Positions 1 through 64,000 of a stretch of DNA of 64,000 nucleotides are shown here, in pieces. A model generated the notes under the pieces. It saw only the letters and a list, made by a program, of their open reading frames with translations. It made no database searches and had not been told where the DNA came from. The stretch covers positions 78,450 through 142,449 of the forward strand of contig NZ_JOII01000015.1 of assembly GCF_000719955.1 (NCBI RefSeq), given 5' to 3'. A program made the translations under genes and the position numbers. Numbering within the stretch: position 1 is the stretch's first letter; every line of letters starts with the position of its first letter. This stretch comes from Streptomyces albidoflavus. GTDB taxonomy: Bacteria > Actinomycetota > Actinomycetes > Streptomycetales > Streptomycetaceae.

Positions 1-1
1 C

Positions 2-1534
2 GGCATGCTCATCGGCCTCGGCGTCGGCATCGACTACGCCCTGTTCATCGTGACCCGGCACCGCACCGGACTGAAACAGGGCCTCACCGTGGACGCGGCC
101 GCCGCCCGCGCCGTCGCCACCACCGGCCGGGCCGTCGTCTTCGCCGGCGCCACCGTCTGCATCGCCCTGCTCGGCATGCTCATCCTGCGGCTGGAGTTCC
201 TCAACGGCGTCGCCATCGCCGCCTCCCTCACCGTGCTGCTGACGGTCGCCGCCTCCCTCACCCTGCTCCCCGCGCTCCTCGCGTACATCGGACCGCGTGC
301 CCTCAGCCGCCGCGAGCGGCGCCGGCTCGCCGCGGAGGGGCCGCTGCCGGAGCTGCCCACCGGGTTCGCCGCGCGCTGGTCCCGCTTCGTCGAGCGGCAC
401 CCCAAGCTCCTCGGCGTCCTCGCCACCGCCGTCATGGCCGTCCTCGCGCTGCCCATGCTCACCCTCCACCTCGGCACCTCCGACCAGGGCAACAACCCGG
501 CCTCCAGCACCACCCGCCAGGCGTACGACCTGCTCGCCGACGAGTTCGGGCCCGGCGTCAACGGCCCCCTCACCCTCGTCACCGAGGTCGGCGGCGCCCC
601 GGACCGGCTCGCCCTCGACGGCCTGGAGCAGACCCTCAGGCAGACCGAGGGCGTCGCCGGTGTCACCCCCGTCGTCTTCAACGACGCCTCCGACACCGCC
701 CTGCTCACCGTCGTCCCCACCTCCTCCCCGCAGTCCGAGCAGACCAGCGCGCTGGTCGACCGGCTGCGCGCCGACGTCCTGCCGCGCGCCGAGGCGGGCA
801 CCGGGCTCGACCTCAAGGTCGGCGGGATGACCGCCGCCTACGACGACTTCGCCGAACTGATCGTCGGCAAGCTGCCCCTCTTCATCGGCGTCGTCATCGG
901 CCTCGGCTTCGCCCTGCTGCTGCTCGCCTTCCGCTCGGTCGGCATCCCGCTCAAGGCCGCGCTGATGAACGTGATGGCCGTCGCCGGCGCCTTCGGCGTG
1001 GTCGTGGCGATCTTCCAGTGGGGCTGGGGGAGCGAACTCCTCGGCCTCGGCAGCTCCGGGCCGATCGAGCCCTTCCTCCCCGTGATCATGGTCTCGGTCC
1101 TCTTCGGGCTCTCCATGGACTACCAGGTCTTCCTGGTCAGCCGCATGCACGAGGAATGGGTCGCCACCGGTGACAACACCCGCGCCGTACGCGTCGGGCT
1201 CGCCGAGACCGGCCGGGTCATCAACTCGGCCGCCGTCATCATGATCTCCGTCTTCCTCGCCTTCGTGCTCAGCGGCGACCGGCTCATCGCCATGTTCGGC
1301 ATCGCCCTGGCCGTCGCCGTCGCCCTGGACGCCTTCGTCCTCCGTACGCTGCTGGTCCCCGCCCTCATGCACCTGCTGGGCCGCGCCAACTGGTGGCTAC
1401 CCGGCTGGCTGGACCGCGTACTGCCCCGCATCAGCATCGAGGGGCCGCCCGAGCAGCGGGCCGCCCACCCGGCGGAGGTACCCGTACCGCGCGCCCCGGA
1501 CGAGGACCCCGCCCGCTCCGCCGCGCTTCGTTAA
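2..1534 (+). CDS. MMPL-family membrane transporter, C-terminal part
   Basis: This is the C-terminal 510 or so residues of an RND/MMPL exporter whose 5' end lies outside the window. The visible part begins inside the first membrane bundle, with a Gly-Leu-Gly-Val-Gly-Ile-Asp-Tyr segment typical of the proton-relay helix. It continues with two more helices, a soluble loop (about residues 120-280 of the fragment) and a second bundle with the matching Gly-Leu-Ser-Met-Asp-Tyr helix. MMPL proteins export lipids, drugs or siderophores across the actinobacterial membrane; the substrate here is unknown. The gene ends with TAA, and the next gene starts 34 bases later on the same strand. Confidence 0.9.
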   Translation, partial: GMLIGLGVGIDYALFIVTRHRTGLKQGLTVDAAAARAVATTGRAVVFAGATVCIALLGMLILRLEFLNGVAIAASLTVLLTVAASLTLLPALLAYIGPRALSRRERRRLAAEGPLPELPTGFAARWSRFVERHPKLLGVLATAVMAVLALPMLTLHLGTSDQGNNPASSTTRQAYDLLADEFGPGVNGPLTLVTEVGGAPDRLALDGLEQTLRQTEGVAGVTPVVFNDASDTALLTVVPTSSPQSEQTSALVDRLRADVLPRAEAGTGLDLKVGGMTAAYDDFAELIVGKLPLFIGVVIGLGFALLLLAFRSVGIPLKAALMNVMAVAGAFGVVVAIFQWGWGSELLGLGSSGPIEPFLPVIMVSVLFGLSMDYQVFLVSRMHEEWVATGDNTRAVRVGLAETGRVINSAAVIMISVFLAFVLSGDRLIAMFGIALAVAVALDAFVLRTLLVPALMHLLGRANWWLPGWLDRVLPRISIEGPPEQRAAHPAEVPVPRAPDEDPARSAALR

Positions 1535-1568
1535 GCGGACTCTCAGACTCCATCCGTACGGTGCCCCC

Positions 1569-2195
1569 ATGGATACCAAGACGGCTGACGGCAAGCGCCC
1601 GGCGACCGGAGCGGAGGACGAGCAGCAGGACACCGACGGGACCACGCCCGGGAAGACCCCCGGCGAGGAGAAGGACCCGGCGGGCAAGGGGGCGCCCGCG
1701 GCGGCGGAGACGGACGGCGTCGAGGCCGTCCACGACGCCCACGACGCCGACGACCTCGACGCCGACGACGAGGCGGCGACCGAGGACACCGCCACGGCAG
1801 CCCCCACCGGGATCGCCGCCGGAGCCGCCGCCATCGTCTCCGTCGTCCTCGGCGTCGTCTCGCTGACCGGCGGCTGGCTCGGCACCATCGCCTCCGCCCG
1901 CGCCTCCCTCATCGGCCAGCTGGAGACCTCCCAGGGCGCCGGCGTCGCCGACCAGGTCCAGGCCATCTACGGCGACTCCTGGGAGGCCGCGGCCCTCGTC
2001 GGCGGCGCCTTCGCCGCCGTCGGCCTGCTCGTCGGCATCGGCGTGGTGCTCCGCGTCGCCTACTGGCCCGCGCGCACCGGCCCCGTCTGGGTCCGCTCGG
2101 CCGCCTGGGCGGGCGTCGCCGTCGGCCTCGTCGGCCTCCTGCTGGCCCTCTCCAAGTACACCGGGCTCCTCCTCGGCGTGCCCTCGGCGGGCTGA
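1569..2195 (+). CDS. Hypothetical membrane protein with acidic N-terminal tail
   Basis: A 208-residue protein of unknown function. The first 75 residues are hydrophilic, very rich in Asp, Glu, Ala and Gly, and probably disordered. Three hydrophobic stretches follow at about 78-100, 138-160 and 175-205, so the protein looks anchored by three membrane helices with an acidic cytoplasmic tail. It begins with ATG after the MMPL gene and could be co-transcribed with it, although I see no strong ribosome binding site. A strong hairpin follows the stop codon. No domain was recognised. Confidence 0.7.
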   Translation: MDTKTADGKRPATGAEDEQQDTDGTTPGKTPGEEKDPAGKGAPAAAETDGVEAVHDAHDADDLDADDEAATEDTATAAPTGIAAGAAAIVSVVLGVVSLTGGWLGTIASARASLIGQLETSQGAGVADQVQAIYGDSWEAAALVGGAFAAVGLLVGIGVVLRVAYWPARTGPVWVRSAAWAGVAVGLVGLLLALSKYTGLLLGVPSAG

Positions 2196-2213
2196 ACCCC
2201 GCACCCGCCCCAG

Positions 2214-2246
2214 CCGCCCCGTCCCGCCGCCCGCGGGGCGGGGCGG
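2214..2246. terminator. Convergent hairpin terminator
   Basis: The arms CCGCCCCG (2214-2221) and CGGGGCGG (2239-2246) form a GC-rich hairpin between two convergent genes. It probably terminates transcription from both sides. No U-tract is present, as is common in Streptomyces. Confidence 0.55.
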
Positions 2247-2264
2247 TCGTGCGTCCCGGCCGCC

Positions 2265-2576
2265 TCAGCCGACCCGTACGCCGATCGTCAGCTCGACCCC
2301 CGCGTCCCGCGCCTCCACCCCGCGGACCAGCCACGTCCTCGACGACAGGGACGTACCCGCCTCCGTCGTGTACGCGCCGACCGCCAGGACCGTCTCGCCG
2401 GACTCGGGGGAGACCAGCACCTCCGCGTCGGCCGGGGCGTCGTCCGAGAAACGCAGCGCCAGCTCCAGCGGACGAGGCGCCCGCGCGTACCCGGACGGAT
2501 CGGCGAGCCCGTCCACCAGGAAGCGGGCGCCCCGGAAGAGGTGGGTGTGGAGACAGGCGGCGGGAAGGCGCGACAT
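2265..2576 (-). CDS. Hypothetical 103-residue protein
   Basis: A small soluble protein of unknown function. It has a regular alternation of short beta-like segments and no signal peptide or membrane helix. It starts with ATG preceded by a short GGAG and is convergent with the upstream acidic membrane protein. Its codon use matches the neighbours, with strong third-position GC, and the competing frames are poorer. No family was recognised. Confidence 0.6.
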   Translation of the reverse strand: MSRLPAACLHTHLFRGARFLVDGLADPSGYARAPRPLELALRFSDDAPADAEVLVSPESGETVLAVGAYTTEAGTSLSSRTWLVRGVEARDAGVELTIGVRVG

Positions 2577-2843
2577 GGCTCCACTCTGCGACGTACGCCC
2601 CCGGGGCGGCGGGTGGGCTGCTCCGGACGTGTGAGAGGGACCGCCTTACGCGCGGGAGCACCTGTGGGCTCCGGTCCGCACGGCCTGAGGCACGCCCTAA
2701 GTCCACGCCGCCCGCGGTCTAAGGCCCCCCCGCCCCCGGGATCGGTCATCCTCCCGATGCGGACGGTCACCCTGCGCGAGGAGAGTCGGGAACACCGCCG
2801 GGGAAGAACCCGGCGGCCTCGCACCACACACCCGGGGGACCTC

Positions 2844-3017
2844 ATGTTCGACTACGCGCTCTACCGGCTCCGCTCCGCCGAACTCATCGAGGAGGCCGCA
2901 CACGACCGGCTCGCCCGCCGCGCCGAGCAGCCGCCCGCCACCGGGCGCCCGGCCCGCAGGACGGGCCAGGACAGGAAGGACCGCGAGGTCCGGCCGCCGC
3001 GCGCCTCCGCCGCGTGA
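2844..3017 (+). CDS. Small hypothetical basic protein (57 aa)
   Basis: A 57-residue ORF that begins with Met-Phe-Asp-Tyr-Ala-Leu-Tyr-Arg-Leu-Arg and ends in a Lys/Arg/Pro-rich tail. A GGGGGAC stretch lies just upstream of the ATG at 2844. The N-terminal half looks like an amphipathic helix with an acidic continuation. Its stop falls 69 bases before the likely start of the LuxR-type regulator, so the two may be co-transcribed. Length and context suit a genuine microprotein, but there is no recognised domain. Confidence 0.5.
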   Translation: MFDYALYRLRSAELIEEAAHDRLARRAEQPPATGRPARRTGQDRKDREVRPPRASAA

Positions 3018-3088
3018 ACACCTCGCACCGGGCCGCGCGGCCCGCACCGCCTCCCCGCCGGGCCACCCCGGTGGGGGAGGCGTATGCG

Positions 3089-6000
3089 ATGCTCACCGGC
3101 GTGGAACACAAGTCGGTCAGCCCTGTCTTCGTCGGACGCGCCACAGAACTCGACACCCTCCGCCGGGCGTTGACGGAGGTACGGACAGGAGAACCCCGGG
3201 CCCTGCTGATCGGCGGCGAGGCCGGCGTCGGCAAGACCCGGCTCCTGGAGGAGTTCACCGCCGAAGCCACCGGAGACGGGGCCCTCGTCACCCTCGGCGC
3301 CTGCGTGGAGAGCGGCACCGAAGGACTGCCCTTCGCCCCGTTCGCCGCCGTGCTGCGCACCCTGCGCCGCCTGCTCCCCGAGGAGTTCGCCGCCGGCGCC
3401 GCCGGGCAGGAGGGCGAACTCGCCCGGCTCCTGCCCGACCTCGGCGAAGCCGCCCTCGCCCGCTCCGGCGAGGAAGGCACCGCCCGCCTCTTCGACCTGA
3501 CCGCCCGTCTCCTCGAACACCTCGCCGCCGCCCGCCCCGTCGTCCTCGTCGTCGAGGACCTGCACTGGGCCGACGCCTCCACCCGCCGCCTCATCGCCTA
3601 CCTCTTCCGCACCCTGCGCACCGGCCGCCTCCTCGTCCTCGCCAGCTACCGCGCCGACGACATCCACCGGCGCCACCCGCTCCGGCCCCTCCTCGCCGAA
3701 CTCGACCGGCTGCGCACCGTCCAGCGCCTCGAACTGCCCCGCTTCAACCGCGCCGAGGTCGCCGGCCAGCTCGCCGGAATCCTCGCCGCCGAACCCGACG
3801 ACTCCACCGTCGACGAGGTCTTCGCCCGCTCCGAGGGCAACGCCTTCTTCGTCGAGGAACTCACCGTCGCCGCCCGCTCCGGCTGCCACGCCGGGCTCAC
3901 CGACTCCCTGCGCGACCTCCTCCTCGTCCGCGTCGAAGCCCTCCCCGAACGCAGCCAGCACCTCGTCCGGCTCGCCGCCGAAGCCGGGCCCACCACCGAG
4001 TACGCCCTGCTCGCCGCCGTCGCCCGGCTCCCCGAGACCGACCTGCTCGACGCGCTCAGGGCCGCCGTCGGCGCCCACATCCTGCTGCCCAGCGAGGACG
4101 GCGACGGCTACCGCTTCCGCCACGCCCTCGTCCGCGAAGCCGTCACCGACGACCTGCTGCCCGGCGAACGCACCCGCATCGGCCGCCAGTTCGCCGAAGC
4201 ACTGGCCGCCGACCCCACCCTCGTCGCCCCCGACGCCTACGCCACCCGGCTCGCCGGATACTGGTACCGCGCCCACGACGCCGCCAAAGCCCTCCCCGCC
4301 GTCCTCCGCGCCGCCGCCGAGGCCCGCCACCGGCACGCCTACGCCGAGCAGTTCACCCTCCTGGAACGCGCCATGGAACTCTGGGACGGCGTCCCCGAGG
4401 AGATACGCGGCGCCCTGCGCAGCGCCGACCACGCCGAGGTCTACCCCCACCTGACCGCCCGCCGGGGACCCGGCACCGGCGAAGGCCCCGGCGCGCCGCT
4501 GCGCTACCTCCACCTGATGGCCGACGCCGCCGTCGCCGGACGCCTCTGCGGCCAGCGTGAACGCGCCTACAAGATCGCCAAGAAGGCCGTCCGGATGCTC
4601 GGCGAGACGAGGAGCACCGGCGAGAGCTGGGACGAACCCCTCTTCGCCGCCTGGTTCTGGGTGCAGCGCTCCCGCGTCGCCGAGAGCGTCGGCCGCGGCG
4701 ACGGCTGGCAGGAACTCCACACCGCCCAGGAACTCGTCCGCGGCCTGCCGCCCTCCGAGATGCACGCCGAGGTCCTCTCCTGCGTCGCCTCCTGGTGGAT
4801 GCTCCACCGCCCGGGCCCCGAGGCGTACGCCGCCGCCGAACGCGCCGTCCAGTACGCCCGCATGGTCGGCGCCGACGACGACGTCGAACTCGCCGCCCGC
4901 GGCACCCTCGCCGGGCTGCGCATCGACTCCGGCGACATCGACACCGGCCTCGCCGAACTCCGCGAAGTCCTCGCCGACGCCCTGCGCCGCGAACGCCCCC
5001 ACCAGATCGGCCGCTGCTACGTCAACCTCCCCTCCCACCTGGAAGGCATCGGCCGCTCCGCCGAGGCGGCCGCCCTCATCGAGCGGGGCCTCAAGGAGAG
5101 CGACCGGTACGGCCTCCTCTTCACCGCCACCTTCCTCCACGCCAACCACGCCGAATCGCTGATCTCCCTCGGCCGCTGGGACGAGGCCCTGCGCAGCGCC
5201 GACGCCGCCGCCGGACTCACCGGACAGGCCAAGCCCGCCGGTATGGCCGCCCACAGCCGCACCGTCATCGCCCTCGCCCGCGGCGACCTCGACACCGCCG
5301 TCCGGCAGGACGCCGTCGCCCGCTCCCGCGTCGGCAGCCACGGGGCCATGCCCCAGCACGCCCTGCCGCTGGCCACCACCCGCCTCTCCATCGCCGCCGC
5401 CGAAGGCCGCGTCCACGACGCCCGCGCCGAACTCCGCGCCGCCGCCGAAACCGGCTTCCCACCCGGCACCCAGCGCTACGCCTGGCCCCTGCTGGTCGCC
5501 GCGGCCACCACCGAGTCCGACGCCCGCGGCCTGCCCGGCGCCGAGGAAGGCCGCGCCGACCACATCGCCCTCGTCCGCCACCTCGCCAAGAACCTCGTCA
5601 CCTTCGTACCGGTCTGCGAGGCCCAGGCCGCCTGGGTCCGGGCCGAACTCCGGCGCGGCGAGGGACAGGACACCGTCGAGGACTGGGCCGACGTCCACCA
5701 GCGCTTCCTGCCCCTCGAACGCCCCTGGGACCTCGCCCGCGTCGCCCTCCGGTACGCCGAGGCACTCCTCGCCGACTCCGGCACCCGGCCCGGCCCCGGC
5801 CGGACCCAGGCCGCCGAACTCCTCCGCACCGCCCGCGCCACCGCCCGCCGCCTCGGCGCCCGCCCCCTCGCCGACTCCATCGACCTCCTCGCCCGCCGCG
5901 CCCGCCTCTCCCTCAGCACCCGCCCGGCCGCGACACCCCGGCCGGACACCCCCACCGACCCCGCCGAGGCCCTCGGCCTCACCCGCCGCGAACGCGAGGT

Positions 6001-6226
6001 CCTGAGCCTCCTCGTGGCCGGCCGCACCAACCGCCACATCGCCGAGGAACTCTTCATCTCCCCGAAAACCGCCAGCGTCCACGTCTCCCACATCCTGGCC
6101 AAGCTGGAAGTCTCCAGCCGGGGGGAGGCCGCGGCTGTGGCACACCGGCTGCGGTTGGTGGGGAGTGGGGCGGGTGGGAGCGGGGGCGACGGGGGTCGAG
6201 AGAAGGGGGTCGGGGTGGGGGCTTGA
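3089..6226 (+). CDS. LuxR-family transcriptional regulator with AAA ATPase domain (LAL type)
   Basis: A large ATP-binding LuxR regulator of about 1045 residues. A Walker A motif (Gly-Glu-Ala-Gly-Val-Gly-Lys-Thr) lies near residue 45 and a Walker B-like Val-Val-Glu-Asp-Leu-His-Trp near 155. A long helical, TPR-like middle follows, then a C-terminal LuxR helix-turn-helix at about 964-1022, starting Leu-Thr-Arg-Arg-Glu-Arg-Glu-Val. LAL regulators are ATP-dependent activators, often of secondary metabolism or sugar use; the target is not evident here. I chose ATG 3089 because GGGGGAGG ends 8 bases upstream; the frame stays open back to 3014. The last 20 residues are Gly-rich and probably unstructured. 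Confidence 0.9.
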   Translation: MLTGVEHKSVSPVFVGRATELDTLRRALTEVRTGEPRALLIGGEAGVGKTRLLEEFTAEATGDGALVTLGACVESGTEGLPFAPFAAVLRTLRRLLPEEFAAGAAGQEGELARLLPDLGEAALARSGEEGTARLFDLTARLLEHLAAARPVVLVVEDLHWADASTRRLIAYLFRTLRTGRLLVLASYRADDIHRRHPLRPLLAELDRLRTVQRLELPRFNRAEVAGQLAGILAAEPDDSTVDEVFARSEGNAFFVEELTVAARSGCHAGLTDSLRDLLLVRVEALPERSQHLVRLAAEAGPTTEYALLAAVARLPETDLLDALRAAVGAHILLPSEDGDGYRFRHALVREAVTDDLLPGERTRIGRQFAEALAADPTLVAPDAYATRLAGYWYRAHDAAKALPAVLRAAAEARHRHAYAEQFTLLERAMELWDGVPEEIRGALRSADHAEVYPHLTARRGPGTGEGPGAPLRYLHLMADAAVAGRLCGQRERAYKIAKKAVRMLGETRSTGESWDEPLFAAWFWVQRSRVAESVGRGDGWQELHTAQELVRGLPPSEMHAEVLSCVASWWMLHRPGPEAYAAAERAVQYARMVGADDDVELAARGTLAGLRIDSGDIDTGLAELREVLADALRRERPHQIGRCYVNLPSHLEGIGRSAEAAALIERGLKESDRYGLLFTATFLHANHAESLISLGRWDEALRSADAAAGLTGQAKPAGMAAHSRTVIALARGDLDTAVRQDAVARSRVGSHGAMPQHALPLATTRLSIAAAEGRVHDARAELRAAAETGFPPGTQRYAWPLLVAAATTESDARGLPGAEEGRADHIALVRHLAKNLVTFVPVCEAQAAWVRAELRRGEGQDTVEDWADVHQRFLPLERPWDLARVALRYAEALLADSGTRPGPGRTQAAELLRTARATARRLGARPLADSIDLLARRARLSLSTRPAATPRPDTPTDPAEALGLTRREREVLSLLVAGRTNRHIAEELFISPKTASVHVSHILAKLEVSSRGEAAAVAHRLRLVGSGAGGSGGDGGREKGVGVGA

Positions 6227-6467
6227 TGCTGACGGGGTGGGGTGCGGTGGGGAGTTCGGCTGTGCCGGTGCTGATGCCTGCCGGTGCAAGTTGCGGCTGA
6301 GGCGCTTGTACATGTCTGTACCTGCGGGCTGCTGGGGGAGTGCTTGCCCGGACGGACTGGGGGCGGGCTTGCTCGTAGCCCTGTGAACTCGTCGCTGTGC
6401 CTGTGCCAGGGGGTACCCGGGCCGTGTTCTGAAAGTTGGCTCGGTGCCTCGTCCCGCATCGCGATGA

Positions 6468-7333
6468 TCTCGGTGTGGGGCGAGGGATCTTTCTGACGGG
6501 CAGTGGGCTGTGCTGGAGCCGTTGTTGCCGGTCACGGTGCTGGGGCGGCCGTCGTCGGGCCGGCGGAAGTTGATCGACGGGATCCGGTGGCGAGTGCGGA
6601 CCGGTGCTCCGGGGCGGGATCTACCGTTGGAGTAGGGGCCGTGGCAGACGGTCTACGGACTCTTCCGCCGCTGGCAGCGTGACGGCATCTGGCCCGGACT
6701 GCTGGCTCGGCTGCAGGCTCGGGCGGATGTGGCCGGGCTGATCACGTGGGAGGTCAACGTCGACTCCACGCTCTGCGGGGCTCATCAGCACGCCGCGGGC
6801 GCCCGTCGCGACGGGCAGGCTCAGAAGGAACCGCCGGGCGGGTCCCGCGCCGAGCGGGACGACCACGGACTGGGCCGGTCCTGTGGAGGCTTCACCACCA
6901 AGATCCACTTGGCCGGCGAGCAAGGTCAGCGGCGGCTGTCTCTGCTGGTCAGCGTGGTGACAGCCCTCAGTTCGTCGCCGTTCTGGAAGGCATCCGGGTG
7001 CCCCGCACCGGGCCGGGCCGTGCCCGTGTCCGGCCGCTGCGGGTGCGGGGTGACACGGCGTACTCCTCCAGCGCCAACCGGGCCGATCTGCGAAAGCGCG
7101 ACATCCGGTGCGCGATTCCGGAGCCTGCTGACCAGATCGCCCACCGCAAGCGGCGGGGGAAGGCCGGAGGGCGGCCTTCGGTCTCCGGCCGGGAGGACTA
7201 CAAGGCTCTGCACGCGGTCGAGTGCGGGATCGACCGGCTCAAGCGCGACCGGGCGGTCGCGCCCCGGTTCGACAAACTCGCCGTCCGCTTCGAGGCCACG
7301 GTCCTGATCGCCGAGATCGGCGAATGGCTCTGA
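6468..7333 (+). pseudogene. Decayed IS5-family transposase
   Basis: Remnant of an IS5-type DDE transposase. The first frame reads Asp-Leu-Ser-Asp-Gly-Gln-Trp-Ala-Val-Leu-Glu-Pro and is interrupted by an in-frame TAG at 6633-6635, where related proteins usually have Tyr before Gly-Pro-Trp. It then gives the Val-Asn-Val-Asp-Ser-Thr segment (first Asp) and the His-Gln-His-Ala-Ala-Gly motif. At about 6935-6950 the reading shifts frame. The second frame carries Gly-Gln-Arg-Gly-Asp-Ser-Pro-Gln (second Asp) and Ala-Val-Glu-Cys-Gly-Ile (Glu), ending at TGA 7331. All three catalytic residues survive, but split by a stop and a frameshift, so the enzyme is not functional. Confidence 0.85.
6468..7333 (+). 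mobile_element. IS5-type insertion sequence remnant, ends not defined
   Basis: The transposase remnant marks an old insertion sequence. I found no convincing terminal inverted repeats or target duplication on either side (6227-6467 and 7334-7363), so its true borders are unknown. The stretch 6227-6467 holds no gene I can support. Confidence 0.6.
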
Positions 7334-7405
7334 GCGGGCCCCTGGCTGTCGGCTCCACGTGCCATGCTGACCGCGACCCGGGTCGACAGCGAGGGGAAGA
7401 CAACG

Positions 7406-7735
7406 GTGGCGGCTCAGTACTACGGCGCCGACAGCGAGAACGGCGACCGCATCGACGACCCCTCCGAGGACGCGCTGTTCATGATGATCAGCGACCTCAA
7501 CGACTCCGACAACACCTTCGTCGTCGTCCAGCCCGACGAGGACGATCCCGTCTGGTTCGCTTCCGTGGCCGTCCTGGACGAAGGCGGCTACGAGACCGTC
7601 CGCCGTGACACCACCCGCAACGAGCACGAGGTCACCACGGCGACCAGCGTCAACGACATCGCCCGCGACCTCACCATCTGGTTGGCCGCCCGTGACTTCC
7701 CCGGACGGCCAACCAGCCAGGTCAGCGAGTCCTGA
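7406..7735 (+). CDS. Small acidic protein, possible immunity-type protein
   Basis: A 109-residue acidic protein with an alternating beta pattern (Phe-Val-Val-Val-Gln-Pro, then Trp-Phe-Ala-Ser-Val-Ala-Val-Leu, then Tyr-Glu-Thr-Val-Arg) and a C-terminal helix. Size, charge and layout resemble Imm1-like immunity proteins of polymorphic toxin systems, but I recognise no defining motif, so the function is open. I prefer GTG 7406 because GAGGGGA ends about 8 bases upstream; ATG 7364 is in frame and also possible. It lies directly after the transposase remnant, with no toxin gene beside it. Confidence 0.6.
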   Translation: MAAQYYGADSENGDRIDDPSEDALFMMISDLNDSDNTFVVVQPDEDDPVWFASVAVLDEGGYETVRRDTTRNEHEVTTATSVNDIARDLTIWLAARDFPGRPTSQVSES

Positions 7736-7959
7736 AACAAGCCCTAGGGGGCTTGCCCGTTGTGTAGCTGCACGGGCTCGTGGCAGCGGTGGGACATGCC
7801 TGCCCGTGTCCTACCCGCGCGCCTGCTGGGGGAGCGGGTGCTTGTAGCTGTACCGGGGATGCGCCTGCCGGGCCCGTGCCCGTACCGGTCGGGCGGGTGC
7901 CTGCCCCGTGTCCGTACTGGCGAGGCTGGGCCTTGCCCTTACCTGGGGGGCCTCCCCCC

Positions 7960-8326
7960 CGCCCCTCCCCACCCCCAAGCCCCACTCCAGGGCAGCCCTC
8001 GGCCCCAGCCCGACGCAGCCCAGGCCCGGGTCAGCCCAGAGCCCTCTTCGGCCACCCAGGCTCTTCCGCCCAGCCCTTGTTCCGGCCTGGTCCAGCCCGG
8101 GCCCTGGTCGGCGCGAGTTCGACCCGGCCCGGCCTAGCTTCGGCCCCGGCCCGGCCCAGCGCCAGCCCGGCCCGGCTCCAGCCCTGACCGGCCCCGGCCC
8201 GCGGTCCAGCCCCGCCCCCGACCGACCCAGCCCTAGCCGACCCAGCCCAGCCCCGACCCAACGCAGCCCCCACCCCACCTCTCAGTCCCTCAGCCCATCC
8301 GCCCCCGCCCCTCCTGCCCTCCGCCC
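7960..8326. repeat. C-rich degenerate tandem repeat tract
   Basis: The gene-free stretch 7736-8327 contains a low-complexity region built from variants of CCCAGCCC and CCCGGCCC on the plus strand. The minus strand is correspondingly G-rich. At 8226-8248 four CCC blocks are spaced by 2, 7 and 2 bases, which makes a G-quadruplex-capable sequence on the minus strand. It sits in the 3' region of two convergent genes. Long open frames across it are composition artefacts. Confidence 0.6.
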
Positions 8327-8327
8327 C

Positions 8328-8501
8328 TCACTCCCCCCGCCGCCCAGGCACCCGAATCACCACGTGCCCCGAAGCAAGGTCGATCGGTCCCTTGCCCGGG
8401 TCGGCCGCGTCGGCGTCGACGCGGGTCAGTTCAAGGCGCTTCTTCTCCTCCTCGGTGTGGCGCCTTCCGGGAGCGAAGAGCTGCTCGATGAGGTTGAACA
8501 C
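8328..8501 (-). CDS. DUF6191-type microprotein (57 aa)
   Basis: A 57-residue protein from a GTG start at 8501 with GGAGG positioned upstream. It begins Val-Phe-Asn-Leu-Ile-Glu-Gln-Leu-Phe-Ala-Pro-Gly-Arg, continues His-Thr-Glu-Glu-Glu-Lys and Leu-Glu-Leu-Thr-Arg-Val-Asp, and contains Asp-Pro-Gly-Lys-Gly-Pro-Ile-Asp-Leu. I recognise this as the small DUF6191 family common in Streptomyces; its function is unknown. It lies 45 bases downstream of the sugar dehydrogenase gene on the same strand and may share its transcript. The GTG start and short length make it easy to miss. Confidence 0.8.
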   Translation of the reverse strand: MFNLIEQLFAPGRRHTEEEKKRLELTRVDADAADPGKGPIDLASGHVVIRVPGRRGE

Positions 8502-8546
8502 CTGACCACCTCCATGGCGCGGGCCGCCGGTGCGGCTGGTCCACGG

Positions 8547-9773
8547 TCAGCGCACCCGCACCTCCAGAATCCGGTCGTCGTCCTTCTCGGGGGAACCCCT
8601 GCCGTCTGTCTCGTTGGTCACCACCCACAGCTTGTCGCCGCCCGCGGAGACGACGGTGCGCAGGCGGCCGTACTCGCCCTCCAGGAACGCCTGGGGCTTG
8701 GCCGAGGGCTTGTCGCCGGAGAGCGGGATGCGCCAGAGCCGTTCGCCGCGCAGGCCGGCCATCCACACCGAGCCCTCGGCGACGGCGATGCCGCTCGGGG
8801 AGGCGTCGGCGGTGCGCCACTGCTCCACGGGGTTGCGGAAGTCGCCGTCCCCGTCGCCCTCGCCCTCCACGTCCGGCCAGCCGTAGTTGCCGTCCTTCTC
8901 GATGTGGTTCAGCTCGTCCCAGGTGTCCTGGCCGAACTCCGACGCCCACAGCCGGCGGTCCTCGTCCCAGGCCAGGCCCTGGACGTTGCGGTGGCCGTAG
9001 GACCAGACGACCGAGTCCTGGTCCGGGTTTCCCTTGGCCGGTTCGCCTTCCGGGGTCATCCGAAGGATCTTGCCGCCCAGGGACTCCTTGTCCTGCGCCA
9101 GGCCCTTGTCGCCCGTCTCGCCGGTGCCCACGTAGAGCATCTTGTCGGGGCCGAAGGCGATCCGGCCGCCGTTGTGGGTGAAGCCCTTGGGGATGCCCTT
9201 GAAGATCGTGCTCGGTGCGGAGAGCCGTTCACCGGCGGGCTTCTTCGCGTCGTACCGCATGCTGGCGATGCGGTTGTCCGAGGCGGTGGTGAAGTAGGCG
9301 TACACCAGCTGGTCCGTGGCGAAGTCGGGGGAGAGGGCCAGGCCGAGGAGGCCGCCCTCGCCCTCGGCGTCGACCCCGGGCACCTGGCCGGCCTCGCTTG
9401 TCTTGCCGGAGTCGCCGTCGACCTGGACGATCTCGCCCTCGTCGCGGGAGGCCACCAGGAGGTTCCCGTCGGGCAGCGGGGCCAGGCCCCAGGGCGACTT
9501 CAGGCCGGTCGCGAGGGTGCGGACCACCTCCACCGAGCCCTTGTCGGGCGGCGCGTCGGAGGCCGCCGACGGCGATCCGGAACCGGACGGGCTCGCCGAA
9601 CCTGGTGAGGACGGCCCGCTCTCCGGCTCGGCGGGGCCCGAGGAGCAGCCCGCCCCCAGGAGCGCCATCGCCACCGCCGCCGTGACCGCTCCCAGCGGGC
9701 GGCGGCGCCCGGACGGCCTCGCCGGCGCCGGGCGGGGCGGGGGTGTGCGGAGGTCGGGCGGAGTGGTCGGCAT
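8547..9773 (-). CDS. Lipoprotein PQQ-dependent sugar dehydrogenase (GSDH family)
   Basis: A 408-residue secreted beta-propeller enzyme of the glucose/sorbosone dehydrogenase family, which oxidises sugars with PQQ outside the membrane. The N-terminus has basic residues, a hydrophobic stretch and a lipobox Leu-Gly-Ala-Gly-Cys, followed by a Ser/Pro/Gly-rich linker. Propeller motifs include Ser-Pro-Trp-Gly-Leu-Ala, Gly-Glu-Gly-Gly-Leu-Leu-Gly, His-Asn-Gly-Gly-Arg-Ile, Gly-His-Arg-Asn-Val-Gln-Gly and Gly-Asn-Tyr-Gly-Trp-Pro. ATG 9773 was chosen because GAAGGGA lies 6-7 bases upstream; 42 further in-frame codons upstream are not protein-like. Confidence 0.92.
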   Translation of the reverse strand: MPTTPPDLRTPPPRPAPARPSGRRRPLGAVTAAVAMALLGAGCSSGPAEPESGPSSPGSASPSGSGSPSAASDAPPDKGSVEVVRTLATGLKSPWGLAPLPDGNLLVASRDEGEIVQVDGDSGKTSEAGQVPGVDAEGEGGLLGLALSPDFATDQLVYAYFTTASDNRIASMRYDAKKPAGERLSAPSTIFKGIPKGFTHNGGRIAFGPDKMLYVGTGETGDKGLAQDKESLGGKILRMTPEGEPAKGNPDQDSVVWSYGHRNVQGLAWDEDRRLWASEFGQDTWDELNHIEKDGNYGWPDVEGEGDGDGDFRNPVEQWRTADASPSGIAVAEGSVWMAGLRGERLWRIPLSGDKPSAKPQAFLEGEYGRLRTVVSAGGDKLWVVTNETDGRGSPEKDDDRILEVRVR

Positions 9774-9947
9774 CTTCGGTCCCTTCACGACGGTGTTGGT
9801 TGGTTTCCTAACCCGCCGCTCCCGCCGGAATGCGCGAATGGCTCCGATCAGCCGTGAACTGCGACGTTCTGTCACCGGTTTCTCAGCCTTCCGGGGCATC
9901 CGCGGACGTCAACCTCGTGCACCGCTGCGTCCGCCCTCGGCCGGGGC

Positions 9948-10955
9948 TCAGTCCCACGACCCCTGGGCCGGCGGCAGCCCGTCGATCTCCGCGAGGTCCG
10001 GGCCGGTCAGCCGCAGCCCGGCGGCCGCCGCGTTCTCCGCGACCCACCGGGCCTGCTTCGCCCCGGGCACCGGCACCACCAGCGGGGACCGCCCCAGCAC
10101 CCACGCCAGCGCCACCTGTGCCGGGGTCGCGCCGTGCCGCTCCCCGACCCGGCGCAGCCCCGCCACCAGCGGCTGGTTGGCGGCCATCATCTCGGCGGTG
10201 AACCGGGGATGGCGGGCCCGCAGGTCCTGGGGCTCGAACCCCTCCCCGGGCCGGAGCGTGCCGCTGAGGAAACCGTTCCCCAGCGGCATCGCCGCCATCA
10301 GCCCCACACCGCGTGCGGTGCACCACGGCAGCAGCGTGGCCAGCGCCTCCGGCGACCAGACCGACAGCTCTGCCTGGACGGCGCTGACCGGGAACACCTG
10401 CTGGACCCGCTCCAGCTGGCGAATCGTTCCCGCGTACAGCGCCTCCCCGTCCAGCGGGCCGCCGCCGCGGCGACCGCCCCGCGCACCGACCGCGCACAGT
10501 CCCAGCGCGCGCACCTTGCCCGCCGCGACCAGCTCCGCCATCGCGCCCCAGGTCTCCTCCACCGGCACCTCAGGGTCGGCGCGGTGCAGCTGGTAGAGGT
10601 CGATCACGTCCGTCTGCAGCCGCCGCAGCGAGGCGTCGCAGGCCCGTTTCACGTACCCGGGGCGGCCGTTGGCCACGATGTGCTGGTCACCGACGAGCAG
10701 GCCGCACTTGGTCGACACGAACGCCTCCCGGCGCCGGTCCCGCAACACCCTGCCGAGCAGCAGTTCGTTGGTGAAAGGGCCGTACATGTCGGCCGTGTCC
10801 AGCAGCGAGACCCCCGCGTCCAGGGCCGTGTTGAGCGCCCGCAGGGACTCCTCGCCCCGCTGCCGCGAGGCGGCGTACGCCCAGCTCATCGGCATGCATC
10901 CGAGCCCCACCGCCCCGACTTCGAGCGCCGTCGCGCCGATCGTCCTGCGCTCCAC
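9948..10955 (-). CDS. Aldo/keto reductase
   Basis: A 335-residue NADPH-dependent aldo/keto reductase with a TIM-barrel fold. The catalytic tetrad can be followed: Asp and Tyr in Asp-Thr-Ala-Asp-Met-Tyr-Gly, Lys in Ser-Thr-Lys-Cys-Gly, and His in Tyr-Gln-Leu-His. The physiological substrate cannot be deduced. I chose GTG 10955 because GGGAGGG sits about 9 bases upstream and the family normally begins with a short basic strand like Glu-Arg-Arg-Thr-Ile-Gly. The gene is divergent from the 2-hydroxyacid dehydrogenase, with about 80 bases between the starts. Confidence 0.93.
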   Translation of the reverse strand: MERRTIGATALEVGAVGLGCMPMSWAYAASRQRGEESLRALNTALDAGVSLLDTADMYGPFTNELLLGRVLRDRRREAFVSTKCGLLVGDQHIVANGRPGYVKRACDASLRRLQTDVIDLYQLHRADPEVPVEETWGAMAELVAAGKVRALGLCAVGARGGRRGGGPLDGEALYAGTIRQLERVQQVFPVSAVQAELSVWSPEALATLLPWCTARGVGLMAAMPLGNGFLSGTLRPGEGFEPQDLRARHPRFTAEMMAANQPLVAGLRRVGERHGATPAQVALAWVLGRSPLVVPVPGAKQARWVAENAAAAGLRLTGPDLAEIDGLPPAQGSWD

Positions 10956-11037
10956 CTGGCCTGACCCTCCCGCTGCGCCTCCGAGCGACCCCAACGTAAC
11001 CTCTGGCCCTCAGGGCGGTTCGCATAGCCTCCTGACC

Positions 11038-11988
11038 ATGACTACCGATGTGTGGCTCCCGTTCGCACCCGAGGAGATCCCGGGCCTGCCGTCCGCCGCC
11101 GATCACGGCCTGACCTACCGTTTCTGGGACGGCGGCGACACCTTCCCCGCCGATCCCGCCGACTGCGCCTTCTACGTCGTCCCCTATCTGAAGGGCGCGG
11201 AGATCGCCGTGCGCCCCCTGGCCGGGATGGCCCGGGCCGAGGTCGTGCAGACGCTCTCGGCCGGCGTCGACCACGTCCAGGCCGGGATGGGGCCGCTCCA
11301 CCCCGGCGTGCGCCTGTGCAACGCGCGCTCCGTCCACGAGGCGAGCACCGCCGAGCTGACCCTCGCCCTGATACTCGCCTCGCTGCGCGGCATCCCCCGC
11401 TTCGTCGAGGGCCAGCGCCAGGAGGAGTGGCGTTCCGGCTTCTACCCCGCGCTGGCCGACAAGACCGTGCTGATCGTCGGCTACGGCTCGATCGGCTCGG
11501 CCATCGAGGACCGGCTCGCGCCCTTCGAGTGCGCGCGGGTGCTGCGCGTCGCGCGCTCCGCCCGTGACACGGAGCGCGGCCCGGTGCATCCGCTCGCCGA
11601 ACTGCCCTCCCTGCTCCCCGAGGCGGACGTGGTGGTGCTCTCCACGCCGCTGACCGAGGCCACCCGGGGGCTGGCCGACGCCGAGTTCCTCGCCCGGATG
11701 CGGGACGGCGCCCTCCTCGTCAACGTGGCGCGCGGCCCCGTCGTGGACACCAAGGCGCTCCTCGCCGAGGTGGAGAGCGGCCGGCTGACCGCCGCCCTGG
11801 ACGTGACCGACCCCGAACCGCTGCCCGCGGGCCACCCGCTGTGGCACGCTCCGGGTGTGCTCATCAGCCCCCACGTGGGCGGCTCGACGTCCGCGTTCCT
11901 GCCGCGCGCCAAGCGGCTGCTGGCCCGTCAGCTGACCCACTGGACGGCGGGCGAGCCGCTCGACAACGTGGTGTACACGACGGCCTGA
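11038..11988 (+). CDS. D-isomer-specific 2-hydroxyacid dehydrogenase
   Basis: A 316-residue NAD(P)-dependent dehydrogenase of the D-2-hydroxyacid family. The nucleotide-binding Gly-Tyr-Gly-Ser-Ile-Gly lies near residue 146. The family signature Gly-Ala-Leu-Leu-Val-Asn-Val-Ala-Arg-Gly is at about 224, and the catalytic His lies in Ser-Pro-His-Val-Gly-Gly near the C-terminus. It lacks the ACT domain found in the serA product downstream, so it is not a regular phosphoglycerate dehydrogenase; substrates may be glyoxylate- or hydroxypyruvate-like. ATG 11038 is the first start that matches the family N-terminus. Confidence 0.93.
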   Translation: MTTDVWLPFAPEEIPGLPSAADHGLTYRFWDGGDTFPADPADCAFYVVPYLKGAEIAVRPLAGMARAEVVQTLSAGVDHVQAGMGPLHPGVRLCNARSVHEASTAELTLALILASLRGIPRFVEGQRQEEWRSGFYPALADKTVLIVGYGSIGSAIEDRLAPFECARVLRVARSARDTERGPVHPLAELPSLLPEADVVVLSTPLTEATRGLADAEFLARMRDGALLVNVARGPVVDTKALLAEVESGRLTAALDVTDPEPLPAGHPLWHAPGVLISPHVGGSTSAFLPRAKRLLARQLTHWTAGEPLDNVVYTTA

Positions 11989-12197
11989 ACGCCCGGCGCG
12001 GAACCCGGCGTTCCGCGCACCGCTCCGCCGCGTGGCAGGGTTGCCACCGGCACGTGCGGGCGGGGCGGAGCCCCTTGCCCGGAGGGTGCGCCCTGCCGGG
12101 CAAGGGCTCCCGAGAGCCCCGAACGGACACGCTCCGCAGCGAATCGGGCGCTACGGGTGGTCAACAGCCACGTTCGGTCACTGTATGTAGGTGACCC

Positions 12198-12212
12198 CTG
12201 TCCCTGAGTGAC
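12198..12212. promoter_or_regulatory. BldD-box-like operator
   Basis: The 15-base site CTGTCCCTGAGTGAC fits the published BldD pattern nTnACnCwGnGTnAn with one mismatch (T for A at the fourth base). It lies about 240 bases before the GGDEF-EAL gene. A flanking inverted repeat, GGTCAC (12176-12181) and GTGACC (12191-12196), adds dyad symmetry. The rest of 11989-12451 holds no gene I can support and probably serves as promoter and leader. Confidence 0.45.
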
Positions 12213-12451
12213 CATCCTGGTGTATCGTCGCCGCAGGGGTGGCGCCAGGACGACAGGCGCCAGGGGAGAGAAAGCCAAGAACCGCGAGGGGGGCGACGGA
12301 TGCTGTACGGCCCGGACACCCATGACGGCCCAGACACCCACGATCCGACGCGACACCGGACCGCCCGGTCCCACGGGCGCCGCCGAGGCGGCCGGCCCCG
12401 CCCGCCGGAGCTCCCGACCGCCGGCCGCCCGCTCCGCCGGGGAGCCCCCCG

Positions 12452-15400
12452 GTGAGCGGCCCCGGCGTCATGCCCGCCGCGCCGCCCGCACCGCCGGCGG
12501 CCACCGGCCCGGAGTCCGCCCGCGGCCCGGCCGGCTCAGGAGTCCTCGGCCAGCTCCTCCTCGCCCTCGTCTGCGGCGGGTACGCCGTCGGCGCCGTCCT
12601 CGGCTGGGGCTCCCCCCGGCTCTCCATGGCGATGGGTGACTTCGGCCTGAGCGTCGCCGCAGGGGTCGCCGCCGTCTCCTGCTTCCTCTACGCCCGCACC
12701 CGCGACAGCCGCTTCCGGCCCGCCTGGATCCTCTTCGGGATCTCCTCCGCCATGGCCTCCCTGGGGAACGCCGCCTGGGGCTGGTACGAGGTGATCCTCG
12801 ACACCGAGGTCCCGAACCCGAGCATCGCCGACCTCTTCTTCCTCTGCTTCGCGCCGCCCGCCGTCGTCGGCCTGCTCGTCCTCGCCAAGCGCCCCGTCAC
12901 CCGCGCCGGGTGGGTCTGCCTGGCCCTGGACTCCTGGCTCATCGGCGGCTCCCTGCTGACCCTCGCCTGGTCGCTGGCGCTGGCCCACACCGCCGACATC
13001 GAGGGCGGCAGCGTCTCGTACGCCGCGCTCAACCTCGCCTATCCGCTGCTCGACATCGCGCTCGTCAGCATGATCCTGGCGCTCCACTTCCGGCGCTCCT
13101 CGGCGGGGCGCTCCGCGCTCAACACCGCCATCGGCGCCCTCGCCCTGACGGTGCTGTGCGACGCCCTGTTCACCTCGCCGCTGCTGCACAACAGCTACCG
13201 CTCCGGCCAGATCCTGGACGCCGGATGGTTCGCCGGCTCGCTGCTGCTCGCCTACGCCCCCTGGGTCGGCCGGCACCGCGAGAGCGAGCGCGGCGCCGTG
13301 GAGGAGCCGCCGGCCCAGGACGCCCGGCCCGGCGCCGTCCTCCCCGCCGGCCACCCGGCGATCGCCGCGCACGACCGCACCAGCCCGATCTCCGGCTCGC
13401 TCGCCGCCCTGACGCCCTACCTCGCGGCCGCCGTCTGCACCCTCGGCATCCTCTACAACGTGGTCAACGGCCGCAGCGTCGACCGCGTCGTCCTGGTCAC
13501 CGCCTGCACCGTCGTCCTCGCCCTCGTCGTACGGCAGGGCATCATGCTCATCGACAACATCACCCTCACCCGCGAACTCGCCCACCAGGAGAACCACTTC
13601 CGCTCCCTGGTGCAGGGCTCCAGCGACGTCATCATGATCGCCGACCCCAGCGGCACCCTGCGCTACGTCAGCCCCGCCGCCTCCGGGGTCTACGGCCGCG
13701 ACGCCTCCGAGCTGGAGGACACCGAGCTCTCCGCCCACATCCACCCCGGCGACCTCGGCCGCGTGGTCCACGAGGTACGCCGCTTCCTCGCCGCCGACCC
13801 GGCCCTGGAGCCCACCACCCGCATCGAGTGCCGCTTCCAGTCCGGCCGGGGCACCTGGCTCAACGTCGAGTCCACCGTCAACCGCCACCAGGGCGGCCTC
13901 ATCTTCAACAGCCGCGACGTCACCGAACGCGTCCGCCTCCAGGCGCAGTTACAGCACAGCGCCGAGCACGACCCGCTCACCGACCTGCCCAACCGCGCCC
14001 TGTTCACCCGCCGCGTCAGCCAGGCCCTGTCCGGCCGCCGCAGCAGCGACCGCGGCGCCGCCGTCCTCTTCATCGACCTGGACGGCTTCAAGGCGGTCAA
14101 CGACACCATCGGCCACCAGGCCGGTGACGAACTCCTCGTCCACGCCGCCCGCCGCCTCGACGAGGCCGTCCGCGCCGGGGACACCGCCGCCCGCCTCGGC
14201 GGCGACGAGTTCGCCGCCCTCATCCTCGGCGACACCGGCGAGGACCGCGCCGCCCGCGAAGGCCACATCCAGGAACTCGCCGACCGCCTCCGCAAACGCC
14301 TCTCCGAGCCCTACGCCATCGACGGCAACGATGTCCGCGTCGCCGCCAGCATCGGCGTCGCCTTCGCCGAACCGGGCCAGAACGCCGGAGAACTCCTGCG
14401 CAACGCCGACCTCGCCATGTACCGCGCCAAGGCCGCCGGCAAGGACCGGGTCGTGCTCTACGCCCCGCAGATGCAGGCCGACGTCGTCCGCAAGGCCGAG
14501 CTGGCCTCCCGGCTCCGCTCCGCGCTCAACGCCGGCGAGTTCGCCCTGCTCCACCAGCCCGTCGTCGACCTCACCACCGGCAAGGTCGCCGCCGTCGCCG
14601 CGCAGGCCCGCTGGCGCTCCGGCCAGGGCATACTCTTCACCCCGGCCGAGTTCCTCCGCGTCGCGGACAACGGCGACCGGGCCGCCGAGCTGGGCCGCTG
14701 GACCCTGGAGCAGGCCATCGCCCAGGCCGCCGAACGCCACCGCTCCGGCCACGCAGCACCCGTCGTCGTCCGCCTCGGCGCCCGCCGCCTGCTCGACCGC
14801 GCGGCACCCCCGTACGCCGTCGAGGCGCTCCTGACCCGTTACGGGCTACCCTCCGGCGGCCTCGTCCTGGAGCTGGCCGACAGTGACAGCTCGGTCCCGC
14901 AGGACGCCCTGGAGCAGCGCCTCACCGTGCTGCGGCGGCTCGGCGTCCGGATCGCCCTCGACGGGTTCGGCGGCGGCCACGCGGCCGCCGACGCCCTGCG
15001 GCGGCTCCCGGTGGACATACTCAAACTCGACCGGAGCCTGGTCGAGGGGGTCGTCGAGTCGGCCCGCCAGCACAAGATCACCGCGGGCGTCCTGCGGATC
15101 GCCGCCGACCTCGGCCTCCAGACCGTCGCCGAGGGTGTCGACCGGCCCGAGCAGGTGGTGGCGCTGCGGACGATGGGGTGCACCCACGCCCAGGGCATGG
15201 CCTTCGCCGGCCACCTCGACGAGTACCGCCTGCGCCGCACGCTCACCCACGGCAACTACGCCCTGCCCGCGGGGCCGGTGGTCCCCGCCCCGCAGGGGCC
15301 GCCGCACGCTGCCTTCGTCCCCGCCGCCACGGGCGGCTCCGGGGGTCCCGGGAGCGAGCCGCCCGGAGCCGGCGGCGGTGCGAGCCTGGTCACACGGCGC

Positions 15401-15499
15401 GGCGCCCCTGCCGTGGTCGCCCAGGCAGCGGCTGCGGGGATGCCGCGCGGCCCCCGCCCCGTCGGCCCACATCATGAGACTCCTGTCCCACCTACTTGA
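12452..15499 (+). CDS. Membrane PAS-GGDEF-EAL cyclic-di-GMP protein
   Basis: A 1015-residue composite c-di-GMP protein. A hydrophobic N-terminal region (about 30-385) holds multiple membrane helices, followed by a PAS domain (about 381-495), GGDEF (about 505-670) and EAL (about 690-930). The GGDEF domain looks active: Gly-Gly-Asp-Glu-Phe at 583-587 and an inhibitory-site Arg-Ala-Gly-Asp at 574-577. The EAL domain is degenerate: the signature Glu-Ala-Leu is Ala-Gln-Ala at 717-719, and the usual Asp-Asp-Phe-Gly is Asp-Gly-Phe-Gly at 837. Codon 500 is TTA (13949-13951), so translation should need the bldA tRNA. Start is GTG 12452 after GGGGAG. The product is probably a diguanylate cyclase with a regulatory EAL-like domain. 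Confidence 0.92.
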
Positions 15500-15501
15500 C
15501 A
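15496..15501 (+). promoter_or_regulatory. Possible -35 element before the ilvB leader
   Basis: A perfect TTGACA overlaps the stop codon of the GGDEF-EAL gene. A good -10 at the standard spacing is not visible, so the ilvB promoter is only tentatively placed here. Confidence 0.25.
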
Positions 15502-15532
15502 GTCACCACACGGCGGGGAGAGGGTCAGTGCC

Positions 15533-15574
15533 ATGCGCACCCGAATTCTCGTACTTGGAAAGCGCGTCGGCTGA
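15533..15574 (+). CDS. ilvB leader peptide (13 aa)
   Basis: A 13-codon ORF encodes [13 protein letters not shown] and stops at TGA 15572. A purine-rich GGGGAGAGGG lies about 10 bases upstream. The run Ile-Leu-Val-Leu names exactly the amino acids made by the downstream pathway. Ribosome stalling here when charged Ile, Leu or Val tRNA is scarce should decide between termination and read-through into ilvB. Such leader-peptide attenuators before actinobacterial ilvB genes have been described. Confidence 0.8.
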
Positions 15575-15612
15575 AGCCAGGACATCCGTCCGGCGAACGT
15601 ATCCGACGCGCT

Positions 15613-15646
15613 CCCCTCGCTTGCCACCTGGCACGAGGGGTTTTTT
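15613..15646 (+). terminator. ilvB attenuator terminator
   Basis: CCCCTCG (15613-15619) pairs with CGAGGGG (15634-15640). An inner stem TGCC/GGCA extends it, and TTTTTT follows directly. This is a textbook intrinsic terminator, rare in this genome style. The last leader codons, AGCGCGTCGG (15561-15570), are a perfect 10-base complement of CCGACGCGCT (15603-15612), immediately before the terminator stem. That pairing is a candidate alternative helix formed when the ribosome stalls upstream. Confidence 0.85.
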
Positions 15647-15759
15647 GTTGCACAGGTGACCCCAAAAGCCCGCAAAGAACCCGCGAGGCGATGAGGGGGA
15701 AACCCGTACAGAACCGCCTAGACCCGCACACACCCTCAGCTTCGAGAAGAGACACGCAG

Positions 15760-17607
15760 ATGACCGAGCAGGCCACCGGGGCTCATCCGACGCCGCGGCC
15801 CCGTTCCTCCGGACCGCAGTCCGCGCCCGTCGAGCACGTCACGGGTGCGCAGTCCCTCATTCGCTCTCTTGAGGAAGTCGGCGCCGACACCGTGTTCGGC
15901 ATTCCGGGCGGTGCGATCCTCCCGGCGTACGACCCGATGATGGACTCCACCCGGGTCCGTCACGTGCTGGTCCGCCACGAGCAGGGCGCGGGTCACGCGG
16001 CCACCGGATACGCCCAGGCCACCGGCCGGGTCGGGGTCTGCATGGCCACCTCGGGTCCCGGTGCCACCAACCTGGTCACCCCGATCGCCGACGCCCACAT
16101 GGACTCCGTCCCGCTGGTCGCGATCACCGGCCAGGTCGCCGCCAAGTCGATCGGTACGGACGCCTTCCAGGAGGCGGACATCTGCGGCATCACCATGCCG
16201 ATCACCAAGCACAACTTCCTGGTCACCAAGGCCGAGGACATCCCGCACACCATCGCCGAGGCGTTCCACATCGCCTCCACCGGCCGCCCCGGGCCCGTCC
16301 TCGTCGACATCGCCAAGGACGCCCTCCAGGCGAAGACCACCTTCAGCTGGCCCCCGCAGACGGACCTGCCCGGCTACCGCCCGGTCACCAAGCCGCACGC
16401 CAAGCAGATCCGCGAGGCCGCCAAGCTCATCACCGCCGCCCGGCGCCCCGTGCTGTACGTCGGCGGCGGCGTCGTCAAGGCCGGGGCCACCGCCGAGCTG
16501 AAGGTCCTCGCCGAGCTGACCGGCGCCCCCGTCACCACCACCCTGATGGCGCTCGGCGCCTTCCCCGACAGCCACCCGCAGCACGTCGGGATGCCCGGGA
16601 TGCACGGTGCGGTCACCGCCGTCACCGCGCTCCAGAAGGCCGACCTGATCGTCGCCCTCGGCGCCCGCTTCGACGACCGCGTCACCGGCAAGCTCGACAG
16701 CTTCGCCCCGTACGCCAAGATCGTCCACGCCGACATCGACCCGGCCGAGATCGGCAAGAACCGCGCCGCCGACGTGCCGATCGTCGGGGACGCCCGGGAG
16801 GTCATCGCGGACCTCGTCCAGGCCGTCCAGGCGGAGCACACAGAGGGCCGCACCGGCGACTACACCGCCTGGTGGAAGGATCTCGACCGCTGGCGCGACA
16901 CCTACCCGCTCGGCTACGACCAGCCGGAGAACGGCATGCTGGCCCCCCAGCACGTCATCGAGCGCATCGGGCAGCTCGCCCCCGACAACACCGTCTTCGC
17001 CGCCGGCGTCGGCCAGCACCAGATGTGGTCCGCCCACTTCATCGACTACGAGCAGCCCGCCACCTGGCTCAACTCCGGCGGCGCCGGGACGATGGGGTAC
17101 GCCGTCCCGGCCGCCATGGGCGCCAAGGCCGGCCGCCCCGACGCCACCGTCTGGGCCATCGACGGCGACGGCTGCTTCCAGATGACCAACCAGGAACTGA
17201 CCACCTGCGCGCTGAACAACATCCCGATCAAGGTCGCCATCATCAACAACGGCGCCCTCGGCATGGTCCGCCAGTGGCAGACCCTCTTCTACAACCAGCG
17301 CTACTCCAACACCGTCCTGCACGCCGGTCCCGAGGGCGCCGACCAGCCCAACGCCGGTACCCGCGTCCCCGACTTCGTCAAGCTCGCCGAGGCCATGGGC
17401 TGCGTCGCGATGCGCTGCGAGTCGCCGGACGAGCTGGACGCCGTCATCGCCAAGGCCAACGCCATCAACGACCGGCCCGTCGTCGTCGACTTCATCGTCC
17501 ACGAGGACGCCATGGTCTGGCCGATGGTCGCCGCCGGCACCTCCAACGACGAGGTCATGGCCGCCCGAGGCGTCCGCCCCGACTTCGGCGACAACGAAGA
17601 CGACTGA
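15760..17607 (+). CDS. ilvB: Acetolactate synthase large subunit
   Basis: The 615-residue catalytic subunit of acetohydroxyacid synthase, which condenses pyruvate with pyruvate or 2-oxobutyrate in the first common step of Val, Leu and Ile synthesis. It carries the ThDP-activating Glu (about residue 74, in Arg-His-Glu-Gln-Gly-Ala-Gly-His), the central FAD-associated domain, and the ThDP/Mg motif from Gly-Asp-Gly near 468 to Asn-Asn near 496. A 38-residue Pro/Ser-rich N-terminal extension precedes the catalytic core. ATG 15760 has GAGAAGAGA upstream. It heads ilvB-ilvN-ilvC and is controlled by the upstream leader attenuator. Confidence 0.97.
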
Positions 17608-17639
17608 GCCGCGCCGAACGCAGAGAGAGAACGACGTCC

Positions 17640-19338
<1,699 letters not shown>

Positions 19339-19344
19339 GCCCTC

Positions 19345-19381
19345 GGCGGGGGCGGGCCGGGAGTCCCCCGCCCGCCCCCGC
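19345..19381 (+). terminator. ilvC terminator hairpin
   Basis: GCGGGGGCGGG (19346-19356) pairs perfectly with CCCGCCCCCGC (19371-19381), just after the ilvC stop codon. This should end the ilvBNC transcript and isolate serA. Confidence 0.65.
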
Positions 19382-19429
19382 GTACGCCGGTGCGGGCCCG
19401 CTCGCACCGGCGCGGCGCACCGGCGTACG
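19381..19429. repeat. 13-bp perfect inverted repeat upstream of serA
   Basis: CGTACGCCGGTGC (19381-19393) and GCACCGGCGTACG (19417-19429) are perfect complements separated by 23 bases. GCACCGGCG also occurs inside the loop at 19404-19412. It may be a second terminator or an operator. The rest of the 19339-19690 gap carries a TACACT -10-like hexamer at 19571 and an inverted repeat CGGCCGTC/GACGGCCG at 19646-19663 just before the serA start. Confidence 0.5.
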
Positions 19430-19690
19430 GTGGTGCCGCGCGCCGTTCCCGTCCGCCGGGAACGGCTTGCCGGAGTGTGCGCGGGACGCCGTCGGCGGTT
19501 CGGACAGGATGTCCGGCCTCGTACGGGTGATCCTTCCGCTCAGGCGGGTCGGCGACCACCCCGGCACCACTACACTGCACGGACATACGCGTTTGCAGGC
19601 CCACAGCGTCGTGCGTCTCTCCACGCGGCTACCCTCCACCGCATGCGGCCGTCGGGACGGCCGTCCGCAATGGGACTTGTGAGGACTCAC

Positions 19691-21292
19691 GTGAGCTCGA
19701 ACCCCGCCAAACCGGTCGTACTCATCGCTGAAGAACTGTCGCCGGCCACCGTCGACGCGCTGGGCCCGGACTTCGAGATCCGCCAGTGCAACGGCGCCGA
19801 CCGAGGCGAGCTGCTCTCCGCCATCACCGATGTCGACGCGATCCTCGTCCGCTCCGCCACCAAGGTCGACGCGGAAGCCATCGCCGCCGCCAAGAAGCTG
19901 AAGGTCGTCGCCCGTGCCGGCGTCGGCCTCGACAACGTCGACGTCTCCGCCGCCACCAAGGCCGGCGTGATGGTCGTCAACGCCCCCACCTCCAACATCG
20001 TGACCGCCGCCGAGCTGGCCTGCGGCCTGATCGTCGCCACCGCCCGCAACATCCCGCAGGCGAACACGGCGCTCAAGAACGGCGAGTGGAAGCGCTCCAA
20101 GTACACCGGTGTGGAGCTGGCCGAGAAGACCCTCGGCGTCGTCGGCCTCGGCCGCATCGGCGTGCTGGTAGCCCAGCGCATGTCGGCCTTCGGCATGAAG
20201 ATCGTCGCCTACGACCCCTTCGTGCAGCCCGCGCGGGCCGCGCAGATGGGCGTCAAGCTGCTGAGCCTGGACGAGCTGCTGGAGGTCGCGGACTTCATCA
20301 CCGTCCACCTCCCGAAGACGCCGGAGACCCTCGGCCTCATCGGCGACGAGGCGCTGCACAAGGTCAAGCCCTCGGTCCGCATCGTCAACGCCGCGCGGGG
20401 CGGGATCGTCGACGAGGAGGCCCTCGCCTCCGCCCTCAAGGAGGGCCGCGTCGCGGGCGCCGGACTCGACGTCTACGCCAAGGAGCCCTGCACGGACTCC
20501 CCGCTCTTCCAGTTCGACCAGGTCGTCGCCACCCCGCACCTCGGCGCCTCCACCGACGAGGCGCAGGAGAAGGCCGGTATCGCGGTGGCCCGCTCGGTCC
20601 GCCTCGCCCTCGCCGGCGAGCTGGTCCCCGACGCGGTCAACGTCCAGGGCGGCGTGATCGCCGAGGACGTCCGTCCGGGCCTCCCGCTCGCCGAGAAGCT
20701 CGGCCGCATCTTCACCTCGCTCGCCGGCGAGGTCGCCACCCGCCTCGACGTCGAGGTGTACGGCGAGATCACCCAGCACGACGTGAAGGTGCTGGAACTC
20801 AGCGCCCTCAAGGGTGTCTTCGAGGACGTCGTCGACGAGACCGTCAGCTACGTCAACGCCCCGCTCTTCGCACAGGAGCGCGGCGTCGAGGTGCGGCTGA
20901 CCACCAGCAGCGAGTCGCCCGACCACCGCAACGTGGTCACCGTGCGCGGCACCCTCAACGACGGCCAGGAGGTCTCGGTCTCAGGCACGCTGGCCGGGCC
21001 CAAGCACCTCCAGAAGATCGTCGCCATCGGCGAGCACGACGTGGACCTCTCCCTCGCCGACCACATGGTCGTCCTGCGGTACGAGGACCGTCCCGGTGTC
21101 GTCGGCACCGTCGGCCGCGTCCTCGGCGAGTCCGGTGTCAACATCGGTGGCATGCAGGTCTCCCGCGCCACCGTCGGCGGCGAGGCGCTCGCCGTGCTGA
21201 CCGTGGACGACACCGTCTCGCAGGCCGTTCTCACCGAACTGGCCGACGAGATCGGCGCGTCGGTGGCCCGCTCGGTCGACCTGAGCGACTGA
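19691..21292 (+). CDS. serA: D-3-phosphoglycerate dehydrogenase
   Basis: A 533-residue type I phosphoglycerate dehydrogenase that oxidises 3-phosphoglycerate in the first step of serine synthesis. The catalytic and Rossmann domains come first, with Gly-Leu-Gly-Arg-Ile-Gly near 157, the signature Val-Asn-Ala-Ala-Arg-Gly-Gly and catalytic His in Thr-Pro-His-Leu-Gly-Ala. An intervening domain and a C-terminal ACT domain (about 460-533, Asp-Arg-Pro-Gly-Val-Val-Gly) for serine feedback follow. GTG 19691 has GTGAGGA upstream; an in-frame ATG lies six codons earlier. It is transcribed separately from ilvC. Confidence 0.96.
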   Translation: MSSNPAKPVVLIAEELSPATVDALGPDFEIRQCNGADRGELLSAITDVDAILVRSATKVDAEAIAAAKKLKVVARAGVGLDNVDVSAATKAGVMVVNAPTSNIVTAAELACGLIVATARNIPQANTALKNGEWKRSKYTGVELAEKTLGVVGLGRIGVLVAQRMSAFGMKIVAYDPFVQPARAAQMGVKLLSLDELLEVADFITVHLPKTPETLGLIGDEALHKVKPSVRIVNAARGGIVDEEALASALKEGRVAGAGLDVYAKEPCTDSPLFQFDQVVATPHLGASTDEAQEKAGIAVARSVRLALAGELVPDAVNVQGGVIAEDVRPGLPLAEKLGRIFTSLAGEVATRLDVEVYGEITQHDVKVLELSALKGVFEDVVDETVSYVNAPLFAQERGVEVRLTTSSESPDHRNVVTVRGTLNDGQEVSVSGTLAGPKHLQKIVAIGEHDVDLSLADHMVVLRYEDRPGVVGTVGRVLGESGVNIGGMQVSRATVGGEALAVLTVDDTVSQAVLTELADEIGASVARSVDLSD

Positions 21293-21309
21293 CCGCACCC
21301 CGCAGCAGC

Positions 21310-21349
21310 CCGCAGGGCCCGTACCGCCTCGGTGGTACGGGCCCTGCGG
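21310..21349. terminator. Convergent terminator after serA
   Basis: CCGCAGGGCCCGTACC (21310-21325) pairs perfectly with GGTACGGGCCCTGCGG (21334-21349). The 16-base stem lies between serA and the convergent methyltransferase gene and should work in both directions. Confidence 0.75.
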
Positions 21350-21356
21350 CGTGCGG

Positions 21357-22223
21357 TCAGGCGGGGCGGGTGGCGGTCAGGACGGTGGCGGCGCGTTCCT
21401 CGTCGTGGTGGAGGGCCGGGGCCAGGCCCGCCGCGGCCAGCACCTCGCGGGCGGTCCGGGCCTGCCGCCCGGTCGTCTCCACCAGCAGAGTGCCGCCCGG
21501 GGCGAGCCACCGCCCGGCCTCCGCGGCGACCCGCCGCAGCACCGCCAGGCCGTCGTCGCCGCCGTCGAGGGCGACCCGGGGTTCGTGGGTGCGGGCCTCG
21601 GCGGGCAGCAGGGGGAGGTCGGCGGTCGGCACGTAGGGGACGTTGGCGACGAGGACGGCGACCCGGCCGCGCAGGGCGGCGGGGAGCGCCGCGTACAGGT
21701 CGCCCTCGTGGACCTCGCCCACGCCCGCCAGGTTGCGGCGGGCCCAGCCGGCCGCGACCGGGTCGATGTCGGCGGCGTGCACCTCGGCGCGGCGCCCCGA
21801 GGCGGCGAGGGCCGCGGCGGCCGCGCCCGAGCCGCAGCACAGGTCGACGGCGACCGGGACGGGGCCCCGGGCGCGGGCGAGCAGGTCGCGGGCGAGGGCG
21901 AGCAGGAACTCGGTACGGCGCCGGGGCACGAAGACGCCGGGCCCGACCGCGATCCGCAGCCCCGCGAACTCGGCCCAGCCGACGACGTGTTCCAGCGGGT
22001 GCCCGGCGGCCCGCCGCGCCACCAGCCGGTCGAGCGCGGCGAGGCCGTCGCCCCCGCCCGAGGCGGCCGCCTCGGCCAGCAGGGCCGCCTCCTCCTCGGC
22101 GAAGATGCAGCCGGCGGCGCGCAGGCGGACGGTGGCCGCCGCGACGGCGGAGGGCGGTACGTCGGCGGGCTGAACGCGAGCGTCCGCGCCCGGGGACGAA
22201 GAAGTGCCGGAGGAGGGGGACAT
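21357..22223 (-). CDS. HemK/PrmC-like N5-glutamine methyltransferase homologue
   Basis: A 288-residue SAM-dependent methyltransferase related to PrmC/HemK. It has a helical N-terminal domain, then the SAM-binding Asp-Leu-Cys-Cys-Gly-Ser-Gly-Ala (about 125-135). The catalytic loop reads Asn-Val-Pro-Tyr-Val-Pro instead of the canonical Asn-Pro-Pro-Tyr. This variant loop is typical of a second, divergent PrmC-like group in actinobacteria, whose target is not certain to be a release factor. ATG 22223 has GAAAGG about 5 bases upstream. It is convergent with serA. Confidence 0.85.
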   Translation of the reverse strand: MSPSSGTSSSPGADARVQPADVPPSAVAAATVRLRAAGCIFAEEEAALLAEAAASGGGDGLAALDRLVARRAAGHPLEHVVGWAEFAGLRIAVGPGVFVPRRRTEFLLALARDLLARARGPVPVAVDLCCGSGAAAAALAASGRRAEVHAADIDPVAAGWARRNLAGVGEVHEGDLYAALPAALRGRVAVLVANVPYVPTADLPLLPAEARTHEPRVALDGGDDGLAVLRRVAAEAGRWLAPGGTLLVETTGRQARTAREVLAAAGLAPALHHDEERAATVLTATRPA

Positions 22224-22401
22224 GACAGCCTTTCGGAAGCCTTCGGTGTGCTTCCGCGCGGCTCTAGCCTCGTGAGGCCGACGGCGAGACGGACGGGAAC
22301 ACCCGGTGGATACGCACGGGGATCGGTCTCACCTCCTCGGTCGGGGCCCGGAACGGGCTGCGCCACCGTACCACCGGGACGCCGCCCGGGCCGGGGAGAA
22401 C

Positions 22402-23343
22402 TCAGCTGCCCGCGGCCGGAGCGAGCGCCCCGCCGTCCCCGGCCCCGTCCGGGGGCGCGGGCTTCCACCCCGGCGGCCGGAAGACGTAGCCGAGCTTGTC
22501 GCGCAGGCGGGGTGCCGAGCGGACGTCGGCGAGGATGTTGCCGTACTCGTGGTACTGGAGCGTGAAGACGTTGTACGTGTCCACGGGCTTGGTCAGGCCG
22601 TAGGTGGGGCGGTGCGTCTCCTCCTGGAAGGTGCCGAAGAGGCGGTCCCAGACGATGAGGATGCCCCCGTAGTTCTTGTCCAGGTACTCCGGGTCGCTCG
22701 CGTGGTGGACGCGGTGGTGCGAGGGGGTGTTGAGGACGAACTCGACGGGGCGGGGGAGCTTGCCGACCGCCTCGGTGTGGGTGAAGAACTGGTAGACGAG
22801 GTTGAAGGAGAAGGCCACGTAGATGGTCCACGGGGCGAAGCCGAGCAGCGGGAGCGGTGCCCAGAAGATCGCCTCCGACCAGGGGTTCCATTTCTGGCGG
22901 ACGGCGGTGGTGAGGTTGAAGTACTCGCTGGAGTGGTGCGCCTGGTGGCCCGCCCAGCCGATCCGCACCCGGTGCGAGAAGCGGTGGTTGGTGTACCAGG
23001 CGAGGTCCACGGCGATCAGCAGCAGGACCCAGCTCCACCAGGTGTCGGTGGGCAGGTGCCAGGGCGCGAGGGCCGCGTAGAGGTAGACGAAGAGGACCAG
23101 GGTGGCGGCCTTCAGCACGGCGGTGGAGACGAGCGAGCCCATGCCCATCACCAGGTTGGTGCGGGAGTCGGGCCACGAGTGGCCCTTCGGGCGGTCCCCG
23201 GGCGGGCGTTCCGCTCCGGGCTCGCGGCGTTCGGCACGGTCCAGCAGGGCGAACGAGGCGAGTTCGATCCCTGCGAACAGGGCGAAGAACGGGGTGGCGT
23301 AGAGCAACGGGGTGTTGATCACGTCCCACAGGTCGGACAGCAT
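22402..23343 (-). CDS. Sterol desaturase / fatty acid hydroxylase family membrane protein
   Basis: A 313-residue integral membrane di-iron oxygenase-type protein. The histidine clusters that bind iron are present: His-Arg-Phe-Ser-His-Arg near 125, His-Gln-Ala-His-His near 138, His-Arg-Val-His-His near 218, and a His in the C-terminal third. Hydrophobic helices flank them. Family members hydroxylate or desaturate sterols, carotenoids or fatty acids; the substrate here is unknown. ATG 23343 has GAGGAG upstream. The gene follows a TetR regulator on the same strand after 104 bases, which suggests that TetR controls it. Confidence 0.9.
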   Translation of the reverse strand: MLSDLWDVINTPLLYATPFFALFAGIELASFALLDRAERREPGAERPPGDRPKGHSWPDSRTNLVMGMGSLVSTAVLKAATLVLFVYLYAALAPWHLPTDTWWSWVLLLIAVDLAWYTNHRFSHRVRIGWAGHQAHHSSEYFNLTTAVRQKWNPWSEAIFWAPLPLLGFAPWTIYVAFSFNLVYQFFTHTEAVGKLPRPVEFVLNTPSHHRVHHASDPEYLDKNYGGILIVWDRLFGTFQEETHRPTYGLTKPVDTYNVFTLQYHEYGNILADVRSAPRLRDKLGYVFRPPGWKPAPPDGAGDGGALAPAAGS

Positions 23344-23447
23344 CGCGGCTCCTCGGGGTCGGCCCGTCGGGAATTGACTCGTGGGTAAGTTACTCAGAGG
23401 TCAATTCGCGGTCAATGGGTCGCGCGGACCGGAAGGGAGCGGTCGGG

Positions 23448-24086
23448 TCAGGAGTGGGGGCCCAGGACGATGTGGAGCATCCGGGCGGCGCGGGCCGCCA
23501 TGTCGGCGGCCGTCTGCTCGGGGTGGTCCAGCCACCACTGGACGATCGCGGTCACCGCGTGCTGCCACACCGCGCTCAGCAGGTCGTGGTCGAGCGGGTC
23601 GTCGTCGCCCGCCGCCCGCAGGATCTCCGCCGTGCCGACCGCGCCCATCTCGGCCAGCCGCTCGCGGTACTCGGCCGCCGCCGCGTACGCCGCGCCGTCC
23701 TCGGGCAGCGTCGTGTCGTGCACCACCGACCAGGCCCGGCGGCAGTGGTCCAGCACCGAGAAGATCGCCGCCAGCGTGTCCAGCGCCCGGGCCTCGGCGG
23801 TGGTCGCGGTCTGGGCCGCCTCCACCTCGCCCACCAGCAGGCTCCCCGCGTAGTGGGCGCTCGCGGCGGCCAGGCCGTCCTTCGAGGTGAAGTAGGTGTA
23901 GATCAGCGGCTTGGAGATCCCGGCCCGCTCCGCGACGGCCGCCACCGAGGCCCGCGCGTACCCCTGCGTCCCGAACTCCTCGACCGCGAGCCGCACGATC
24001 TGCCGCTCGCGGTCGGCGCGGGCCACACCCTTGGTGCCGGTCCTGGTTTTGCTCTCGGCTCGGGGGGTGGGGCGCGCGCTGGTCAC
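23448..24086 (-). CDS. TetR-family transcriptional regulator
   Basis: A 212-residue TetR repressor. A basic, disordered 25-residue start precedes the helix-turn-helix (about 28-72, with Gly-Thr-Gln-Gly-Tyr, Val-Ala-Glu-Arg-Ala-Gly-Ile-Ser and Leu-Ile-Tyr-Thr-Tyr-Phe). The C-terminal helical domain would bind a ligand. GTG 24086 is the most likely start, although no clear ribosome site is seen. It lies directly upstream of the fatty acid hydroxylase gene and probably regulates it and itself. Confidence 0.88.
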   Translation of the reverse strand: MTSARPTPRAESKTRTGTKGVARADRERQIVRLAVEEFGTQGYARASVAAVAERAGISKPLIYTYFTSKDGLAAASAHYAGSLLVGEVEAAQTATTAEARALDTLAAIFSVLDHCRRAWSVVHDTTLPEDGAAYAAAAEYRERLAEMGAVGTAEILRAAGDDDPLDHDLLSAVWQHAVTAIVQWWLDHPEQTAADMAARAARMLHIVLGPHS

Positions 24087-24128
24087 GAAGGGAGCCTACC
24101 GAGGGCCGGGCGGGGGCGTGCCGGTGTG

Positions 24129-24689
24129 TCAGGCGGAGGGGCGAGCGGCGGCGGCCACCACCTCGTACGCGCGGCCGTGCACCTCGTACCCGCCCAGCAC
24201 CGCCATGCCGAACCCGTCGACGTGCACCTTCCGGGACGCCTCGTTGGCCCGCTCGACGAAGGCCACCACCGCCTCGGCCCGGGCCGCGGCCGACCGCAGC
24301 GCCGCCTCGTACAGGCCCCGCGCCACCCCCTTGCCCCGGTACCCGGCCCCGACCACGACGGGCCCGTACAGCAGCCAGCGCGTGGCGCTCAGCGGCCGCC
24401 CCTGCCACTCCAGCCGGTCCTGGGCGGCCAGCAGCGCCGCGACGGGTGGCGGCGGGTCCGGTACGTCGCCGGGCGCGGCCAGGCAGACGAGGCCCGCGAG
24501 TGCGCCGGCCTCCTCCGCGACCAGGACGTTCCCGGCCCCGGCCATCGCCCGCAGGGCCGCCTCGTCGAAGGAGCCCTGCACGAACCCCTGCTCGGCGCGT
24601 TGCCGCTCGGTCAGCGCGTCGTGGCGGTTGGCCGCGAAGAGCGCGGCCAGGGCGGGGGCGTCGTCGGGGCGGGCGGGGCGGATGCGCAT
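24129..24689 (-). CDS. GNAT-family N-acetyltransferase
   Basis: A 186-residue acetyl-CoA-dependent acetyltransferase. The acetyl-CoA binding loop Tyr-Arg-Gly-Lys-Gly-Val-Ala-Arg is near 110, followed by the usual helix and a late Asn/His-containing strand. The N-terminus begins Met-Arg-Ile-Arg-Pro-Ala, typical of single-domain GNATs. Substrate unknown. It stands alone between the TetR gene (42 bases away) and the PucR regulator gene; a dispersed repeat fills the 140 bases upstream. Confidence 0.88.
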   Translation of the reverse strand: MRIRPARPDDAPALAALFAANRHDALTERQRAEQGFVQGSFDEAALRAMAGAGNVLVAEEAGALAGLVCLAAPGDVPDPPPPVAALLAAQDRLEWQGRPLSATRWLLYGPVVVGAGYRGKGVARGLYEAALRSAAARAEAVVAFVERANEASRKVHVDGFGMAVLGGYEVHGRAYEVVAAAARPSA

Positions 24690-24762
24690 GGGGGGATGCT
24701 GCCACGTGGGGGTGGTGGGCGCGCGGTGCGGGAGGCGTGGTGCGGGGCGTGGCGGGCGCCTC

Positions 24763-24823
24763 GTACGGGGCGGGCGACCTGGGGTTTTACGTATGCGGGG
24801 CGGGTGCTGCGACGGGGCGCGCG
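24763..24823. repeat. Dispersed GC-rich repeat, copy A
   Basis: The segment beginning GTACGGGGCGGGCGACCTG and continuing through TTTTACG to CGGGGCG matches copy B at 36050-36088 with only a few substitutions. It fills the short gap between the GNAT and PucR genes. Confidence 0.5.
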
Positions 24824-24833
24824 AGGCCCCGCG

Positions 24834-26054
24834 TCACAACCGTGCCGCCTTCAGGGCCATGTGGAGCAGGAGGCGGTCCTCGCCGTCGTCGAGGTCGAGG
24901 CCGGTGAGTTGTTCGACGCGGGAGAGGCGGTAGTAGAGGGTCTGGCGGTGGACGCCGAGGGCGGCGGCGGTGCGGCCGGCCTGGCCCGCGTGGTCGAGGT
25001 AGGTCTCGGCGGTGCGCGCCAGTTCCCGGTGCGCCCCCGTCAGCAGCGGGGCGGTGGCGGGGTCGGCGGCGGTCGGTGCCGACAGGGCGGTCAGCAGGCG
25101 GTACGGGCCGAGGGCCGACCAGTGGGCGACGGGGCCCAGCCGGGGCTCGGCGTGGGCGGCGCGTGCGGCGGCGAGGGCCTCGCGCCAGGCGCGGGCCGTC
25201 TGGGCCATGCCGGTGCGCGGGGTGCCCACGCCGGCGGCGGCCGCGCCGGAGAGCGCGCGCAGGCGCTCGGCGGCGGTCTCGGCGGGGCCGAGCGCGCCCG
25301 GCGTACGCAGCCGGACCAGGGCGGCGAGGACCGCCGGGGCGGGCGCGGGGGAGTCGGGTGCGTCGCCTGGTCCGGCTCCCGGGGCGGCGGGCGGCCCGAA
25401 CGCCGCCTCGCTGCCGGGCGGCGCGGGCAGGACGCAGAGCGCGGCGGCGCCGGGCAGGCGTCCCACGCCGGGCGGCTCGTCGAAGGGCCACGGGCCGACG
25501 CAGACCACGGCGTGCAGCCGGTCGGCCTCGGAGCCGAGGGCGGCGCGCAACGCGGCGTGCGCCTGGTCGTGCTGCCAGCCGGGCGCGGCGGTCAGCACCG
25601 CCCGGAACTCGCGGGTGACGTCCTCCCCGGCGGACGCCTCGTCGGCCATGAGGGTGCCGATGCGGGCGGTGACCGCCATCGCCGCGTCCAGCTGCCCGGA
25701 CGAGGGGCGCGGGTCGGTGTCCAGCAGCCAGACGTAGCCGCGGACGATGCCCCGATGGCGTACCGGCAGGCAGATCCGGCCGCGCAGCACGCCCGCCTCC
25801 GGGGAGGCCGGGATGTGCACGGGGCCGGTGGCCCGGGCGATGCCGTACGCCTCGAACCAGGCGCGGACCTGGGCGGTGGAGCGGCGGGTGAGGATCGAGC
25901 GGGTGCGGACCGGGTCCAGGGCGGTGGTGTCCAGGTCGCCGCCGCCCTCGTGGGAGCCGAAGGCGATCAGCTCGAAGTCCCGGTTCTCCAGTGTGGCCGG
26001 GGCGCCGAGCAGCTCGGAGATCTCGTCGACCAGGTCCTGGTAGTCGCTGCGCAC
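24834..26054 (-). CDS. PucR-family transcriptional regulator of proline catabolism
   Basis: A 406-residue regulator. The N-terminal half looks like a GAF-type sensor, and the C-terminus (about 345-406) is the PucR helix-turn-helix with [11 protein letters not shown]. It is divergent from the proline dehydrogenase gene, so it very likely controls proline use; this is inferred from position and known PucR-type proline activators. GTG 26054 matches the expected N-terminus, [10 protein letters not shown], but the GGGAG is only one base away. The 142 codons open further upstream overlap the divergent promoter and are not protein-like. Confidence 0.85.
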
Positions 26055-26090
26055 GCTCCCATTGTCACCCGGCGCGCGCCCCGCTTCATA

Positions 26091-26130
26091 CAGATGTCTG
26101 AGATCGCGGCCACGGATGCGTGACAGCTGT
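26091..26130. promoter_or_regulatory. Possible operator between pucR-type regulator and proline dehydrogenase
   Basis: Two small dyads lie in the divergent promoter region: CAGATGTCTG (26091-26100) and the perfect palindrome ACAGCTGT (26123-26130). They are candidate binding sites for the divergent PucR regulator. A TACATT hexamer at 26157 could be the -10 for the proline genes. Confidence 0.3.
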
Positions 26131-26283
26131 AGATGGCAGGCCGGAAGCGGCATCCTTACATTCAGGGTGGTTGAACATGCTGTTCCCGATGTGCCCCTTG
26201 CGGGCGCACCCGTGCCGTTCGCCCCACAAGGGCGGAGTGCGGGCGGGACGGCCCATCTCTCGTGCAAGTTGTGGAGGTGCCCG

Positions 26284-27210
26284 ATGCTGGGTCCCGTGAT
26301 CCTCGCCGCGTCGCGCAGCGACAAAATGCGCCGCCTCGTGTCGGCCGCCCCCGTCACCAAGCAGGTCGTCGACCGGTTCATCCCCGGCGAGACGGTCGAC
26401 GCCGTCGTGCCGATCGTGCAGGAGGCCGTGGCGAGCGGCCTGGAGCTGACCATGGACGTGGTCGGCGAGGACATCACCACGCCCGAGCAGGCCGCCGCCG
26501 CCCGCGACGCCTACCTGGAGCTGATCGACCGCCTCAAGGTCCTCGGCCACGGCACCAAGGCCGAGATGTCGGTGAAGCTCTCGATGTTCGGCCAGGCGCT
26601 GGAAGGGGGCCACGAGCTGGCCCTCGCCAACGTGCGCCCCGTCGTCGAAGCCGCCGCCGCGATCGGCACCACCGTGACCCTCGACGCCGAGGACCACACC
26701 ACGCTCGACTCGATGTTCGCCATCCACGAGGAGCTGCGGAAGGACTTCCCGCAGACCGGCTGCGTCATCCAGTCGTACCTCTTCCGCACCGAGGACGACG
26801 CCCGCCGCCTGGCCGCCGCCGGCAGCCGCGTCCGCCTCGTCAAGGGCGCCTACAAGGAGCCCGCCTCGGTCGCCTACCAGGACAAGGCCGACATCGACAA
26901 GGCGTACGTCCGCGTGCTGCGCATCCTCATGGAGGGCGACGGCTACCCGATGGTCGGCTCGCACGACCCGCGGCTGGTCGCCATCGCGCAGGAGCTGGCC
27001 CACCGCGCGGGCCGCAAGCTCGACGACTACGAGTTCCAGATGCTGTACGGCATCCGCAGCGACGAGCACCACCGCCTCGCCGCCGAGGGCCACCGTATGC
27101 GTGTCTACACCGCGTACGGCACCGACTGGTACGGCTACTTCATGCGGCGGCTCGCCGAGAAGCCCGCCAACCTCCTCTTCTTCTTCCGCTCGATGCTCAC
27201 CAAGGGCTGA
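26284..27210 (+). CDS. Proline dehydrogenase
   Basis: A 308-residue monofunctional FAD-dependent proline dehydrogenase. It oxidises proline to pyrroline-5-carboxylate at the membrane face. Diagnostic segments are Arg-Leu-Val-Lys-Gly-Ala-Tyr-Lys-Glu, the strand with Gly-Ser-His-Asp-Pro, and the C-terminal [15 protein letters not shown] that binds substrate. ATG 26284 has GGAGG 6 bases upstream. The P5C dehydrogenase gene follows after 49 bases, giving a complete proline-to-glutamate operon under the divergent PucR regulator. Confidence 0.96.
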
Positions 27211-27259
27211 GTCCCTCCCGACGGCAGACCCCAACCGCACCAAAGGAGTCACGAGACCC

Positions 27260-28891
27260 ATGGACGCAGTGACCAAGGTCCCCACCCCGGTCAACGAGCC
27301 GGTCCACGGCTACGCCCCCGGTTCCCCCGAGCGTGCCCGTCTGGAGGCCAAGCTCAAGGAGCTGGCCGAGAACCCCATCGAGCTGCCGATGACCATCGGC
27401 GGCGTCAAGCGCCTCGGCGCCGGTGAGAAGTTTCAGGTCGTCCAGCCCCACAACCACCAGGCCGTCCTCGGCACCGGCGCCAACGCCACCGAGCAGGACG
27501 CCCAGGACGCCGTGGACGCGGCCCTCGCCGCCGCCCCGGCCTGGCGCGCCCTGTCCTTCGACGACCGCGCCGCGATCATCCTGCGCGCCGCCGAGCTGCT
27601 GTCGGGCCCCTGGCGCGAGACGCTGGCCGCCTCGACCATGCTCGGCCAGTCGAAGACCGCCCAGCAGGCCGAGATCGACACCCCCTGCGAGCTGATCGAC
27701 TTCTGGCGTTTCAACGTGCACTACGCGCGCCAGATCCTCGCCGAGCAGCCCCCGGCCAACTCCCAGGGCGTGTGGAACCGCATGGACCACCGCCCGCTGG
27801 AGGGCTTCGTCTACGCGATCACGCCGTTCAACTTCACGGCCATCGCCGCCAACCTGCCGACCGCGCCCGCGCTGATGGGCAACGTCGTCGTGTGGAAGCC
27901 GTCCCCGACGCAGACCCACGCCGCCGTGCTGCTCATGCAGCTCCTGGAGGAGGCCGGGCTGCCCAAGGGCGTCATCAACCTGGTCACCGGCGACGGCCTC
28001 GCGGTCTCGGAGGTCGCACTCAACCACCGCGACCTGGCCGGCATCCACTTCACCGGCTCGACCAAGACCTTCCAGCACCTGTGGAAGACGGTCGGCAACA
28101 ACATCGAGAAGTACCGCACCTACCCGCGTCTCGTCGGTGAGACCGGCGGCAAGGACTTCGTCGTCGCCCACCCGAGCGCCGACCCGGCGATCCTCAAGAC
28201 CGCCCTGACCCGCGGCTCCTTCGAGTTCCAGGGCCAGAAGTGCTCGGCCTCCTCCCGCGCCTACGTTCCGGCCTCCATCTGGAACAACGGCTTCAAGGAG
28301 GAGTTCGCGGCCGAGGTCGACGCCATCGCCATGGGTGACGTCACCGACCTGTCGAACTTCATCGGCGCCGTCATCGACGAGCGGTCCTTCGCCAAGAACA
28401 AGGCCGCCATCGACCGCGCCGCCGCCGACCCGACCTGCACGGTCATCGCGGGCGGCACGTACGACGACTCGGTGGGCTACTTCGTCCGCCCGACCGTCAT
28501 CGCCTGCACGGACCCGGAGAACGAGGTCTTCACCACCGAGTACTTCGGCCCGATCCTCGCCGTCCACGTGTACGAGGACGACCAGTACGACGCCATGCTC
28601 GACCAGATGGAGTCGGTCTCGGACTACGCGCTGACCGGTTCGGTCATCGCCAACGACCGTGCGGCCGCCGCGTACACGATGGACAAGCTGCGCTACGCCG
28701 CCGGCAACTTCTACATCAACGACAAGTCGACCGGCGCCGTCGTCGGCCAGCAGCCCTTCGGCGGCGGCCGCGCCTCCGGCACCAACGACAAGGCCGGTGC
28801 CCCGCAGAACCTGATGCGCTGGACGCTGACCCGCGCCATCAAGGAGACGCTGGTCCCGCCGACCGACTACCGCTACCCGCACATGGGCTGA
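27260..28891 (+). CDS. pruA: L-glutamate gamma-semialdehyde (P5C) dehydrogenase
   Basis: A 543-residue aldehyde dehydrogenase that oxidises glutamate semialdehyde, formed from P5C, to glutamate with NAD+. It has the catalytic Cys in Gly-Gln-Lys-Cys-Ser-Ala-Ser-Ser, the general-base Glu in Val-Gly-Glu-Thr-Gly-Gly, and Phe-Thr-Gly-Ser-Thr for the cofactor. Length is typical for the stand-alone enzyme. ATG 27260 is preceded by AAAGGAG. It works directly after proline dehydrogenase in the same operon. Confidence 0.97.
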   Translation: MDAVTKVPTPVNEPVHGYAPGSPERARLEAKLKELAENPIELPMTIGGVKRLGAGEKFQVVQPHNHQAVLGTGANATEQDAQDAVDAALAAAPAWRALSFDDRAAIILRAAELLSGPWRETLAASTMLGQSKTAQQAEIDTPCELIDFWRFNVHYARQILAEQPPANSQGVWNRMDHRPLEGFVYAITPFNFTAIAANLPTAPALMGNVVVWKPSPTQTHAAVLLMQLLEEAGLPKGVINLVTGDGLAVSEVALNHRDLAGIHFTGSTKTFQHLWKTVGNNIEKYRTYPRLVGETGGKDFVVAHPSADPAILKTALTRGSFEFQGQKCSASSRAYVPASIWNNGFKEEFAAEVDAIAMGDVTDLSNFIGAVIDERSFAKNKAAIDRAAADPTCTVIAGGTYDDSVGYFVRPTVIACTDPENEVFTTEYFGPILAVHVYEDDQYDAMLDQMESVSDYALTGSVIANDRAAAAYTMDKLRYAAGNFYINDKSTGAVVGQQPFGGGRASGTNDKAGAPQNLMRWTLTRAIKETLVPPTDYRYPHMG

Positions 28892-28903
28892 CCTCCGCCC
28901 GCC

Positions 28904-28929
28904 GGGCCGCCGCCCCACGCGGCGGTCCC
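28904..28929 (+). terminator. Terminator after the proline operon
   Basis: GGGCCGCCGC (28904-28913) pairs with GCGGCGGTCCC (28919-28929) with one bulged base, 13 bases after the stop codon of pruA. Confidence 0.5.
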
Positions 28930-29061
28930 CCCGTACTCCGCCCCCGCCCGGTTCCCCCCGACCGGCCGGGGGCGGTGTCATGTCCGGCCACTGCCCCTCT
29001 ACGCTGCCGGTGTCCGGGCGCCGCCACGGGCCGCCCGGCGACGAGGGAGGGGACCCCCGCC

Positions 29062-29802
29062 ATGACCGCCGCCGCGCCGCCCGATCCGCACACCCGCCGC
29101 CACCTCACCTGGGACGGCTGCTTCAACGTCCGCGACCTCGGCGGCCTCGGCCGCCACGCCCCCGGTGCCTTCGTCCGCGCCGACTCCGTCGAGAAGCTCA
29201 CCGCCGCCGGCTGGGCCGCCGCCCACGCCCACGGCGTACGCACCGTCCTCGACCTGCGCAACGACGACGAACGCGGCACCGACGCCGCACCCCGCCCCGA
29301 CGGGATCACCACCGTGCGCCTCCCGCTCGACGGCATCGAGGACACCGCCTTCTGGGAGCCCTGGTTCACCGACTGGCGCTGGGGCACGCCTCTGCACTAC
29401 CGGCCGTTCCTCGACCACTTCCCCGAGCGCGTCGCCGCCACCGCCGAGGCCCTCGCCGCCGCCGCGCCGGGCGGCGTCGCCTTCCACTGCGCCGCCGGAC
29501 GCGACCGCACCGGCCTCGTCTCCCTGCTCCTCCTCTCCCTCGCCGGCGCCACCCCCGAGGAGATCGCCGCCGACTACGCCCTCAGCGAGGCCCGGATGAC
29601 CCCCGTCTTCACCGCCCTGGGCCGCGCCGAGGAGGCCGCCCAGCTCGTCGCCGCCTACCGGTCCCACGCCACCAGCCCCTACGCCGAGATGCTCAAGGTC
29701 GCCCGCCGGTTCGACGGTGCCGCCTACCTGGCCGCCGCCGGGGTGCCCGGGACGACCGTCGCGGCGCTCCGGGCCCGGGCCACGGGACAGCCCCGGGGCT
29801 GA
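29062..29802 (+). CDS. Tyrosine-protein phosphatase (MptpB-like)
   Basis: A 246-residue phosphatase with the P-loop His-Cys-Ala-Ala-Gly-Arg-Asp-Arg-Thr-Gly near 145, the Cys-X5-Arg active site of atypical protein tyrosine phosphatases. An Arg-Asp-Leu-Gly-Gly segment near the N-terminus is characteristic of the MptpB-like group, which can also act on phosphoserine or phosphoinositides. ATG 29062 has GAGGGAGGGGA upstream. No signal peptide. It is convergent with the phospholipid operon, with only 22 bases between the two genes. Confidence 0.9.
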   Translation: MTAAAPPDPHTRRHLTWDGCFNVRDLGGLGRHAPGAFVRADSVEKLTAAGWAAAHAHGVRTVLDLRNDDERGTDAAPRPDGITTVRLPLDGIEDTAFWEPWFTDWRWGTPLHYRPFLDHFPERVAATAEALAAAAPGGVAFHCAAGRDRTGLVSLLLLSLAGATPEEIAADYALSEARMTPVFTALGRAEEAAQLVAAYRSHATSPYAEMLKVARRFDGAAYLAAAGVPGTTVAALRARATGQPRG

Positions 29803-29824
29803 CACGGAAGCGGGGTACGCCGCC

Positions 29825-31030
29825 TCACGCCCAGCCCCGCACGATCAGCCCGAGCCCCACCGCGAACCCGCCGCCGAGCAGCACCAGGTACACCCCGTAC
29901 AACCGCCGCAGCCGGTGCAGCAGGAAACCGAGGAGGCCGAACGCGGCGCCCACGCCCAGCGTCCGGGCGCCGCGCGCCGCCGTGCTGTGCAGCAGCCACG
30001 CACCGGTGTCCGTCCCGGCGCGGCCCGCCTCGGCGGCGTACACCTTGAAGGGGACGCCGTTCCAGGGCTGGGCGTGGACCGCGAGGGCGCCGTCCCGCTC
30101 CAGCGCCACGCGGGCCTCGCTCCGCATCCGCTCCGTGGTCAGCGGCGCGGGCAGCTCCGCGCCGGCCGCCGCCAGGTGCAGCGCCAGCAGACCGCCCGCC
30201 ACGCTCCCGGCGAGCGCCGCCAGCGACACCCGCAGCGCCGACCGGGGCACCGCCGCGCAGACGACGCCCAGCAGCAGCTCCGGCATCAACGGCCAGCTCA
30301 GCGCCTCCGCGCACGCCCACACGAAGGCGAGCAGCAGACCCCGCCGGGCGACCAGCGCCGCCACCCGCCGCCGCACGGCCGAGTCCCGCAGCGGCTCGGC
30401 GACGGTACGGGCGTGCAGCGCGGCCACCGCCGCACGGGCCTCCTCCGGTTCCGCCGAGGGGCCGAGCGGGGCGCCTACGCGGACCCGGACCAGCGCCGGG
30501 CGGAGCCTGCCGTGCTTGGGCAGCAGCCGCCCCGTCCCCGCGATGCCGACCGGCACCACCGGCACCCCCGCCTCCCGGGCCAGCAGCAGCGCGCCCCGGT
30601 GGAAGGTGCCGAGCCGCCCGTCGTCCGCGCCCCGCGTCCCCTCGGGGAAGAGCACCACGGCGCGGCCCGCCCGCAGTTCCGCCGTGCGCTCCAGCAGGTC
30701 CCCGAGGCCGCCCCCGGTCCGCCGCACCGGGAAGCCGGCCGCCAGCCGCCCGCAGATCCGGCGCCGCCACGGCGAGGCGAACCAGTAGTCGGCGGCGGCG
30801 CCGATCAGCGGGGCGTGCCGGGCGTCGAGCGTGGCGAGGAGCGCCGCGGTGTCGGCGTGCGAGGTGTGGTTGGCGACCACCACGCACCCGCCGGGCGGCA
30901 GCGCCCCGCGCCGCTCCACCCCGCCGGTCAGCGTCAGCACGCACCACCACAGGAGGCGGCGCAGCAGGGCGCCCGCCCGGGGTGCGGGGCGCGCGGTGCG
31001 GGGCGCCGCCTCGGGCGCGGCCGCGCTCAC
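29825..31030 (-). CDS. 1-acyl-glycerol-3-phosphate acyltransferase domain fused to a membrane domain
   Basis: A 401-residue protein. Residues about 25-215 form a PlsC-type acyltransferase with the catalytic Asn-His-Thr-Ser-His-Ala-Asp and the substrate-binding Phe-Pro-Glu-Gly-Thr-Arg-Gly. The C-terminal half (about 235-400) contains several hydrophobic helices and looks like a separate SNARE-associated/DedA-type or transporter-like domain. It would make phosphatidate from lysophosphatidate, the substrate for the CdsA-like enzyme before it. GTG 31030 overlaps the stop of that upstream gene (GTGA), so the two are translationally coupled. Confidence 0.88.
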
Positions 31031-31890
31031 GCCGCCACCACCAGGGCCAGGGCGAGCGCGACGAGCAGCGAGTCGATCCGGTCCAGCAGCCCGCCGAACC
31101 CGGGCAGCCAGCTCCCCGCGTCCTTCACCCCCGCCTCCCGCTTCACCATCGACTCCAGCAGGTCCCCGAAGACGCACCCGCCGAGCGCCGCCGCCCACAG
31201 CCCCGGCGACCAGGCCCCGAGCGCCGCCAGCACCGCACCCGTCGCCGCCGCCGCGCCGACCACCCCGGCCCAGGTCTTCGCCGGGGAGAGCGGCGACAGC
31301 GGCCGGGCCAGGCGCCCCCGACGGCCCAGCGCCGTCCCGCCGCACCACGCGCCGACGTCCCCGAAGGAGACGGCCACGCCCACCGCGAGCGCCGCCGGGC
31401 CGAGCAGGACCAGGCCGCACAGCGCCACCGGTATCCACAGCAGACCGAAGACCGTCCGCCCCGCCCGGGTGAACCCCCGCTCCGCGTCCCCGCCCAGCAG
31501 CGCGGGCAGGGCGGCCGCGAGCAGCAGCAGCGCCGCCGCCTGGAGGCCGAGCCGCTCCGGGGCCCGCCACGCGAGCAGCGGCAGCAGCAGGGCCGCGCCG
31601 GTCAGCACCGCCCACTCGCCCCGGCCCAGCTCCGCCAGTCGCGCGTACTCGGCGACCGCGACCACCCCGAGCCCCGCCGCCAGCCCGAACGCCCCCGGGG
31701 GCCCGGCGAGGAACGCCCCGAGGTAGAGCGGCGCGGCCAGCGCCCAGGTGCGCCACCGGCGCCGCAGCTCCGCCCGGAGCCGTACCCGGGCCGGGAGCGT
31801 GGCGACGGCGACGCCGCCGAGGCCCAGCGCCCCGCCGACCACCGGGACGGCGCGGGCGAGCAGCTCCGTGGTGGCGAGGGCGGCGGTCAT
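31027..31890 (-). CDS. Phosphatidate cytidylyltransferase (CdsA-like)
   Basis: A 287-residue multi-helix membrane enzyme making CDP-diacylglycerol from phosphatidate and CTP. The CDS signature is clear near the C-terminus: Ser-Met-Val-Lys-Arg, then Val-Lys-Asp, then Leu-Leu-Asp-Arg-Ile-Asp. The usual His before Gly-Gly is Phe here. It is the middle gene of a minus-strand operon; its ATG at 31890 overlaps the end of the CDP-alcohol transferase gene (ATGA). It is probably a paralogue of the housekeeping CdsA. Confidence 0.9.
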
Positions 31891-32546
31891 CGGGTGCCCC
31901 CGGTGGCGGCGGCCGACGGGGCGGCGGAGGGCGGCGTGGCCCCGTACGGGGCGGCGCTCCCGGCGCGGTCCGCCGCGCCCAGCTCCCGCCACAGGCGGGC
32001 CCCGCGCAGCAGGGCGGTGGCGGCGGAGCCCGCGGCGAGCACCGCGAGGACCGGGGCGTACCAGCCGGTGGCGGCGGCCACGACGGCGAGCAGGCAGCGC
32101 TCCGTCTTGCCGGCCGGACCGCCGTTGAGCCGGGGTGCCCCGGCCGCCGCCCCCGCCAGCGACACCCAGGAGGGCAGCGTCGCGGCGCAGGCCGCCAGGG
32201 CGACCAGCCAGCCCGGTGCCACTGCCCAGAACGCCGCGATCACCAGGAGGTCGGCGGCCCGGTCGCCCGCCTCGTTGAGCAGTGCGCCGCGCCGGGTGGA
32301 GCGGCCGGTGTCGCGGGCCAGCGCGCCGTCGAGGTTGGCGCAGGCCAGCCGCGCCGCCAGCAGGAGCGCGACGGGGGCGGCGGCCCAGCCCGCCGGGAGA
32401 AGGGCGAGGGCCCCGCCGGCCGCCGCGGCGGCGGCGACGCCGGCGGCGGTGAGGGCGTCGGGGGAGATCCGGCGCCGGGCGAGCGCGCCGCGCACCCCGG
32501 ACAGCCGGTCCGCGTACCAGGGCTTCAGTGCGTAGAGGCCGTTCAT
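31887..32546 (-). CDS. CDP-alcohol phosphatidyltransferase-like protein with degenerate motif
   Basis: A 219-residue membrane protein of the CDP-alcohol phosphatidyltransferase type, first gene of the operon. The family motif needs four Asp: D-x2-D-G-x2-A-R-x8-G-x3-D-x3-D. Here the core Leu-Asp-Gly-Ala-Leu-Ala-Arg is kept, but the first Asp is Ala (Cys-Ala-Asn-Leu-Asp-Gly) and the third is Asn (Gly-Ala-Leu-Leu-Asn-Glu-Ala-Gly-Asp). Two metal ligands are therefore changed, so activity or metal use may be unusual. ATG 32546 fits the common start Met-Asn-Gly-Leu-Tyr-Ala-Leu-Lys-Pro. Alternative: a non-catalytic partner. Confidence 0.8.
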
Positions 32547-33125
32547 GGCTCCGACTCTGGCGGCGCGGAGCGGGGGCCGGAACGGTGCGCGTACTCAGAG
32601 GCTCTGAGTACGGCCGCCGGGGCGGGCGGTGTGGGGGCGGGGGAGCGGTGTGGGGTGGGCCACCCGGTCGGCGCAGGCCGCTCCGGCGGGCGGAAACCCG
32701 GTGTGAGCTGGCGCGGAAGGGGCGCGGAGGCGGCTCACTAGGGGCGCGTTCGGAAGAAGCCGTCTCAGATAGTAGGAAGTCCGAGTAACTGTGGAGACAG
32801 AAGCGGGCCGCGGGTCTAGCTTTGTAGGAGCCGAACGTCTCGCTGGAACCAGCGAATGACGGGTGTGCCTCCGCGCCCCGAGCAGGCAATCCCTGCTGGC
32901 CCGGAGCCCCGTCCCTCCCGGCGCTCGACCTCCCGCGCGATCTTCCGGCGGCCGCCCACCCGGCCGCCCGGCCCGGTCGCGGGGTTCAAGCCACCCGTTC
33001 CGGACGCGGTCCGCCGTGTCGCGGGCCGAGGCGGCCGCCCGTTCCCCAGGTCCAGCGCCTCCCGCCGATCCCGGCGAGACCGTCCGGCGCCCCAGTGATC
33101 CCAGCGATCCCCAAGGAGTCTCCCC
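32547..33125. other. Gene-free 579-base region with a 16-bp palindrome
   Basis: No gene could be supported between the divergent phospholipid operon and the 44-residue ORF. The middle is less GC-rich and contains a perfect palindrome, TCGCTGGAACCAGCGA (32840-32855), and a GTCTC/GAGAC pair (32762-32766, 32794-32798). It probably holds the divergent promoters and a long leader for the leuB side. A small RNA cannot be excluded. Confidence 0.4.
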
Positions 33126-33260
33126 ATGTCCGCAGAGACGACCTCCGCCCGCCGCTCCCGCCGCGTCCACCGGGCCACCGAGACCGACCGCCGCAACGCC
33201 GCCGCCGCACTCCAGCGCGCCCTGGACCGCCGCGACAACGGCGGCTCGACCGGTCACTGA
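33126..33260 (+). CDS. Small basic protein upstream of leuB (44 aa)
   Basis: A 44-residue ORF with a well placed AAGGAG about 8 bases before ATG 33126. The product begins Met-Ser-Ala-Glu-Thr-Thr-Ser-Ala-Arg-Arg and is rich in Arg, Ala and Asp. It looks helical (Asn-Ala-Ala-Ala-Ala-Leu-Gln-Arg-Ala-Leu). It ends 104 bases before leuB on the same strand. The Ile/Leu/Val content is too low for an attenuation leader, so it is more likely a microprotein of unknown function. Confidence 0.55.
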   Translation: MSAETTSARRSRRVHRATETDRRNAAAALQRALDRRDNGGSTGH

Positions 33261-33364
33261 GCCACTGCACCGCGCCCGCCCGGCCCCACGGCCACGGGCG
33301 GGCGCGTACGTCCGCATGATGGACGGTCCGTGTCACCCCGTGGGACGAGGAGTAGGGTGCGACC

Positions 33365-34405
33365 ATGTCTCGCAGCATCAATCTCGCAGTGATCCCCGGT
33401 GACGGCATCGGCCAGGAGGTCGTGGCCCAGGGTCTGAAGGTCCTCAACGCGGTCCTCCCCGAGGATGTGAAGCTGGAGGCCAAGGAGTACGACCTCGGCG
33501 CGCGCCGCTGGCACCGCACGGGCGAGACCCTGCCCGACGCGGAGCTGGAGGCGCTCAAGGAGCACGACGCGATCCTCCTCGGCGCCATCGGCGACCCCTC
33601 GGTCCCCTCCGGCGTCCTCGAGCGCGGCCTGCTGCTGAAGCTCCGCTTCGCCTTCGACCACTTCGTCAACCTCCGCCCCTCGAAGCTCTTCCCGAACACC
33701 GCCACCCCGCTGGCCGGCCGTCCGGAGATCGACTTCGTGGTGGTCCGCGAGGGCACCGAGGGCCCCTACACGGGCAACGGCGGCTCGCTGCGCACCGGCA
33801 CCCCCGCCGAGGTCGCCACCGAGGTCAGCGTCAACACGGCGTACGGCGTGGAGCGCGTGGTCCGTGACGCCTTCGCCCGCGCCCAGGCGCGGCCCCGCAA
33901 GAAGCTCACGCTGGTCCACAAGAACAACGTGCTGGTCTTCGCCGGCCACCTGTGGAAGAACACCTTCGACAAGGTCGCCGCCGAGTACCCGGACGTCACC
34001 ACCGACTACCTGCACGTCGACGCCGCGACGATCTTCTTCGTCACCCAGCCCGAGCGGTTCGACGTCATCGTCACCGACAACCTCTTCGGCGACATCATCA
34101 CCGACCTCGCCGCGGCCGTCACCGGCGGCATCGGCCTGGCCGCCTCCGGCAACATCAACCCGACGGGCGCCTTCCCGTCGATGTTCGAGCCGGTCCACGG
34201 CTCCGCCCCCGACATCGCCGGGCAGGGCAAGGCCGACCCGACCGCCACCATCCTCTCCGTCGCCCTTCTGCTGCGGCACCTCGGCTACGAGGCCCAGGCC
34301 GCCCGCATCGAGGAGGCCGTCTCCGCCGACCTCGCGGAGCGTGACGGCACAGCGCGGACCACCGACGCCATCGGCGACGCGCTCGCCGGACGAGTAGCCG
34401 GCTGA
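33365..34405 (+). CDS. leuB: 3-isopropylmalate dehydrogenase
   Basis: A 346-residue NAD-dependent enzyme that oxidatively decarboxylates 3-isopropylmalate in leucine synthesis. It shows Ile-Pro-Gly-Asp-Gly-Ile-Gly at the N-terminus, the substrate-binding [14 protein letters not shown] for the catalytic Lys, and the metal and NAD segment Asp-Asn-Leu-Phe-Gly-Asp-Ile through Pro-Val-His-Gly-Ser-Ala-Pro-Asp. Length is usual. GAGGAG lies about 13 bases before ATG 33365. A strong terminator follows, so ilvE is a separate unit. leuC and leuD are not in the window. Confidence 0.97.
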
Positions 34406-34422
34406 CCCGGCGCGCGACACCC

Positions 34423-34461
34423 GAAGCCGCCGGGTCCCCCACGGGACAACCCGGCGGCTTC
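34423..34461 (+). terminator. leuB terminator
   Basis: GAAGCCGCCGGGT (34423-34435) pairs perfectly with ACCCGGCGGCTTC (34449-34461). It lies 18 bases after the leuB stop codon. Confidence 0.75.
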
Positions 34462-34590
34462 CTCATGGGCGGCCCCGGGTGCGACAACCCAGGGCCCGCG
34501 CTCACCCCGCCCCCCCCTGCCGCTCCGCCGCGTGACACGTTCGGCGGGGCGGAGGACTCCTCGGCGTTCCCTCACCGCCCCCTCCGGCGC

Positions 34591-34596
34591 GATAAT
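34591..34596 (+). promoter_or_regulatory. Possible -10 element for ilvE
   Basis: GATAAT is close to the TANNNT/TATAAT consensus and would place the transcription start about 145 bases before ilvE. No good -35 was seen. Confidence 0.3.
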
Positions 34597-34640
34597 CGAA
34601 CGTGGGGCCGCGGAAAATGAGGCGATACCCGGACGTCCGT

Positions 34641-34690
34641 GTGGTGCACAGCTGACCGGAGTGCGAGACAGCACCCCGGCCACGCACCAC
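34641..34690 (+). promoter_or_regulatory. Structured leader hairpin upstream of ilvE
   Basis: An outer 7-base stem, GTGGTGC (34641-34647) with GCACCAC (34684-34690), encloses an inner stem of CCGG and GTGC (34656-34664) with GCAC and CCGG (34671-34679), capped by GAGACA. It lies in the probable 5' UTR and could be a regulatory RNA element or an operator. No known riboswitch was recognised, and no Ile/Leu/Val-rich leader ORF is present. Confidence 0.4.
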
Positions 34691-34746
34691 TCAGGGGTAC
34701 GGGCGTGAGCGCGGTCCGTCACCACCACACGTGAAGGACACCACTC

Positions 34747-35835
34747 ATGACGACGCCGACGATCGAACTGAAGCCCTCCGCGCACCCGCTCCCGGAGGCC
34801 GAGCGCGAGGCGATCCTCGCCCGCCCCGGCTTCGGCCGGCACTTCACCGACCACATGGTCACCGTGAAGTGGACCGAGGGCCGCGGCTGGCACGACGGCC
34901 AGCTCGTCCCCTACGGGCCGCTCTCCCTCGACCCCGCCACCAACGTCCTCCACTACGCGCAGGAGATCTTCGAGGGGCTCAAGGCGTACCGCCGCCCCGA
35001 CGGCTCCGTGGCGACCTTCCGCCCCGACGCCAACGCCCGCCGGTTCCAGGCCTCCGCGCGCCGCCTCGCCATGCCCGAGCTGCCCGTGGAGACCTTCATC
35101 GAGGCGTGCGACCTGCTGGTGGCGCAGGACAAGGCGTGGGTCCCGCCGCACGGCGGCGAGGAATCCCTCTACCTGCGGCCCTTCATGATCGCCACGGAGG
35201 TCGGGCTCGGCGTCAAGCCGGCCAACGAGTACCTCTTCGTGGTCATCGCCTCCCCGGCCGGCGCGTACTTCCCCGGCGGCGTCAAGCCCGTCTCGATCTG
35301 GCTCTCCGAGAACCGCGTCCGTGCCGTCCCCGGCGGCGTCGGCGACGCCAAGACCGGCGGCAACTACGCCGCCTCCCTCCTCGCCCAGGCCGAGGCCGCC
35401 GCCGAGGGCTGCGACCAGGTCGCCTACCTCGACGCGGTCGAGCACAAGTGGGTCGAGGAACTGGGCGGCATGAACCTCTGCTTCGTCTACGGCGACCGCC
35501 TCGTCACCCCCACCCTCACCGGCTCCCTCCTCGCCGGGATCACCCGCGACACCCTCCTCTCCCTCGCCGCCGACCTCGGCTACCGGGCCGAGGAGGGCCG
35601 CGTCTCCATCGACCAGTGGCGCGAGGACAGCCGCAGCGGCGCCCTGACCGAGGTCTTCGCCTGCGGCACGGCCGCCGTCATCACCCCGGTCGGCCGGGTC
35701 AAGACCGCCACCGACGAGTGGACCCAGGGCACCGGCGAACCCGGCGAGGCCACCCTGCGCCTCCGCGAGGCCCTCCTCGCCCTCCAGACGGGACGCACGG
35801 AGGACCGTCACGGGTGGATGCACCCGCTGGGCTGA
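34747..35835 (+). CDS. ilvE: Branched-chain amino acid aminotransferase
   Basis: A 362-residue PLP enzyme of fold type IV that makes the last step to Val, Leu and Ile. The PLP Lys lies in Glu-Leu-Gly-Gly-Met-Asn region context (Val-Glu-His-Lys-Trp-Val-Glu-Glu-Leu), and the phosphate-binding Gly-Thr-Ala-Ala-Val-Ile-Thr-Pro-Val is near 305. An N-terminal motif [12 protein letters not shown] is typical. ATG 34747 has GAAGGA upstream. Length is normal for the actinobacterial type. It completes the pathway with ilvBNC and leuB. Confidence 0.96.
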
Positions 35836-35899
35836 ACCTCGGGGGCCGGGGCGTGGGAGCGCCTGGTGCCGGTCCGACCGGTCTGACCGGACGAGCGGG

Positions 35900-35942
35900 A
35901 CGGCCCGTCGTCCCCGCAGCGGATGCGGGGGCGGCGGGCCGT
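35900..35942 (+). terminator. ilvE terminator
   Basis: ACGGCCCG (35900-35907) pairs with CGGGCCGT (35935-35942), and an inner CCCCGC/GCGGGG stem extends it. TTTCGG follows. Confidence 0.6.
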
Positions 35943-36036
35943 TTCGGTCCGGGGGCGGCGCCCAGGTCCCGACCCTCGGGGGTAAGGGGTGCCGTCGCGG
36001 CGTCGGGCTTACGCGCGCCGCGACGGGGCGCGCGGC

Positions 36037-36140
36037 GTACGGGGCGGCCACGGGGCGCGCGACCTGCGGCTTCACGGGGTACGGGGCGCGCGCCGTCCGG
36101 CCTGAGACGCGGCGCCGCAGGTACGGGGTGACGGGGCGGG
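36037..36140. repeat. Dispersed GC-rich repeat, copy B
   Basis: The gap 35943-36304 between ilvE and the urease-like operon is filled with imperfect units of GTACGGGGCGGCCACGGGGC followed by GCGCGACCTGCGGC. The 24-base block 36037-36060 recurs with one mismatch inside the cimA gene (41779-41802). The 36050-36088 part recurs in copy A (24765-24801). A further partial unit is at 36109-36140. No gene is visible. Confidence 0.55.
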
Positions 36141-36304
36141 GCTGCCCCTTACCCGGGCCGTCTCTGCGGGCTCCGGGCAGCCGCCCCGGCTCAAGCGCCG
36201 CCCACCCCGCCGTGCGCCGTCCATTGGAAAACCTAAACCCTTTAGATAGGCTGACGCTCCATCGCCCCGCGCCCGCCGCCCACCCCCATCCCTCCAGGAC
36301 CCCC

Positions 36305-37060
36305 ATGCGCCTGACCCCCACCGAACGCGACCGCCTCCTGATCTTCAACGCCGCCCAGCTCGCCCGGGCCCGGCAGGCGCGCGGGCTGCGGCTGAACGTC
36401 CCGGAGGCGACCGCGCTCATCTCGGACACGGTCTGCGAGGCGGCGCGGGACGGGGCGCGGCTGGCGGAGGCGGTGGCGGCGGGGCGGGCCGTGCTCGGGC
36501 CGGACGACGTGCTGCCGGGCGTCGCCGACGTGCTGACCGAGATCCAGGTCGAGGCGGTCTTCGAGGACGGGTCCCGGCTCGCCGTGCTGGCCGACCCCAT
36601 CGGAGGCGGCCACACCGGCGATCAGGCGCCCGGCGCCCTGCTCCCGGGCCCGCCCCACGCCGAGCCGAGTCCCATGCTGACCGTGGCGGTCACCAACACC
36701 GCCACGGTCCCGGTCAGCGTCACCTCGCACTTCCACTTCTTCGAGGCCAACCCGCGCCTGCGCTTCGACCGGGCCGCCGCCTACGGCATGCGCCTCGCCG
36801 TCCCGGCCGGCTCCTCGCTCCGCTTCGGCCCGGGCGAGACCCGCGAGGCGGGGCTGGTGCCGATCGGCGGGGCGCGCGTCGTGACCGGTTTCGCCGGGCT
36901 GGTCGACGGCCCGCTGGACGCCCCCGGCGCCCGCGCCGAGGCCCTGCGCCGCGCCGCCGCCTGCGGCTACCTCGGCGCCGAAGCACCCGGGACGGAGCCC
37001 GCCCCGCCCGGCACCACCCCCGCCCCGCCGGGCGCCCCCACCCCGGAGACCGACGCATGA
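36305..37060 (+). CDS. ureAB: Urease-like fused gamma and beta subunits
   Basis: A 251-residue fusion. Residues 1-100 match urease gamma (Arg-Leu-Thr-Pro-Thr-Glu-Arg-Asp, Leu-Asn-Val-Pro-Glu-Ala). Residues about 118-225 match urease beta, with Ser-His-Phe-His-Phe-Phe-Glu-Ala-Asn, Phe-Asp-Arg-Ala-Ala-Ala and Phe-Gly-Pro-Gly-Glu-Thr-Arg. A Pro/Gly/Ala tail ends the protein. These subunits are structural partners of the catalytic alpha subunit. The gene overlaps ureC by ATGA, so the two are coupled. The alpha subunit is divergent, so the complex may not act on urea. Confidence 0.9.
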   Translation: MRLTPTERDRLLIFNAAQLARARQARGLRLNVPEATALISDTVCEAARDGARLAEAVAAGRAVLGPDDVLPGVADVLTEIQVEAVFEDGSRLAVLADPIGGGHTGDQAPGALLPGPPHAEPSPMLTVAVTNTATVPVSVTSHFHFFEANPRLRFDRAAAYGMRLAVPAGSSLRFGPGETREAGLVPIGGARVVTGFAGLVDGPLDAPGARAEALRRAAACGYLGAEAPGTEPAPPGTTPAPPGAPTPETDA

Positions 37061-38865
37061 GCGACCCCGCCGGCCGGGCCCTGCCCGAGGAGCTGACCCC
37101 GCGCCCCCGCGCCTTCCCGCACCTGGCCCGTACCCCGCACGGCCGCCGTACCGCGCCCGACGAGGCGGCCACGGCCTCCGATCCGTACGCCTACGCCGCC
37201 GTCCACGGCCCCCGCGCCGGGGACAGGGTGCGGCTCGGTGACACGGGGCTGACGGTGCGGGTCGAGGCCGACGCGCAGCGGCCCGGCGACGAGTTCCTGG
37301 CCGGGTTCGGGAAGACCGCGCGGGACGGGCTGCACCTGCGGGCCGCCGCCGTGCGCGACACCTGCGACCTGGTGATCAGCAACGTGCTCGTGATCGACGC
37401 GGTGCTCGGCATCCGGAAGGTCTCGATCGGTGTCCGGGAAGGCCGCATCCACGCCGTGGGGCGCGCGGGGAACCCGGACACGCTCGACGGGGTCGACGTG
37501 GTGGTCGGCACCGGCACCACGATCGTGTCGGGGGAGGGGCTGATCGCGACCGCCGGGGCGATCGACACCCATGTGCACCTGCTCTCGCCCCGCGTCATGG
37601 AAGCCTCCCTCGCCTCCGGCGTGACCACGATCATCGGCCAGGAGTTCGGCCCCGTCTGGGGCGTCGGCGTCAACTCGCCGTGGGCCCTGCGTCACGCCTT
37701 CGCCGCCTTCGACGCCTGGCCCGTCAACATCGGTTTCCTCGCCCGCGGTTCCTCCTCGCACCCGGCGCCGCTGGTCGAGGCGCTGGCGGAGGGCGGGGCG
37801 TGCGGGTTCAAGGTGCACGAGGACATGGGGGCGCACACCCGGGCGCTGGACACCGCGCTGCGCGTCGCCGAGGAGTACGACGTGCAGGTGGCCCTGCACA
37901 GCGACGGCCTCAACGAATGCCTCTCCGTCGAGGACACCCTCCAGGTGCTCGACGGGCGCACCATCCACGCCTTCCACATCGAGGGATGCGGCGGCGGCCA
38001 CGTCCCCAACGTGCTGCGCATGGCGGGCGTGCCGAACGTCATCGGCTCCTCCACCAACCCCACGCTGCCCTTCGGCCGGGACGCCGTCGCCGAGCACTAC
38101 GGCATGATCGTCTCGGTCCACGACCTCAAGCCCGAGCTGCCCGGCGACGCGGCGATGGCCCGCGACCGCATCCGCGAGTCGACGATGGGCGCCGAGGACG
38201 TCCTGCACGACCTGGGCGCCATCGGCATCACCTCCTCCGACGCGCAGGGGATGGGCCGGGCCGGCGAGACGATCCGCCGCACCCTCCAGCTCGCCGCCAA
38301 GATGAAGCGCGAACGCGGCCCGCTCGACGGCGACGGCGACGGCGAGAGCGACGACAACGCCCGCGTCCTGCGCTACCTCGCCAAACTGACCGTCAACCCG
38401 GCCCGCGCGCACGGCCTCTCCCACGAGGTCGGCTCGCTGGAGCCCGGCAAACTGGCGGACATCGTGCTGTGGCGCCCCGAGTACTTCGGCGCCAAGCCCC
38501 AGCTGGTCCTGAAGTCCGGCTTCCCCGCCTACGGCGTCACCGGCGACCCCAACGCCGCCACCGACACCAGCGAACCGCTCGTCCTCGGCCCCCAGTTCGG
38601 CGCGCACGGGGCGGCCGCCGCCGAGCTGTCCGTCGCCTTCGTCGCGGGCGCCGCCGTGGGCCTCGGCGCCGACGCCCTGCCCACCCGCAGGCGCCGCGTC
38701 CCCGTCCGAGGCACCCGGAACATCGGCCCCGCCGACCTCCTCCTCAACTCCCGCACCGGCCAGGTCGACGTGGACGCCCGCACCGGCCTCGTCACCCTCG
38801 ACGGCGACCCGGTCCGCTCCGGCCCCGCCGACTCCGTCAGCCTCAACCGCCTCTACTTCCTCTGA
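37057..38865 (+). CDS. ureC: Divergent urease alpha subunit
   Basis: A 602-residue amidohydrolase related to urease alpha. The metal ligands are kept: His172 and His174 (Thr-His-Val-His), the carbamylated Lys252 in Gly-Phe-Lys-Val-His-Glu-Asp, His254, His281 (Ala-Leu-His-Ser-Asp), His315 (Gly-Gly-Gly-His) and Asp395 (Ser-Ser-Asp-Ala-Gln). The flap motif, normally Val-Cys-His-His-Leu-Asp-Pro, is Ser-Val-His-Asp-Leu-Lys-Pro at 353-359: the catalytic His stays (355) but the flap Cys is Val. The pocket segment after Ile-Gly (193-210) also differs from canonical ureases, and an N-terminal extension of about 40 residues is present. No ureD, E, F or G is nearby. It is probably a nickel-type hydrolase of altered specificity. 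Confidence 0.9.
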   Translation: MSDPAGRALPEELTPRPRAFPHLARTPHGRRTAPDEAATASDPYAYAAVHGPRAGDRVRLGDTGLTVRVEADAQRPGDEFLAGFGKTARDGLHLRAAAVRDTCDLVISNVLVIDAVLGIRKVSIGVREGRIHAVGRAGNPDTLDGVDVVVGTGTTIVSGEGLIATAGAIDTHVHLLSPRVMEASLASGVTTIIGQEFGPVWGVGVNSPWALRHAFAAFDAWPVNIGFLARGSSSHPAPLVEALAEGGACGFKVHEDMGAHTRALDTALRVAEEYDVQVALHSDGLNECLSVEDTLQVLDGRTIHAFHIEGCGGGHVPNVLRMAGVPNVIGSSTNPTLPFGRDAVAEHYGMIVSVHDLKPELPGDAAMARDRIRESTMGAEDVLHDLGAIGITSSDAQGMGRAGETIRRTLQLAAKMKRERGPLDGDGDGESDDNARVLRYLAKLTVNPARAHGLSHEVGSLEPGKLADIVLWRPEYFGAKPQLVLKSGFPAYGVTGDPNAATDTSEPLVLGPQFGAHGAAAAELSVAFVAGAAVGLGADALPTRRRRVPVRGTRNIGPADLLLNSRTGQVDVDARTGLVTLDGDPVRSGPADSVSLNRLYFL

Positions 38866-38873
38866 GGACCGCC

Positions 38874-39953
38874 ATGCCCGACGCCCCCGCCCCGTCCCTG
38901 CGCGGCACCGTCCCGCCGGGCTTCCGGATGCCGCCCGAGTGGGCCCCGCACCTGCGCACCTGGATGGCCTGGCCCGGCCCCAACCCGACCTTCGCCACCG
39001 AGGCCGCACTCGCCTCGGCCGAACGCGCCTGGGCCGAGGTGGCCCGCACCGTGCGCCGCTTCGAACCGGTCACCGTGCTCGCCGGACCCGGCCGCGCCGA
39101 AGGCGCCCGCGCGCTCCTCGGGCCCGGCATCGAGGTGGTCGAACGCCCGCTGGACGACGCCTGGATGAGGGACATCGGCCCCACCTTCGTCACCCGCGCG
39201 GAGGACGGCGCCCGGGCCGTGCTCGACTGGACGTTCAACGGCTGGGGCGCGCAGGAGTGGGCCCGCTGGGAGCGGGACGCGAGGATCGGCGGCGAGGTCG
39301 CCGCGCTGGCCGGGGTCCCGGCGTACCGGACGGGGCTGGTCAACGAGGGCGGCGGGCTGCACGTCGACGGGGAGGGCACCGTGCTGCTCACCGAGACCGT
39401 CCAGCTCGACCCGGACCGCAACCCCGACCTGACCCGCGCCGAGGTGGAGGCCGAGATCCACGCGGGGCTCGGTACCAGCCGGGCGGTGTGGCTGCCGCGC
39501 GGGCTGACCGGTGACTACGGGCGGTTCGGGACGCGCGGCCACGTCGACATCGTCGCGGCGTTCGCCCGGCCCGGCGTGGTCGTGGCGCACACCCAGCCCG
39601 ACCCGGCCCACCCCGACCACGAGGTCTGCAAGGAGATCACCGGCGTGCTGCGCGCCGCCAAGGACGCGGCGGGCCGTTCGCTGGAGGTGGTCGAGGTGCC
39701 CGCGCCCACCGTGCTGGAGGTGGACGGGGAGTGGGCCGACTACTCGTACATCAACCACTACCTGTGCAACGGCGGGGTCGTCCTCTGCGCCTTCGACGAC
39801 CCGCGCGACGCCGAGGCCGCCGCGCTCTTCCGCCGCCTCTTCCCGGACCGCACCGTCGTCCCCGTCGACGCCCGCCCGGTCTTCGCGGCCGGCGGCGGCA
39901 TCCACTGCATCACCCAGCAGGAACCGGCGCCGGCCCCGGCAGGACAGGGCTGA
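38874..39953 (+). CDS. aguA: Agmatine deiminase
   Basis: A 359-residue enzyme of the peptidyl-arginine-deiminase-like fold that converts agmatine to N-carbamoylputrescine and ammonia. The catalytic Cys lies in Gly-Gly-Gly-Ile-His-Cys-Ile-Thr-Gln-Gln at the C-terminus. Trp-Met-Arg-Asp-Ile-Gly-Pro and the His in Gly-His-Val-Asp complete the guanidinium site. It starts 8 bases after ureC and is clearly in the same operon. N-carbamoylputrescine amidase, the usual next enzyme, is not encoded here. Confidence 0.95.
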   Translation: MPDAPAPSLRGTVPPGFRMPPEWAPHLRTWMAWPGPNPTFATEAALASAERAWAEVARTVRRFEPVTVLAGPGRAEGARALLGPGIEVVERPLDDAWMRDIGPTFVTRAEDGARAVLDWTFNGWGAQEWARWERDARIGGEVAALAGVPAYRTGLVNEGGGLHVDGEGTVLLTETVQLDPDRNPDLTRAEVEAEIHAGLGTSRAVWLPRGLTGDYGRFGTRGHVDIVAAFARPGVVVAHTQPDPAHPDHEVCKEITGVLRAAKDAAGRSLEVVEVPAPTVLEVDGEWADYSYINHYLCNGGVVLCAFDDPRDAEAAALFRRLFPDRTVVPVDARPVFAAGGGIHCITQQEPAPAPAGQG

Positions 39954-40024
39954 GCGGCCCGGCGTCCCCGTCCCCACGAACGCAAAGCACTCAAGTAATC
40001 CCGATCGTTGCCCCATACACCTTG

Positions 40025-40047
40025 TGTCGGAATGGATCATTCCGGCA
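40025..40047. promoter_or_regulatory. 23-bp near-perfect palindrome at the transporter start
   Basis: TGTCGGAATG (40025-40034), GAT, then CATTCCGGCA (40038-40047): 9 of 10 arm positions are complementary. It covers the putative ATG at 40032, so it is a good operator candidate, or a sign that translation really begins further down, at ATG 40059. Confidence 0.5.
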
Positions 40048-41423
40048 GCGTGCCGAGCATGGGACGACAGCAGTGGAAGAAAATCTGGGTCGGCTCGGCC
40101 GGCAACATGGTCGAGTGGTTCGACTGGTTCGTGTACGCGAGCTTCGCCACGTACTTCGCGGGTTCCTTCTTCCCCAGCGGCAACCCGACCGCCCAGCTCA
40201 TGAACACCGCCGGCATCTTCGCCGTCGGCTTCTTCATGCGGCCGGTCGGCGGCTGGCTGCTCGGCCGGGTCGGTGACCGCAAGGGCCGCAAGGCGGCGCT
40301 GACCCTCACCGTCTCGCTGATGTCGGCCTCCGCCGTGCTGATCGCGATCGCGCCGACCTACGGTGTGGCCGGCTACGGCGGCGCCGCCGTCCTCCTGGTC
40401 GCCCGCCTGCTCCAGGGCCTCTCGGTCGGCGGCGAGTACGCGGCCAGCGCGACCTACCTGACCGAGGCGTCCGACGCCGACCGGCGCGGCTTCGCCTCCA
40501 GCTTCCAGTACGTTTCGATGACCGCGGGCCAGCTCCTCGGCCTCGGCCTGCAGATCGTGCTCCAGCGGACCATGTCGGACGACACCCTGCACAGCTGGGG
40601 CTGGCGCATCCCGTTCATCATCGGCGCCCTCGGCGCGGCCGTCGTCTTCTACCTCCGCCGCAACATGCTGGAGACCGAGGTCTACGCCGAGTCCTCCGAG
40701 GACGGCGTCGAGCGGGCCGACGACAAGGGCACGATGAAGGCGCTGTGGCAGCACCGGCGCCAGGCGTTCCTGGTCGTGGCGCTGACGATGGGCGGCACCG
40801 TCGCGTACTACACGTACACGACCTACCTGACCAAGTACCTGTCGAACTCCGCCGGGCTGCCCAAGGAGACGGCGACGCTCGTCTCGTTCTGCGCGCTCTT
40901 CGTCTTCATGTGCGTCCAGCCGCTCGCCGGGATGCTCTCCGACCGGATCGGCCGCCGCCCGCTGCTGATCACCTTCGCCGTCGGCTCGACCTTCCTGACC
41001 GTGCCGATCATGACGCTGCTCCAGCACGCCGGGTCGTTCTGGCCGGCGCTCGGCCTCTCGCTCCTCGCGCTGCTCATCATCACCGGCTACACCTCCATCA
41101 ACGCCTGCGTGAAGGCCGAACTCTTCCCCACCGGCATCCGCGCGCTGGGCGTCGCCCTGCCCTACGCCCTCGGCAACGCCCTCTTCGGCGGCACCGCCGA
41201 GTACGTCGCGCTCTGGTTCAAGAACGGCGGGACGGAGTCGGGCTACTACTGGTACGTGGCGGGGTGCGCCGCGGTCTCGCTCGTCGTCTACCTGGCGATG
41301 AAGGAGACCCGGGACATCGACCTCAACCGGGTCGGCGCCGAGACGGGTCCGCCCTCCGCCGAGGCCGGCCCCGCCTCCCCGGCCTCCGGGCCCGCGAAAA
41401 CGGACGCCCCGCTCGCATCCTGA
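40032..41423 (+). CDS. MHS-family (metabolite:H+ symporter) MFS transporter
   Basis: A 463-residue, 12-helix major facilitator of the metabolite:proton symporter group, which usually carries di- or tricarboxylates, betaines or similar solutes. Family marks are Asn-Met-Val-Glu-Trp-Phe-Asp-Trp at the first helix, Gly-Asp-Arg-Lys-Gly-Arg-Lys in loop 2-3, and Gly-Glu-Tyr in helix 5. It follows the urease-agmatine deiminase operon on the same strand after about 80 bases and could import its substrate, but the palindrome at its start suggests separate control. The start is uncertain: ATG 40008, 40032 or 40059. No good ribosome site precedes any of them. Confidence 0.88.
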   Translation: MDHSGSVPSMGRQQWKKIWVGSAGNMVEWFDWFVYASFATYFAGSFFPSGNPTAQLMNTAGIFAVGFFMRPVGGWLLGRVGDRKGRKAALTLTVSLMSASAVLIAIAPTYGVAGYGGAAVLLVARLLQGLSVGGEYAASATYLTEASDADRRGFASSFQYVSMTAGQLLGLGLQIVLQRTMSDDTLHSWGWRIPFIIGALGAAVVFYLRRNMLETEVYAESSEDGVERADDKGTMKALWQHRRQAFLVVALTMGGTVAYYTYTTYLTKYLSNSAGLPKETATLVSFCALFVFMCVQPLAGMLSDRIGRRPLLITFAVGSTFLTVPIMTLLQHAGSFWPALGLSLLALLIITGYTSINACVKAELFPTGIRALGVALPYALGNALFGGTAEYVALWFKNGGTESGYYWYVAGCAAVSLVVYLAMKETRDIDLNRVGAETGPPSAEAGPASPASGPAKTDAPLAS

Positions 41424-41466
41424 GACACCTCGTGGCACGGGGGCCTCTCTGTGGGAGACTGCCCCC

Positions 41467-41517
41467 GTGCCCACGTTCGCCATGATTATCGGCAGCAGGC
41501 GCGCCGGTCCGCAGTGA
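41467..41517 (+). CDS. Isoleucine leader peptide upstream of cimA
   Basis: A 16-codon ORF from GTG 41467 with GGGAG about 9 bases upstream. It encodes Val-Pro-Thr-Phe-Ala-Met-Ile-Ile-Gly-Ser-Arg-Arg-Ala-Gly-Pro-Gln and stops at TGA 41515; an internal ATG at 41482 could also start it. Two consecutive Ile codons (ATT ATC) stand before a citramalate synthase gene, the entry to isoleucine synthesis. The terminator downstream makes this a probable ribosome-mediated attenuator that senses charged tRNA-Ile. Confidence 0.7.
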   Translation: MPTFAMIIGSRRAGPQ

Positions 41518-41570
41518 CCGCCCCGCACCACCACGTGCGACGCGGCCACCGTGCCCCAGACCCGCGCGCA

Positions 41571-41598
41571 GACCTCTCGCACCCGCGAGGGGTCTTTT
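41571..41598 (+). terminator. cimA attenuator terminator
   Basis: GACCTCTCGC (41571-41580) pairs over 10 bases (one G-U) with GCGAGGGGTC (41585-41594) around the loop ACCC, followed by TTTT. A second helix is possible: GCGCGCCGGTC at the end of the leader ORF (41499-41509) with GACCCGCGCGC (41559-41569), 10 of 11 matches. This ends one base before the terminator stem, the same arrangement as in the ilvB leader. Confidence 0.8.
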
Positions 41599-41700
41599 CG
41601 TTTGTCGGCCCCGACCGGGCCGCGGCGAGGCGCACGAGAGGACGGGGGCAAGTGGAGCCAAGCATTCCGGAGCCACTCACCCGACAGGAGTCACCACCGC

Positions 41701-43482
41701 ATGACCAGCCAGGCCACCCCCGAGGAACCCGCTGAGCGCGCCCCGTCGGCCGCGACGAAACCGCAGGTCGCACGCGACGTACGGGGCGGCGACGGGGCGC
41801 GCCCCGCGCCCGCCGGAACGCCCGCCGGAACCCCCGCCTCCGCGGCGTCCTCCGCCGCCGCGGACGCCGCCGTCGAGCGCCCCCTGCACATCTTCGACAC
41901 CACGCTCCGCGACGGCGCGCAGCGTGAGGGCATCAACCTCAGCGTCGCCGACAAGCTGACCATCGCCCGGCACCTGGACGACTTCGGAGTGGGCTTCATC
42001 GAGGGCGGCTGGCCCGGCGCCAACCCGCGCGACACCGAGTTCTTCGCCCGCGCCCGCGAGGAGATCACCTTCCGCCACGCGCAGCTCGTCGCCTTCGGCG
42101 CCACCCGCCGCGCGGGTGGCAGCGCCGCCGACGACCTCCAGGTGCAGGCGCTGCTCGACTCCGGCGCCCCGGTCGTCACCCTGGTCGCCAAGGCCCACGA
42201 CCGCCACGTCGAGCTGGCCCTGCGCACCACCCTCGACGAGAACCTGGAGATGGTCCGCGACACCGTCTCCCACCTGCGCGCCCAGGGCCGCCGGGTCTTC
42301 GTCGACTGTGAGCACTTCTTCGACGGGTACGCCGCCAACCCGGCCTACGCCAAGGCCGTCGTCCGCGCCGCGAGCGAGGCCGGCGCCGACGTCGTCGTCC
42401 TCTGCGACACCAACGGCGGCATGCTGCCCGCGCAGATCCAGGCCGTCACCGCCACCGTCCTCGCCGACACCGGCGCCCGCCTCGGTATCCACGCCCAGGA
42501 CGACACCGGCTGCGCCGTCGCCAACACCCTCGCCGCCGTCGACGCGGGCGCCACCCACGTCCAGTGCACCGCCAACGGCTACGGCGAGCGCGTCGGCAAC
42601 GCCAACCTCTTCCCGGTCGTCGCCGCCCTGGAGCTGAAGTACGGCCGCACCGTGCTTCCCGAGGGCGCGCTCGCCGAGATGACCCGCATCTCGCACGCCA
42701 TCGCCGAGGTCGTCAACCTCACCCCCTCCACCCACCAGCCCTACGTCGGCGTCTCCGCCTTCGCGCACAAGGCCGGACTGCACGCCTCCGCGATCAAGGT
42801 CGACCCCGACCTGTACCAGCACATCGACCCGGAGCTGGTCGGCAACCGCATCCGCATGCTCGTCTCCGACATGGCAGGCCGCGCCTCCATCGAGCTGAAG
42901 GGCAAGGAGCTGGGCATCGACCTCGGCGACGACCGCGCCCTGGTCGGCCGCGTCGTGGAGCGCGTCAAGGAACGCGAGCTGGCCGGGTACTCCTACGAGG
43001 CCGCCGACGCCTCCTTCGAACTGCTGCTCCGTGACGAGCTGCGGCGCGGCGCCGGCGGCGCGGGCGACGCGGCCCCGTCCCGCTTCTTCCGCGTCGAGTC
43101 GTGGCGGGCGATCACCGAGAACCGCCCCGACGGGATCCACGCCAACGAGGCCACCGTGAAGCTCTGGGCCAAGGGCGAACGCCTCCTCGCCACCGCCGAG
43201 GGCAACGGCCCCGTCAACGCCCTGGACCGCGCCCTGCGCGTCGCCCTGGAGCGGATCTACCCGGAGCTGGCCAAGTTCGCCCTGCGGGACTACAAGGTCC
43301 GCATCCTGGAAGGCCGCTCCGGCACCGACTCCACCACCCGCGTCCTGATCTCCACCGGCGACGGCGACGCGGAGTGGTCGACGGTCGGCGTCGCCGAGAA
43401 CGTCATCGCCGCCTCCTGGCACGCCCTGGAGGACGCCTACACCTACGGCCTGCTCCGCGCCGGGGTCGAGCCCGCCGAGTAG
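41701..43482 (+). CDS. cimA: Citramalate synthase
   Basis: A 593-residue alpha-isopropylmalate synthase-like enzyme of the citramalate synthase subfamily, making (R)-citramalate from pyruvate and acetyl-CoA for 2-oxobutyrate and isoleucine. The catalytic barrel starts near 60 with Phe-Asp-Thr-Thr-Leu-Arg-Asp-Gly-Ala-Gln-Arg-Glu-Gly. The metal His pair is in Gly-Ile-His-Ala-Gln-Asp-Asp, and His-Lys-Ala-Gly-Leu-His-Ala-Ser follows. The C-terminal LeuA dimerisation/regulatory domain (about 455-590) would bind a feedback ligand. ATG 41701 has AGGAG upstream. The first 60 residues are low-complexity and include a dispersed repeat in frame (residues 20-34). Confidence 0.94.
   Translation: MTSQATPEEPAERAPSAATKPQVARDVRGGDGARPAPAGTPAGTPASAASSAAADAAVERPLHIFDTTLRDGAQREGINLSVADKLTIARHLDDFGVGFIEGGWPGANPRDTEFFARAREEITFRHAQLVAFGATRRAGGSAADDLQVQALLDSGAPVVTLVAKAHDRHVELALRTTLDENLEMVRDTVSHLRAQGRRVFVDCEHFFDGYAANPAYAKAVVRAASEAGADVVVLCDTNGGMLPAQIQAVTATVLADTGARLGIHAQDDTGCAVANTLAAVDAGATHVQCTANGYGERVGNANLFPVVAALELKYGRTVLPEGALAEMTRISHAIAEVVNLTPSTHQPYVGVSAFAHKAGLHASAIKVDPDLYQHIDPELVGNRIRMLVSDMAGRASIELKGKELGIDLGDDRALVGRVVERVKERELAGYSYEAADASFELLLRDELRRGAGGAGDAAPSRFFRVESWRAITENRPDGIHANEATVKLWAKGERLLATAEGNGPVNALDRALRVALERIYPELAKFALRDYKVRILEGRSGTDSTTRVLISTGDGDAEWSTVGVAENVIAASWHALEDAYTYGLLRAGVEPAE
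41758..41802. repeat. Dispersed GC-rich repeat, copy C, inside cimA
   Basis: ACCGCAGGTCGC (41760-41771) is the near-complement of the GACCTGCGGC part of copy B. The 24 bases from 41779 match copy B in the same orientation, with one mismatch. The element is read in frame as part of the cimA N-terminal extension. Confidence 0.5.
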
Positions 43483-43497
43483 GCCCGAAGCGCGTAG

Positions 43498-43546
43498 CCC
43501 CGGACGGGCGGCGGGGCCCCGTACCCGGCCCGCCGCCCGTCCGGGG
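43498..43546 (+). terminator. cimA terminator
   Basis: CCCCGGACGGGCGGCGGG (43498-43515) pairs perfectly with CCCGCCGCCCGTCCGGGG (43529-43546), about 15 bases after the stop codon. Confidence 0.75.
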
Positions 43547-43578
43547 CGTTTCGCGGCGACCCGGGTTAGCGTGGAGGT

Positions 43579-45012
43579 ATGAGGCGAGCCGTAGTCCGCC
43601 AGTCCATACGCCGGGGCGCTCTCATCGCGTCCGGGCCTCTTCTCGTGCTGGGCGCCGCCGGAGCGACGGCCGCGCCCGCCGCCGCCGACCAGGGCAGGCC
43701 CGCCGCCGCGGCACCCGTGCGGACGGTTCCGCAGGCCCCTACCGCCGCGACCGTCTCCGAGGTCGCCAAGGCGTGGCGCGACGGCCCCGTCTTCGTGGAC
43801 CCGGACGTCTCGGACCAGCTCTCCGACGCCCAGGCGCGCGACCTCTCCCAGGAGATCCAGGACAGCGACAAGGCGATCTTCGTCGCGGTTCTCCCGGCGA
43901 CCTTCACGGACGACGTCGACCGGACCATGAACGACCTGCGCGGCGACACCGGCATCACCGGGCTGTACGTCCTGCGCATCGGCGACGACCTGCACGTCCG
44001 CGCCGACGGGTCGGTCCTCTCCCAGCAGGCCACGCAGAACCTCGAATCCCGCTTCCAGGGCACCACCCCGGCCGACCAGCAGCTCACCGGCCTCGTCGAG
44101 AACGCCACCCAGAACATGGGCGGCCGCGCTCCCAACTCCTGGTCCTCCCAGGACAGCGTCTCCGGCTCGACCTGGCTCGGCCTCGGCATCGCCGCCGTGG
44201 TCGTGGGCGGTGCCGCCTACACGCTGACCCGGCGGCGCAAGATCCGGCGCGAGCAGGCCCAGCGGGAGGCGCTGGCCAAGCTGCGGGTCGTGGTGGACGA
44301 GGACATCACCGCCTTCGGCGAGGAGCTGGAGCGGCTCGACTTCCGGCCCCTGGAACCGGGCGCCACCGACGAGATGCGCGGCGACTACGAGCGCGGCCTC
44401 GACGCCTACGAGAACGCCAAGTCCCTCATGGACCACGCGCGGAAGCCCGAGGACGTGCGCGAGGTGACCAAGGCGCTGGAGGACGGCCGGTTCGCGCTCG
44501 CCGTGCTCGACGCCCGCCGCAGCGGCCGTGAGCTGCCGGTGCGCCGCCCGCCGTGCTTCTTCGACCCGCGCCACGGCCTCTCGGTCGCCGACGTCACCTG
44601 GGCCCCGCCCGGCGGCGCGCCCCGCGAGGTGCCCGTCTGCGCCGCCGACCAGGCCCGGCTGGAGCGGGGCGAGGCCCCCGACATCCGCACCGTCGAGTCC
44701 GACGAGGGCGGCCGGCGCCCGTACTGGGAGGCCGGCCCGGCGTACGGCCCCTGGGCGGGCGGCTACTTCGGCGGCGGCATCCTCCCCGGCATCCTCGTCG
44801 GCACCATGCTCGGCCACATGATGATGAGCCCCGCCTACGCCGCCGACTACGGCTCGGCCGAAGGCTTCGGCGACGGCGGCGCGGGCGGCGGCTACGAGGG
44901 CGGCGACGTCTCCGGCTCCGACTTCGACCCCGGTGACTTCGGCGGTGGGGGCGGCTTCGGCGACGGCGGCGGATTCGGGGGCGGAGGCGGCGACTTCGGC
45001 GGAGGCTTCTGA
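43579..45012 (+). CDS. Secreted, membrane-anchored protein with Gly-rich tail
   Basis: A 477-residue protein of unknown function. A signal peptide (residues 1-35) ends near Ala-Pro-Ala-Ala-Ala-Asp. An extracytoplasmic domain follows (about 60-190), with Val-Ala-Val-Leu-Pro and Gly-Leu-Tyr-Val-Leu-Arg, distantly like TPM domains. One membrane helix lies at about 195-213, then a cytoplasmic helical part and a C-terminal region (about 385-477) made of Gly, Asp and Phe repeats. ATG 43579 has GGAGGT directly before it. It is convergent with the geosmin synthase gene. Confidence 0.75.
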   Translation: MRRAVVRQSIRRGALIASGPLLVLGAAGATAAPAAADQGRPAAAAPVRTVPQAPTAATVSEVAKAWRDGPVFVDPDVSDQLSDAQARDLSQEIQDSDKAIFVAVLPATFTDDVDRTMNDLRGDTGITGLYVLRIGDDLHVRADGSVLSQQATQNLESRFQGTTPADQQLTGLVENATQNMGGRAPNSWSSQDSVSGSTWLGLGIAAVVVGGAAYTLTRRRKIRREQAQREALAKLRVVVDEDITAFGEELERLDFRPLEPGATDEMRGDYERGLDAYENAKSLMDHARKPEDVREVTKALEDGRFALAVLDARRSGRELPVRRPPCFFDPRHGLSVADVTWAPPGGAPREVPVCAADQARLERGEAPDIRTVESDEGGRRPYWEAGPAYGPWAGGYFGGGILPGILVGTMLGHMMMSPAYAADYGSAEGFGDGGAGGGYEGGDVSGSDFDPGDFGGGGGFGDGGGFGGGGGDFGGGF

Positions 45013-45046
45013 CCCCGCCCGAGCCGCCCGCCCCGGCCCGCTCCCG

Positions 45047-47368
<2,322 letters not shown>

Positions 47369-47411
47369 TCACTACCCGCCCGCCCGACCCGTCAGCCGGA
47401 CGGCGGTGTTG

Positions 47412-47660
47412 TCATACGAGTGGACCGGCGGTCGCGTGTACGAACGCCGCCCAGGCGGCGGGGGTCACGTCGAGAGTGGGTCCCGCCGGGACCTTGGAGT
47501 CGCGGACGTGGATGGCGGTGGGGTGGGCGGCGACCTCTACGCAGGCATACGCCTGGTCGCCGCTGTAGCTGGACTTGCGCCAGTTGTAGGCGACCTCGAC
47601 GCAGTCGCCGCCTGCGTTGCTGCTGTAGGTCGACTTGAACCAGGCGAGGGCGCCGGTCAT
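47412..47660 (-). CDS. DUF397 protein, second copy
   Basis: An 82-residue protein with two DUF397 half-motifs: Trp-Phe-Lys-Ser-Thr-Tyr-Ser-Ser, then Cys-Val-Glu-Val-Ala, then Trp-Arg-Lys-Ser-Ser-Tyr-Ser, then Cys-Val-Glu-Val-Ala and Val-Arg-Asp-Ser-Lys. DUF397 proteins are small partners of XRE-DUF5753 regulators in Streptomyces development. Its ATG overlaps the stop of the preceding DUF397 gene (ATGA), so it is the third gene of a coupled operon and a tandem duplicate of its neighbour. Confidence 0.9.
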   Translation of the reverse strand: MTGALAWFKSTYSSNAGGDCVEVAYNWRKSSYSGDQAYACVEVAAHPTAIHVRDSKVPAGPTLDVTPAAWAAFVHATAGPLV

Positions 47661-47926
47661 GCGACGGGGCCGGTGGTTGCCGAATGCACGAATGCTGCCC
47701 AGGCGGCGGGGGTCACGTCGAGGACGGGGCTGGCGGGGACCTTGGAGTCGCGGACGTGGACCTTGGCGGGGTGGGCGGCGACCTCGACGCAGTTGCCGCC
47801 CGCGTTGCTGCTGTAGCTGGACTTGTGCCAGTCGTAAGCGACTTCGATGCAGTCGCCGCCGGCGTCGCTGCTGTAGGTCGACTTGAACCAAGAGAGAGGT
47901 TCGGTACGGAAAGGGGTGCCGGTCAT
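47657..47926 (-). CDS. DUF397 protein, first copy
   Basis: An 89-residue DUF397 protein, again with a doubled motif: Trp-Phe-Lys-Ser-Thr-Tyr-Ser, then Cys-Ile-Glu-Val-Ala, then Trp-His-Lys-Ser-Ser-Tyr-Ser, then Cys-Val-Glu-Val-Ala, Val-Arg-Asp-Ser-Lys and Trp-Ala-Ala-Phe-Val. The start ATG 47926 overlaps the stop of the XRE-DUF5753 gene. Most DUF397 proteins carry one such motif over about 60 residues, so the double form is noteworthy. Likely role: antagonist or partner of the upstream DNA-binding protein. Confidence 0.92.
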   Translation of the reverse strand: MTGTPFRTEPLSWFKSTYSSDAGGDCIEVAYDWHKSSYSSNAGGNCVEVAAHPAKVHVRDSKVPASPVLDVTPAAWAAFVHSATTGPVA

Positions 47927-48747
47927 GTCACTCCAAGCAGTGTGTCCAGCAGGACCTTTGTCCTCTGAGGTGTGAGGGCCTGCGCCCGCAGCATCCCATA
48001 TTTCTGCTGGTACATACTGACCTCGCCCAGGTCATCCACCATGAAGCCCTTGTGCTGCCCCTCGATGTAGGCGAGGTGGTCGTGGTCCGGCGTTTCCAGG
48101 AGGACGAGCGCCCCCGCCAGCCCCGCGTGAGCATCAGTTTCGGTCGGCATGACCTGCAAGCTGAGAAAGGGAAGACCCGCGCATTCTCGGAGGTGCTGGA
48201 TCTGCCGCTTCATGGCTTCCGGGGCTCCCAAGTGCCGTTGCAGCACGCACTCCTCGATGATGAAGCTCATCAGCGGCGGCTTCTCGCGAGACAGTATTTC
48301 CTTTCTGTCGATTCGCGCTTGTACGGCTTCCTCAAGCTCCTGCGTACCCAATGGTGGGTAGGCGTTCTCAAAGACGGTCCGTGCGTACTCGGGCGTTTGC
48401 AGCAGTCCAGGGATGACGTGGCTCTGATACGAGAGCAGCGTGATGGCGTTCCGCTCGTGTTCGATGAAGTCCTGGGCGAACAGTGGGTATCGCTCATGCC
48501 TCGGGATGGTCGACACCGCAGTGCTCAGGGCCCGCTTCGTTTCCAGGATCTCGTCCAGCCGCTCGGCCAAGTCGGCCTGTAGCCGTCGTCTGCCCTGCTC
48601 GACGGAGGAGACCGTGTCCTCGCCGACCCTCGCCAGGTCCGCCAGCTGCCCCTGGGTCAGCCCCGCCACCCGCCGGAACTCGGCCAGTTGCTTCCCCAGC
48701 ACTTCCCACGACGTGACCTTCTTGCTGGACTTCTTTCGCTGCTGCAT
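47923..48747 (-). CDS. XRE-family regulator with DUF5753 domain (WhiJ-like)
   Basis: A 274-residue DNA-binding protein. A basic Lys/Ser start precedes the XRE helix-turn-helix (about 15-70, with Leu-Thr-Gln-Gly-Gln-Leu-Ala and Asp-Thr-Val-Ser-Ser-Val-Glu-Gln-Gly). The DUF5753 domain follows (about 95-270, with Ile-Pro-Gly-Leu-Leu-Gln-Thr-Pro-Glu-Tyr-Ala). ATG 48747 has GGAG upstream; an earlier in-frame start at 48828 is less likely. Such regulators, each with DUF397 and ATPase partners, form many paralogous modules in Streptomyces; WhiJ is the known developmental example. Confidence 0.92.
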   Translation of the reverse strand: MQQRKKSSKKVTSWEVLGKQLAEFRRVAGLTQGQLADLARVGEDTVSSVEQGRRRLQADLAERLDEILETKRALSTAVSTIPRHERYPLFAQDFIEHERNAITLLSYQSHVIPGLLQTPEYARTVFENAYPPLGTQELEEAVQARIDRKEILSREKPPLMSFIIEECVLQRHLGAPEAMKRQIQHLRECAGLPFLSLQVMPTETDAHAGLAGALVLLETPDHDHLAYIEGQHKGFMVDDLGEVSMYQQKYGMLRAQALTPQRTKVLLDTLLGVT

Positions 48748-48788
48748 ACGCACTCCATCTCCCGACGCGCCCCGTCGCGCACCCGACA

Positions 48789-48817
48789 CGACCCGTACAA
48801 CGGATTTGTACGGGTCG
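48789..48817. promoter_or_regulatory. 29-bp perfect palindromic operator candidate
   Basis: CGACCCGTACAA (48789-48800) and TTGTACGGGTCG (48806-48817) are perfect 12-base arms around a 5-base spacer. The site lies in the 110-base divergent region between the XRE-DUF5753 gene and the ATPase gene, the natural place for an autoregulatory operator. Confidence 0.7.
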
Positions 48818-48859
48818 ACGCCCTGCACAAGGCTAGTGACGTTGGGTGACCGTAGGAGG

Positions 48860-49285
48860 GTGAAAACCGAAACCGGACTCCCCGCGCACTGCGAGCGCTT
48901 CTACCGCCGCGAGCGCCGATCCGTCCCCGCAGCCAGGGACTTCACCGCCGCCGTGCTGAACGAGTGGGACGCCCGCGTGCCCCGCGACGACGTCTTGCTC
49001 TGCGTGAGCGAACTGGCCACCAACGCCCTGCTCCACGGTGTCCCGCCGGGGCGCGGCTTCCGGCTCTTCGTGCTCCGGGCCGACGACGGCGGCGTACGCG
49101 TCGAGGTCCACGACAGTGGCGACGGGCACCCGGCGACCCGCGCCCCCGGCAACGAGGCCGAGTCCGGCCGGGGCCTGCTCCTCGTCTCCGCCCTCGCCGA
49201 CGACTGGGGGGTGGGGGAGCGCAACCCGGGCAAGATCGTCTGGTGCTCCTTCCGTCCCGTGGGCGTCAGTTGCCCGGGAAGGTGA
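48860..49285 (+). CDS. RsbW-like ATP-binding (GHKL) protein
   Basis: A 141-residue single GHKL ATPase domain similar to anti-sigma factor kinases. The N box is [10 protein letters not shown], followed by Val-Asp-Ser-Gly-Asp-Gly-type Asp-Ser-Gly-Asp-Gly and Gly-Arg-Gly-Leu-Leu-Leu. It is divergent from the XRE-DUF5753 gene and is the usual third member of such modules. The start is uncertain: GTG 48860 touches an AGGAGG with no spacer, and GTG 48836 is in frame. The last 20 bases overlap the convergent SDR gene. Confidence 0.85.
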
Positions 49286-50210
49286 CGCCGGTCAGCTCCT
49301 CCGACAGGCGCCAGACGCGGCGGGCGTCCTCGATCGAGCGCAGGCGGGAGTAGAGCTTCTGCTCGGCCGGGGGGCCGCCGAGGTGGCCGGGGCCGCTGGG
49401 GCCGTACAGCCTGCCGCCCCCGGCCTCGGGCGCCGTGGCCGCGTACAGCGCGGGGAACTTCGCGCTCTCGACGGTGCCCAGGAGGATGCCCCGGGCGGAG
49501 AGCGCCTTGATGAACCGCCGCCCGGTGGTGTCCTTGGCGCGGCCGACCTCGGGGCGGGCGGCGAGGAGGCTGGTTGGGGCGACACCGGGGTGCGAGAGGT
49601 TGCTCGTGAGGCCCCAGTCGTGCGCGCGTGCGCGCCGCTCCAGTTCGAGGCCGAAGAGTCCGAACGCGATCTTGGAGTGGCTGTACGCCTTCATGCCGTT
49701 GTAGGAGGACTCCCAGTTGGGGTCCTCCCAGTTGATCGCGTTGCGGTCGGCGGCCACGCTGATCTGCGAGGTGACGCGGGCCCGCCCGGCGCGCAGCAGG
49801 GGCAGCAGATGGGCGGTGAGGGCGAAGTGGCCGAGGTGGTTGGTGCCGAACTGCAGCTCGAAGCCGTCGGCGGTGGTGCGGCGCTGGGGCGGGGTCATGA
49901 CGCCCGCGTTGTTGACGAGGAGGTGGACCGGGCGGTCCTCCGTGCGCAGGGCCTCGCCGAGCGCGGCGACGGAGGCGAGGGAGGACAGGTCCAGCTCGCG
50001 CAGCGACACCTCGGCCCCGGGCGCTCCCCGCCGGATCTCCTCCAGCGCCGCCCGCCCCTTCTCCTGATTGCGTACGGGCAGGACCACCTCGGCTCCCGCC
50101 TGGGCGAGCCGGGCCGCGAGCCCCAGACCGAGGCCGTCGCTGGCGCCAGTGACCACGGCGCGCCGGCCGGAGAGGTCGGGGAGGGTGAGGTCGACGGGCT
50201 TGCGGGACAT
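49266..50210 (-). CDS. Short-chain dehydrogenase/reductase
   Basis: A 314-residue NAD(P)-dependent SDR. The cofactor motif Thr-Gly-Ala-Ser-Asp-Gly-Leu-Gly is near 20, Asn-Asn-Ala-Gly-Val near 97, and the catalytic Tyr-Ser-His-Ser-Lys near 177. The C-terminal insertion resembles retinol-dehydrogenase-like SDRs. The substrate is unknown. ATG 50210 has GGAGG 3-4 bases away. It is divergent from a TetR gene across 119 bases with two operator-like sites, so the TetR protein probably represses it. Confidence 0.93.
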
Positions 50211-50264
50211 GGTTCCTCCAGCGGGGTGCGGCGCGCTCTCGGGTGCCCGGGCACGCCTCGCCAA

Positions 50265-50299
50265 TGTATGCGATGGCTACAATGTATTCAACGACTACA
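50265..50299. promoter_or_regulatory. Tandem TGTA-N9-TACA operators
   Basis: Two 17-base dyads, TGTATGCGATGGCTACA (50265-50281) and TGTATTCAACGACTACA (50283-50299), repeat every 18 bases in the SDR/TetR divergent region. They are AT-rich against the background and fit tandem binding of a TetR dimer. Confidence 0.65.
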
Positions 50300-50329
50300 T
50301 CAGTGCGTCGCCGGACTTACGCTGAGCCC

Positions 50330-50923
50330 ATGGACAAGCGCCCCTACCACCACGGAGACCTGCGCGCCGCCCTGCTCGCCCGGGCCGGGGAGACCCTGCG
50401 TGAGGGAGGGGTGGGGGCCCTCTCGCTGCGCGAGCTGGCCCGCGACGTCGGCGTGAGTCCGGGCGCTCCGCGCCGGCACTTCGCCTCCAAGCAGGTGCTG
50501 CTCGACGCCCTCGCCCTCGACGGCTTCGAGCGCCTCATCGACTCCCTGGTCGCCGCGCGGGGCGGCGAGGCGCGCCCCTTCGCCGATCGCCTGGACGCCA
50601 TGGCCCGCGCCTACGTCGGCTTCTCCCTCTCCGATCCGGCCCTGCTCAGCCTGATGTTCTCGGCCAAGCACAGCCCCGAGGCGTCGGAAGGGCTCCGCGA
50701 CGCCGCCCGCCGCTGGGCCGAACAGGGGCTCGCCCTCATCCGGGACGGCCAGAGCCGGGGCGAGGTCCGCGAGGGGCCGCCGGACCGCGTCGCCCTCACC
50801 GTCCTGGCCCCTCTGCACGGCTACATCGGCCTCGCCGCCGGCGGCGCCCCGCTCCCGCAGACCCCGGACCGGGGCCTGGACGACGTGATCGCCTCCGTCG
50901 TGCGGGCGTGCGCACCGGAGTGA
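50330..50923 (+). CDS. TetR-family transcriptional regulator
   Basis: A 197-residue TetR repressor. The helix-turn-helix (about 8-55) reads Leu-Ala-Arg-Asp-Val-Gly-Val-Ser-Pro-Gly-Ala-Pro-Arg-Arg-His-Phe. The C-terminal domain has the pattern of the WHG/TetR_C group. ATG 50330 begins Met-Asp-Lys-Arg-Pro-Tyr-His-His-Gly, a common start for this subgroup; the frame is open further upstream across the operator region. It probably represses itself and the divergent SDR gene. Confidence 0.92.
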   Translation: MDKRPYHHGDLRAALLARAGETLREGGVGALSLRELARDVGVSPGAPRRHFASKQVLLDALALDGFERLIDSLVAARGGEARPFADRLDAMARAYVGFSLSDPALLSLMFSAKHSPEASEGLRDAARRWAEQGLALIRDGQSRGEVREGPPDRVALTVLAPLHGYIGLAAGGAPLPQTPDRGLDDVIASVVRACAPE

Positions 50924-50939
50924 ACGGCGAGGCCCCGCC

Positions 50940-51335
50940 TCACCACGGGCCCTCACCCCGGTACGGCCGGGGCGCCGGGTCCCACAGCTGGTCGTGCCCG
51001 GCCAGTACGCGCCGCAGCTCACGCGCTGCGCGCCGCGACAGGGCGCGGGCGACCCGGTCGAGCAGCTCCCGGGACTTCCAGGGGTCCGGGCAGCAGTAAC
51101 AGGGGCCGTCCTGCTGGTGGGGCCAGGTGCGACCGCGCGGCAGCCGCACATGCGCGGCCCAGGTGCGCAGGGCCTCGGAAACGGCCCCGGGCCAGAGGTA
51201 GTTCCGTGTGCGCTCCAGCCGGGCCAGCTCGGCGAGCGTCCCGGCCGGCAGCCCGTCGATCACGGGCGACTTCTCGTAGGGCCCGCGCGGGCGGGGGAGT
51301 CCGGTCCGCACCCTTCCCGGCGGCTTACGCGGCAC
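50940..51335 (-). CDS. Hypothetical protein (131 aa)
   Basis: A basic, Arg/Pro-rich soluble protein of unknown function. It contains a Trp-rich middle and Cys-Tyr-Cys-Cys near residue 80, which could bind a metal. GTG 51335 has GAAAGG 4 bases upstream. Just before it, out of frame, an 11-codon ORF (ATG 51360) encodes Met-Thr-Thr-Tyr-His-Arg-Lys-Ala-Arg-Ala-Ala and overlaps the start. The gene is convergent with the TetR gene. Confidence 0.6.
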   Translation of the reverse strand: MPRKPPGRVRTGLPRPRGPYEKSPVIDGLPAGTLAELARLERTRNYLWPGAVSEALRTWAAHVRLPRGRTWPHQQDGPCYCCPDPWKSRELLDRVARALSRRAARELRRVLAGHDQLWDPAPRPYRGEGPW

Positions 51336-51472
51336 GGGCCTTTCGGTGGTAGGTCGTCATGCGGTCAGCCTGGCACGGGCGTGTTCCGGATGCGCGGTCT
51401 TTTCCGCCAGGCCCGGAGGGCGCACGCGTCCGGCTTGACCCTCACGTCACGTGAGGCCCGACGCTGGGGCAC

Positions 51473-52015
51473 ATGAGCGACCACACCTACTACAACGCGT
51501 TCGAGATCAGCCCCGTGCCCGCCCCCGGGCCCGACGCGGTCGCGCCGGAGCCGTTCCGCGGCATCTACGGCATGCCCGCCTTCGTCAACATCCCGACGAC
51601 CGATCTGGCGGTGTCGGTGGAGTTCTGGACGCGGGGGCTCGGCTTCTTCGAGCTGTTCAGCATCCCGGGCACCCTCGTCCACCTGCGCCGATGGGCGTTC
51701 CAGGACGTACTGCTCGTGGCGGCGGAGAGCGTTCCGGACCAGCCGCCGGCGATGAGCTTCAGCTTCTCCGGCGTGCTCAGCGAGGTCGACTCCCTCGTCG
51801 CGGCATGCCGGGCGCTGCGCCCGGACGCGGTCGAGGGGCCGCGCGACACGCCCTGGAACACCCGTGACGTGGAAGTCGTCACCCCCGAGAACGCGCGCAT
51901 CGTCTTCACTGCCGCGAAACCCTTCGACCCGGACACCCAGGAGGCACGCAACCTGGAAGCCATCGGCATCACCCCGCCCGGCGAGACGCCGGGCGACAAT
52001 GAGCGGCATGCCTGA
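51473..52015 (+). CDS. VOC-family (glyoxalase-like) protein
   Basis: A 180-residue protein with a vicinal-oxygen-chelate fold. The first beta-alpha-beta unit is clear (Phe-Val-Asn-Ile-Pro-Thr-Thr-Asp-Leu-Ala-Val-Ser-Val-Glu-Phe-Trp), with paired strands after it. A 30-residue N-terminal extension precedes it. The function may be antibiotic resistance, dioxygenase-like or ligand sequestration. Its end overlaps the start of the MerR gene by 17 bases, so the two are coupled and probably form a sensor-effector pair. Confidence 0.85.
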   Translation: MSDHTYYNAFEISPVPAPGPDAVAPEPFRGIYGMPAFVNIPTTDLAVSVEFWTRGLGFFELFSIPGTLVHLRRWAFQDVLLVAAESVPDQPPAMSFSFSGVLSEVDSLVAACRALRPDAVEGPRDTPWNTRDVEVVTPENARIVFTAAKPFDPDTQEARNLEAIGITPPGETPGDNERHA

Positions 52016-52820
52016 CACCACGGACGCCGAGGGCCTGACCGTCGGTCAGGTCTCGGCGCGCCTGGACGTGACGGTCCGGGCGCTCCACCACTGGGACGAG
52101 ATCGGCCTGGCCCGGCCCTCCCTCCGCACGCCCGCCGGATACCGGCTCTACACCGCCCCCGACCTGGAACGCCTGCACCGCATCGTCGTCTACCGCGAAC
52201 TCGGCCTCGGACTGGACAAGATCCGCGCCGTCCTCGACGACTCGGCCACGGACGTACCGGCCGCCCTGCGCGCGCAACGCGCCCAGATCATCGCCCGGAT
52301 CGACCGCCTCCGGCAACTCGCCGCCGGACTCGACCGGATGATCGACGCCCACGAACACGGCCTGCTGCTGACCATCGAGCAACAGGCCGCGATCTTCGGC
52401 CCCGGATGGAACCCCGACGGGCCGGTCCAGGCCCGTCAGCGCTACGGGGACACGACGCAATGGCGGCAGTACGCCGAACGCTCGGCCTCCCGCACCCCGG
52501 AGGAGTGGCAGGCCGTCGCCGACGACGTCGCCCGGCTCGAACGCGCCCTCGGCGAGGCGATGGACGCCGGTGTCACCCCGGGCAGTCCGGAGGCGAACCA
52601 CCTCGTCGAACGCCACCGCGAGGTCTTCGCGTCCTACTTCCCCCTCTCCCGGCAGATGCAGGTCTGCCTCGGCCGCATGTATGAGGAGGACCCGGGCTTC
52701 GCCGCCCACTATGACGCCATCCGCCCGGGCCTCGCCACCTGGTTCCGCCACCTCGTCGACGCCGCCGCGCGGGCCCACGGCATCGACCCCGCCACCGCGA
52801 CCTGGGAGGAGGACCGGTGA
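51999..52820 (+). CDS. MerR-family regulator with TipAS-like C-terminal domain
   Basis: A 273-residue MerR regulator. The winged helix-turn-helix (about 10-80) reads Leu-Thr-Val-Gly-Gln-Val-Ser-Ala-Arg-Leu, His-His-Trp-Asp-Glu-Ile-Gly-Leu and Tyr-Arg-Leu-Tyr. A dimerisation helix follows, then a TipAS-type domain (about 150-265) that in known proteins traps thiopeptides or other drugs. Starts at 51999 or 52008 are both possible. It overlaps the VOC gene, which suggests a multidrug-type response unit. Confidence 0.92.
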   Translation: MSGMPDTTDAEGLTVGQVSARLDVTVRALHHWDEIGLARPSLRTPAGYRLYTAPDLERLHRIVVYRELGLGLDKIRAVLDDSATDVPAALRAQRAQIIARIDRLRQLAAGLDRMIDAHEHGLLLTIEQQAAIFGPGWNPDGPVQARQRYGDTTQWRQYAERSASRTPEEWQAVADDVARLERALGEAMDAGVTPGSPEANHLVERHREVFASYFPLSRQMQVCLGRMYEEDPGFAAHYDAIRPGLATWFRHLVDAAARAHGIDPATATWEEDR

Positions 52821-52844
52821 CCGCAGCGGTACGGCGAGCGCGGC

Positions 52845-53459
52845 TCACCCGCCGTCGGACGGGGCGGCGGGAGCCTCGGCCCACCACATCTCTCCGCTCA
52901 CCCCCACATACGCCACCCGCCCACCGACCGACCCCCCGTTCTCCAGCGCGTCCGCGACCTCGGTGAGGTAGGCCGCGAGCGACGGGGCGTCGTCGCCGAA
53001 ACTCCCCTCCTCGTCGTGGTACTTCATGCCGAGCCGCCCGAACCCCGGCCCGTCCCTCCCGTCGATGATCTGGGCGTCACCGTCACTCTCCGCCCACGGA
53101 ATCCACCGGGGGTGCCAGGACGGTTCCCCCTCCTCCTCCGGGTCCCCGAACTCCCGCTCCTCCTCGGTCAGCTCCATCCACCTCGTCCAGTACCGCACGA
53201 TCCCGGCGGCCGACAACGGCGGCTTCACCGGCAGCACCCCCTCGCCCCCGACCCCGTCGTGACACCCCAACGAGGCCCGCAACTCTGCCGGGAACCGCAT
53301 GTGCAGGGCAGCCTCCGCCGCCGCCACCGCCCCCGGCTCGGCGGGCGGCGCCAGGCGCGCGTACGAATCCGGCCCCCACTTCCGCAACCAGGCGTCGATC
53401 CGCCCCCACGCCGCCCGCACCGCCTCGGCCCCGGCCTGCCCCGCCTCGTCGTCACCCAT
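52845..53459 (-). CDS. SMI1/KNR4 family protein, copy 1
   Basis: A 204-residue protein of the SMI1/KNR4 (SUKH) type. It has Trp-Gly-Arg-Ile-Asp-Ala-Trp-Leu, Phe-Pro-Ala-Glu-Leu-Arg-Ala-Ser-Leu, His-Asp-Gly, Trp-Ile-Pro-Trp-Ala-Glu-Ser-Asp-Gly-Asp and Leu-Ala-Ala-Tyr-Leu-Thr-Glu-Val-Ala. SUKH proteins often give immunity to polymorphic toxins, but no toxin is beside it. ATG 53459 has GGTGGGA upstream. It is a paralogue of the gene at 56214-56891, and the sequence upstream of both starts is also conserved. Confidence 0.88.
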   Translation of the reverse strand: MGDDEAGQAGAEAVRAAWGRIDAWLRKWGPDSYARLAPPAEPGAVAAAEAALHMRFPAELRASLGCHDGVGGEGVLPVKPPLSAAGIVRYWTRWMELTEEEREFGDPEEEGEPSWHPRWIPWAESDGDAQIIDGRDGPGFGRLGMKYHDEEGSFGDDAPSLAAYLTEVADALENGGSVGGRVAYVGVSGEMWWAEAPAAPSDGG

Positions 53460-53644
53460 ACAGTCCATCCCACCACCCGCCACCGACAGTGCCTCCCGCC
53501 GTCGCCGCCACAGTGATCAAAATGTGTCCCTCCCCGCGCACAACCGCGCACGCCCCTCCTCTGTCCCACCATCAGCGGAGAGGACCAGACTCCGGCCGAG
53601 GCGCCTGCGCGCCTGTTCACGCAGTGGCGGAGAGGACGAACGCG

Positions 53645-54427
53645 ATGACGCGGAAGACGATGTGGAGAACGGCGGTGGCCGGCGGGGCGGCGGCCGTGTT
53701 CACGGGGCTGGCGGCGGTGCCGGCCGGGGCGGCGGAGGGCGGGGTCTCCTTCAGCCGGGTCAAGGTGAACGGCGGCAAGCCGATCGTGATCGGGGTGAAG
53801 GAAGAGGTCGAGATACCCGCCTCCGTGCGGATGACGACCAAGCTCAAGTTCAAGGGCGTCCCCATGGTGTACCCCTACCGGGGGAAGCTCGGGAAGGGGG
53901 ACGAGCTCTGGAGCGCCACCGGCGGCACCGACCCCAGGGTCGTGGACCCCAAGAAGGGCGTATACGACTTCGACGTGGCGTTCTACATCCACCCGCGACA
54001 CGCGGACCTCAAGAACAAGGACGCCGGCACCTGGAAGACGTGCGCCCGGATCTCCCTGGTCGGCGGCGGCCACGACGTGGACGACGAGAACCTGCCGCTC
54101 CAGGTCAAGCGCGCCACCCGCCTCACCGTCAACGCCACGCCGGAACCGGTGACCAAGGGCAAGACCCTCACCGTGAAGGGGACCGTCACCCGGGCCAACT
54201 GGGACAAGCGCGTTTATCAGGGCTACGGGGGCCGCAAGGTCAGCCTCCAGTTCAAGCCCGCGGGCGCCTCCTCGTACAAGACCGTCAAGAAGGTGACGTC
54301 GAACAGCAAGGGCGCCCTCAAGACCACGGTGAAGGCCACCGAGTCCGGGACGTGGCGCTGGACCTACTACGGCAACTCGACCTCCGGAGCCAGGTCGTCG
54401 AGCGGCGACCACGTCGCCCTGCGGTAG
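53645..54427 (+). CDS. Secreted Lys-rich protein with Ig-like repeat
   Basis: A 260-residue secreted protein. A signal peptide (1-29, cleaved near Ala-Gly-Ala-Ala) is followed by two beta-rich regions. The second (about 155-260) looks like a bacterial Ig-like or calcium-regulated repeat (Thr-Val-Lys-Gly-Thr-Val-Thr, Val-Ser-Leu-Gln-Phe-Lys-Pro-Ala-Gly, Trp-Arg-Trp-Thr-Tyr). Unusually rich in Lys for this genome. ATG 53645 has GAGAGGA about 8 bases upstream. Function unknown. Confidence 0.82.
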   Translation: MTRKTMWRTAVAGGAAAVFTGLAAVPAGAAEGGVSFSRVKVNGGKPIVIGVKEEVEIPASVRMTTKLKFKGVPMVYPYRGKLGKGDELWSATGGTDPRVVDPKKGVYDFDVAFYIHPRHADLKNKDAGTWKTCARISLVGGGHDVDDENLPLQVKRATRLTVNATPEPVTKGKTLTVKGTVTRANWDKRVYQGYGGRKVSLQFKPAGASSYKTVKKVTSNSKGALKTTVKATESGTWRWTYYGNSTSGARSSSGDHVALR

Positions 54428-54431
54428 TCCG

Positions 54432-54464
54432 GACGGGCGGGCCGGGGAACCGGGCCCGCCCGTC
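54432..54464. terminator. Convergent terminator
   Basis: GACGGGCGGGCC (54432-54443) pairs perfectly with GGCCCGCCCGTC (54453-54464). The hairpin serves the secreted protein gene and overlaps the stop of the convergent murJ gene. Confidence 0.65.
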
Positions 54465-56133
54465 ATCGCAGACCCGGCAGCCGGCGTACCTCCTCGACCT
54501 TGAGCAGGCGGGCGAGGAGGAGGTAGGCGACGGCGGTGGAGAGGACACCGGAGGCCAGGGCCACGGCGGTGGACCACGTCCCGGCCGCACCCGGGCCGCC
54601 CGGCCCGGAGACCGCCCGCGCGGCGGCCCAGCCCAGTCCGGCCGCGGGAACCGCCGCGCAGAGCACCTTCCCGTAGGCGCGGCCCAGGCCTCCGGTGCCG
54701 ATCCGCCCGCCGAGCCTGCGGCGCAGCAGGCGGGCGGTGAGGGCGAGTCCGGCGAGGTAGGAGAGGGTGTACGCCCCGGCCATGCCGACCACGGCCCAGC
54801 GCGCGGGCAGCAGTAGATGGCAGGCGCTCGCCAGGGCGATGTCGACGCCCGCGATCCAGGCCGCCATGAAGAACGGCGTACGGGTGTCCTCGAAGGCGTA
54901 GAAGCCGCGCAGCAGCAGGTACTGGGCGGAGAACGCGATGAGGCCCGGCCCGAACGCCTGGAGCATCTGGCCGAGTGGGCGGACCGAGTCGGCGTCCGCC
55001 GCGCCGTGGGCGAAGAGCAGGGCCGCGATCTGCGGGCCGAGGGCGAGGAAGAGGAAGGCGGTCGGCACGATGACGACGCCGCTGATCCGCAGCCCGCGCG
55101 TCAGGTCGGCGCGGAGGTCCCCGACACGGCCCTCCGCGACGGCCCGGCTCATGCGGGGCAGCAGTGCCGTCACCAGGGAGACGGTGACGATCGACTGGGG
55201 CAGCAGCCAGATGGTCTGCGCGTACATGTAGGCGGTGTAGCCCGCGCCGGCCTCGGGGAGTTCCTGGTCGGCGGCGTTGGCGAAGTGGGTGACCACGGTC
55301 AGCGCCACCTGGTTGGCCAGCACGAACAACAGCGTCCACTTCGCCGCGTGCACACTCCGGCCCAGTCCGGTGCCCCGCCAGTCGAACCGCGGCCGGAACC
55401 GGAACCCCGCGGCCCGCGCGAACGGCACCAGCGCCAGCGCCTGGAGCGCGACCCCGGCCGTCGTCCCGATCCCGAGCAGCCGCACCTGATCCGCGGTGAT
55501 GTCCTCCACCCGGCCGGGCGCCACCATCAGCCCGAGGTACGCCGCGAACATCGCCACCAAGACGACGTTGTTGAGCACCGGGGTCCACATCATCGCCCCG
55601 AACTTCTCCCGGGCGTTGAGGACCTGCCCGTAGATGCCGAAGAGGCCGTAGAAGAAGATCTGCGGCAGCAGGAACCGGGCGAACGTCACCGTCAGTTCGA
55701 ACGCCTCATGGCTCCCTGGCGTGTCCCGCATGTACAGGCCGACGATCTCCGGCGCCGCCCACACCGCCAGCGCCGTCCCCACCCCGAGCACACAGACGAC
55801 GAGCGTCACCAGCCGCTGTTCGTAGGCCCGCCCGCCGTCCGGCTCCGTCGCCCTGGCCCGTACGAGCTGGGGCACCAGGACGGCGTTGAGCGCGCCGCCG
55901 ATCAGCAGCGTGTAGAGACTGGTCGGCACCGTGTTCGCCGTGTTGTACGTACTGGCCAGCAGCCCCGTCCCCAGAGCCGCCGCCTGCAACACCTGCCGGA
56001 TCAGCCCCGTCGCCCGGGACACCACCGTCCCGACCGCCATCAGCAGCGACGACCGGGCCAGCCCGCCACCGGCGCTCTTCGCCCGCCCCTCCGCCGTCCG
56101 CGCCCGTACTGCCGGGTCCGCCCCCTGTGTCAT
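54463..56133 (-). CDS. murJ: Murein lipid II flippase MurJ homologue
   Basis: A 556-residue membrane protein with about 14 helices of the MurJ/MviN fold, which flips lipid-linked peptidoglycan precursors. The N-terminal region shows Val-Ser-Arg-Ala-Thr-Gly-Leu-Ile-Arg, typical of the family, and a later Arg-Gly-Phe-Tyr-Ala-Phe-Glu-Asp-Thr-Arg-Thr-Pro. A 25-residue basic start precedes helix 1. Streptomyces usually have another, larger MurJ near oriC, so this may be a second flippase. Start ATG 56133; no good ribosome site. Confidence 0.92.
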   Translation of the reverse strand: MTQGADPAVRARTAEGRAKSAGGGLARSSLLMAVGTVVSRATGLIRQVLQAAALGTGLLASTYNTANTVPTSLYTLLIGGALNAVLVPQLVRARATEPDGGRAYEQRLVTLVVCVLGVGTALAVWAAPEIVGLYMRDTPGSHEAFELTVTFARFLLPQIFFYGLFGIYGQVLNAREKFGAMMWTPVLNNVVLVAMFAAYLGLMVAPGRVEDITADQVRLLGIGTTAGVALQALALVPFARAAGFRFRPRFDWRGTGLGRSVHAAKWTLLFVLANQVALTVVTHFANAADQELPEAGAGYTAYMYAQTIWLLPQSIVTVSLVTALLPRMSRAVAEGRVGDLRADLTRGLRISGVVIVPTAFLFLALGPQIAALLFAHGAADADSVRPLGQMLQAFGPGLIAFSAQYLLLRGFYAFEDTRTPFFMAAWIAGVDIALASACHLLLPARWAVVGMAGAYTLSYLAGLALTARLLRRRLGGRIGTGGLGRAYGKVLCAAVPAAGLGWAAARAVSGPGGPGAAGTWSTAVALASGVLSTAVAYLLLARLLKVEEVRRLPGLR

Positions 56134-56213
56134 GCGCTCAACATAAACGCCGCGCCCGGCCGTGCCGCGTCACCTGATCGAGCCGGTGCGGTGAGCCCCG
56201 GCCCGGCGGGGCG

Positions 56214-56891
56214 TCAGGTACCGGCCGCAGGCGCCGGAGCCGGTACCAGCGGCTCTCCGTTGAGCTGGGTCTCGCCCTTGAGGGACCACCACAGTTCGCC
56301 CTCGGTCGTCAGGAAGGGGGCCCACGTTCCGCCCACGGCCCCGCCCTTCTCCAGGACGTCGGCGACCTCGGTCAGGTATGCCGCCAGGGACGGCCAGCCG
56401 CCGGTGAAGACGCCGCAGTCGTCGTGGTAGGCCATGCCGAGGCGGCCCTGGGCGGGGCCCGGACGCATGTCGATGATCTGGGCGTCGCCGTCGCTCTGGG
56501 CCCAGGGGATCCACTGGGGGTGCCACCAGGGCTCCTCGCCCTCGGGCTCCGGCTCGTCCTCGTCGGCGCGGTTGTCCTCGTCGATCTCGACGCACATCTG
56601 CCAGTGGTCGACGATCCTGGCGACGGGCTCGGGCGGGCGCAGCGGCAGGCAGTTGTCCCAGTGGCGCAGGCCGTCGTGGCAGGCGAGGGAGGCGAGGAGG
56701 TCCGCCGGGAAACCCACCCCCATCTCGGCCTGGGCCGCCTCGACCGCCGCCGGGTCGGCGGGCGGCGCCAGCACCTCGTAGGAGTCCGGGGCGTGGGCGC
56801 GCATCCACGCGTCGATGCGCGCCCAGGCGTCCCGCACCGCCCGGGCGCGCGCTTCGTCCCCGGCGGTCCCCGTCGTTCCGTGATCGCTCAT
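56214..56891 (-). CDS. SMI1/KNR4 family protein, copy 2
   Basis: A 225-residue paralogue of the protein at 52845-53459. It has the same order of motifs (Trp-Ala-Arg-Ile-Asp-Ala-Trp-Met, Phe-Pro-Ala-Asp-Leu-Leu-Ala-Ser-Leu, His-Asp-Gly-Leu, Trp-Ile-Pro-Trp-Ala-Gln-Ser-Asp-Gly-Asp, Leu-Ala-Ala-Tyr-Leu-Thr-Glu-Val-Ala). It extends about 20 residues further at the C-terminus. ATG 56891 is preceded by the same GGTGGGAT context as copy 1. The two genes flank the secreted protein and murJ genes. Confidence 0.88.
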   Translation of the reverse strand: MSDHGTTGTAGDEARARAVRDAWARIDAWMRAHAPDSYEVLAPPADPAAVEAAQAEMGVGFPADLLASLACHDGLRHWDNCLPLRPPEPVARIVDHWQMCVEIDEDNRADEDEPEPEGEEPWWHPQWIPWAQSDGDAQIIDMRPGPAQGRLGMAYHDDCGVFTGGWPSLAAYLTEVADVLEKGGAVGGTWAPFLTTEGELWWSLKGETQLNGEPLVPAPAPAAGT

Positions 56892-57042
56892 GTGTCCGAT
56901 CCCACCACACGCCACCGACAACGCCGGACGGGCCGTCAGCCGCGGGGCGCGTGACCGTACGGGAAGGCCCGGGGGAGGCAGGCGTACGTTCCGCCGCCCC
57001 CGGACGCCCGCGGGAGGGCGACGGCCGGTGCCCGGGAGGGGC

Positions 57043-57525
57043 TCAGCCGGCCCGGCGCTCCGCCTCCAGCGTCTCGCGCAGCCGCTCCAGGGTCTCCCGC
57101 ATGGTCTCGGCGTTGTGCGCGCTGCGGTCCCAGACGCCGCTGACCGCCGAACCGAGGAACCACAGGAGCCGGTTCCGCTGGTCCACGGCCGTCTCGGTCA
57201 CCTCGGTCGCGGTGCCGTCCCCGACCGGGCGGAAGTGGTAGTCCCAGGTGGCCACCGGCATCCCCCAGAACCGCACCCGGAAGGTGAACCGCTCGCCGGA
57301 GCGGGCCACCATCACCCGGCACCGCGTCGACCAGCTCCGGCCGCTCGGGCCCTTGTTGGTCCCCTTGAACTCGGCGCCCACCGGCGCGGGCCCGACGCCC
57401 GCCGCCGTCCGCACACACTCCGGACTCCACCGCCCCATGGACGCCACGTCGGCGACCCGCTCGTAGACCGCCTTCGGCTCCGCCTCGATCACGGCCGCCA
57501 CGGAGACCTCCGCTGTGCTCCTCAT
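57043..57525 (-). CDS. SRPBCC-family (START-like) protein
   Basis: A 160-residue protein with the helix-grip fold used for binding hydrophobic ligands. It begins Met-Arg-Ser-Thr-Ala-Glu-Val-Ser-Val and continues Ile-Glu-Ala-Glu-Pro-Lys-Ala-Val-Tyr-Glu-Arg-Val-Ala-Asp, Met-Gly-Arg-Trp-Ser-Pro-Glu and a long C-terminal helix. Polyketide cyclase-like proteins share this fold, but no polyketide genes are here. ATG 57525 has GAGGGA 4-5 bases upstream. It is divergent from the cupin gene. Confidence 0.88.
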   Translation of the reverse strand: MRSTAEVSVAAVIEAEPKAVYERVADVASMGRWSPECVRTAAGVGPAPVGAEFKGTNKGPSGRSWSTRCRVMVARSGERFTFRVRFWGMPVATWDYHFRPVGDGTATEVTETAVDQRNRLLWFLGSAVSGVWDRSAHNAETMRETLERLRETLEAERRAG

Positions 57526-57652
57526 GTCCCTCAACCCCCTCTGTTGTACGACAACCTGTCAGCAGGACCACCCCACCCAACCAAAGCCGCTCCCGCCCGG
57601 CCACCCTCGGGCCCCCGGGGAGACCACCCTCACGTGTACTACCGTCCGGAGG

Positions 57653-58018
57653 ATGAGCGAGAACGTGTACGTGGGCAACGCCCCCGAGGAGGCCGCGCTG
57701 GACGCCGGCTGGATCATGGGCCACTTCAAGGCACCGGACGACCCGCGCCACAACGAGGCCGTGGAGATCAAATGGGGCGTCCACGAGGCGGGCGAGCGGC
57801 GCGCCGCCTGGGTGCGCGGGGAGGAGCGGCAGGCGCTCCTGGTCCTTGTCAGCGGCCGGTTCCGGATGGAGTTCCCGGACCAGGACGTGGTCCTGAGTGA
57901 ACAGGGGCAGTACGTGATCTGGGGCAAGGGCGTCGACCACTCCTGGGAGGCCGAGGAGCCGTCCGTCGTCATGACCGTGCGCTGGCCCTCCGTGCCGGGT
58001 TACCGCGTCTCCCCCTGA
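57653..58018 (+). CDS. Cupin-like protein
   Basis: A 121-residue single-domain beta-barrel protein with a cupin-like core: Val-Ser-Gly-Arg-Phe-Arg-Met-Glu-Phe, Gly-Gln-Tyr-Val-Ile-Trp-Gly-Lys-Gly and Asp-His-Ser-Trp-Glu-Ala. Only part of the metal-binding His set is visible, so it may be a ligand-binding rather than enzymatic cupin. The start is uncertain: ATG 57653 directly abuts GGAGG, and a GTG a few codons later would have better spacing. Function unknown. Confidence 0.8.
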   Translation: MSENVYVGNAPEEAALDAGWIMGHFKAPDDPRHNEAVEIKWGVHEAGERRAAWVRGEERQALLVLVSGRFRMEFPDQDVVLSEQGQYVIWGKGVDHSWEAEEPSVVMTVRWPSVPGYRVSP

Positions 58019-58316
58019 ACCGCCCCCTCCGACCACCCCCGGCCGGAGCGGGGAGACGACCCCGGCGGTGGGCGGTGAGGAGAGGGCGGAGGGTGGCGCC
58101 GAGGGGTCAGCAGAGGGCGCGTCGGCCGGGGTGCGCGAGCGGCATCCGCTCCGCCCGCACACCCACGCGCCCACCCTTCGGCTCCGACCGTCAGCTACCC
58201 GGCCCCACCCGCGCCACCCCCGGCGTCACCCGAACGTGCGGGGCGTGCGGGGGGTGTGACCAGCGCATTCACGGCGGTCACCGGGTGATCGTTTCTGCAC
58301 CGCCCGCCACCCCGGC

Positions 58317-59792
58317 TCACCGCGCGGAGATCCGTACGACGCCGGTGATCGTCCCCTGGTACACGACGCCTCCCGGCGCGAAGTTGCCGACCATCTGGAG
58401 CGTGTCGAAGAGCGAACCGACCCCCAGGTGGTGCGCCCGCACCTCCCGCCCCGTCGCCGGGTCGAGCTGTACGTAGGCGTACGGGTCCAGCAGGCTCGTG
58501 GTGTCCGTGCCCGGGATCAGCGGGCGCCGGACGACCGTGTGGATCAGGCCGTCGGCGGTGGAGAGGGTCGGGACGGCCGAGGAGCGGGTGTCGTTCTCCC
58601 ACCGCAGGTCGCAGCCGGACCCGTCGGCGCGTACGTCCACCCGGCTCAGACCGCCCCGGAAGCGCGCGTCGGCCGGCACGCTGGGACCGGCGCCCTCCGG
58701 CAGCTTCGGGTAGGGGTAGCCGTACGTGCCGGCCACGAAGACCGAACGGCCCACGCCGATCGGGGAGTTCTCGCTCCCGCTGCCGCCCGGCGTCAGCACC
58801 GGCCGCTCGCAGACCAGGTCACCGGTGCTGGCCGAGCGGACCTGGAGGCTGACGGTGGGGGAGGCGTTGTCGACGTAGGCGAGGTAGTCGGTGCCGGTGG
58901 TGGGGCCGAAGAAGGTGGGCGTGGAGCCGGTGCCCCAGCTCAGCTGCCCGGGTTTGCGGCCCGGGCCCCGGTCGTACGCCTGGCGCCAGGCCACGCGCGG
59001 CGTGCCGTCGGCGCCGGCGGTCAGCAGGTAGGTGGCGTGGGTGGTGGAGACGGCGGTGCCCTCGGGTGCGGTGGAGATCGAGTTGGCCACCTGCTCCCCG
59101 TCCGGCAGGGCCAGGGTGCGCACCGTCCCCGTCGCGTCGTCGGCGGTGCCCACGGTGCCGCCGCCGGTGGCGAACCAGACCCGCCCCTGCCAGTCCGGGG
59201 AGAGCCCCGTCACCGCGTCGCCCTCCGGCACGGCGTCCCGCAGCGAGAGGGAGCGCGCCACGTACAGCTCCCAGTCGCCGCCCGCCGTGCGCCGGTGGCC
59301 GATGCGCAGCAGGGCGCGCTCGCCGTCGACCGCGACGAGCCGGTCCTGGTCGTCGAGGTAGGCGTAGACGCCGCCGAGCAGCGAGCCCTTGGCGATCTTC
59401 AGCGAGGTCAGCGAGCGGCCCGTGGCCGGGTCGAGGAGGTGCACCGTCGGCACCTGGCCGAGGATCGGGGTGCAGAGCGCCACCGGGTAGCCGTCGGAGC
59501 CGACCAGCACGGTGGGGCAGGCCGACTGGAGCGCGGTCCTGGTGGAGGTGAGCGGCCCGTCGCCGGGGCCGGGCAGCGGGGTGGCGTCGGAGGAGCCGCT
59601 GTCACCGTGCATGGTCGCGGAGCCCTGCGGCCCCGTGAACGGGTTGTGCGGCGGCAACGGCCCGAACTCCTCGGGGCCCGGCGCGGCCCAGGCGGCCGGA
59701 GCGCCCGCGAGGGCGAGCAGCAGGGCGGCCGCGAAGGCGGTGGCCCGGGGCGTACGGCGGGCGGAACGGGACCGGGGCAGGCGTGGAGGCAT
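58317..59792 (-). CDS. Secreted beta-propeller-like protein
   Basis: A 491-residue secreted protein. A long basic signal peptide (1-38) ends at Ala-Trp-Ala-Ala-Pro. The rest contains repeated Leu-Asp-Pro-Ala-Thr-Gly-Arg, Val-Trp-Phe-Ala-Thr-Gly-Gly-Gly and Thr-Ala-Asp-Gly-Leu-Ile-His segments like those of quinoprotein or YVTN-type propellers. No PQQ-specific residues were recognised. ATG 59792 has AGGAG about 9 bases upstream. The 298-base gap 58019-58316 downstream holds no gene I can support. Confidence 0.8.
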   Translation of the reverse strand: MPPRLPRSRSARRTPRATAFAAALLLALAGAPAAWAAPGPEEFGPLPPHNPFTGPQGSATMHGDSGSSDATPLPGPGDGPLTSTRTALQSACPTVLVGSDGYPVALCTPILGQVPTVHLLDPATGRSLTSLKIAKGSLLGGVYAYLDDQDRLVAVDGERALLRIGHRRTAGGDWELYVARSLSLRDAVPEGDAVTGLSPDWQGRVWFATGGGTVGTADDATGTVRTLALPDGEQVANSISTAPEGTAVSTTHATYLLTAGADGTPRVAWRQAYDRGPGRKPGQLSWGTGSTPTFFGPTTGTDYLAYVDNASPTVSLQVRSASTGDLVCERPVLTPGGSGSENSPIGVGRSVFVAGTYGYPYPKLPEGAGPSVPADARFRGGLSRVDVRADGSGCDLRWENDTRSSAVPTLSTADGLIHTVVRRPLIPGTDTTSLLDPYAYVQLDPATGREVRAHHLGVGSLFDTLQMVGNFAPGGVVYQGTITGVVRISAR

Positions 59793-60164
59793 GGCGGAGG
59801 GACTCCTGGGCTCAGGGGCGGCAGGGGAGCGGGGCAGCAGGGCGCACCACCCGCGCGGGGCGGGCGGCGGGCGGGCGCGCGGCGGCGCGGGGGAGGAGCG
59901 GGGGCCGGCTACGGCCGGACGGAGGCGGCCGGACAGAGGGCCGAGCACGCGTAGGCCAGGTCGACGTGGAGTCGACGGCTCAGATGCGCGTGTCCCGTCA
60001 TGCGCGCCAGTCTGCTGACCTTGCCAGGTCCGCGACAAGTGGCGTCTCGAAGGGTGGGCGGTGCGGGCGGCGGGCCCGCACGCGCGAGCGCCCGCCCTCC
60101 GGAAGGGAGGGCGGGCGCGCTCGGTAGGGCTCTCGGGCCCCGGTGCCCTGGGGGCCGGTCCGCG

Positions 60165-60776
60165 TCAGGCGTTCTTGATCGCCGAGATGTCGAAGACGAG
60201 CTTGATCTTGTCGGAGACGAGGACGCCGCCGGTCTCCAGCGCCGCGTTCCAGGTCAGGCCCCACTCGGAGCGGAGGATCGAGGCGGTGCCCTCGAAGCCG
60301 ACGCGCTCGTTGCCGAAGGGGTCCGTGGCGGAGCCGTTGAACTCCAGGTCGATGGAGAGCGGGCGGGTGGTGCCGAGGATGGTCAGGTCGCCGGTGATCC
60401 GGTAGTCGTCGCCGCCGAGCGCCTCCGCCTTGGTGGAGCGGAAGGTCATCTTCGGGAACTCGTCGGTCTTGAAGAAGTCGGCGTTCTTCAGGTGGCCGTC
60501 GCGGTCCGCGTTGCCGGTGTCGACGGAGTCCATGGCCACGTCGATCTCGGCGGTGGAGTTCGACGGGTCGGAGCCGTCCAGCGTCAGCGTGCCGGTGAAG
60601 TCGCCGAAGCCGCCCTTGACGTTGGTGACCATGGCGTGCCGGGCCACGAAGCCGATCGTGGTGTGCGTCGGGTCGAGCGTGTACGTGCCGGTCAGCGCGG
60701 CCAGCTCCGGGCTGACGGCGGTGGCTGCGGTGCCGGCGGTGGCGGTGGTCTCGTTCTTGCGGCCGAAGATGCCCAT
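60165..60776 (-). CDS. YceI-family lipid-binding protein
   Basis: A 203-residue lipocalin-like protein of the YceI family, which binds polyisoprenoids or similar lipids. Family marks are Leu-Asp-Pro-Thr-His-Thr-Thr-Ile-Gly-Phe-Val-Ala-Arg-His, Val-Lys-Gly-Gly-Phe-Gly-Asp-Phe, and Ala-Asp-Phe-Phe-Lys-Thr-Asp-Glu-Phe-Pro. There is no signal peptide; the N-terminus is a short Lys/Thr tail, so it is cytoplasmic. ATG 60776 has AAGGAG about 7 bases upstream. Two operator-like repeats lie just upstream. Confidence 0.95.
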   Translation of the reverse strand: MGIFGRKNETTATAGTAATAVSPELAALTGTYTLDPTHTTIGFVARHAMVTNVKGGFGDFTGTLTLDGSDPSNSTAEIDVAMDSVDTGNADRDGHLKNADFFKTDEFPKMTFRSTKAEALGGDDYRITGDLTILGTTRPLSIDLEFNGSATDPFGNERVGFEGTASILRSEWGLTWNAALETGGVLVSDKIKLVFDISAIKNA

Positions 60777-60828
60777 GAGGTGCTCCTTGGGGACGTGCTC
60801 CGGGCGGTCTCCGGAGCAGGGAGGAGAT

Positions 60829-60879
60829 GTTGAAGTTTCAACGAGTCCGAAGGTAACGCGTTTCGGTTCAACTTTCAAC
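60829..60879. promoter_or_regulatory. Paired GTTGAA operator upstream of yceI
   Basis: The palindrome GTTGAAGTTTCAAC (60829-60842) and a second site GTTCAACTTTCAAC (60866-60879; GTTGAA twice on the other strand) lie 53-103 bases upstream of the YceI start. They are AT-rich islands and typical of MarR-type repressor sites. No MarR gene is in the window. The rest of 60777-61095 has no gene. Confidence 0.6.
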
Positions 60880-61095
60880 ATCTTCCGTCGGGCCGTCTTC
60901 CGGCGTGGGCCTCCGGGTGGATGCACACGCGCCGAACGCGCCCCCTAGTTGGCCGGAACTGATCGGTAAGGCCCCCTGGTGACCCGCGTAGAACTCGGGC
61001 ACTATGCGTCTGCCCCGCCCCGTACGGCCTCCGCACCACCCCCACGCACCCCCCACCGCCGCGTGCGCCGCACGCGCCCCGCAAGGAGGACCCCC

Positions 61096-61635
61096 ATGAA
61101 GATCCGTTCGGCGCTGAGCGCCCTCGCCCTCGTCGCCGGAGCCGGGTTCGGCGTCATCGGCACCGCCACCGCCGCCAGCGCCGCACCGGCCCCCACCTCC
61201 ACCACCGCCGAGGTCGGCGCGGCCGCCACCAAGATCACCCACGCCCAGGCCACCTCGCGGTTCTCCTCCTCCGGCATCACCTGGTCGTCCTCCGGGGGCT
61301 GCTCCAACCGCAACGTGTCGACCTGTACCTCCTTCGACCAGCTGAATCTCGCCACCGCCCAGGGCGCCCAGACCCTGAAGTCGGCGAGCGGCTGCGCCAT
61401 CAACATCACCGGCGGCACCGAGACCGGCCACGCCAGCGGCACCTACTCGCACTGGAACGGCTACAAGCTCGACTTCGGCAAGAGCACCTGCCTGAACAAC
61501 TACGTCACCGGCACCTTCACCTACATCGGCCAGCGCGGCGACGGCGCCGCCCAGTACCAGTCGGGCTCCGGCAACATCTACGCCAACGAGGGCAACCACT
61601 GGGACGTGACCTACCACAACTGCGGCGGCTGCTGA
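61096..61635 (+). CDS. Secreted protein with M15-like metallopeptidase motif
   Basis: A 179-residue protein with a signal peptide (1-29). The mature part holds four or more Cys that could form disulfides. His119, Gly122 and Asp126 match the spacing of the HxxGxAxD zinc motif of M15 peptidases (VanY, D-Ala-D-Ala carboxypeptidases). Glu165-Gly-Asn-His168-Trp169 matches the distal ExxH. This suggests a small secreted murein-type peptidase; the overall assignment rests on motif spacing alone. ATG 61096 has AAGGAGGA upstream. A terminator-like hairpin follows. Confidence 0.75.
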   Translation: MKIRSALSALALVAGAGFGVIGTATAASAAPAPTSTTAEVGAAATKITHAQATSRFSSSGITWSSSGGCSNRNVSTCTSFDQLNLATAQGAQTLKSASGCAINITGGTETGHASGTYSHWNGYKLDFGKSTCLNNYVTGTFTYIGQRGDGAAQYQSGSGNIYANEGNHWDVTYHNCGGC

Positions 61636-61663
61636 CCGGCCCCGCCGACACCGTTTTCCTCCC

Positions 61664-61698
61664 GGGTCCGTCCGCCGCTACCCTCGGCGGGCGGACCC
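61664..61698 (+). terminator. Terminator after the secreted M15-like gene
   Basis: GGGTCCGTCCGCC (61664-61676) pairs with GGCGGGCGGACCC (61686-61698) with one G-T wobble. Confidence 0.6.
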
Positions 61699-61917
61699 GT
61701 GCCGTGCGGAGCCCCTCCTTCGGCCGCGCCCGCTTGTGGGGTCCCTACGGGTGGGTGAGGGGACGGCGACCCACCGGCCTTTGTCGGAACCCCATAACGC
61801 AGACCCCCTCCCGGCAGTCGAATGCGCTGCGTACCCCTATCTTCCTGTGAGACCGCTCCAGGAAAACGGCCCGGAGACTGTGAGGAGTCGACGGCAGGTT
61901 CTGGGGGCCCGGGTTCG

Positions 61918-61923
61918 TAGAGT
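61918..61923 (+). promoter_or_regulatory. Possible -10 element for leaderless accB transcript
   Basis: TAGAGT ends 6 bases before the ATG of the carboxylase beta gene, and no Shine-Dalgarno sequence is present. This spacing predicts a transcript starting at or very near the start codon. No convincing -35 was identified. Confidence 0.35.
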
Positions 61924-61929
61924 CGCTAC

Positions 61930-63522
61930 ATGACCGTTTTGGACGAGACAGCTGAGTCCGGGAGCGAGCCCGCCGACGCCCGTGGTCGCGTGGCCGAGCT
62001 CCACGCCCTGCGTCAGCGGGCCGAGCAGGGTCCGAGTGAGAAGGCCACGGCGGCGCAGCACGCCAAGGGGAAGCTGACCGCCCGCGAGCGGATCGCCCTG
62101 CTGCTGGACGAGGGCTCGTTCCGTGAGGTCGAGCAGTTGCGCCGGCACCGGGCGACCGGTTTCGGCCTGGAGCAGAAGAAGCCCCACACCGACGGTGTCA
62201 TCACCGGCTGGGGCACGGTCGAGGGCCGGACGGTCTTCGTCTACGCACACGACTTCCGGATCTTCGGCGGTGCGCTGGGCGAGGCCCACGCCGCCAAGAT
62301 CCACAAGATCATGGACATGGCCATCGCGGCCGGTGCCCCGCTGGTCTCCCTCAACGACGGCGCCGGCGCCCGCATCCAGGAGGGCGTCTCCGCGCTCGCC
62401 GGGTACGGCGGCATCTTCCAGCGCAACACCAAAGCGTCCGGTGTCATCCCGCAGATCAGCGTGATGCTCGGCCCCTGCGCGGGCGGCGCCGCCTACAGCC
62501 CGGCGCTGACCGACTTCGTCTTCATGGTCCGCGAGACCTCGCAGATGTTCATCACCGGCCCGGACGTCGTGCGCGCCGTCACCGGCGAGGAGATCAGCCA
62601 GAACGGCCTGGGCGGCGCGGACGTGCACGCCGAGACCTCCGGCGTCTGCCACTTCGCCTACGACGACGAGGAGACCTGCCTCGCCGAGGTCCGCTACCTC
62701 CTCTCCCTCCTCCCGCAGAACAACCGGGAGAACCCGCCCGCCGCCGAGGCCACCGACCCGGCGGACCGGCGCGGCGACGCGCTCCTGGACCTCGTCCCGG
62801 CCGACGGCAACCGCCCCTACGACATGGCCAAGGTCATCGAGGAGCTGGTGGACGACGGGGACTACCTGGAGGTCCACGAGCGCTGGGCGCGGAACATCAT
62901 CTGCGCCCTGGCCCGCCTCGACGGCCAGGTCGTCGGCATCGTCGCCAACCAGCCGCAGTCCCTGGCCGGCGTCCTGGACATCGAGGCGTCCGAGAAGGCC
63001 GCGCGGTTCGTGCAGATGTGCGATGCCTTCAACATCCCGATCGTCACCCTCCTCGACGTCCCCGGCTTCCTGCCCGGCGTCGACCAGGAGCACGGCGGCA
63101 TCATCCGCCACGGCGCCAAGCTCCTCTACGCCTACTGCAACGCCACCGTGCCCCGGATCTCGCTGATCCTGCGCAAGGCCTACGGCGGCGCCTACATCGT
63201 CATGGACTCCCAGTCCATCGGCGCCGACCTCACCTACGCCTGGCCCACCAACGAGATCGCCGTGATGGGCGCCGAGGGCGCGGCCAACGTCATCTTCCGC
63301 CGCCAGATCGCCGGCGCCGACGACCCCGAGGCGATGCGCGCACGCATGGTCAAGGAGTACAAGGCCGAGCTGATGCACCCGTACTACGCGGCCGAGCGCG
63401 GCCTCGTCGACGACGTCGTCGACCCCGCCGAGACCCGCCAGGTCCTCATCGACTCCCTGGCCATGCTCCGCACCAAGCACGCGGACCTGCCCTCCCGCAA
63501 GCACGGCAACCCGCCCCAGTGA
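61930..63522 (+). CDS. accB: Acyl-CoA carboxylase beta (carboxyltransferase) subunit
   Basis: A 530-residue carboxyltransferase that moves CO2 from carboxybiotin to acetyl- or propionyl-CoA. The N- and C-terminal crotonase-like halves show Gly-Ala-Gly-Ala-Arg-Ile-Gln-Glu-Gly, Gly-Pro-Cys-Ala-Gly-Gly-Ala-Ala-Tyr-Ser-Pro, and Arg-Lys-Ala-Tyr-Gly-Gly-Ala-Tyr-Ile-Val-Met-Asp. The Asp in this last segment (Asp422-type position) is associated with broader acetyl/propionyl specificity in studied Streptomyces enzymes; accB or pccB naming is therefore open. The epsilon subunit gene follows after 38 bases. Confidence 0.95.
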   Translation: MTVLDETAESGSEPADARGRVAELHALRQRAEQGPSEKATAAQHAKGKLTARERIALLLDEGSFREVEQLRRHRATGFGLEQKKPHTDGVITGWGTVEGRTVFVYAHDFRIFGGALGEAHAAKIHKIMDMAIAAGAPLVSLNDGAGARIQEGVSALAGYGGIFQRNTKASGVIPQISVMLGPCAGGAAYSPALTDFVFMVRETSQMFITGPDVVRAVTGEEISQNGLGGADVHAETSGVCHFAYDDEETCLAEVRYLLSLLPQNNRENPPAAEATDPADRRGDALLDLVPADGNRPYDMAKVIEELVDDGDYLEVHERWARNIICALARLDGQVVGIVANQPQSLAGVLDIEASEKAARFVQMCDAFNIPIVTLLDVPGFLPGVDQEHGGIIRHGAKLLYAYCNATVPRISLILRKAYGGAYIVMDSQSIGADLTYAWPTNEIAVMGAEGAANVIFRRQIAGADDPEAMRARMVKEYKAELMHPYYAAERGLVDDVVDPAETRQVLIDSLAMLRTKHADLPSRKHGNPPQ

Positions 63523-63560
63523 CGGCGACCGGACCCACCAGAACACGGAGAAGCATCCCC

Positions 63561-63779
63561 ATGGCCACACCCACCGTTCCGGCCACTCCCGAGCAGTTCC
63601 TGCGGGTCGAGAAGGGCCACGCCGAGCCCGAGGAGCTGGCGGCGATCACCGCCCTCCTGATGGCCCGCGCCGCCGCCCGGCCCGCCCCGGAGGCCCGCCA
63701 CCGCGGCCGCGACCGGGCCGGCTGGCGCCGCCTGGAGCGCACCCCCGGCTTCCGCGCCCCGCACAGCTGGCAGGGCTGA
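63561..63779 (+). CDS. accE: Acyl-CoA carboxylase epsilon subunit
   Basis: A 72-residue small subunit that stabilises and stimulates the actinobacterial acyl-CoA carboxylase. It has Val-Glu-Lys-Gly-His-Ala-Glu-Pro-Glu-Glu-Leu-Ala-Ala, the conserved N-terminal core, and a Trp-containing C-terminus (Phe-Arg-Ala-Pro-His-Ser-Trp). ATG 63561 follows CGGAGAAG. It is in an operon with the beta subunit; the biotin-carrying alpha subunit gene must lie elsewhere. Confidence 0.92.
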   Translation: MATPTVPATPEQFLRVEKGHAEPEELAAITALLMARAAARPAPEARHRGRDRAGWRRLERTPGFRAPHSWQG

Positions 63780-63815
63780 GCCCCGCGCCGCCCCGCGCGG
63801 CGCACCCCGAACACC

Positions 63816-63867
63816 CCGACGGCCCCCGTCCCCTCCGGAGAACTCCGGGAAGGGCGGGGGCCGTCGG
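63816..63867. terminator. Convergent terminator after accE
   Basis: CCGACGGCCCCCG (63816-63828) pairs perfectly with CGGGGGCCGTCGG (63855-63867), between accE and the convergent GTPase gene. Confidence 0.75.
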
Positions 63868-63888
63868 CGTGTCCGGGGCCCTGTACCG

Positions 63889-64000
63889 CTAGCGCAGGCG
63901 CGCCATCAGGGCGTGTTCCACGAGGGTGATGAGTGCGCTCTTGGCGTCGGCGCGGTGGCGTGCGTCGGTGGTGATGATGGGGGCGTCGGGGCCGATCTGG
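63889..64000 (-). CDS. Conservon-type GTP-binding protein (CvnD-like), C-terminal end
   Basis: Only the last 36 codons are in the window. They read Gln-Ile-Gly-Pro-Asp-Ala-Pro-Ile-Ile-Thr-Thr-Asp-Ala-Arg and then Ser-Ala-Leu-Ile-Thr-Leu-Val-Glu-His-Ala-Leu, ending at TAG. The Asp-Ala-Arg followed by Leu-Ile-Thr-Leu-Val-Glu-His is the usual C-terminus of CvnD GTPases, the fourth member of Streptomyces conservons. The rest lies beyond the window. Confidence 0.65.
   Translation of the reverse strand, partial: QIGPDAPIITTDARHRADAKSALITLVEHALMARLR

What the first reader, a model, noticed from the sequence alone, without database searches (positions are those of the whole stretch)
36305..39953. 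Urease-like operon with altered flap, coupled to agmatine deiminase and without accessory genes
UreC keeps all metal ligands (His172, His174, Lys252, His254, His281, His315, Asp395) and the catalytic flap His355, but the flap Cys is Val and the next His is Asp. The pocket segment at 193-210 also differs strongly from canonical urease. ureDEFG are absent, while agmatine deiminase lies 8 bases downstream. Agmatine deiminase makes the ureido compound N-carbamoylputrescine, and no amidase for it is encoded here. The urease-like complex may hydrolyse that or a related ureide.
Basis: partly seen in the sequence, partly recalled or inferred. Interest (0 to 1): 0.78.

Follow-up and report, generated by a model that had tools for sequence, protein, structure and literature searches.

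The report
Urease look-alike paired with agmatine deiminase
Streptomyces and many related bacteria carry a urease-like enzyme that lacks urease's helper genes and signature pocket and is inherited together with agmatine deiminase, so it probably breaks down the product of that enzyme rather than urea.

Summary
Window 36305-39953 carries fused ureAB, ureC and aguA (4-bp overlap, then an 8-bp gap). One correction: the sixth metal ligand is His307, not His315. UreC is under the curated urease-alpha cut-off (634 against 680 bits).

Variant UreC rows form one group in a tree built without the trait columns. AguA lies directly downstream in 80 of 80 best-matching Streptomyces loci; in 344 genomes of the class, 47 of 54 variant-bearing genomes have AguA. 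In 40 non-Streptomyces class genomes with AguA but no variant, AguA adjoins a nitrilase in 18 and an amidase-signature protein in 15; no variant locus examined shows either. UreG is beside 0 of 120 variant loci and not found in 29 of 62 variant genomes. A pocket Gly of urease is Glu or Asp in 50 of 54 variant rows, fitting a cationic substrate.

Best reading: a urease-family N-carbamoylputrescine hydrolase. Substrate and metal are untested. Exceptions: one Streptomyces keeps aguA without ureABC, and nine variant genomes lack AguA.

The parts
36305..37060 (+). ureAB: fused urease gamma-beta subunit gene (251 aa)
   Evidence: PF00547 and PF00699; NF009671 319.7 bits against cut-off 243
37057..38865 (+). 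ureC variant: urease-alpha-like catalytic subunit (602 aa), overlaps ureAB by 4 bp
   Evidence: PF00449, PF01979; TIGR01792 634.1 bits, under its cut-off of 680; NF009686 738 bits, over its cut-off of 354; model matches K. aerogenes urease alpha, TM 0.90, rmsd 1.5
37636..37683 (+). altered substrate-pocket segment, residues 194-209, with a 4-residue deletion relative to canonical urease; Glu196 codon at 37642-37644
   Evidence: position 196 is E 47, D 3, G 4 in 54 variant rows and G in 21 of 21 canonical rows; E 117 and D 1 of 118, D 114 of 114 in two sets of top hits
38116..38124 (+). flap codons 354-356 (Val-His-Asp in place of Cys-His-His)
38248..38250 (+). Gly398 codon; Ala in most canonical ureases (K. 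aerogenes Ala363, numbering recalled)
   Evidence: G in 54 of 54 variant rows; canonical 19 A, 2 G
38874..39953 (+). aguA: agmatine deiminase family gene (359 aa)
   Evidence: PF04371 362.8 bits; TIGR03380 296.4 bits, under its cut-off of 381.8; matches solved agmatine deiminases 3h7c and 1vkp, E about 8.5e-75
40008..41423 (+). MFS metabolite:H+ symporter gene downstream (start not settled); probably not a fixed part of the unit
   Evidence: PF00083/PF07690; relative found in 31 of 80 Streptomyces loci

Best explanation
The unit encodes a two-step route for agmatine. AguA deiminates agmatine to N-carbamoylputrescine and ammonia. The UreAB-UreC complex, a urease relative, then hydrolyses the ureido group of N-carbamoylputrescine, giving putrescine, CO2 and ammonia, in place of the nitrilase AguB. 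The dinuclear metal site, bridging lysine and flap histidine of urease are kept; the pocket is rebuilt (a deletion, Ala to Gly at 398) and given an acidic residue (Glu196) that could hold the terminal ammonium of the substrate. It does not need the UreDEFG nickel delivery set. Shown here: gene order, conservation, residue changes, alternative partners of AguA, UreG absence in many genomes. Inferred: substrate, role of Glu196, metal, products.
For: aguA downstream of the variant on the same strand in 80 of 80 Streptomyces loci, median tblastn-hit gap 34 bases. In 344 class genomes 47 have both, 7 variant only, 43 AguA only, 247 neither (Fisher 2e-25; outside Streptomyces 21/7/40/239, 3e-11; not corrected for phylogeny). 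Of the 40 non-Streptomyces AguA-only genomes, AguA adjoins a nitrilase in 18 and an amidase-signature protein in 15; 5 have neither (2 of them at contig ends), 2 were not fetched. No locus shows the variant together with either, nor do the 80 Streptomyces loci or the 7 deep loci. AguA of G212, 53% identical to the window's, sits beside an over-cut-off AguB, which ties this AguA branch to N-carbamoylputrescine. On the AguA tree the urease label is split over several places (11 changes, at least 9 forced by starred branches; the count is raised by rows labelled none). Variant ureABC lies near polyamine-type ABC genes in G037, G262 and others. In G007, G103 and G196, with AguA next to the variant, no AguB-type nitrilase reaches 1e-55.
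Against: No biochemical result. G535 keeps aguA next to ilvE with no ureABC between, and no variant was found in that genome. Seven class genomes and G022 and G037 have the variant without AguA. Eight further class genomes have both but not adjacent, and in G559 they are on two contigs. The AguA is under the curated agmatine deiminase cut-off. All 9 Streptomyces of the phylum set also have an AguB-like nitrilase of 254-263 bits. PMC3293853 (passage) reports no effect of arginine or ArgR on SCO5527 or SCO5525-5526. Some variant loci have other importers and an Amidohydro_3 gene and no aguA, so the substrate range may be wider. Residue contrasts are partly phylogenetic.
Confidence: 0.6

Rival explanations
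1. The variant hydrolyses a different N-substituted urea. AguA in this branch would act on another guanidine taken up by a neighbouring permease, and the variant on its ureido product.
For: AguA is under the TIGR03380 cut-off. A permease hit (NCS1 type, PF02133 confirmed in G162) stands divergently 1-311 bases before ureAB in 41 of 80 Streptomyces loci. Other variant loci have polyamine-type importers or an Amidohydro_3 gene and no AguA next to them. G346 and G528 have several AguA paralogues around a variant ureC.
Against: The same AguA branch includes a gene paired with over-cut-off AguB (G212); the motifs of solved agmatine deiminases are kept.
Confidence: 0.22
2. It is an ordinary urease, matured by the UreD/F/G proteins of the canonical clusters elsewhere in the genome, and its place beside aguA is incidental.
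For: All metal ligands kept; the window genome and 32 others of the 62 variant genomes have UreG; every name shown is urease subunit alpha; called urea-utilizing in PMC3293853 (passage).
Against: UreG not found in 29 of 62 variant genomes, including Streptomyces G162, whose canonical UreC is cut short; UreG beside 6 of 6 canonical loci tested and 0 of 120 variant loci; pocket rebuilt; conserved link with aguA.
Confidence: 0.1
3. The AguB-like nitrilase elsewhere in the genome does the AguB step in trans, and the variant urease serves some other step next to AguA.
For: An AguB-like nitrilase of 254-263 bits is in 9 of 9 Streptomyces of the phylum set; G535 keeps aguA without ureABC.
Against: In the window genome that nitrilase gene overlaps a dihydropyrimidinase gene; it is also in G023, which has neither AguA nor the variant; none is found at 1e-55 in G007, G103 and G196, which have AguA beside the variant.
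Confidence: 0.08

Closest known systems
Nickel urease (UreABC, EC 3.5.1.5), e.g. K. aerogenes 2kau and related entries
   Same: Fold (TM 0.90), gamma, beta and alpha subunits, all seven metal ligands including the bridging Lys, flap His and the catalytic Arg position
   Different: No UreG/UreD beside it; pocket GGG to GQE/D, 4-residue deletion, Ala363 to Gly, flap Cys and next His variable; under the TIGR01792 cut-off
Iron urease UreA2B2 of Helicobacter mustelae (3qga)
   Same: A urease relative with another metal, found beside a nickel urease in some Helicobacter (PMC11541087, passages); its independence of accessory proteins is recalled, not seen in a call
   Different: UreA2B2 is described as a urease; the variant has a rebuilt pocket and another operon partner; metal of the variant unknown
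N-carbamoylputrescine amidohydrolase AguB (nitrilase superfamily, TIGR03381)
   Same: Genomic slot next to aguA and predicted reaction
   Different: Unrelated fold: nitrilase against a metal-dependent amidohydrolase
ure(AB)C clusters of S. coelicolor (SCO5525-5526) and S. avermitilis (SAV2715)
   Same: By description the same genes (not compared by sequence here); the lack of accessory genes was noted in PMC2492869 (2008, passages)
   Different: The passages read draw no functional conclusion about them and do not mention aguA
Agmatine deiminase AguA (TIGR03380, PAD_porph)
   Same: Family and motifs
   Different: Under the curated equivalog cut-off (296 against 381.8)

Membership tests
Urease (EC 3.5.1.5) | Seven metal ligands in UreC, including the Lys that is carbamylated | tested here: met
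   Invariant in 54 of 54 variant rows; among 232 top hits one lacks the Asp; carbamylation itself not testable
Urease (EC 3.5.1.5) | Urease alpha equivalog score (TIGR01792 cut-off 680) | tested here: not met
   634.1 bits; the looser subfamily model NF009686 is passed
Urease (EC 3.5.1.5) | Canonical urea pocket (GGGTGP segment, CTPG-type loop, Ala363) | tested here: not met
Urease (EC 3.5.1.5) | Nickel accessory genes linked to the structural genes | tested here: not met
   No UreD/UreG hit in 120 variant loci against UreG in 6 of 6 canonical loci
Urease (EC 3.5.1.5) | UreG somewhere in the genome | tested here: inconclusive
   Present in the window genome and 33 of 62 variant genomes in all, not found in 29
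Urease (EC 3.5.1.5) | Hydrolysis of urea | not testable with these tools
   Needs an assay
Agmatine deiminase AguA | TIGR03380 equivalog cut-off 381.8 | tested here: not met
   296.4 bits; the AguA genes beside over-cut-off AguB in G031, G139, G158 and G212 are not over it either
Agmatine deiminase AguA | PAD_porph domain with the motifs of solved agmatine deiminases | tested here: met
   PF04371 and alignment to 3h7c and 1vkp
N-carbamoylputrescine amidohydrolase AguB | Nitrilase (CN_hydrolase) fold | tested here: not met
   UreC is an amidohydrolase-fold protein
N-carbamoylputrescine amidohydrolase AguB | Linked to aguA, with no other candidate for the step | tested here: inconclusive
   Link shown; an unlinked AguB-like nitrilase exists in Streptomyces
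N-carbamoylputrescine amidohydrolase AguB | Conversion of N-carbamoylputrescine to putrescine | not testable with these tools
   Needs an assay

The most novel reading that the evidence does not exclude
A whole branch of the urease family in Actinomycetota has become an accessory-independent, perhaps nickel-free, hydrolase of N-substituted ureas carried by cationic amines, and serves as a third, unrelated solution (beside nitrilase and amidase-signature enzymes) to the N-carbamoylputrescine step; the many proteins of this branch now named urease subunit alpha would be misnamed.
Probability: 0.4. Interest if true: 0.85.

Novelty: new variant of a known kind. Interest (0 to 1): 0.73.

Why it matters
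Urease is taught as a urea-specific nickel enzyme that needs helper proteins to mature. A widespread branch that has changed substrate and lives without the helpers would show how that active site evolves, fill a missing step in Streptomyces agmatine use, and correct urease annotation in a genus of great practical importance. It is directly testable in a laboratory strain.

Tried and rejected
Considered and dropped: (1) Flap Cys to Val as the key change: Cys is kept in 19 of 118 close relatives and Val is also in L133, which has UreG beside it. (2) Degenerate pseudogene: ligands fixed in 54 of 54 variant rows, frame open. (3) The MFS gene as a fixed part: 31 of 80 loci. (4) Regulation by ArgR as support: PMC3293853 reports no effect. 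(5) Reading substrate contacts off the AlphaFold model: no coordinates were at hand; Glu196 follows directly on strand 189-195, so its place at the barrel mouth is an inference. (6) A class-wide search around G007 reached only 9 genomes: variant in 5 at 1e-160, plus partial G103; AguA in 4. (7) Relatives outside Actinomycetota: named hits were all of that phylum (taxonomy recalled), but only the best 120 of each are listed, so other phyla are not excluded.

Dropped rows and limits; left out were UreC frames under 530 aa or with a stop, four duplicate canonical and six duplicate variant rows; its 54 variant rows are not the same set as the 54 class genomes; left out were short loci L139-L197, AguA hits under 300 aa, and five frames with a stop after extension (L200, L259, L310, L314, L318); six URE rows repeat another row (short and long locus of one gene); eight of 240 proteins under 480 aa left out. 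In one search, hits without a locus were classified by sequence only for G202:C4, G092, G070 and G103, so 15 variant genomes is a lower bound. G458 and G474 were not fetched. Extra AguA paralogues of several Streptomyces were not looked at. Thresholds differ: UreG 1e-40, 1e-30; many genomes are drafts.

Recalled, not from a call: K. aerogenes residue numbering, accessory independence of UreA2B2, the reaction of AguB. Literature statements rest on the searches; of the 21 papers with carbamoylputrescine and urease, two were read in passages (PMC9397018, PMC3534580), the rest seen as listing only.
Full report
What is there. The window lies in a 7.08 Mb genome (G000) of Streptomyces type: all 80 loci kept from the genome scan are Streptomyces. 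ureAB (36305-37060), ureC (37057-38865) and aguA (38874-39953) run in one direction, with an ATGA overlap and then an 8-base gap. UreAB is the fused gamma-beta subunit; UreC has the urease alpha domains but scores 634 bits on TIGR01792, under its cut-off of 680; AguA scores 296 on TIGR03380, under 381.8.

The rest of the genome. There are two further UreC genes with canonical flap and loop, with UreG and UreD beside them. The best AguB-like gene (255 bits, cut-off 410) overlaps a dihydropyrimidinase gene, so it is most simply a beta-ureidopropionase. One arginase-family gene exists.

The variant is a family. Of 451 relatives found in genome contigs the best 80 were kept; all 80 have aguA downstream on the same strand and 79 have a ureAB hit. 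In 344 genomes of the class, 54 carry the variant (55 genomes with hits at 1e-168, less G071, which has a canonical flap), in Streptomyces and in families f75, f80, f82, f86, f88, f89 and f90; named relatives include Kitasatospora, Embleya, Thermobispora and Kineococcus. Deeper branches are in other classes of the phylum: G196, G202 and six f15 genomes, and named Solirubrobacteraceae, Conexibacter and Baekduia proteins. With pocket and flap columns left out, 54 variant rows and 21 canonical rows separate on one branch (SH-aLRT 99, quick search); the root is not known.

What changed. In these 54 variant rows the ligands, flap His355 and Arg371 are invariant. Position 196 is Glu 47, Asp 3, Gly 4, against Gly in 21 of 21 canonical rows; the four Gly rows are the f15 type, which has two Glu close by in the same segment (AGFEEP). 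Position 398 is Gly in 54 of 54, against Ala 19 and Gly 2. The flap Cys is Val 42, Ser 7, Cys 2, Thr 2, Ala 1. Among 232 top hits of two searches, position 196 is Glu or Asp in all (117 E and 1 D of 118; 114 D of 114) and 398 is Gly in all; the flap Cys is kept in 19 of 118 in one set and none of 114 in the other; one protein lacks the Asp ligand. The AlphaFold model (mean pLDDT 87.8) matches K. aerogenes urease alpha at TM 0.90; Glu196 follows strand 189-195.

Accessory genes. Five UreD/UreG queries hit 6 of 6 canonical-type loci (UreG in each) and none of 120 variant loci, the window included. In whole genomes UreG was not found in 8 of the 15 variant genomes classified in the phylum set and in 21 of 47 further ones of the class set, together 29 of 62. 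Streptomyces G162 has a shortened canonical UreC (362 aa), no UreG, and a full-length variant beside aguA. Several of these genomes are drafts of 90 to 97% completeness.

Coupling to AguA. Class set: 47 with both, 7 variant only, 43 AguA only, 247 neither. Phylum set: AguA in 13 of the 15 classified variant genomes, not in G022 and G037; in G202 the AguA is of another, over-cut-off type on another contig. Within 37 Streptomyces of the class set: 26 both, 8 neither, 3 AguA only; of these G104 has aguA at a contig end, G549 has a 42% identical paralogue, and G535 has aguA next to ilvE with no ureABC between. Outside Streptomyces 12 of the 21 class genomes with both have them within about 2 kb, 8 have them apart, and in G559 they are on two contigs. 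Linked pairs occur in several orders: ureAB-ureC-aguA in six f75 genomes, aguA-ureAB-ureC in two f86 genomes and G486, convergent in G264, G502 and G545; beyond the class, ureAB-ureC-aguA in G196, aguA-ureAB-ureC in G007 and divergent in G103.

Who stands in its place. In the 40 non-Streptomyces class genomes with AguA but no variant, AguA adjoins a CN_hydrolase (nitrilase) in 18, an amidase-signature protein (PF01425 family) in 15, neither in 5 (two at contig ends), and 2 were not fetched. In G560 the amidase hit is in pieces. Six more nitrilase pairs are in the phylum set: G031, G139, G158, G212, G067, G234. No locus holds the variant together with a nitrilase or amidase partner, and none of the 80 Streptomyces loci does. 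Within one family, f75, G481 has the amidase partner while six genomes have the variant beside AguA and G497 has the variant alone. On an AguA tree of 107 rows the four partner labels change 18 times and the urease label 11 times; rows labelled none and six repeated rows are included. Unrelated hydrolases alternating in one slot is the pattern of non-homologous replacement, and since the nitrilase version includes over-cut-off N-carbamoylputrescine amidases (G031, G139, G158, G212), the simplest common reaction is hydrolysis of N-carbamoylputrescine.

Transport context. Variant ureABC lies next to PotD- and PotB-like genes in G037, and near polyamine-type ABC genes in three f80 genomes and, with weaker matches, in G446, G470 and G531. 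An Amidohydro_3 gene was found in 4 of 4 such loci looked at (L239, L245, L249, L254). A divergent NCS1-type permease hit stands 1-311 bases before ureAB in 41 of 80 Streptomyces loci; the family was confirmed by Pfam in G162. The window itself has none there.

Literature. PMC2492869 (passages) noted in 2008 that S. coelicolor and S. avermitilis have urease clusters of ure(AB)C only. PMC3293853 (passages) calls SCO5525-5526 urea-utilizing ureABC, lists SCO5527 and SCO6414 among homologues of the ADC pathway (that they stand for AguA and AguB is my reading of the order), and found no effect of ArgR or arginine on them. That these are the same genes as in the window rests on the descriptions, not on a sequence comparison. 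None of the listings shows by its title or abstract start a urease relative acting on N-carbamoylputrescine; the library lacks most subscription journals.

Judgement. That the variant works on the product of AguA is well supported by context (about 0.8 for some ureide of this pathway); that the product is N-carbamoylputrescine, about 0.6. Metal and independence of UreDEFG are supported only by gene absence.

Noticed in passing
L267 (G346:C19) 4402-17444 and L269 (G528:C123) 6223-15845: Two Streptomyces have a variant ureABC next to a 43-44% identical AguA, with further AguA paralogues, Ser/Thr kinase genes and a TetR regulator (L267) and an oligopeptide-type ABC ATPase (L269). It may be a separate pathway for another guanidine.
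   Followed up: partly
L239 5757-14301, L245 4406-8413, L249 7176-11321, L254 438-8497: Variant ureABC beside an Amidohydro_3 gene, in L239 and L254 with polyamine-type importer genes, without aguA adjacent; suggests further cationic ureide or amide substrates.
   Followed up: partly
L130 9291-11003 and L132 9436-11148 (G202, G071): Fused ureAB and a ureC with canonical flap and UreG alongside, but a different pocket (GGGLGPVT, shortened loop): another intermediate urease type.
   Followed up: no
L201 7228-8928 and relatives: An amidase-signature protein overlapping or adjoining aguA in 15 class genomes, a candidate unrecognised N-carbamoylputrescine amidase of its own.
   Followed up: partly
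L271 (G535:C193) 43-2331: aguA directly beside ilvE with ureABC missing, in a genome where the variant was not found.
   Followed up: partly
L214 4741-6288 (G162) and 41 of 80 Streptomyces loci: A divergent NCS1-type permease just before ureAB, absent from the window; a relative also stands beside aguA-amidase clusters in L203, L297, L299 and L304.
   Followed up: partly
L133 8792-10495 (G062): UreC with canonical-type loop but flap VVHS in place of VCHH, with UreG beside it.
   Followed up: no
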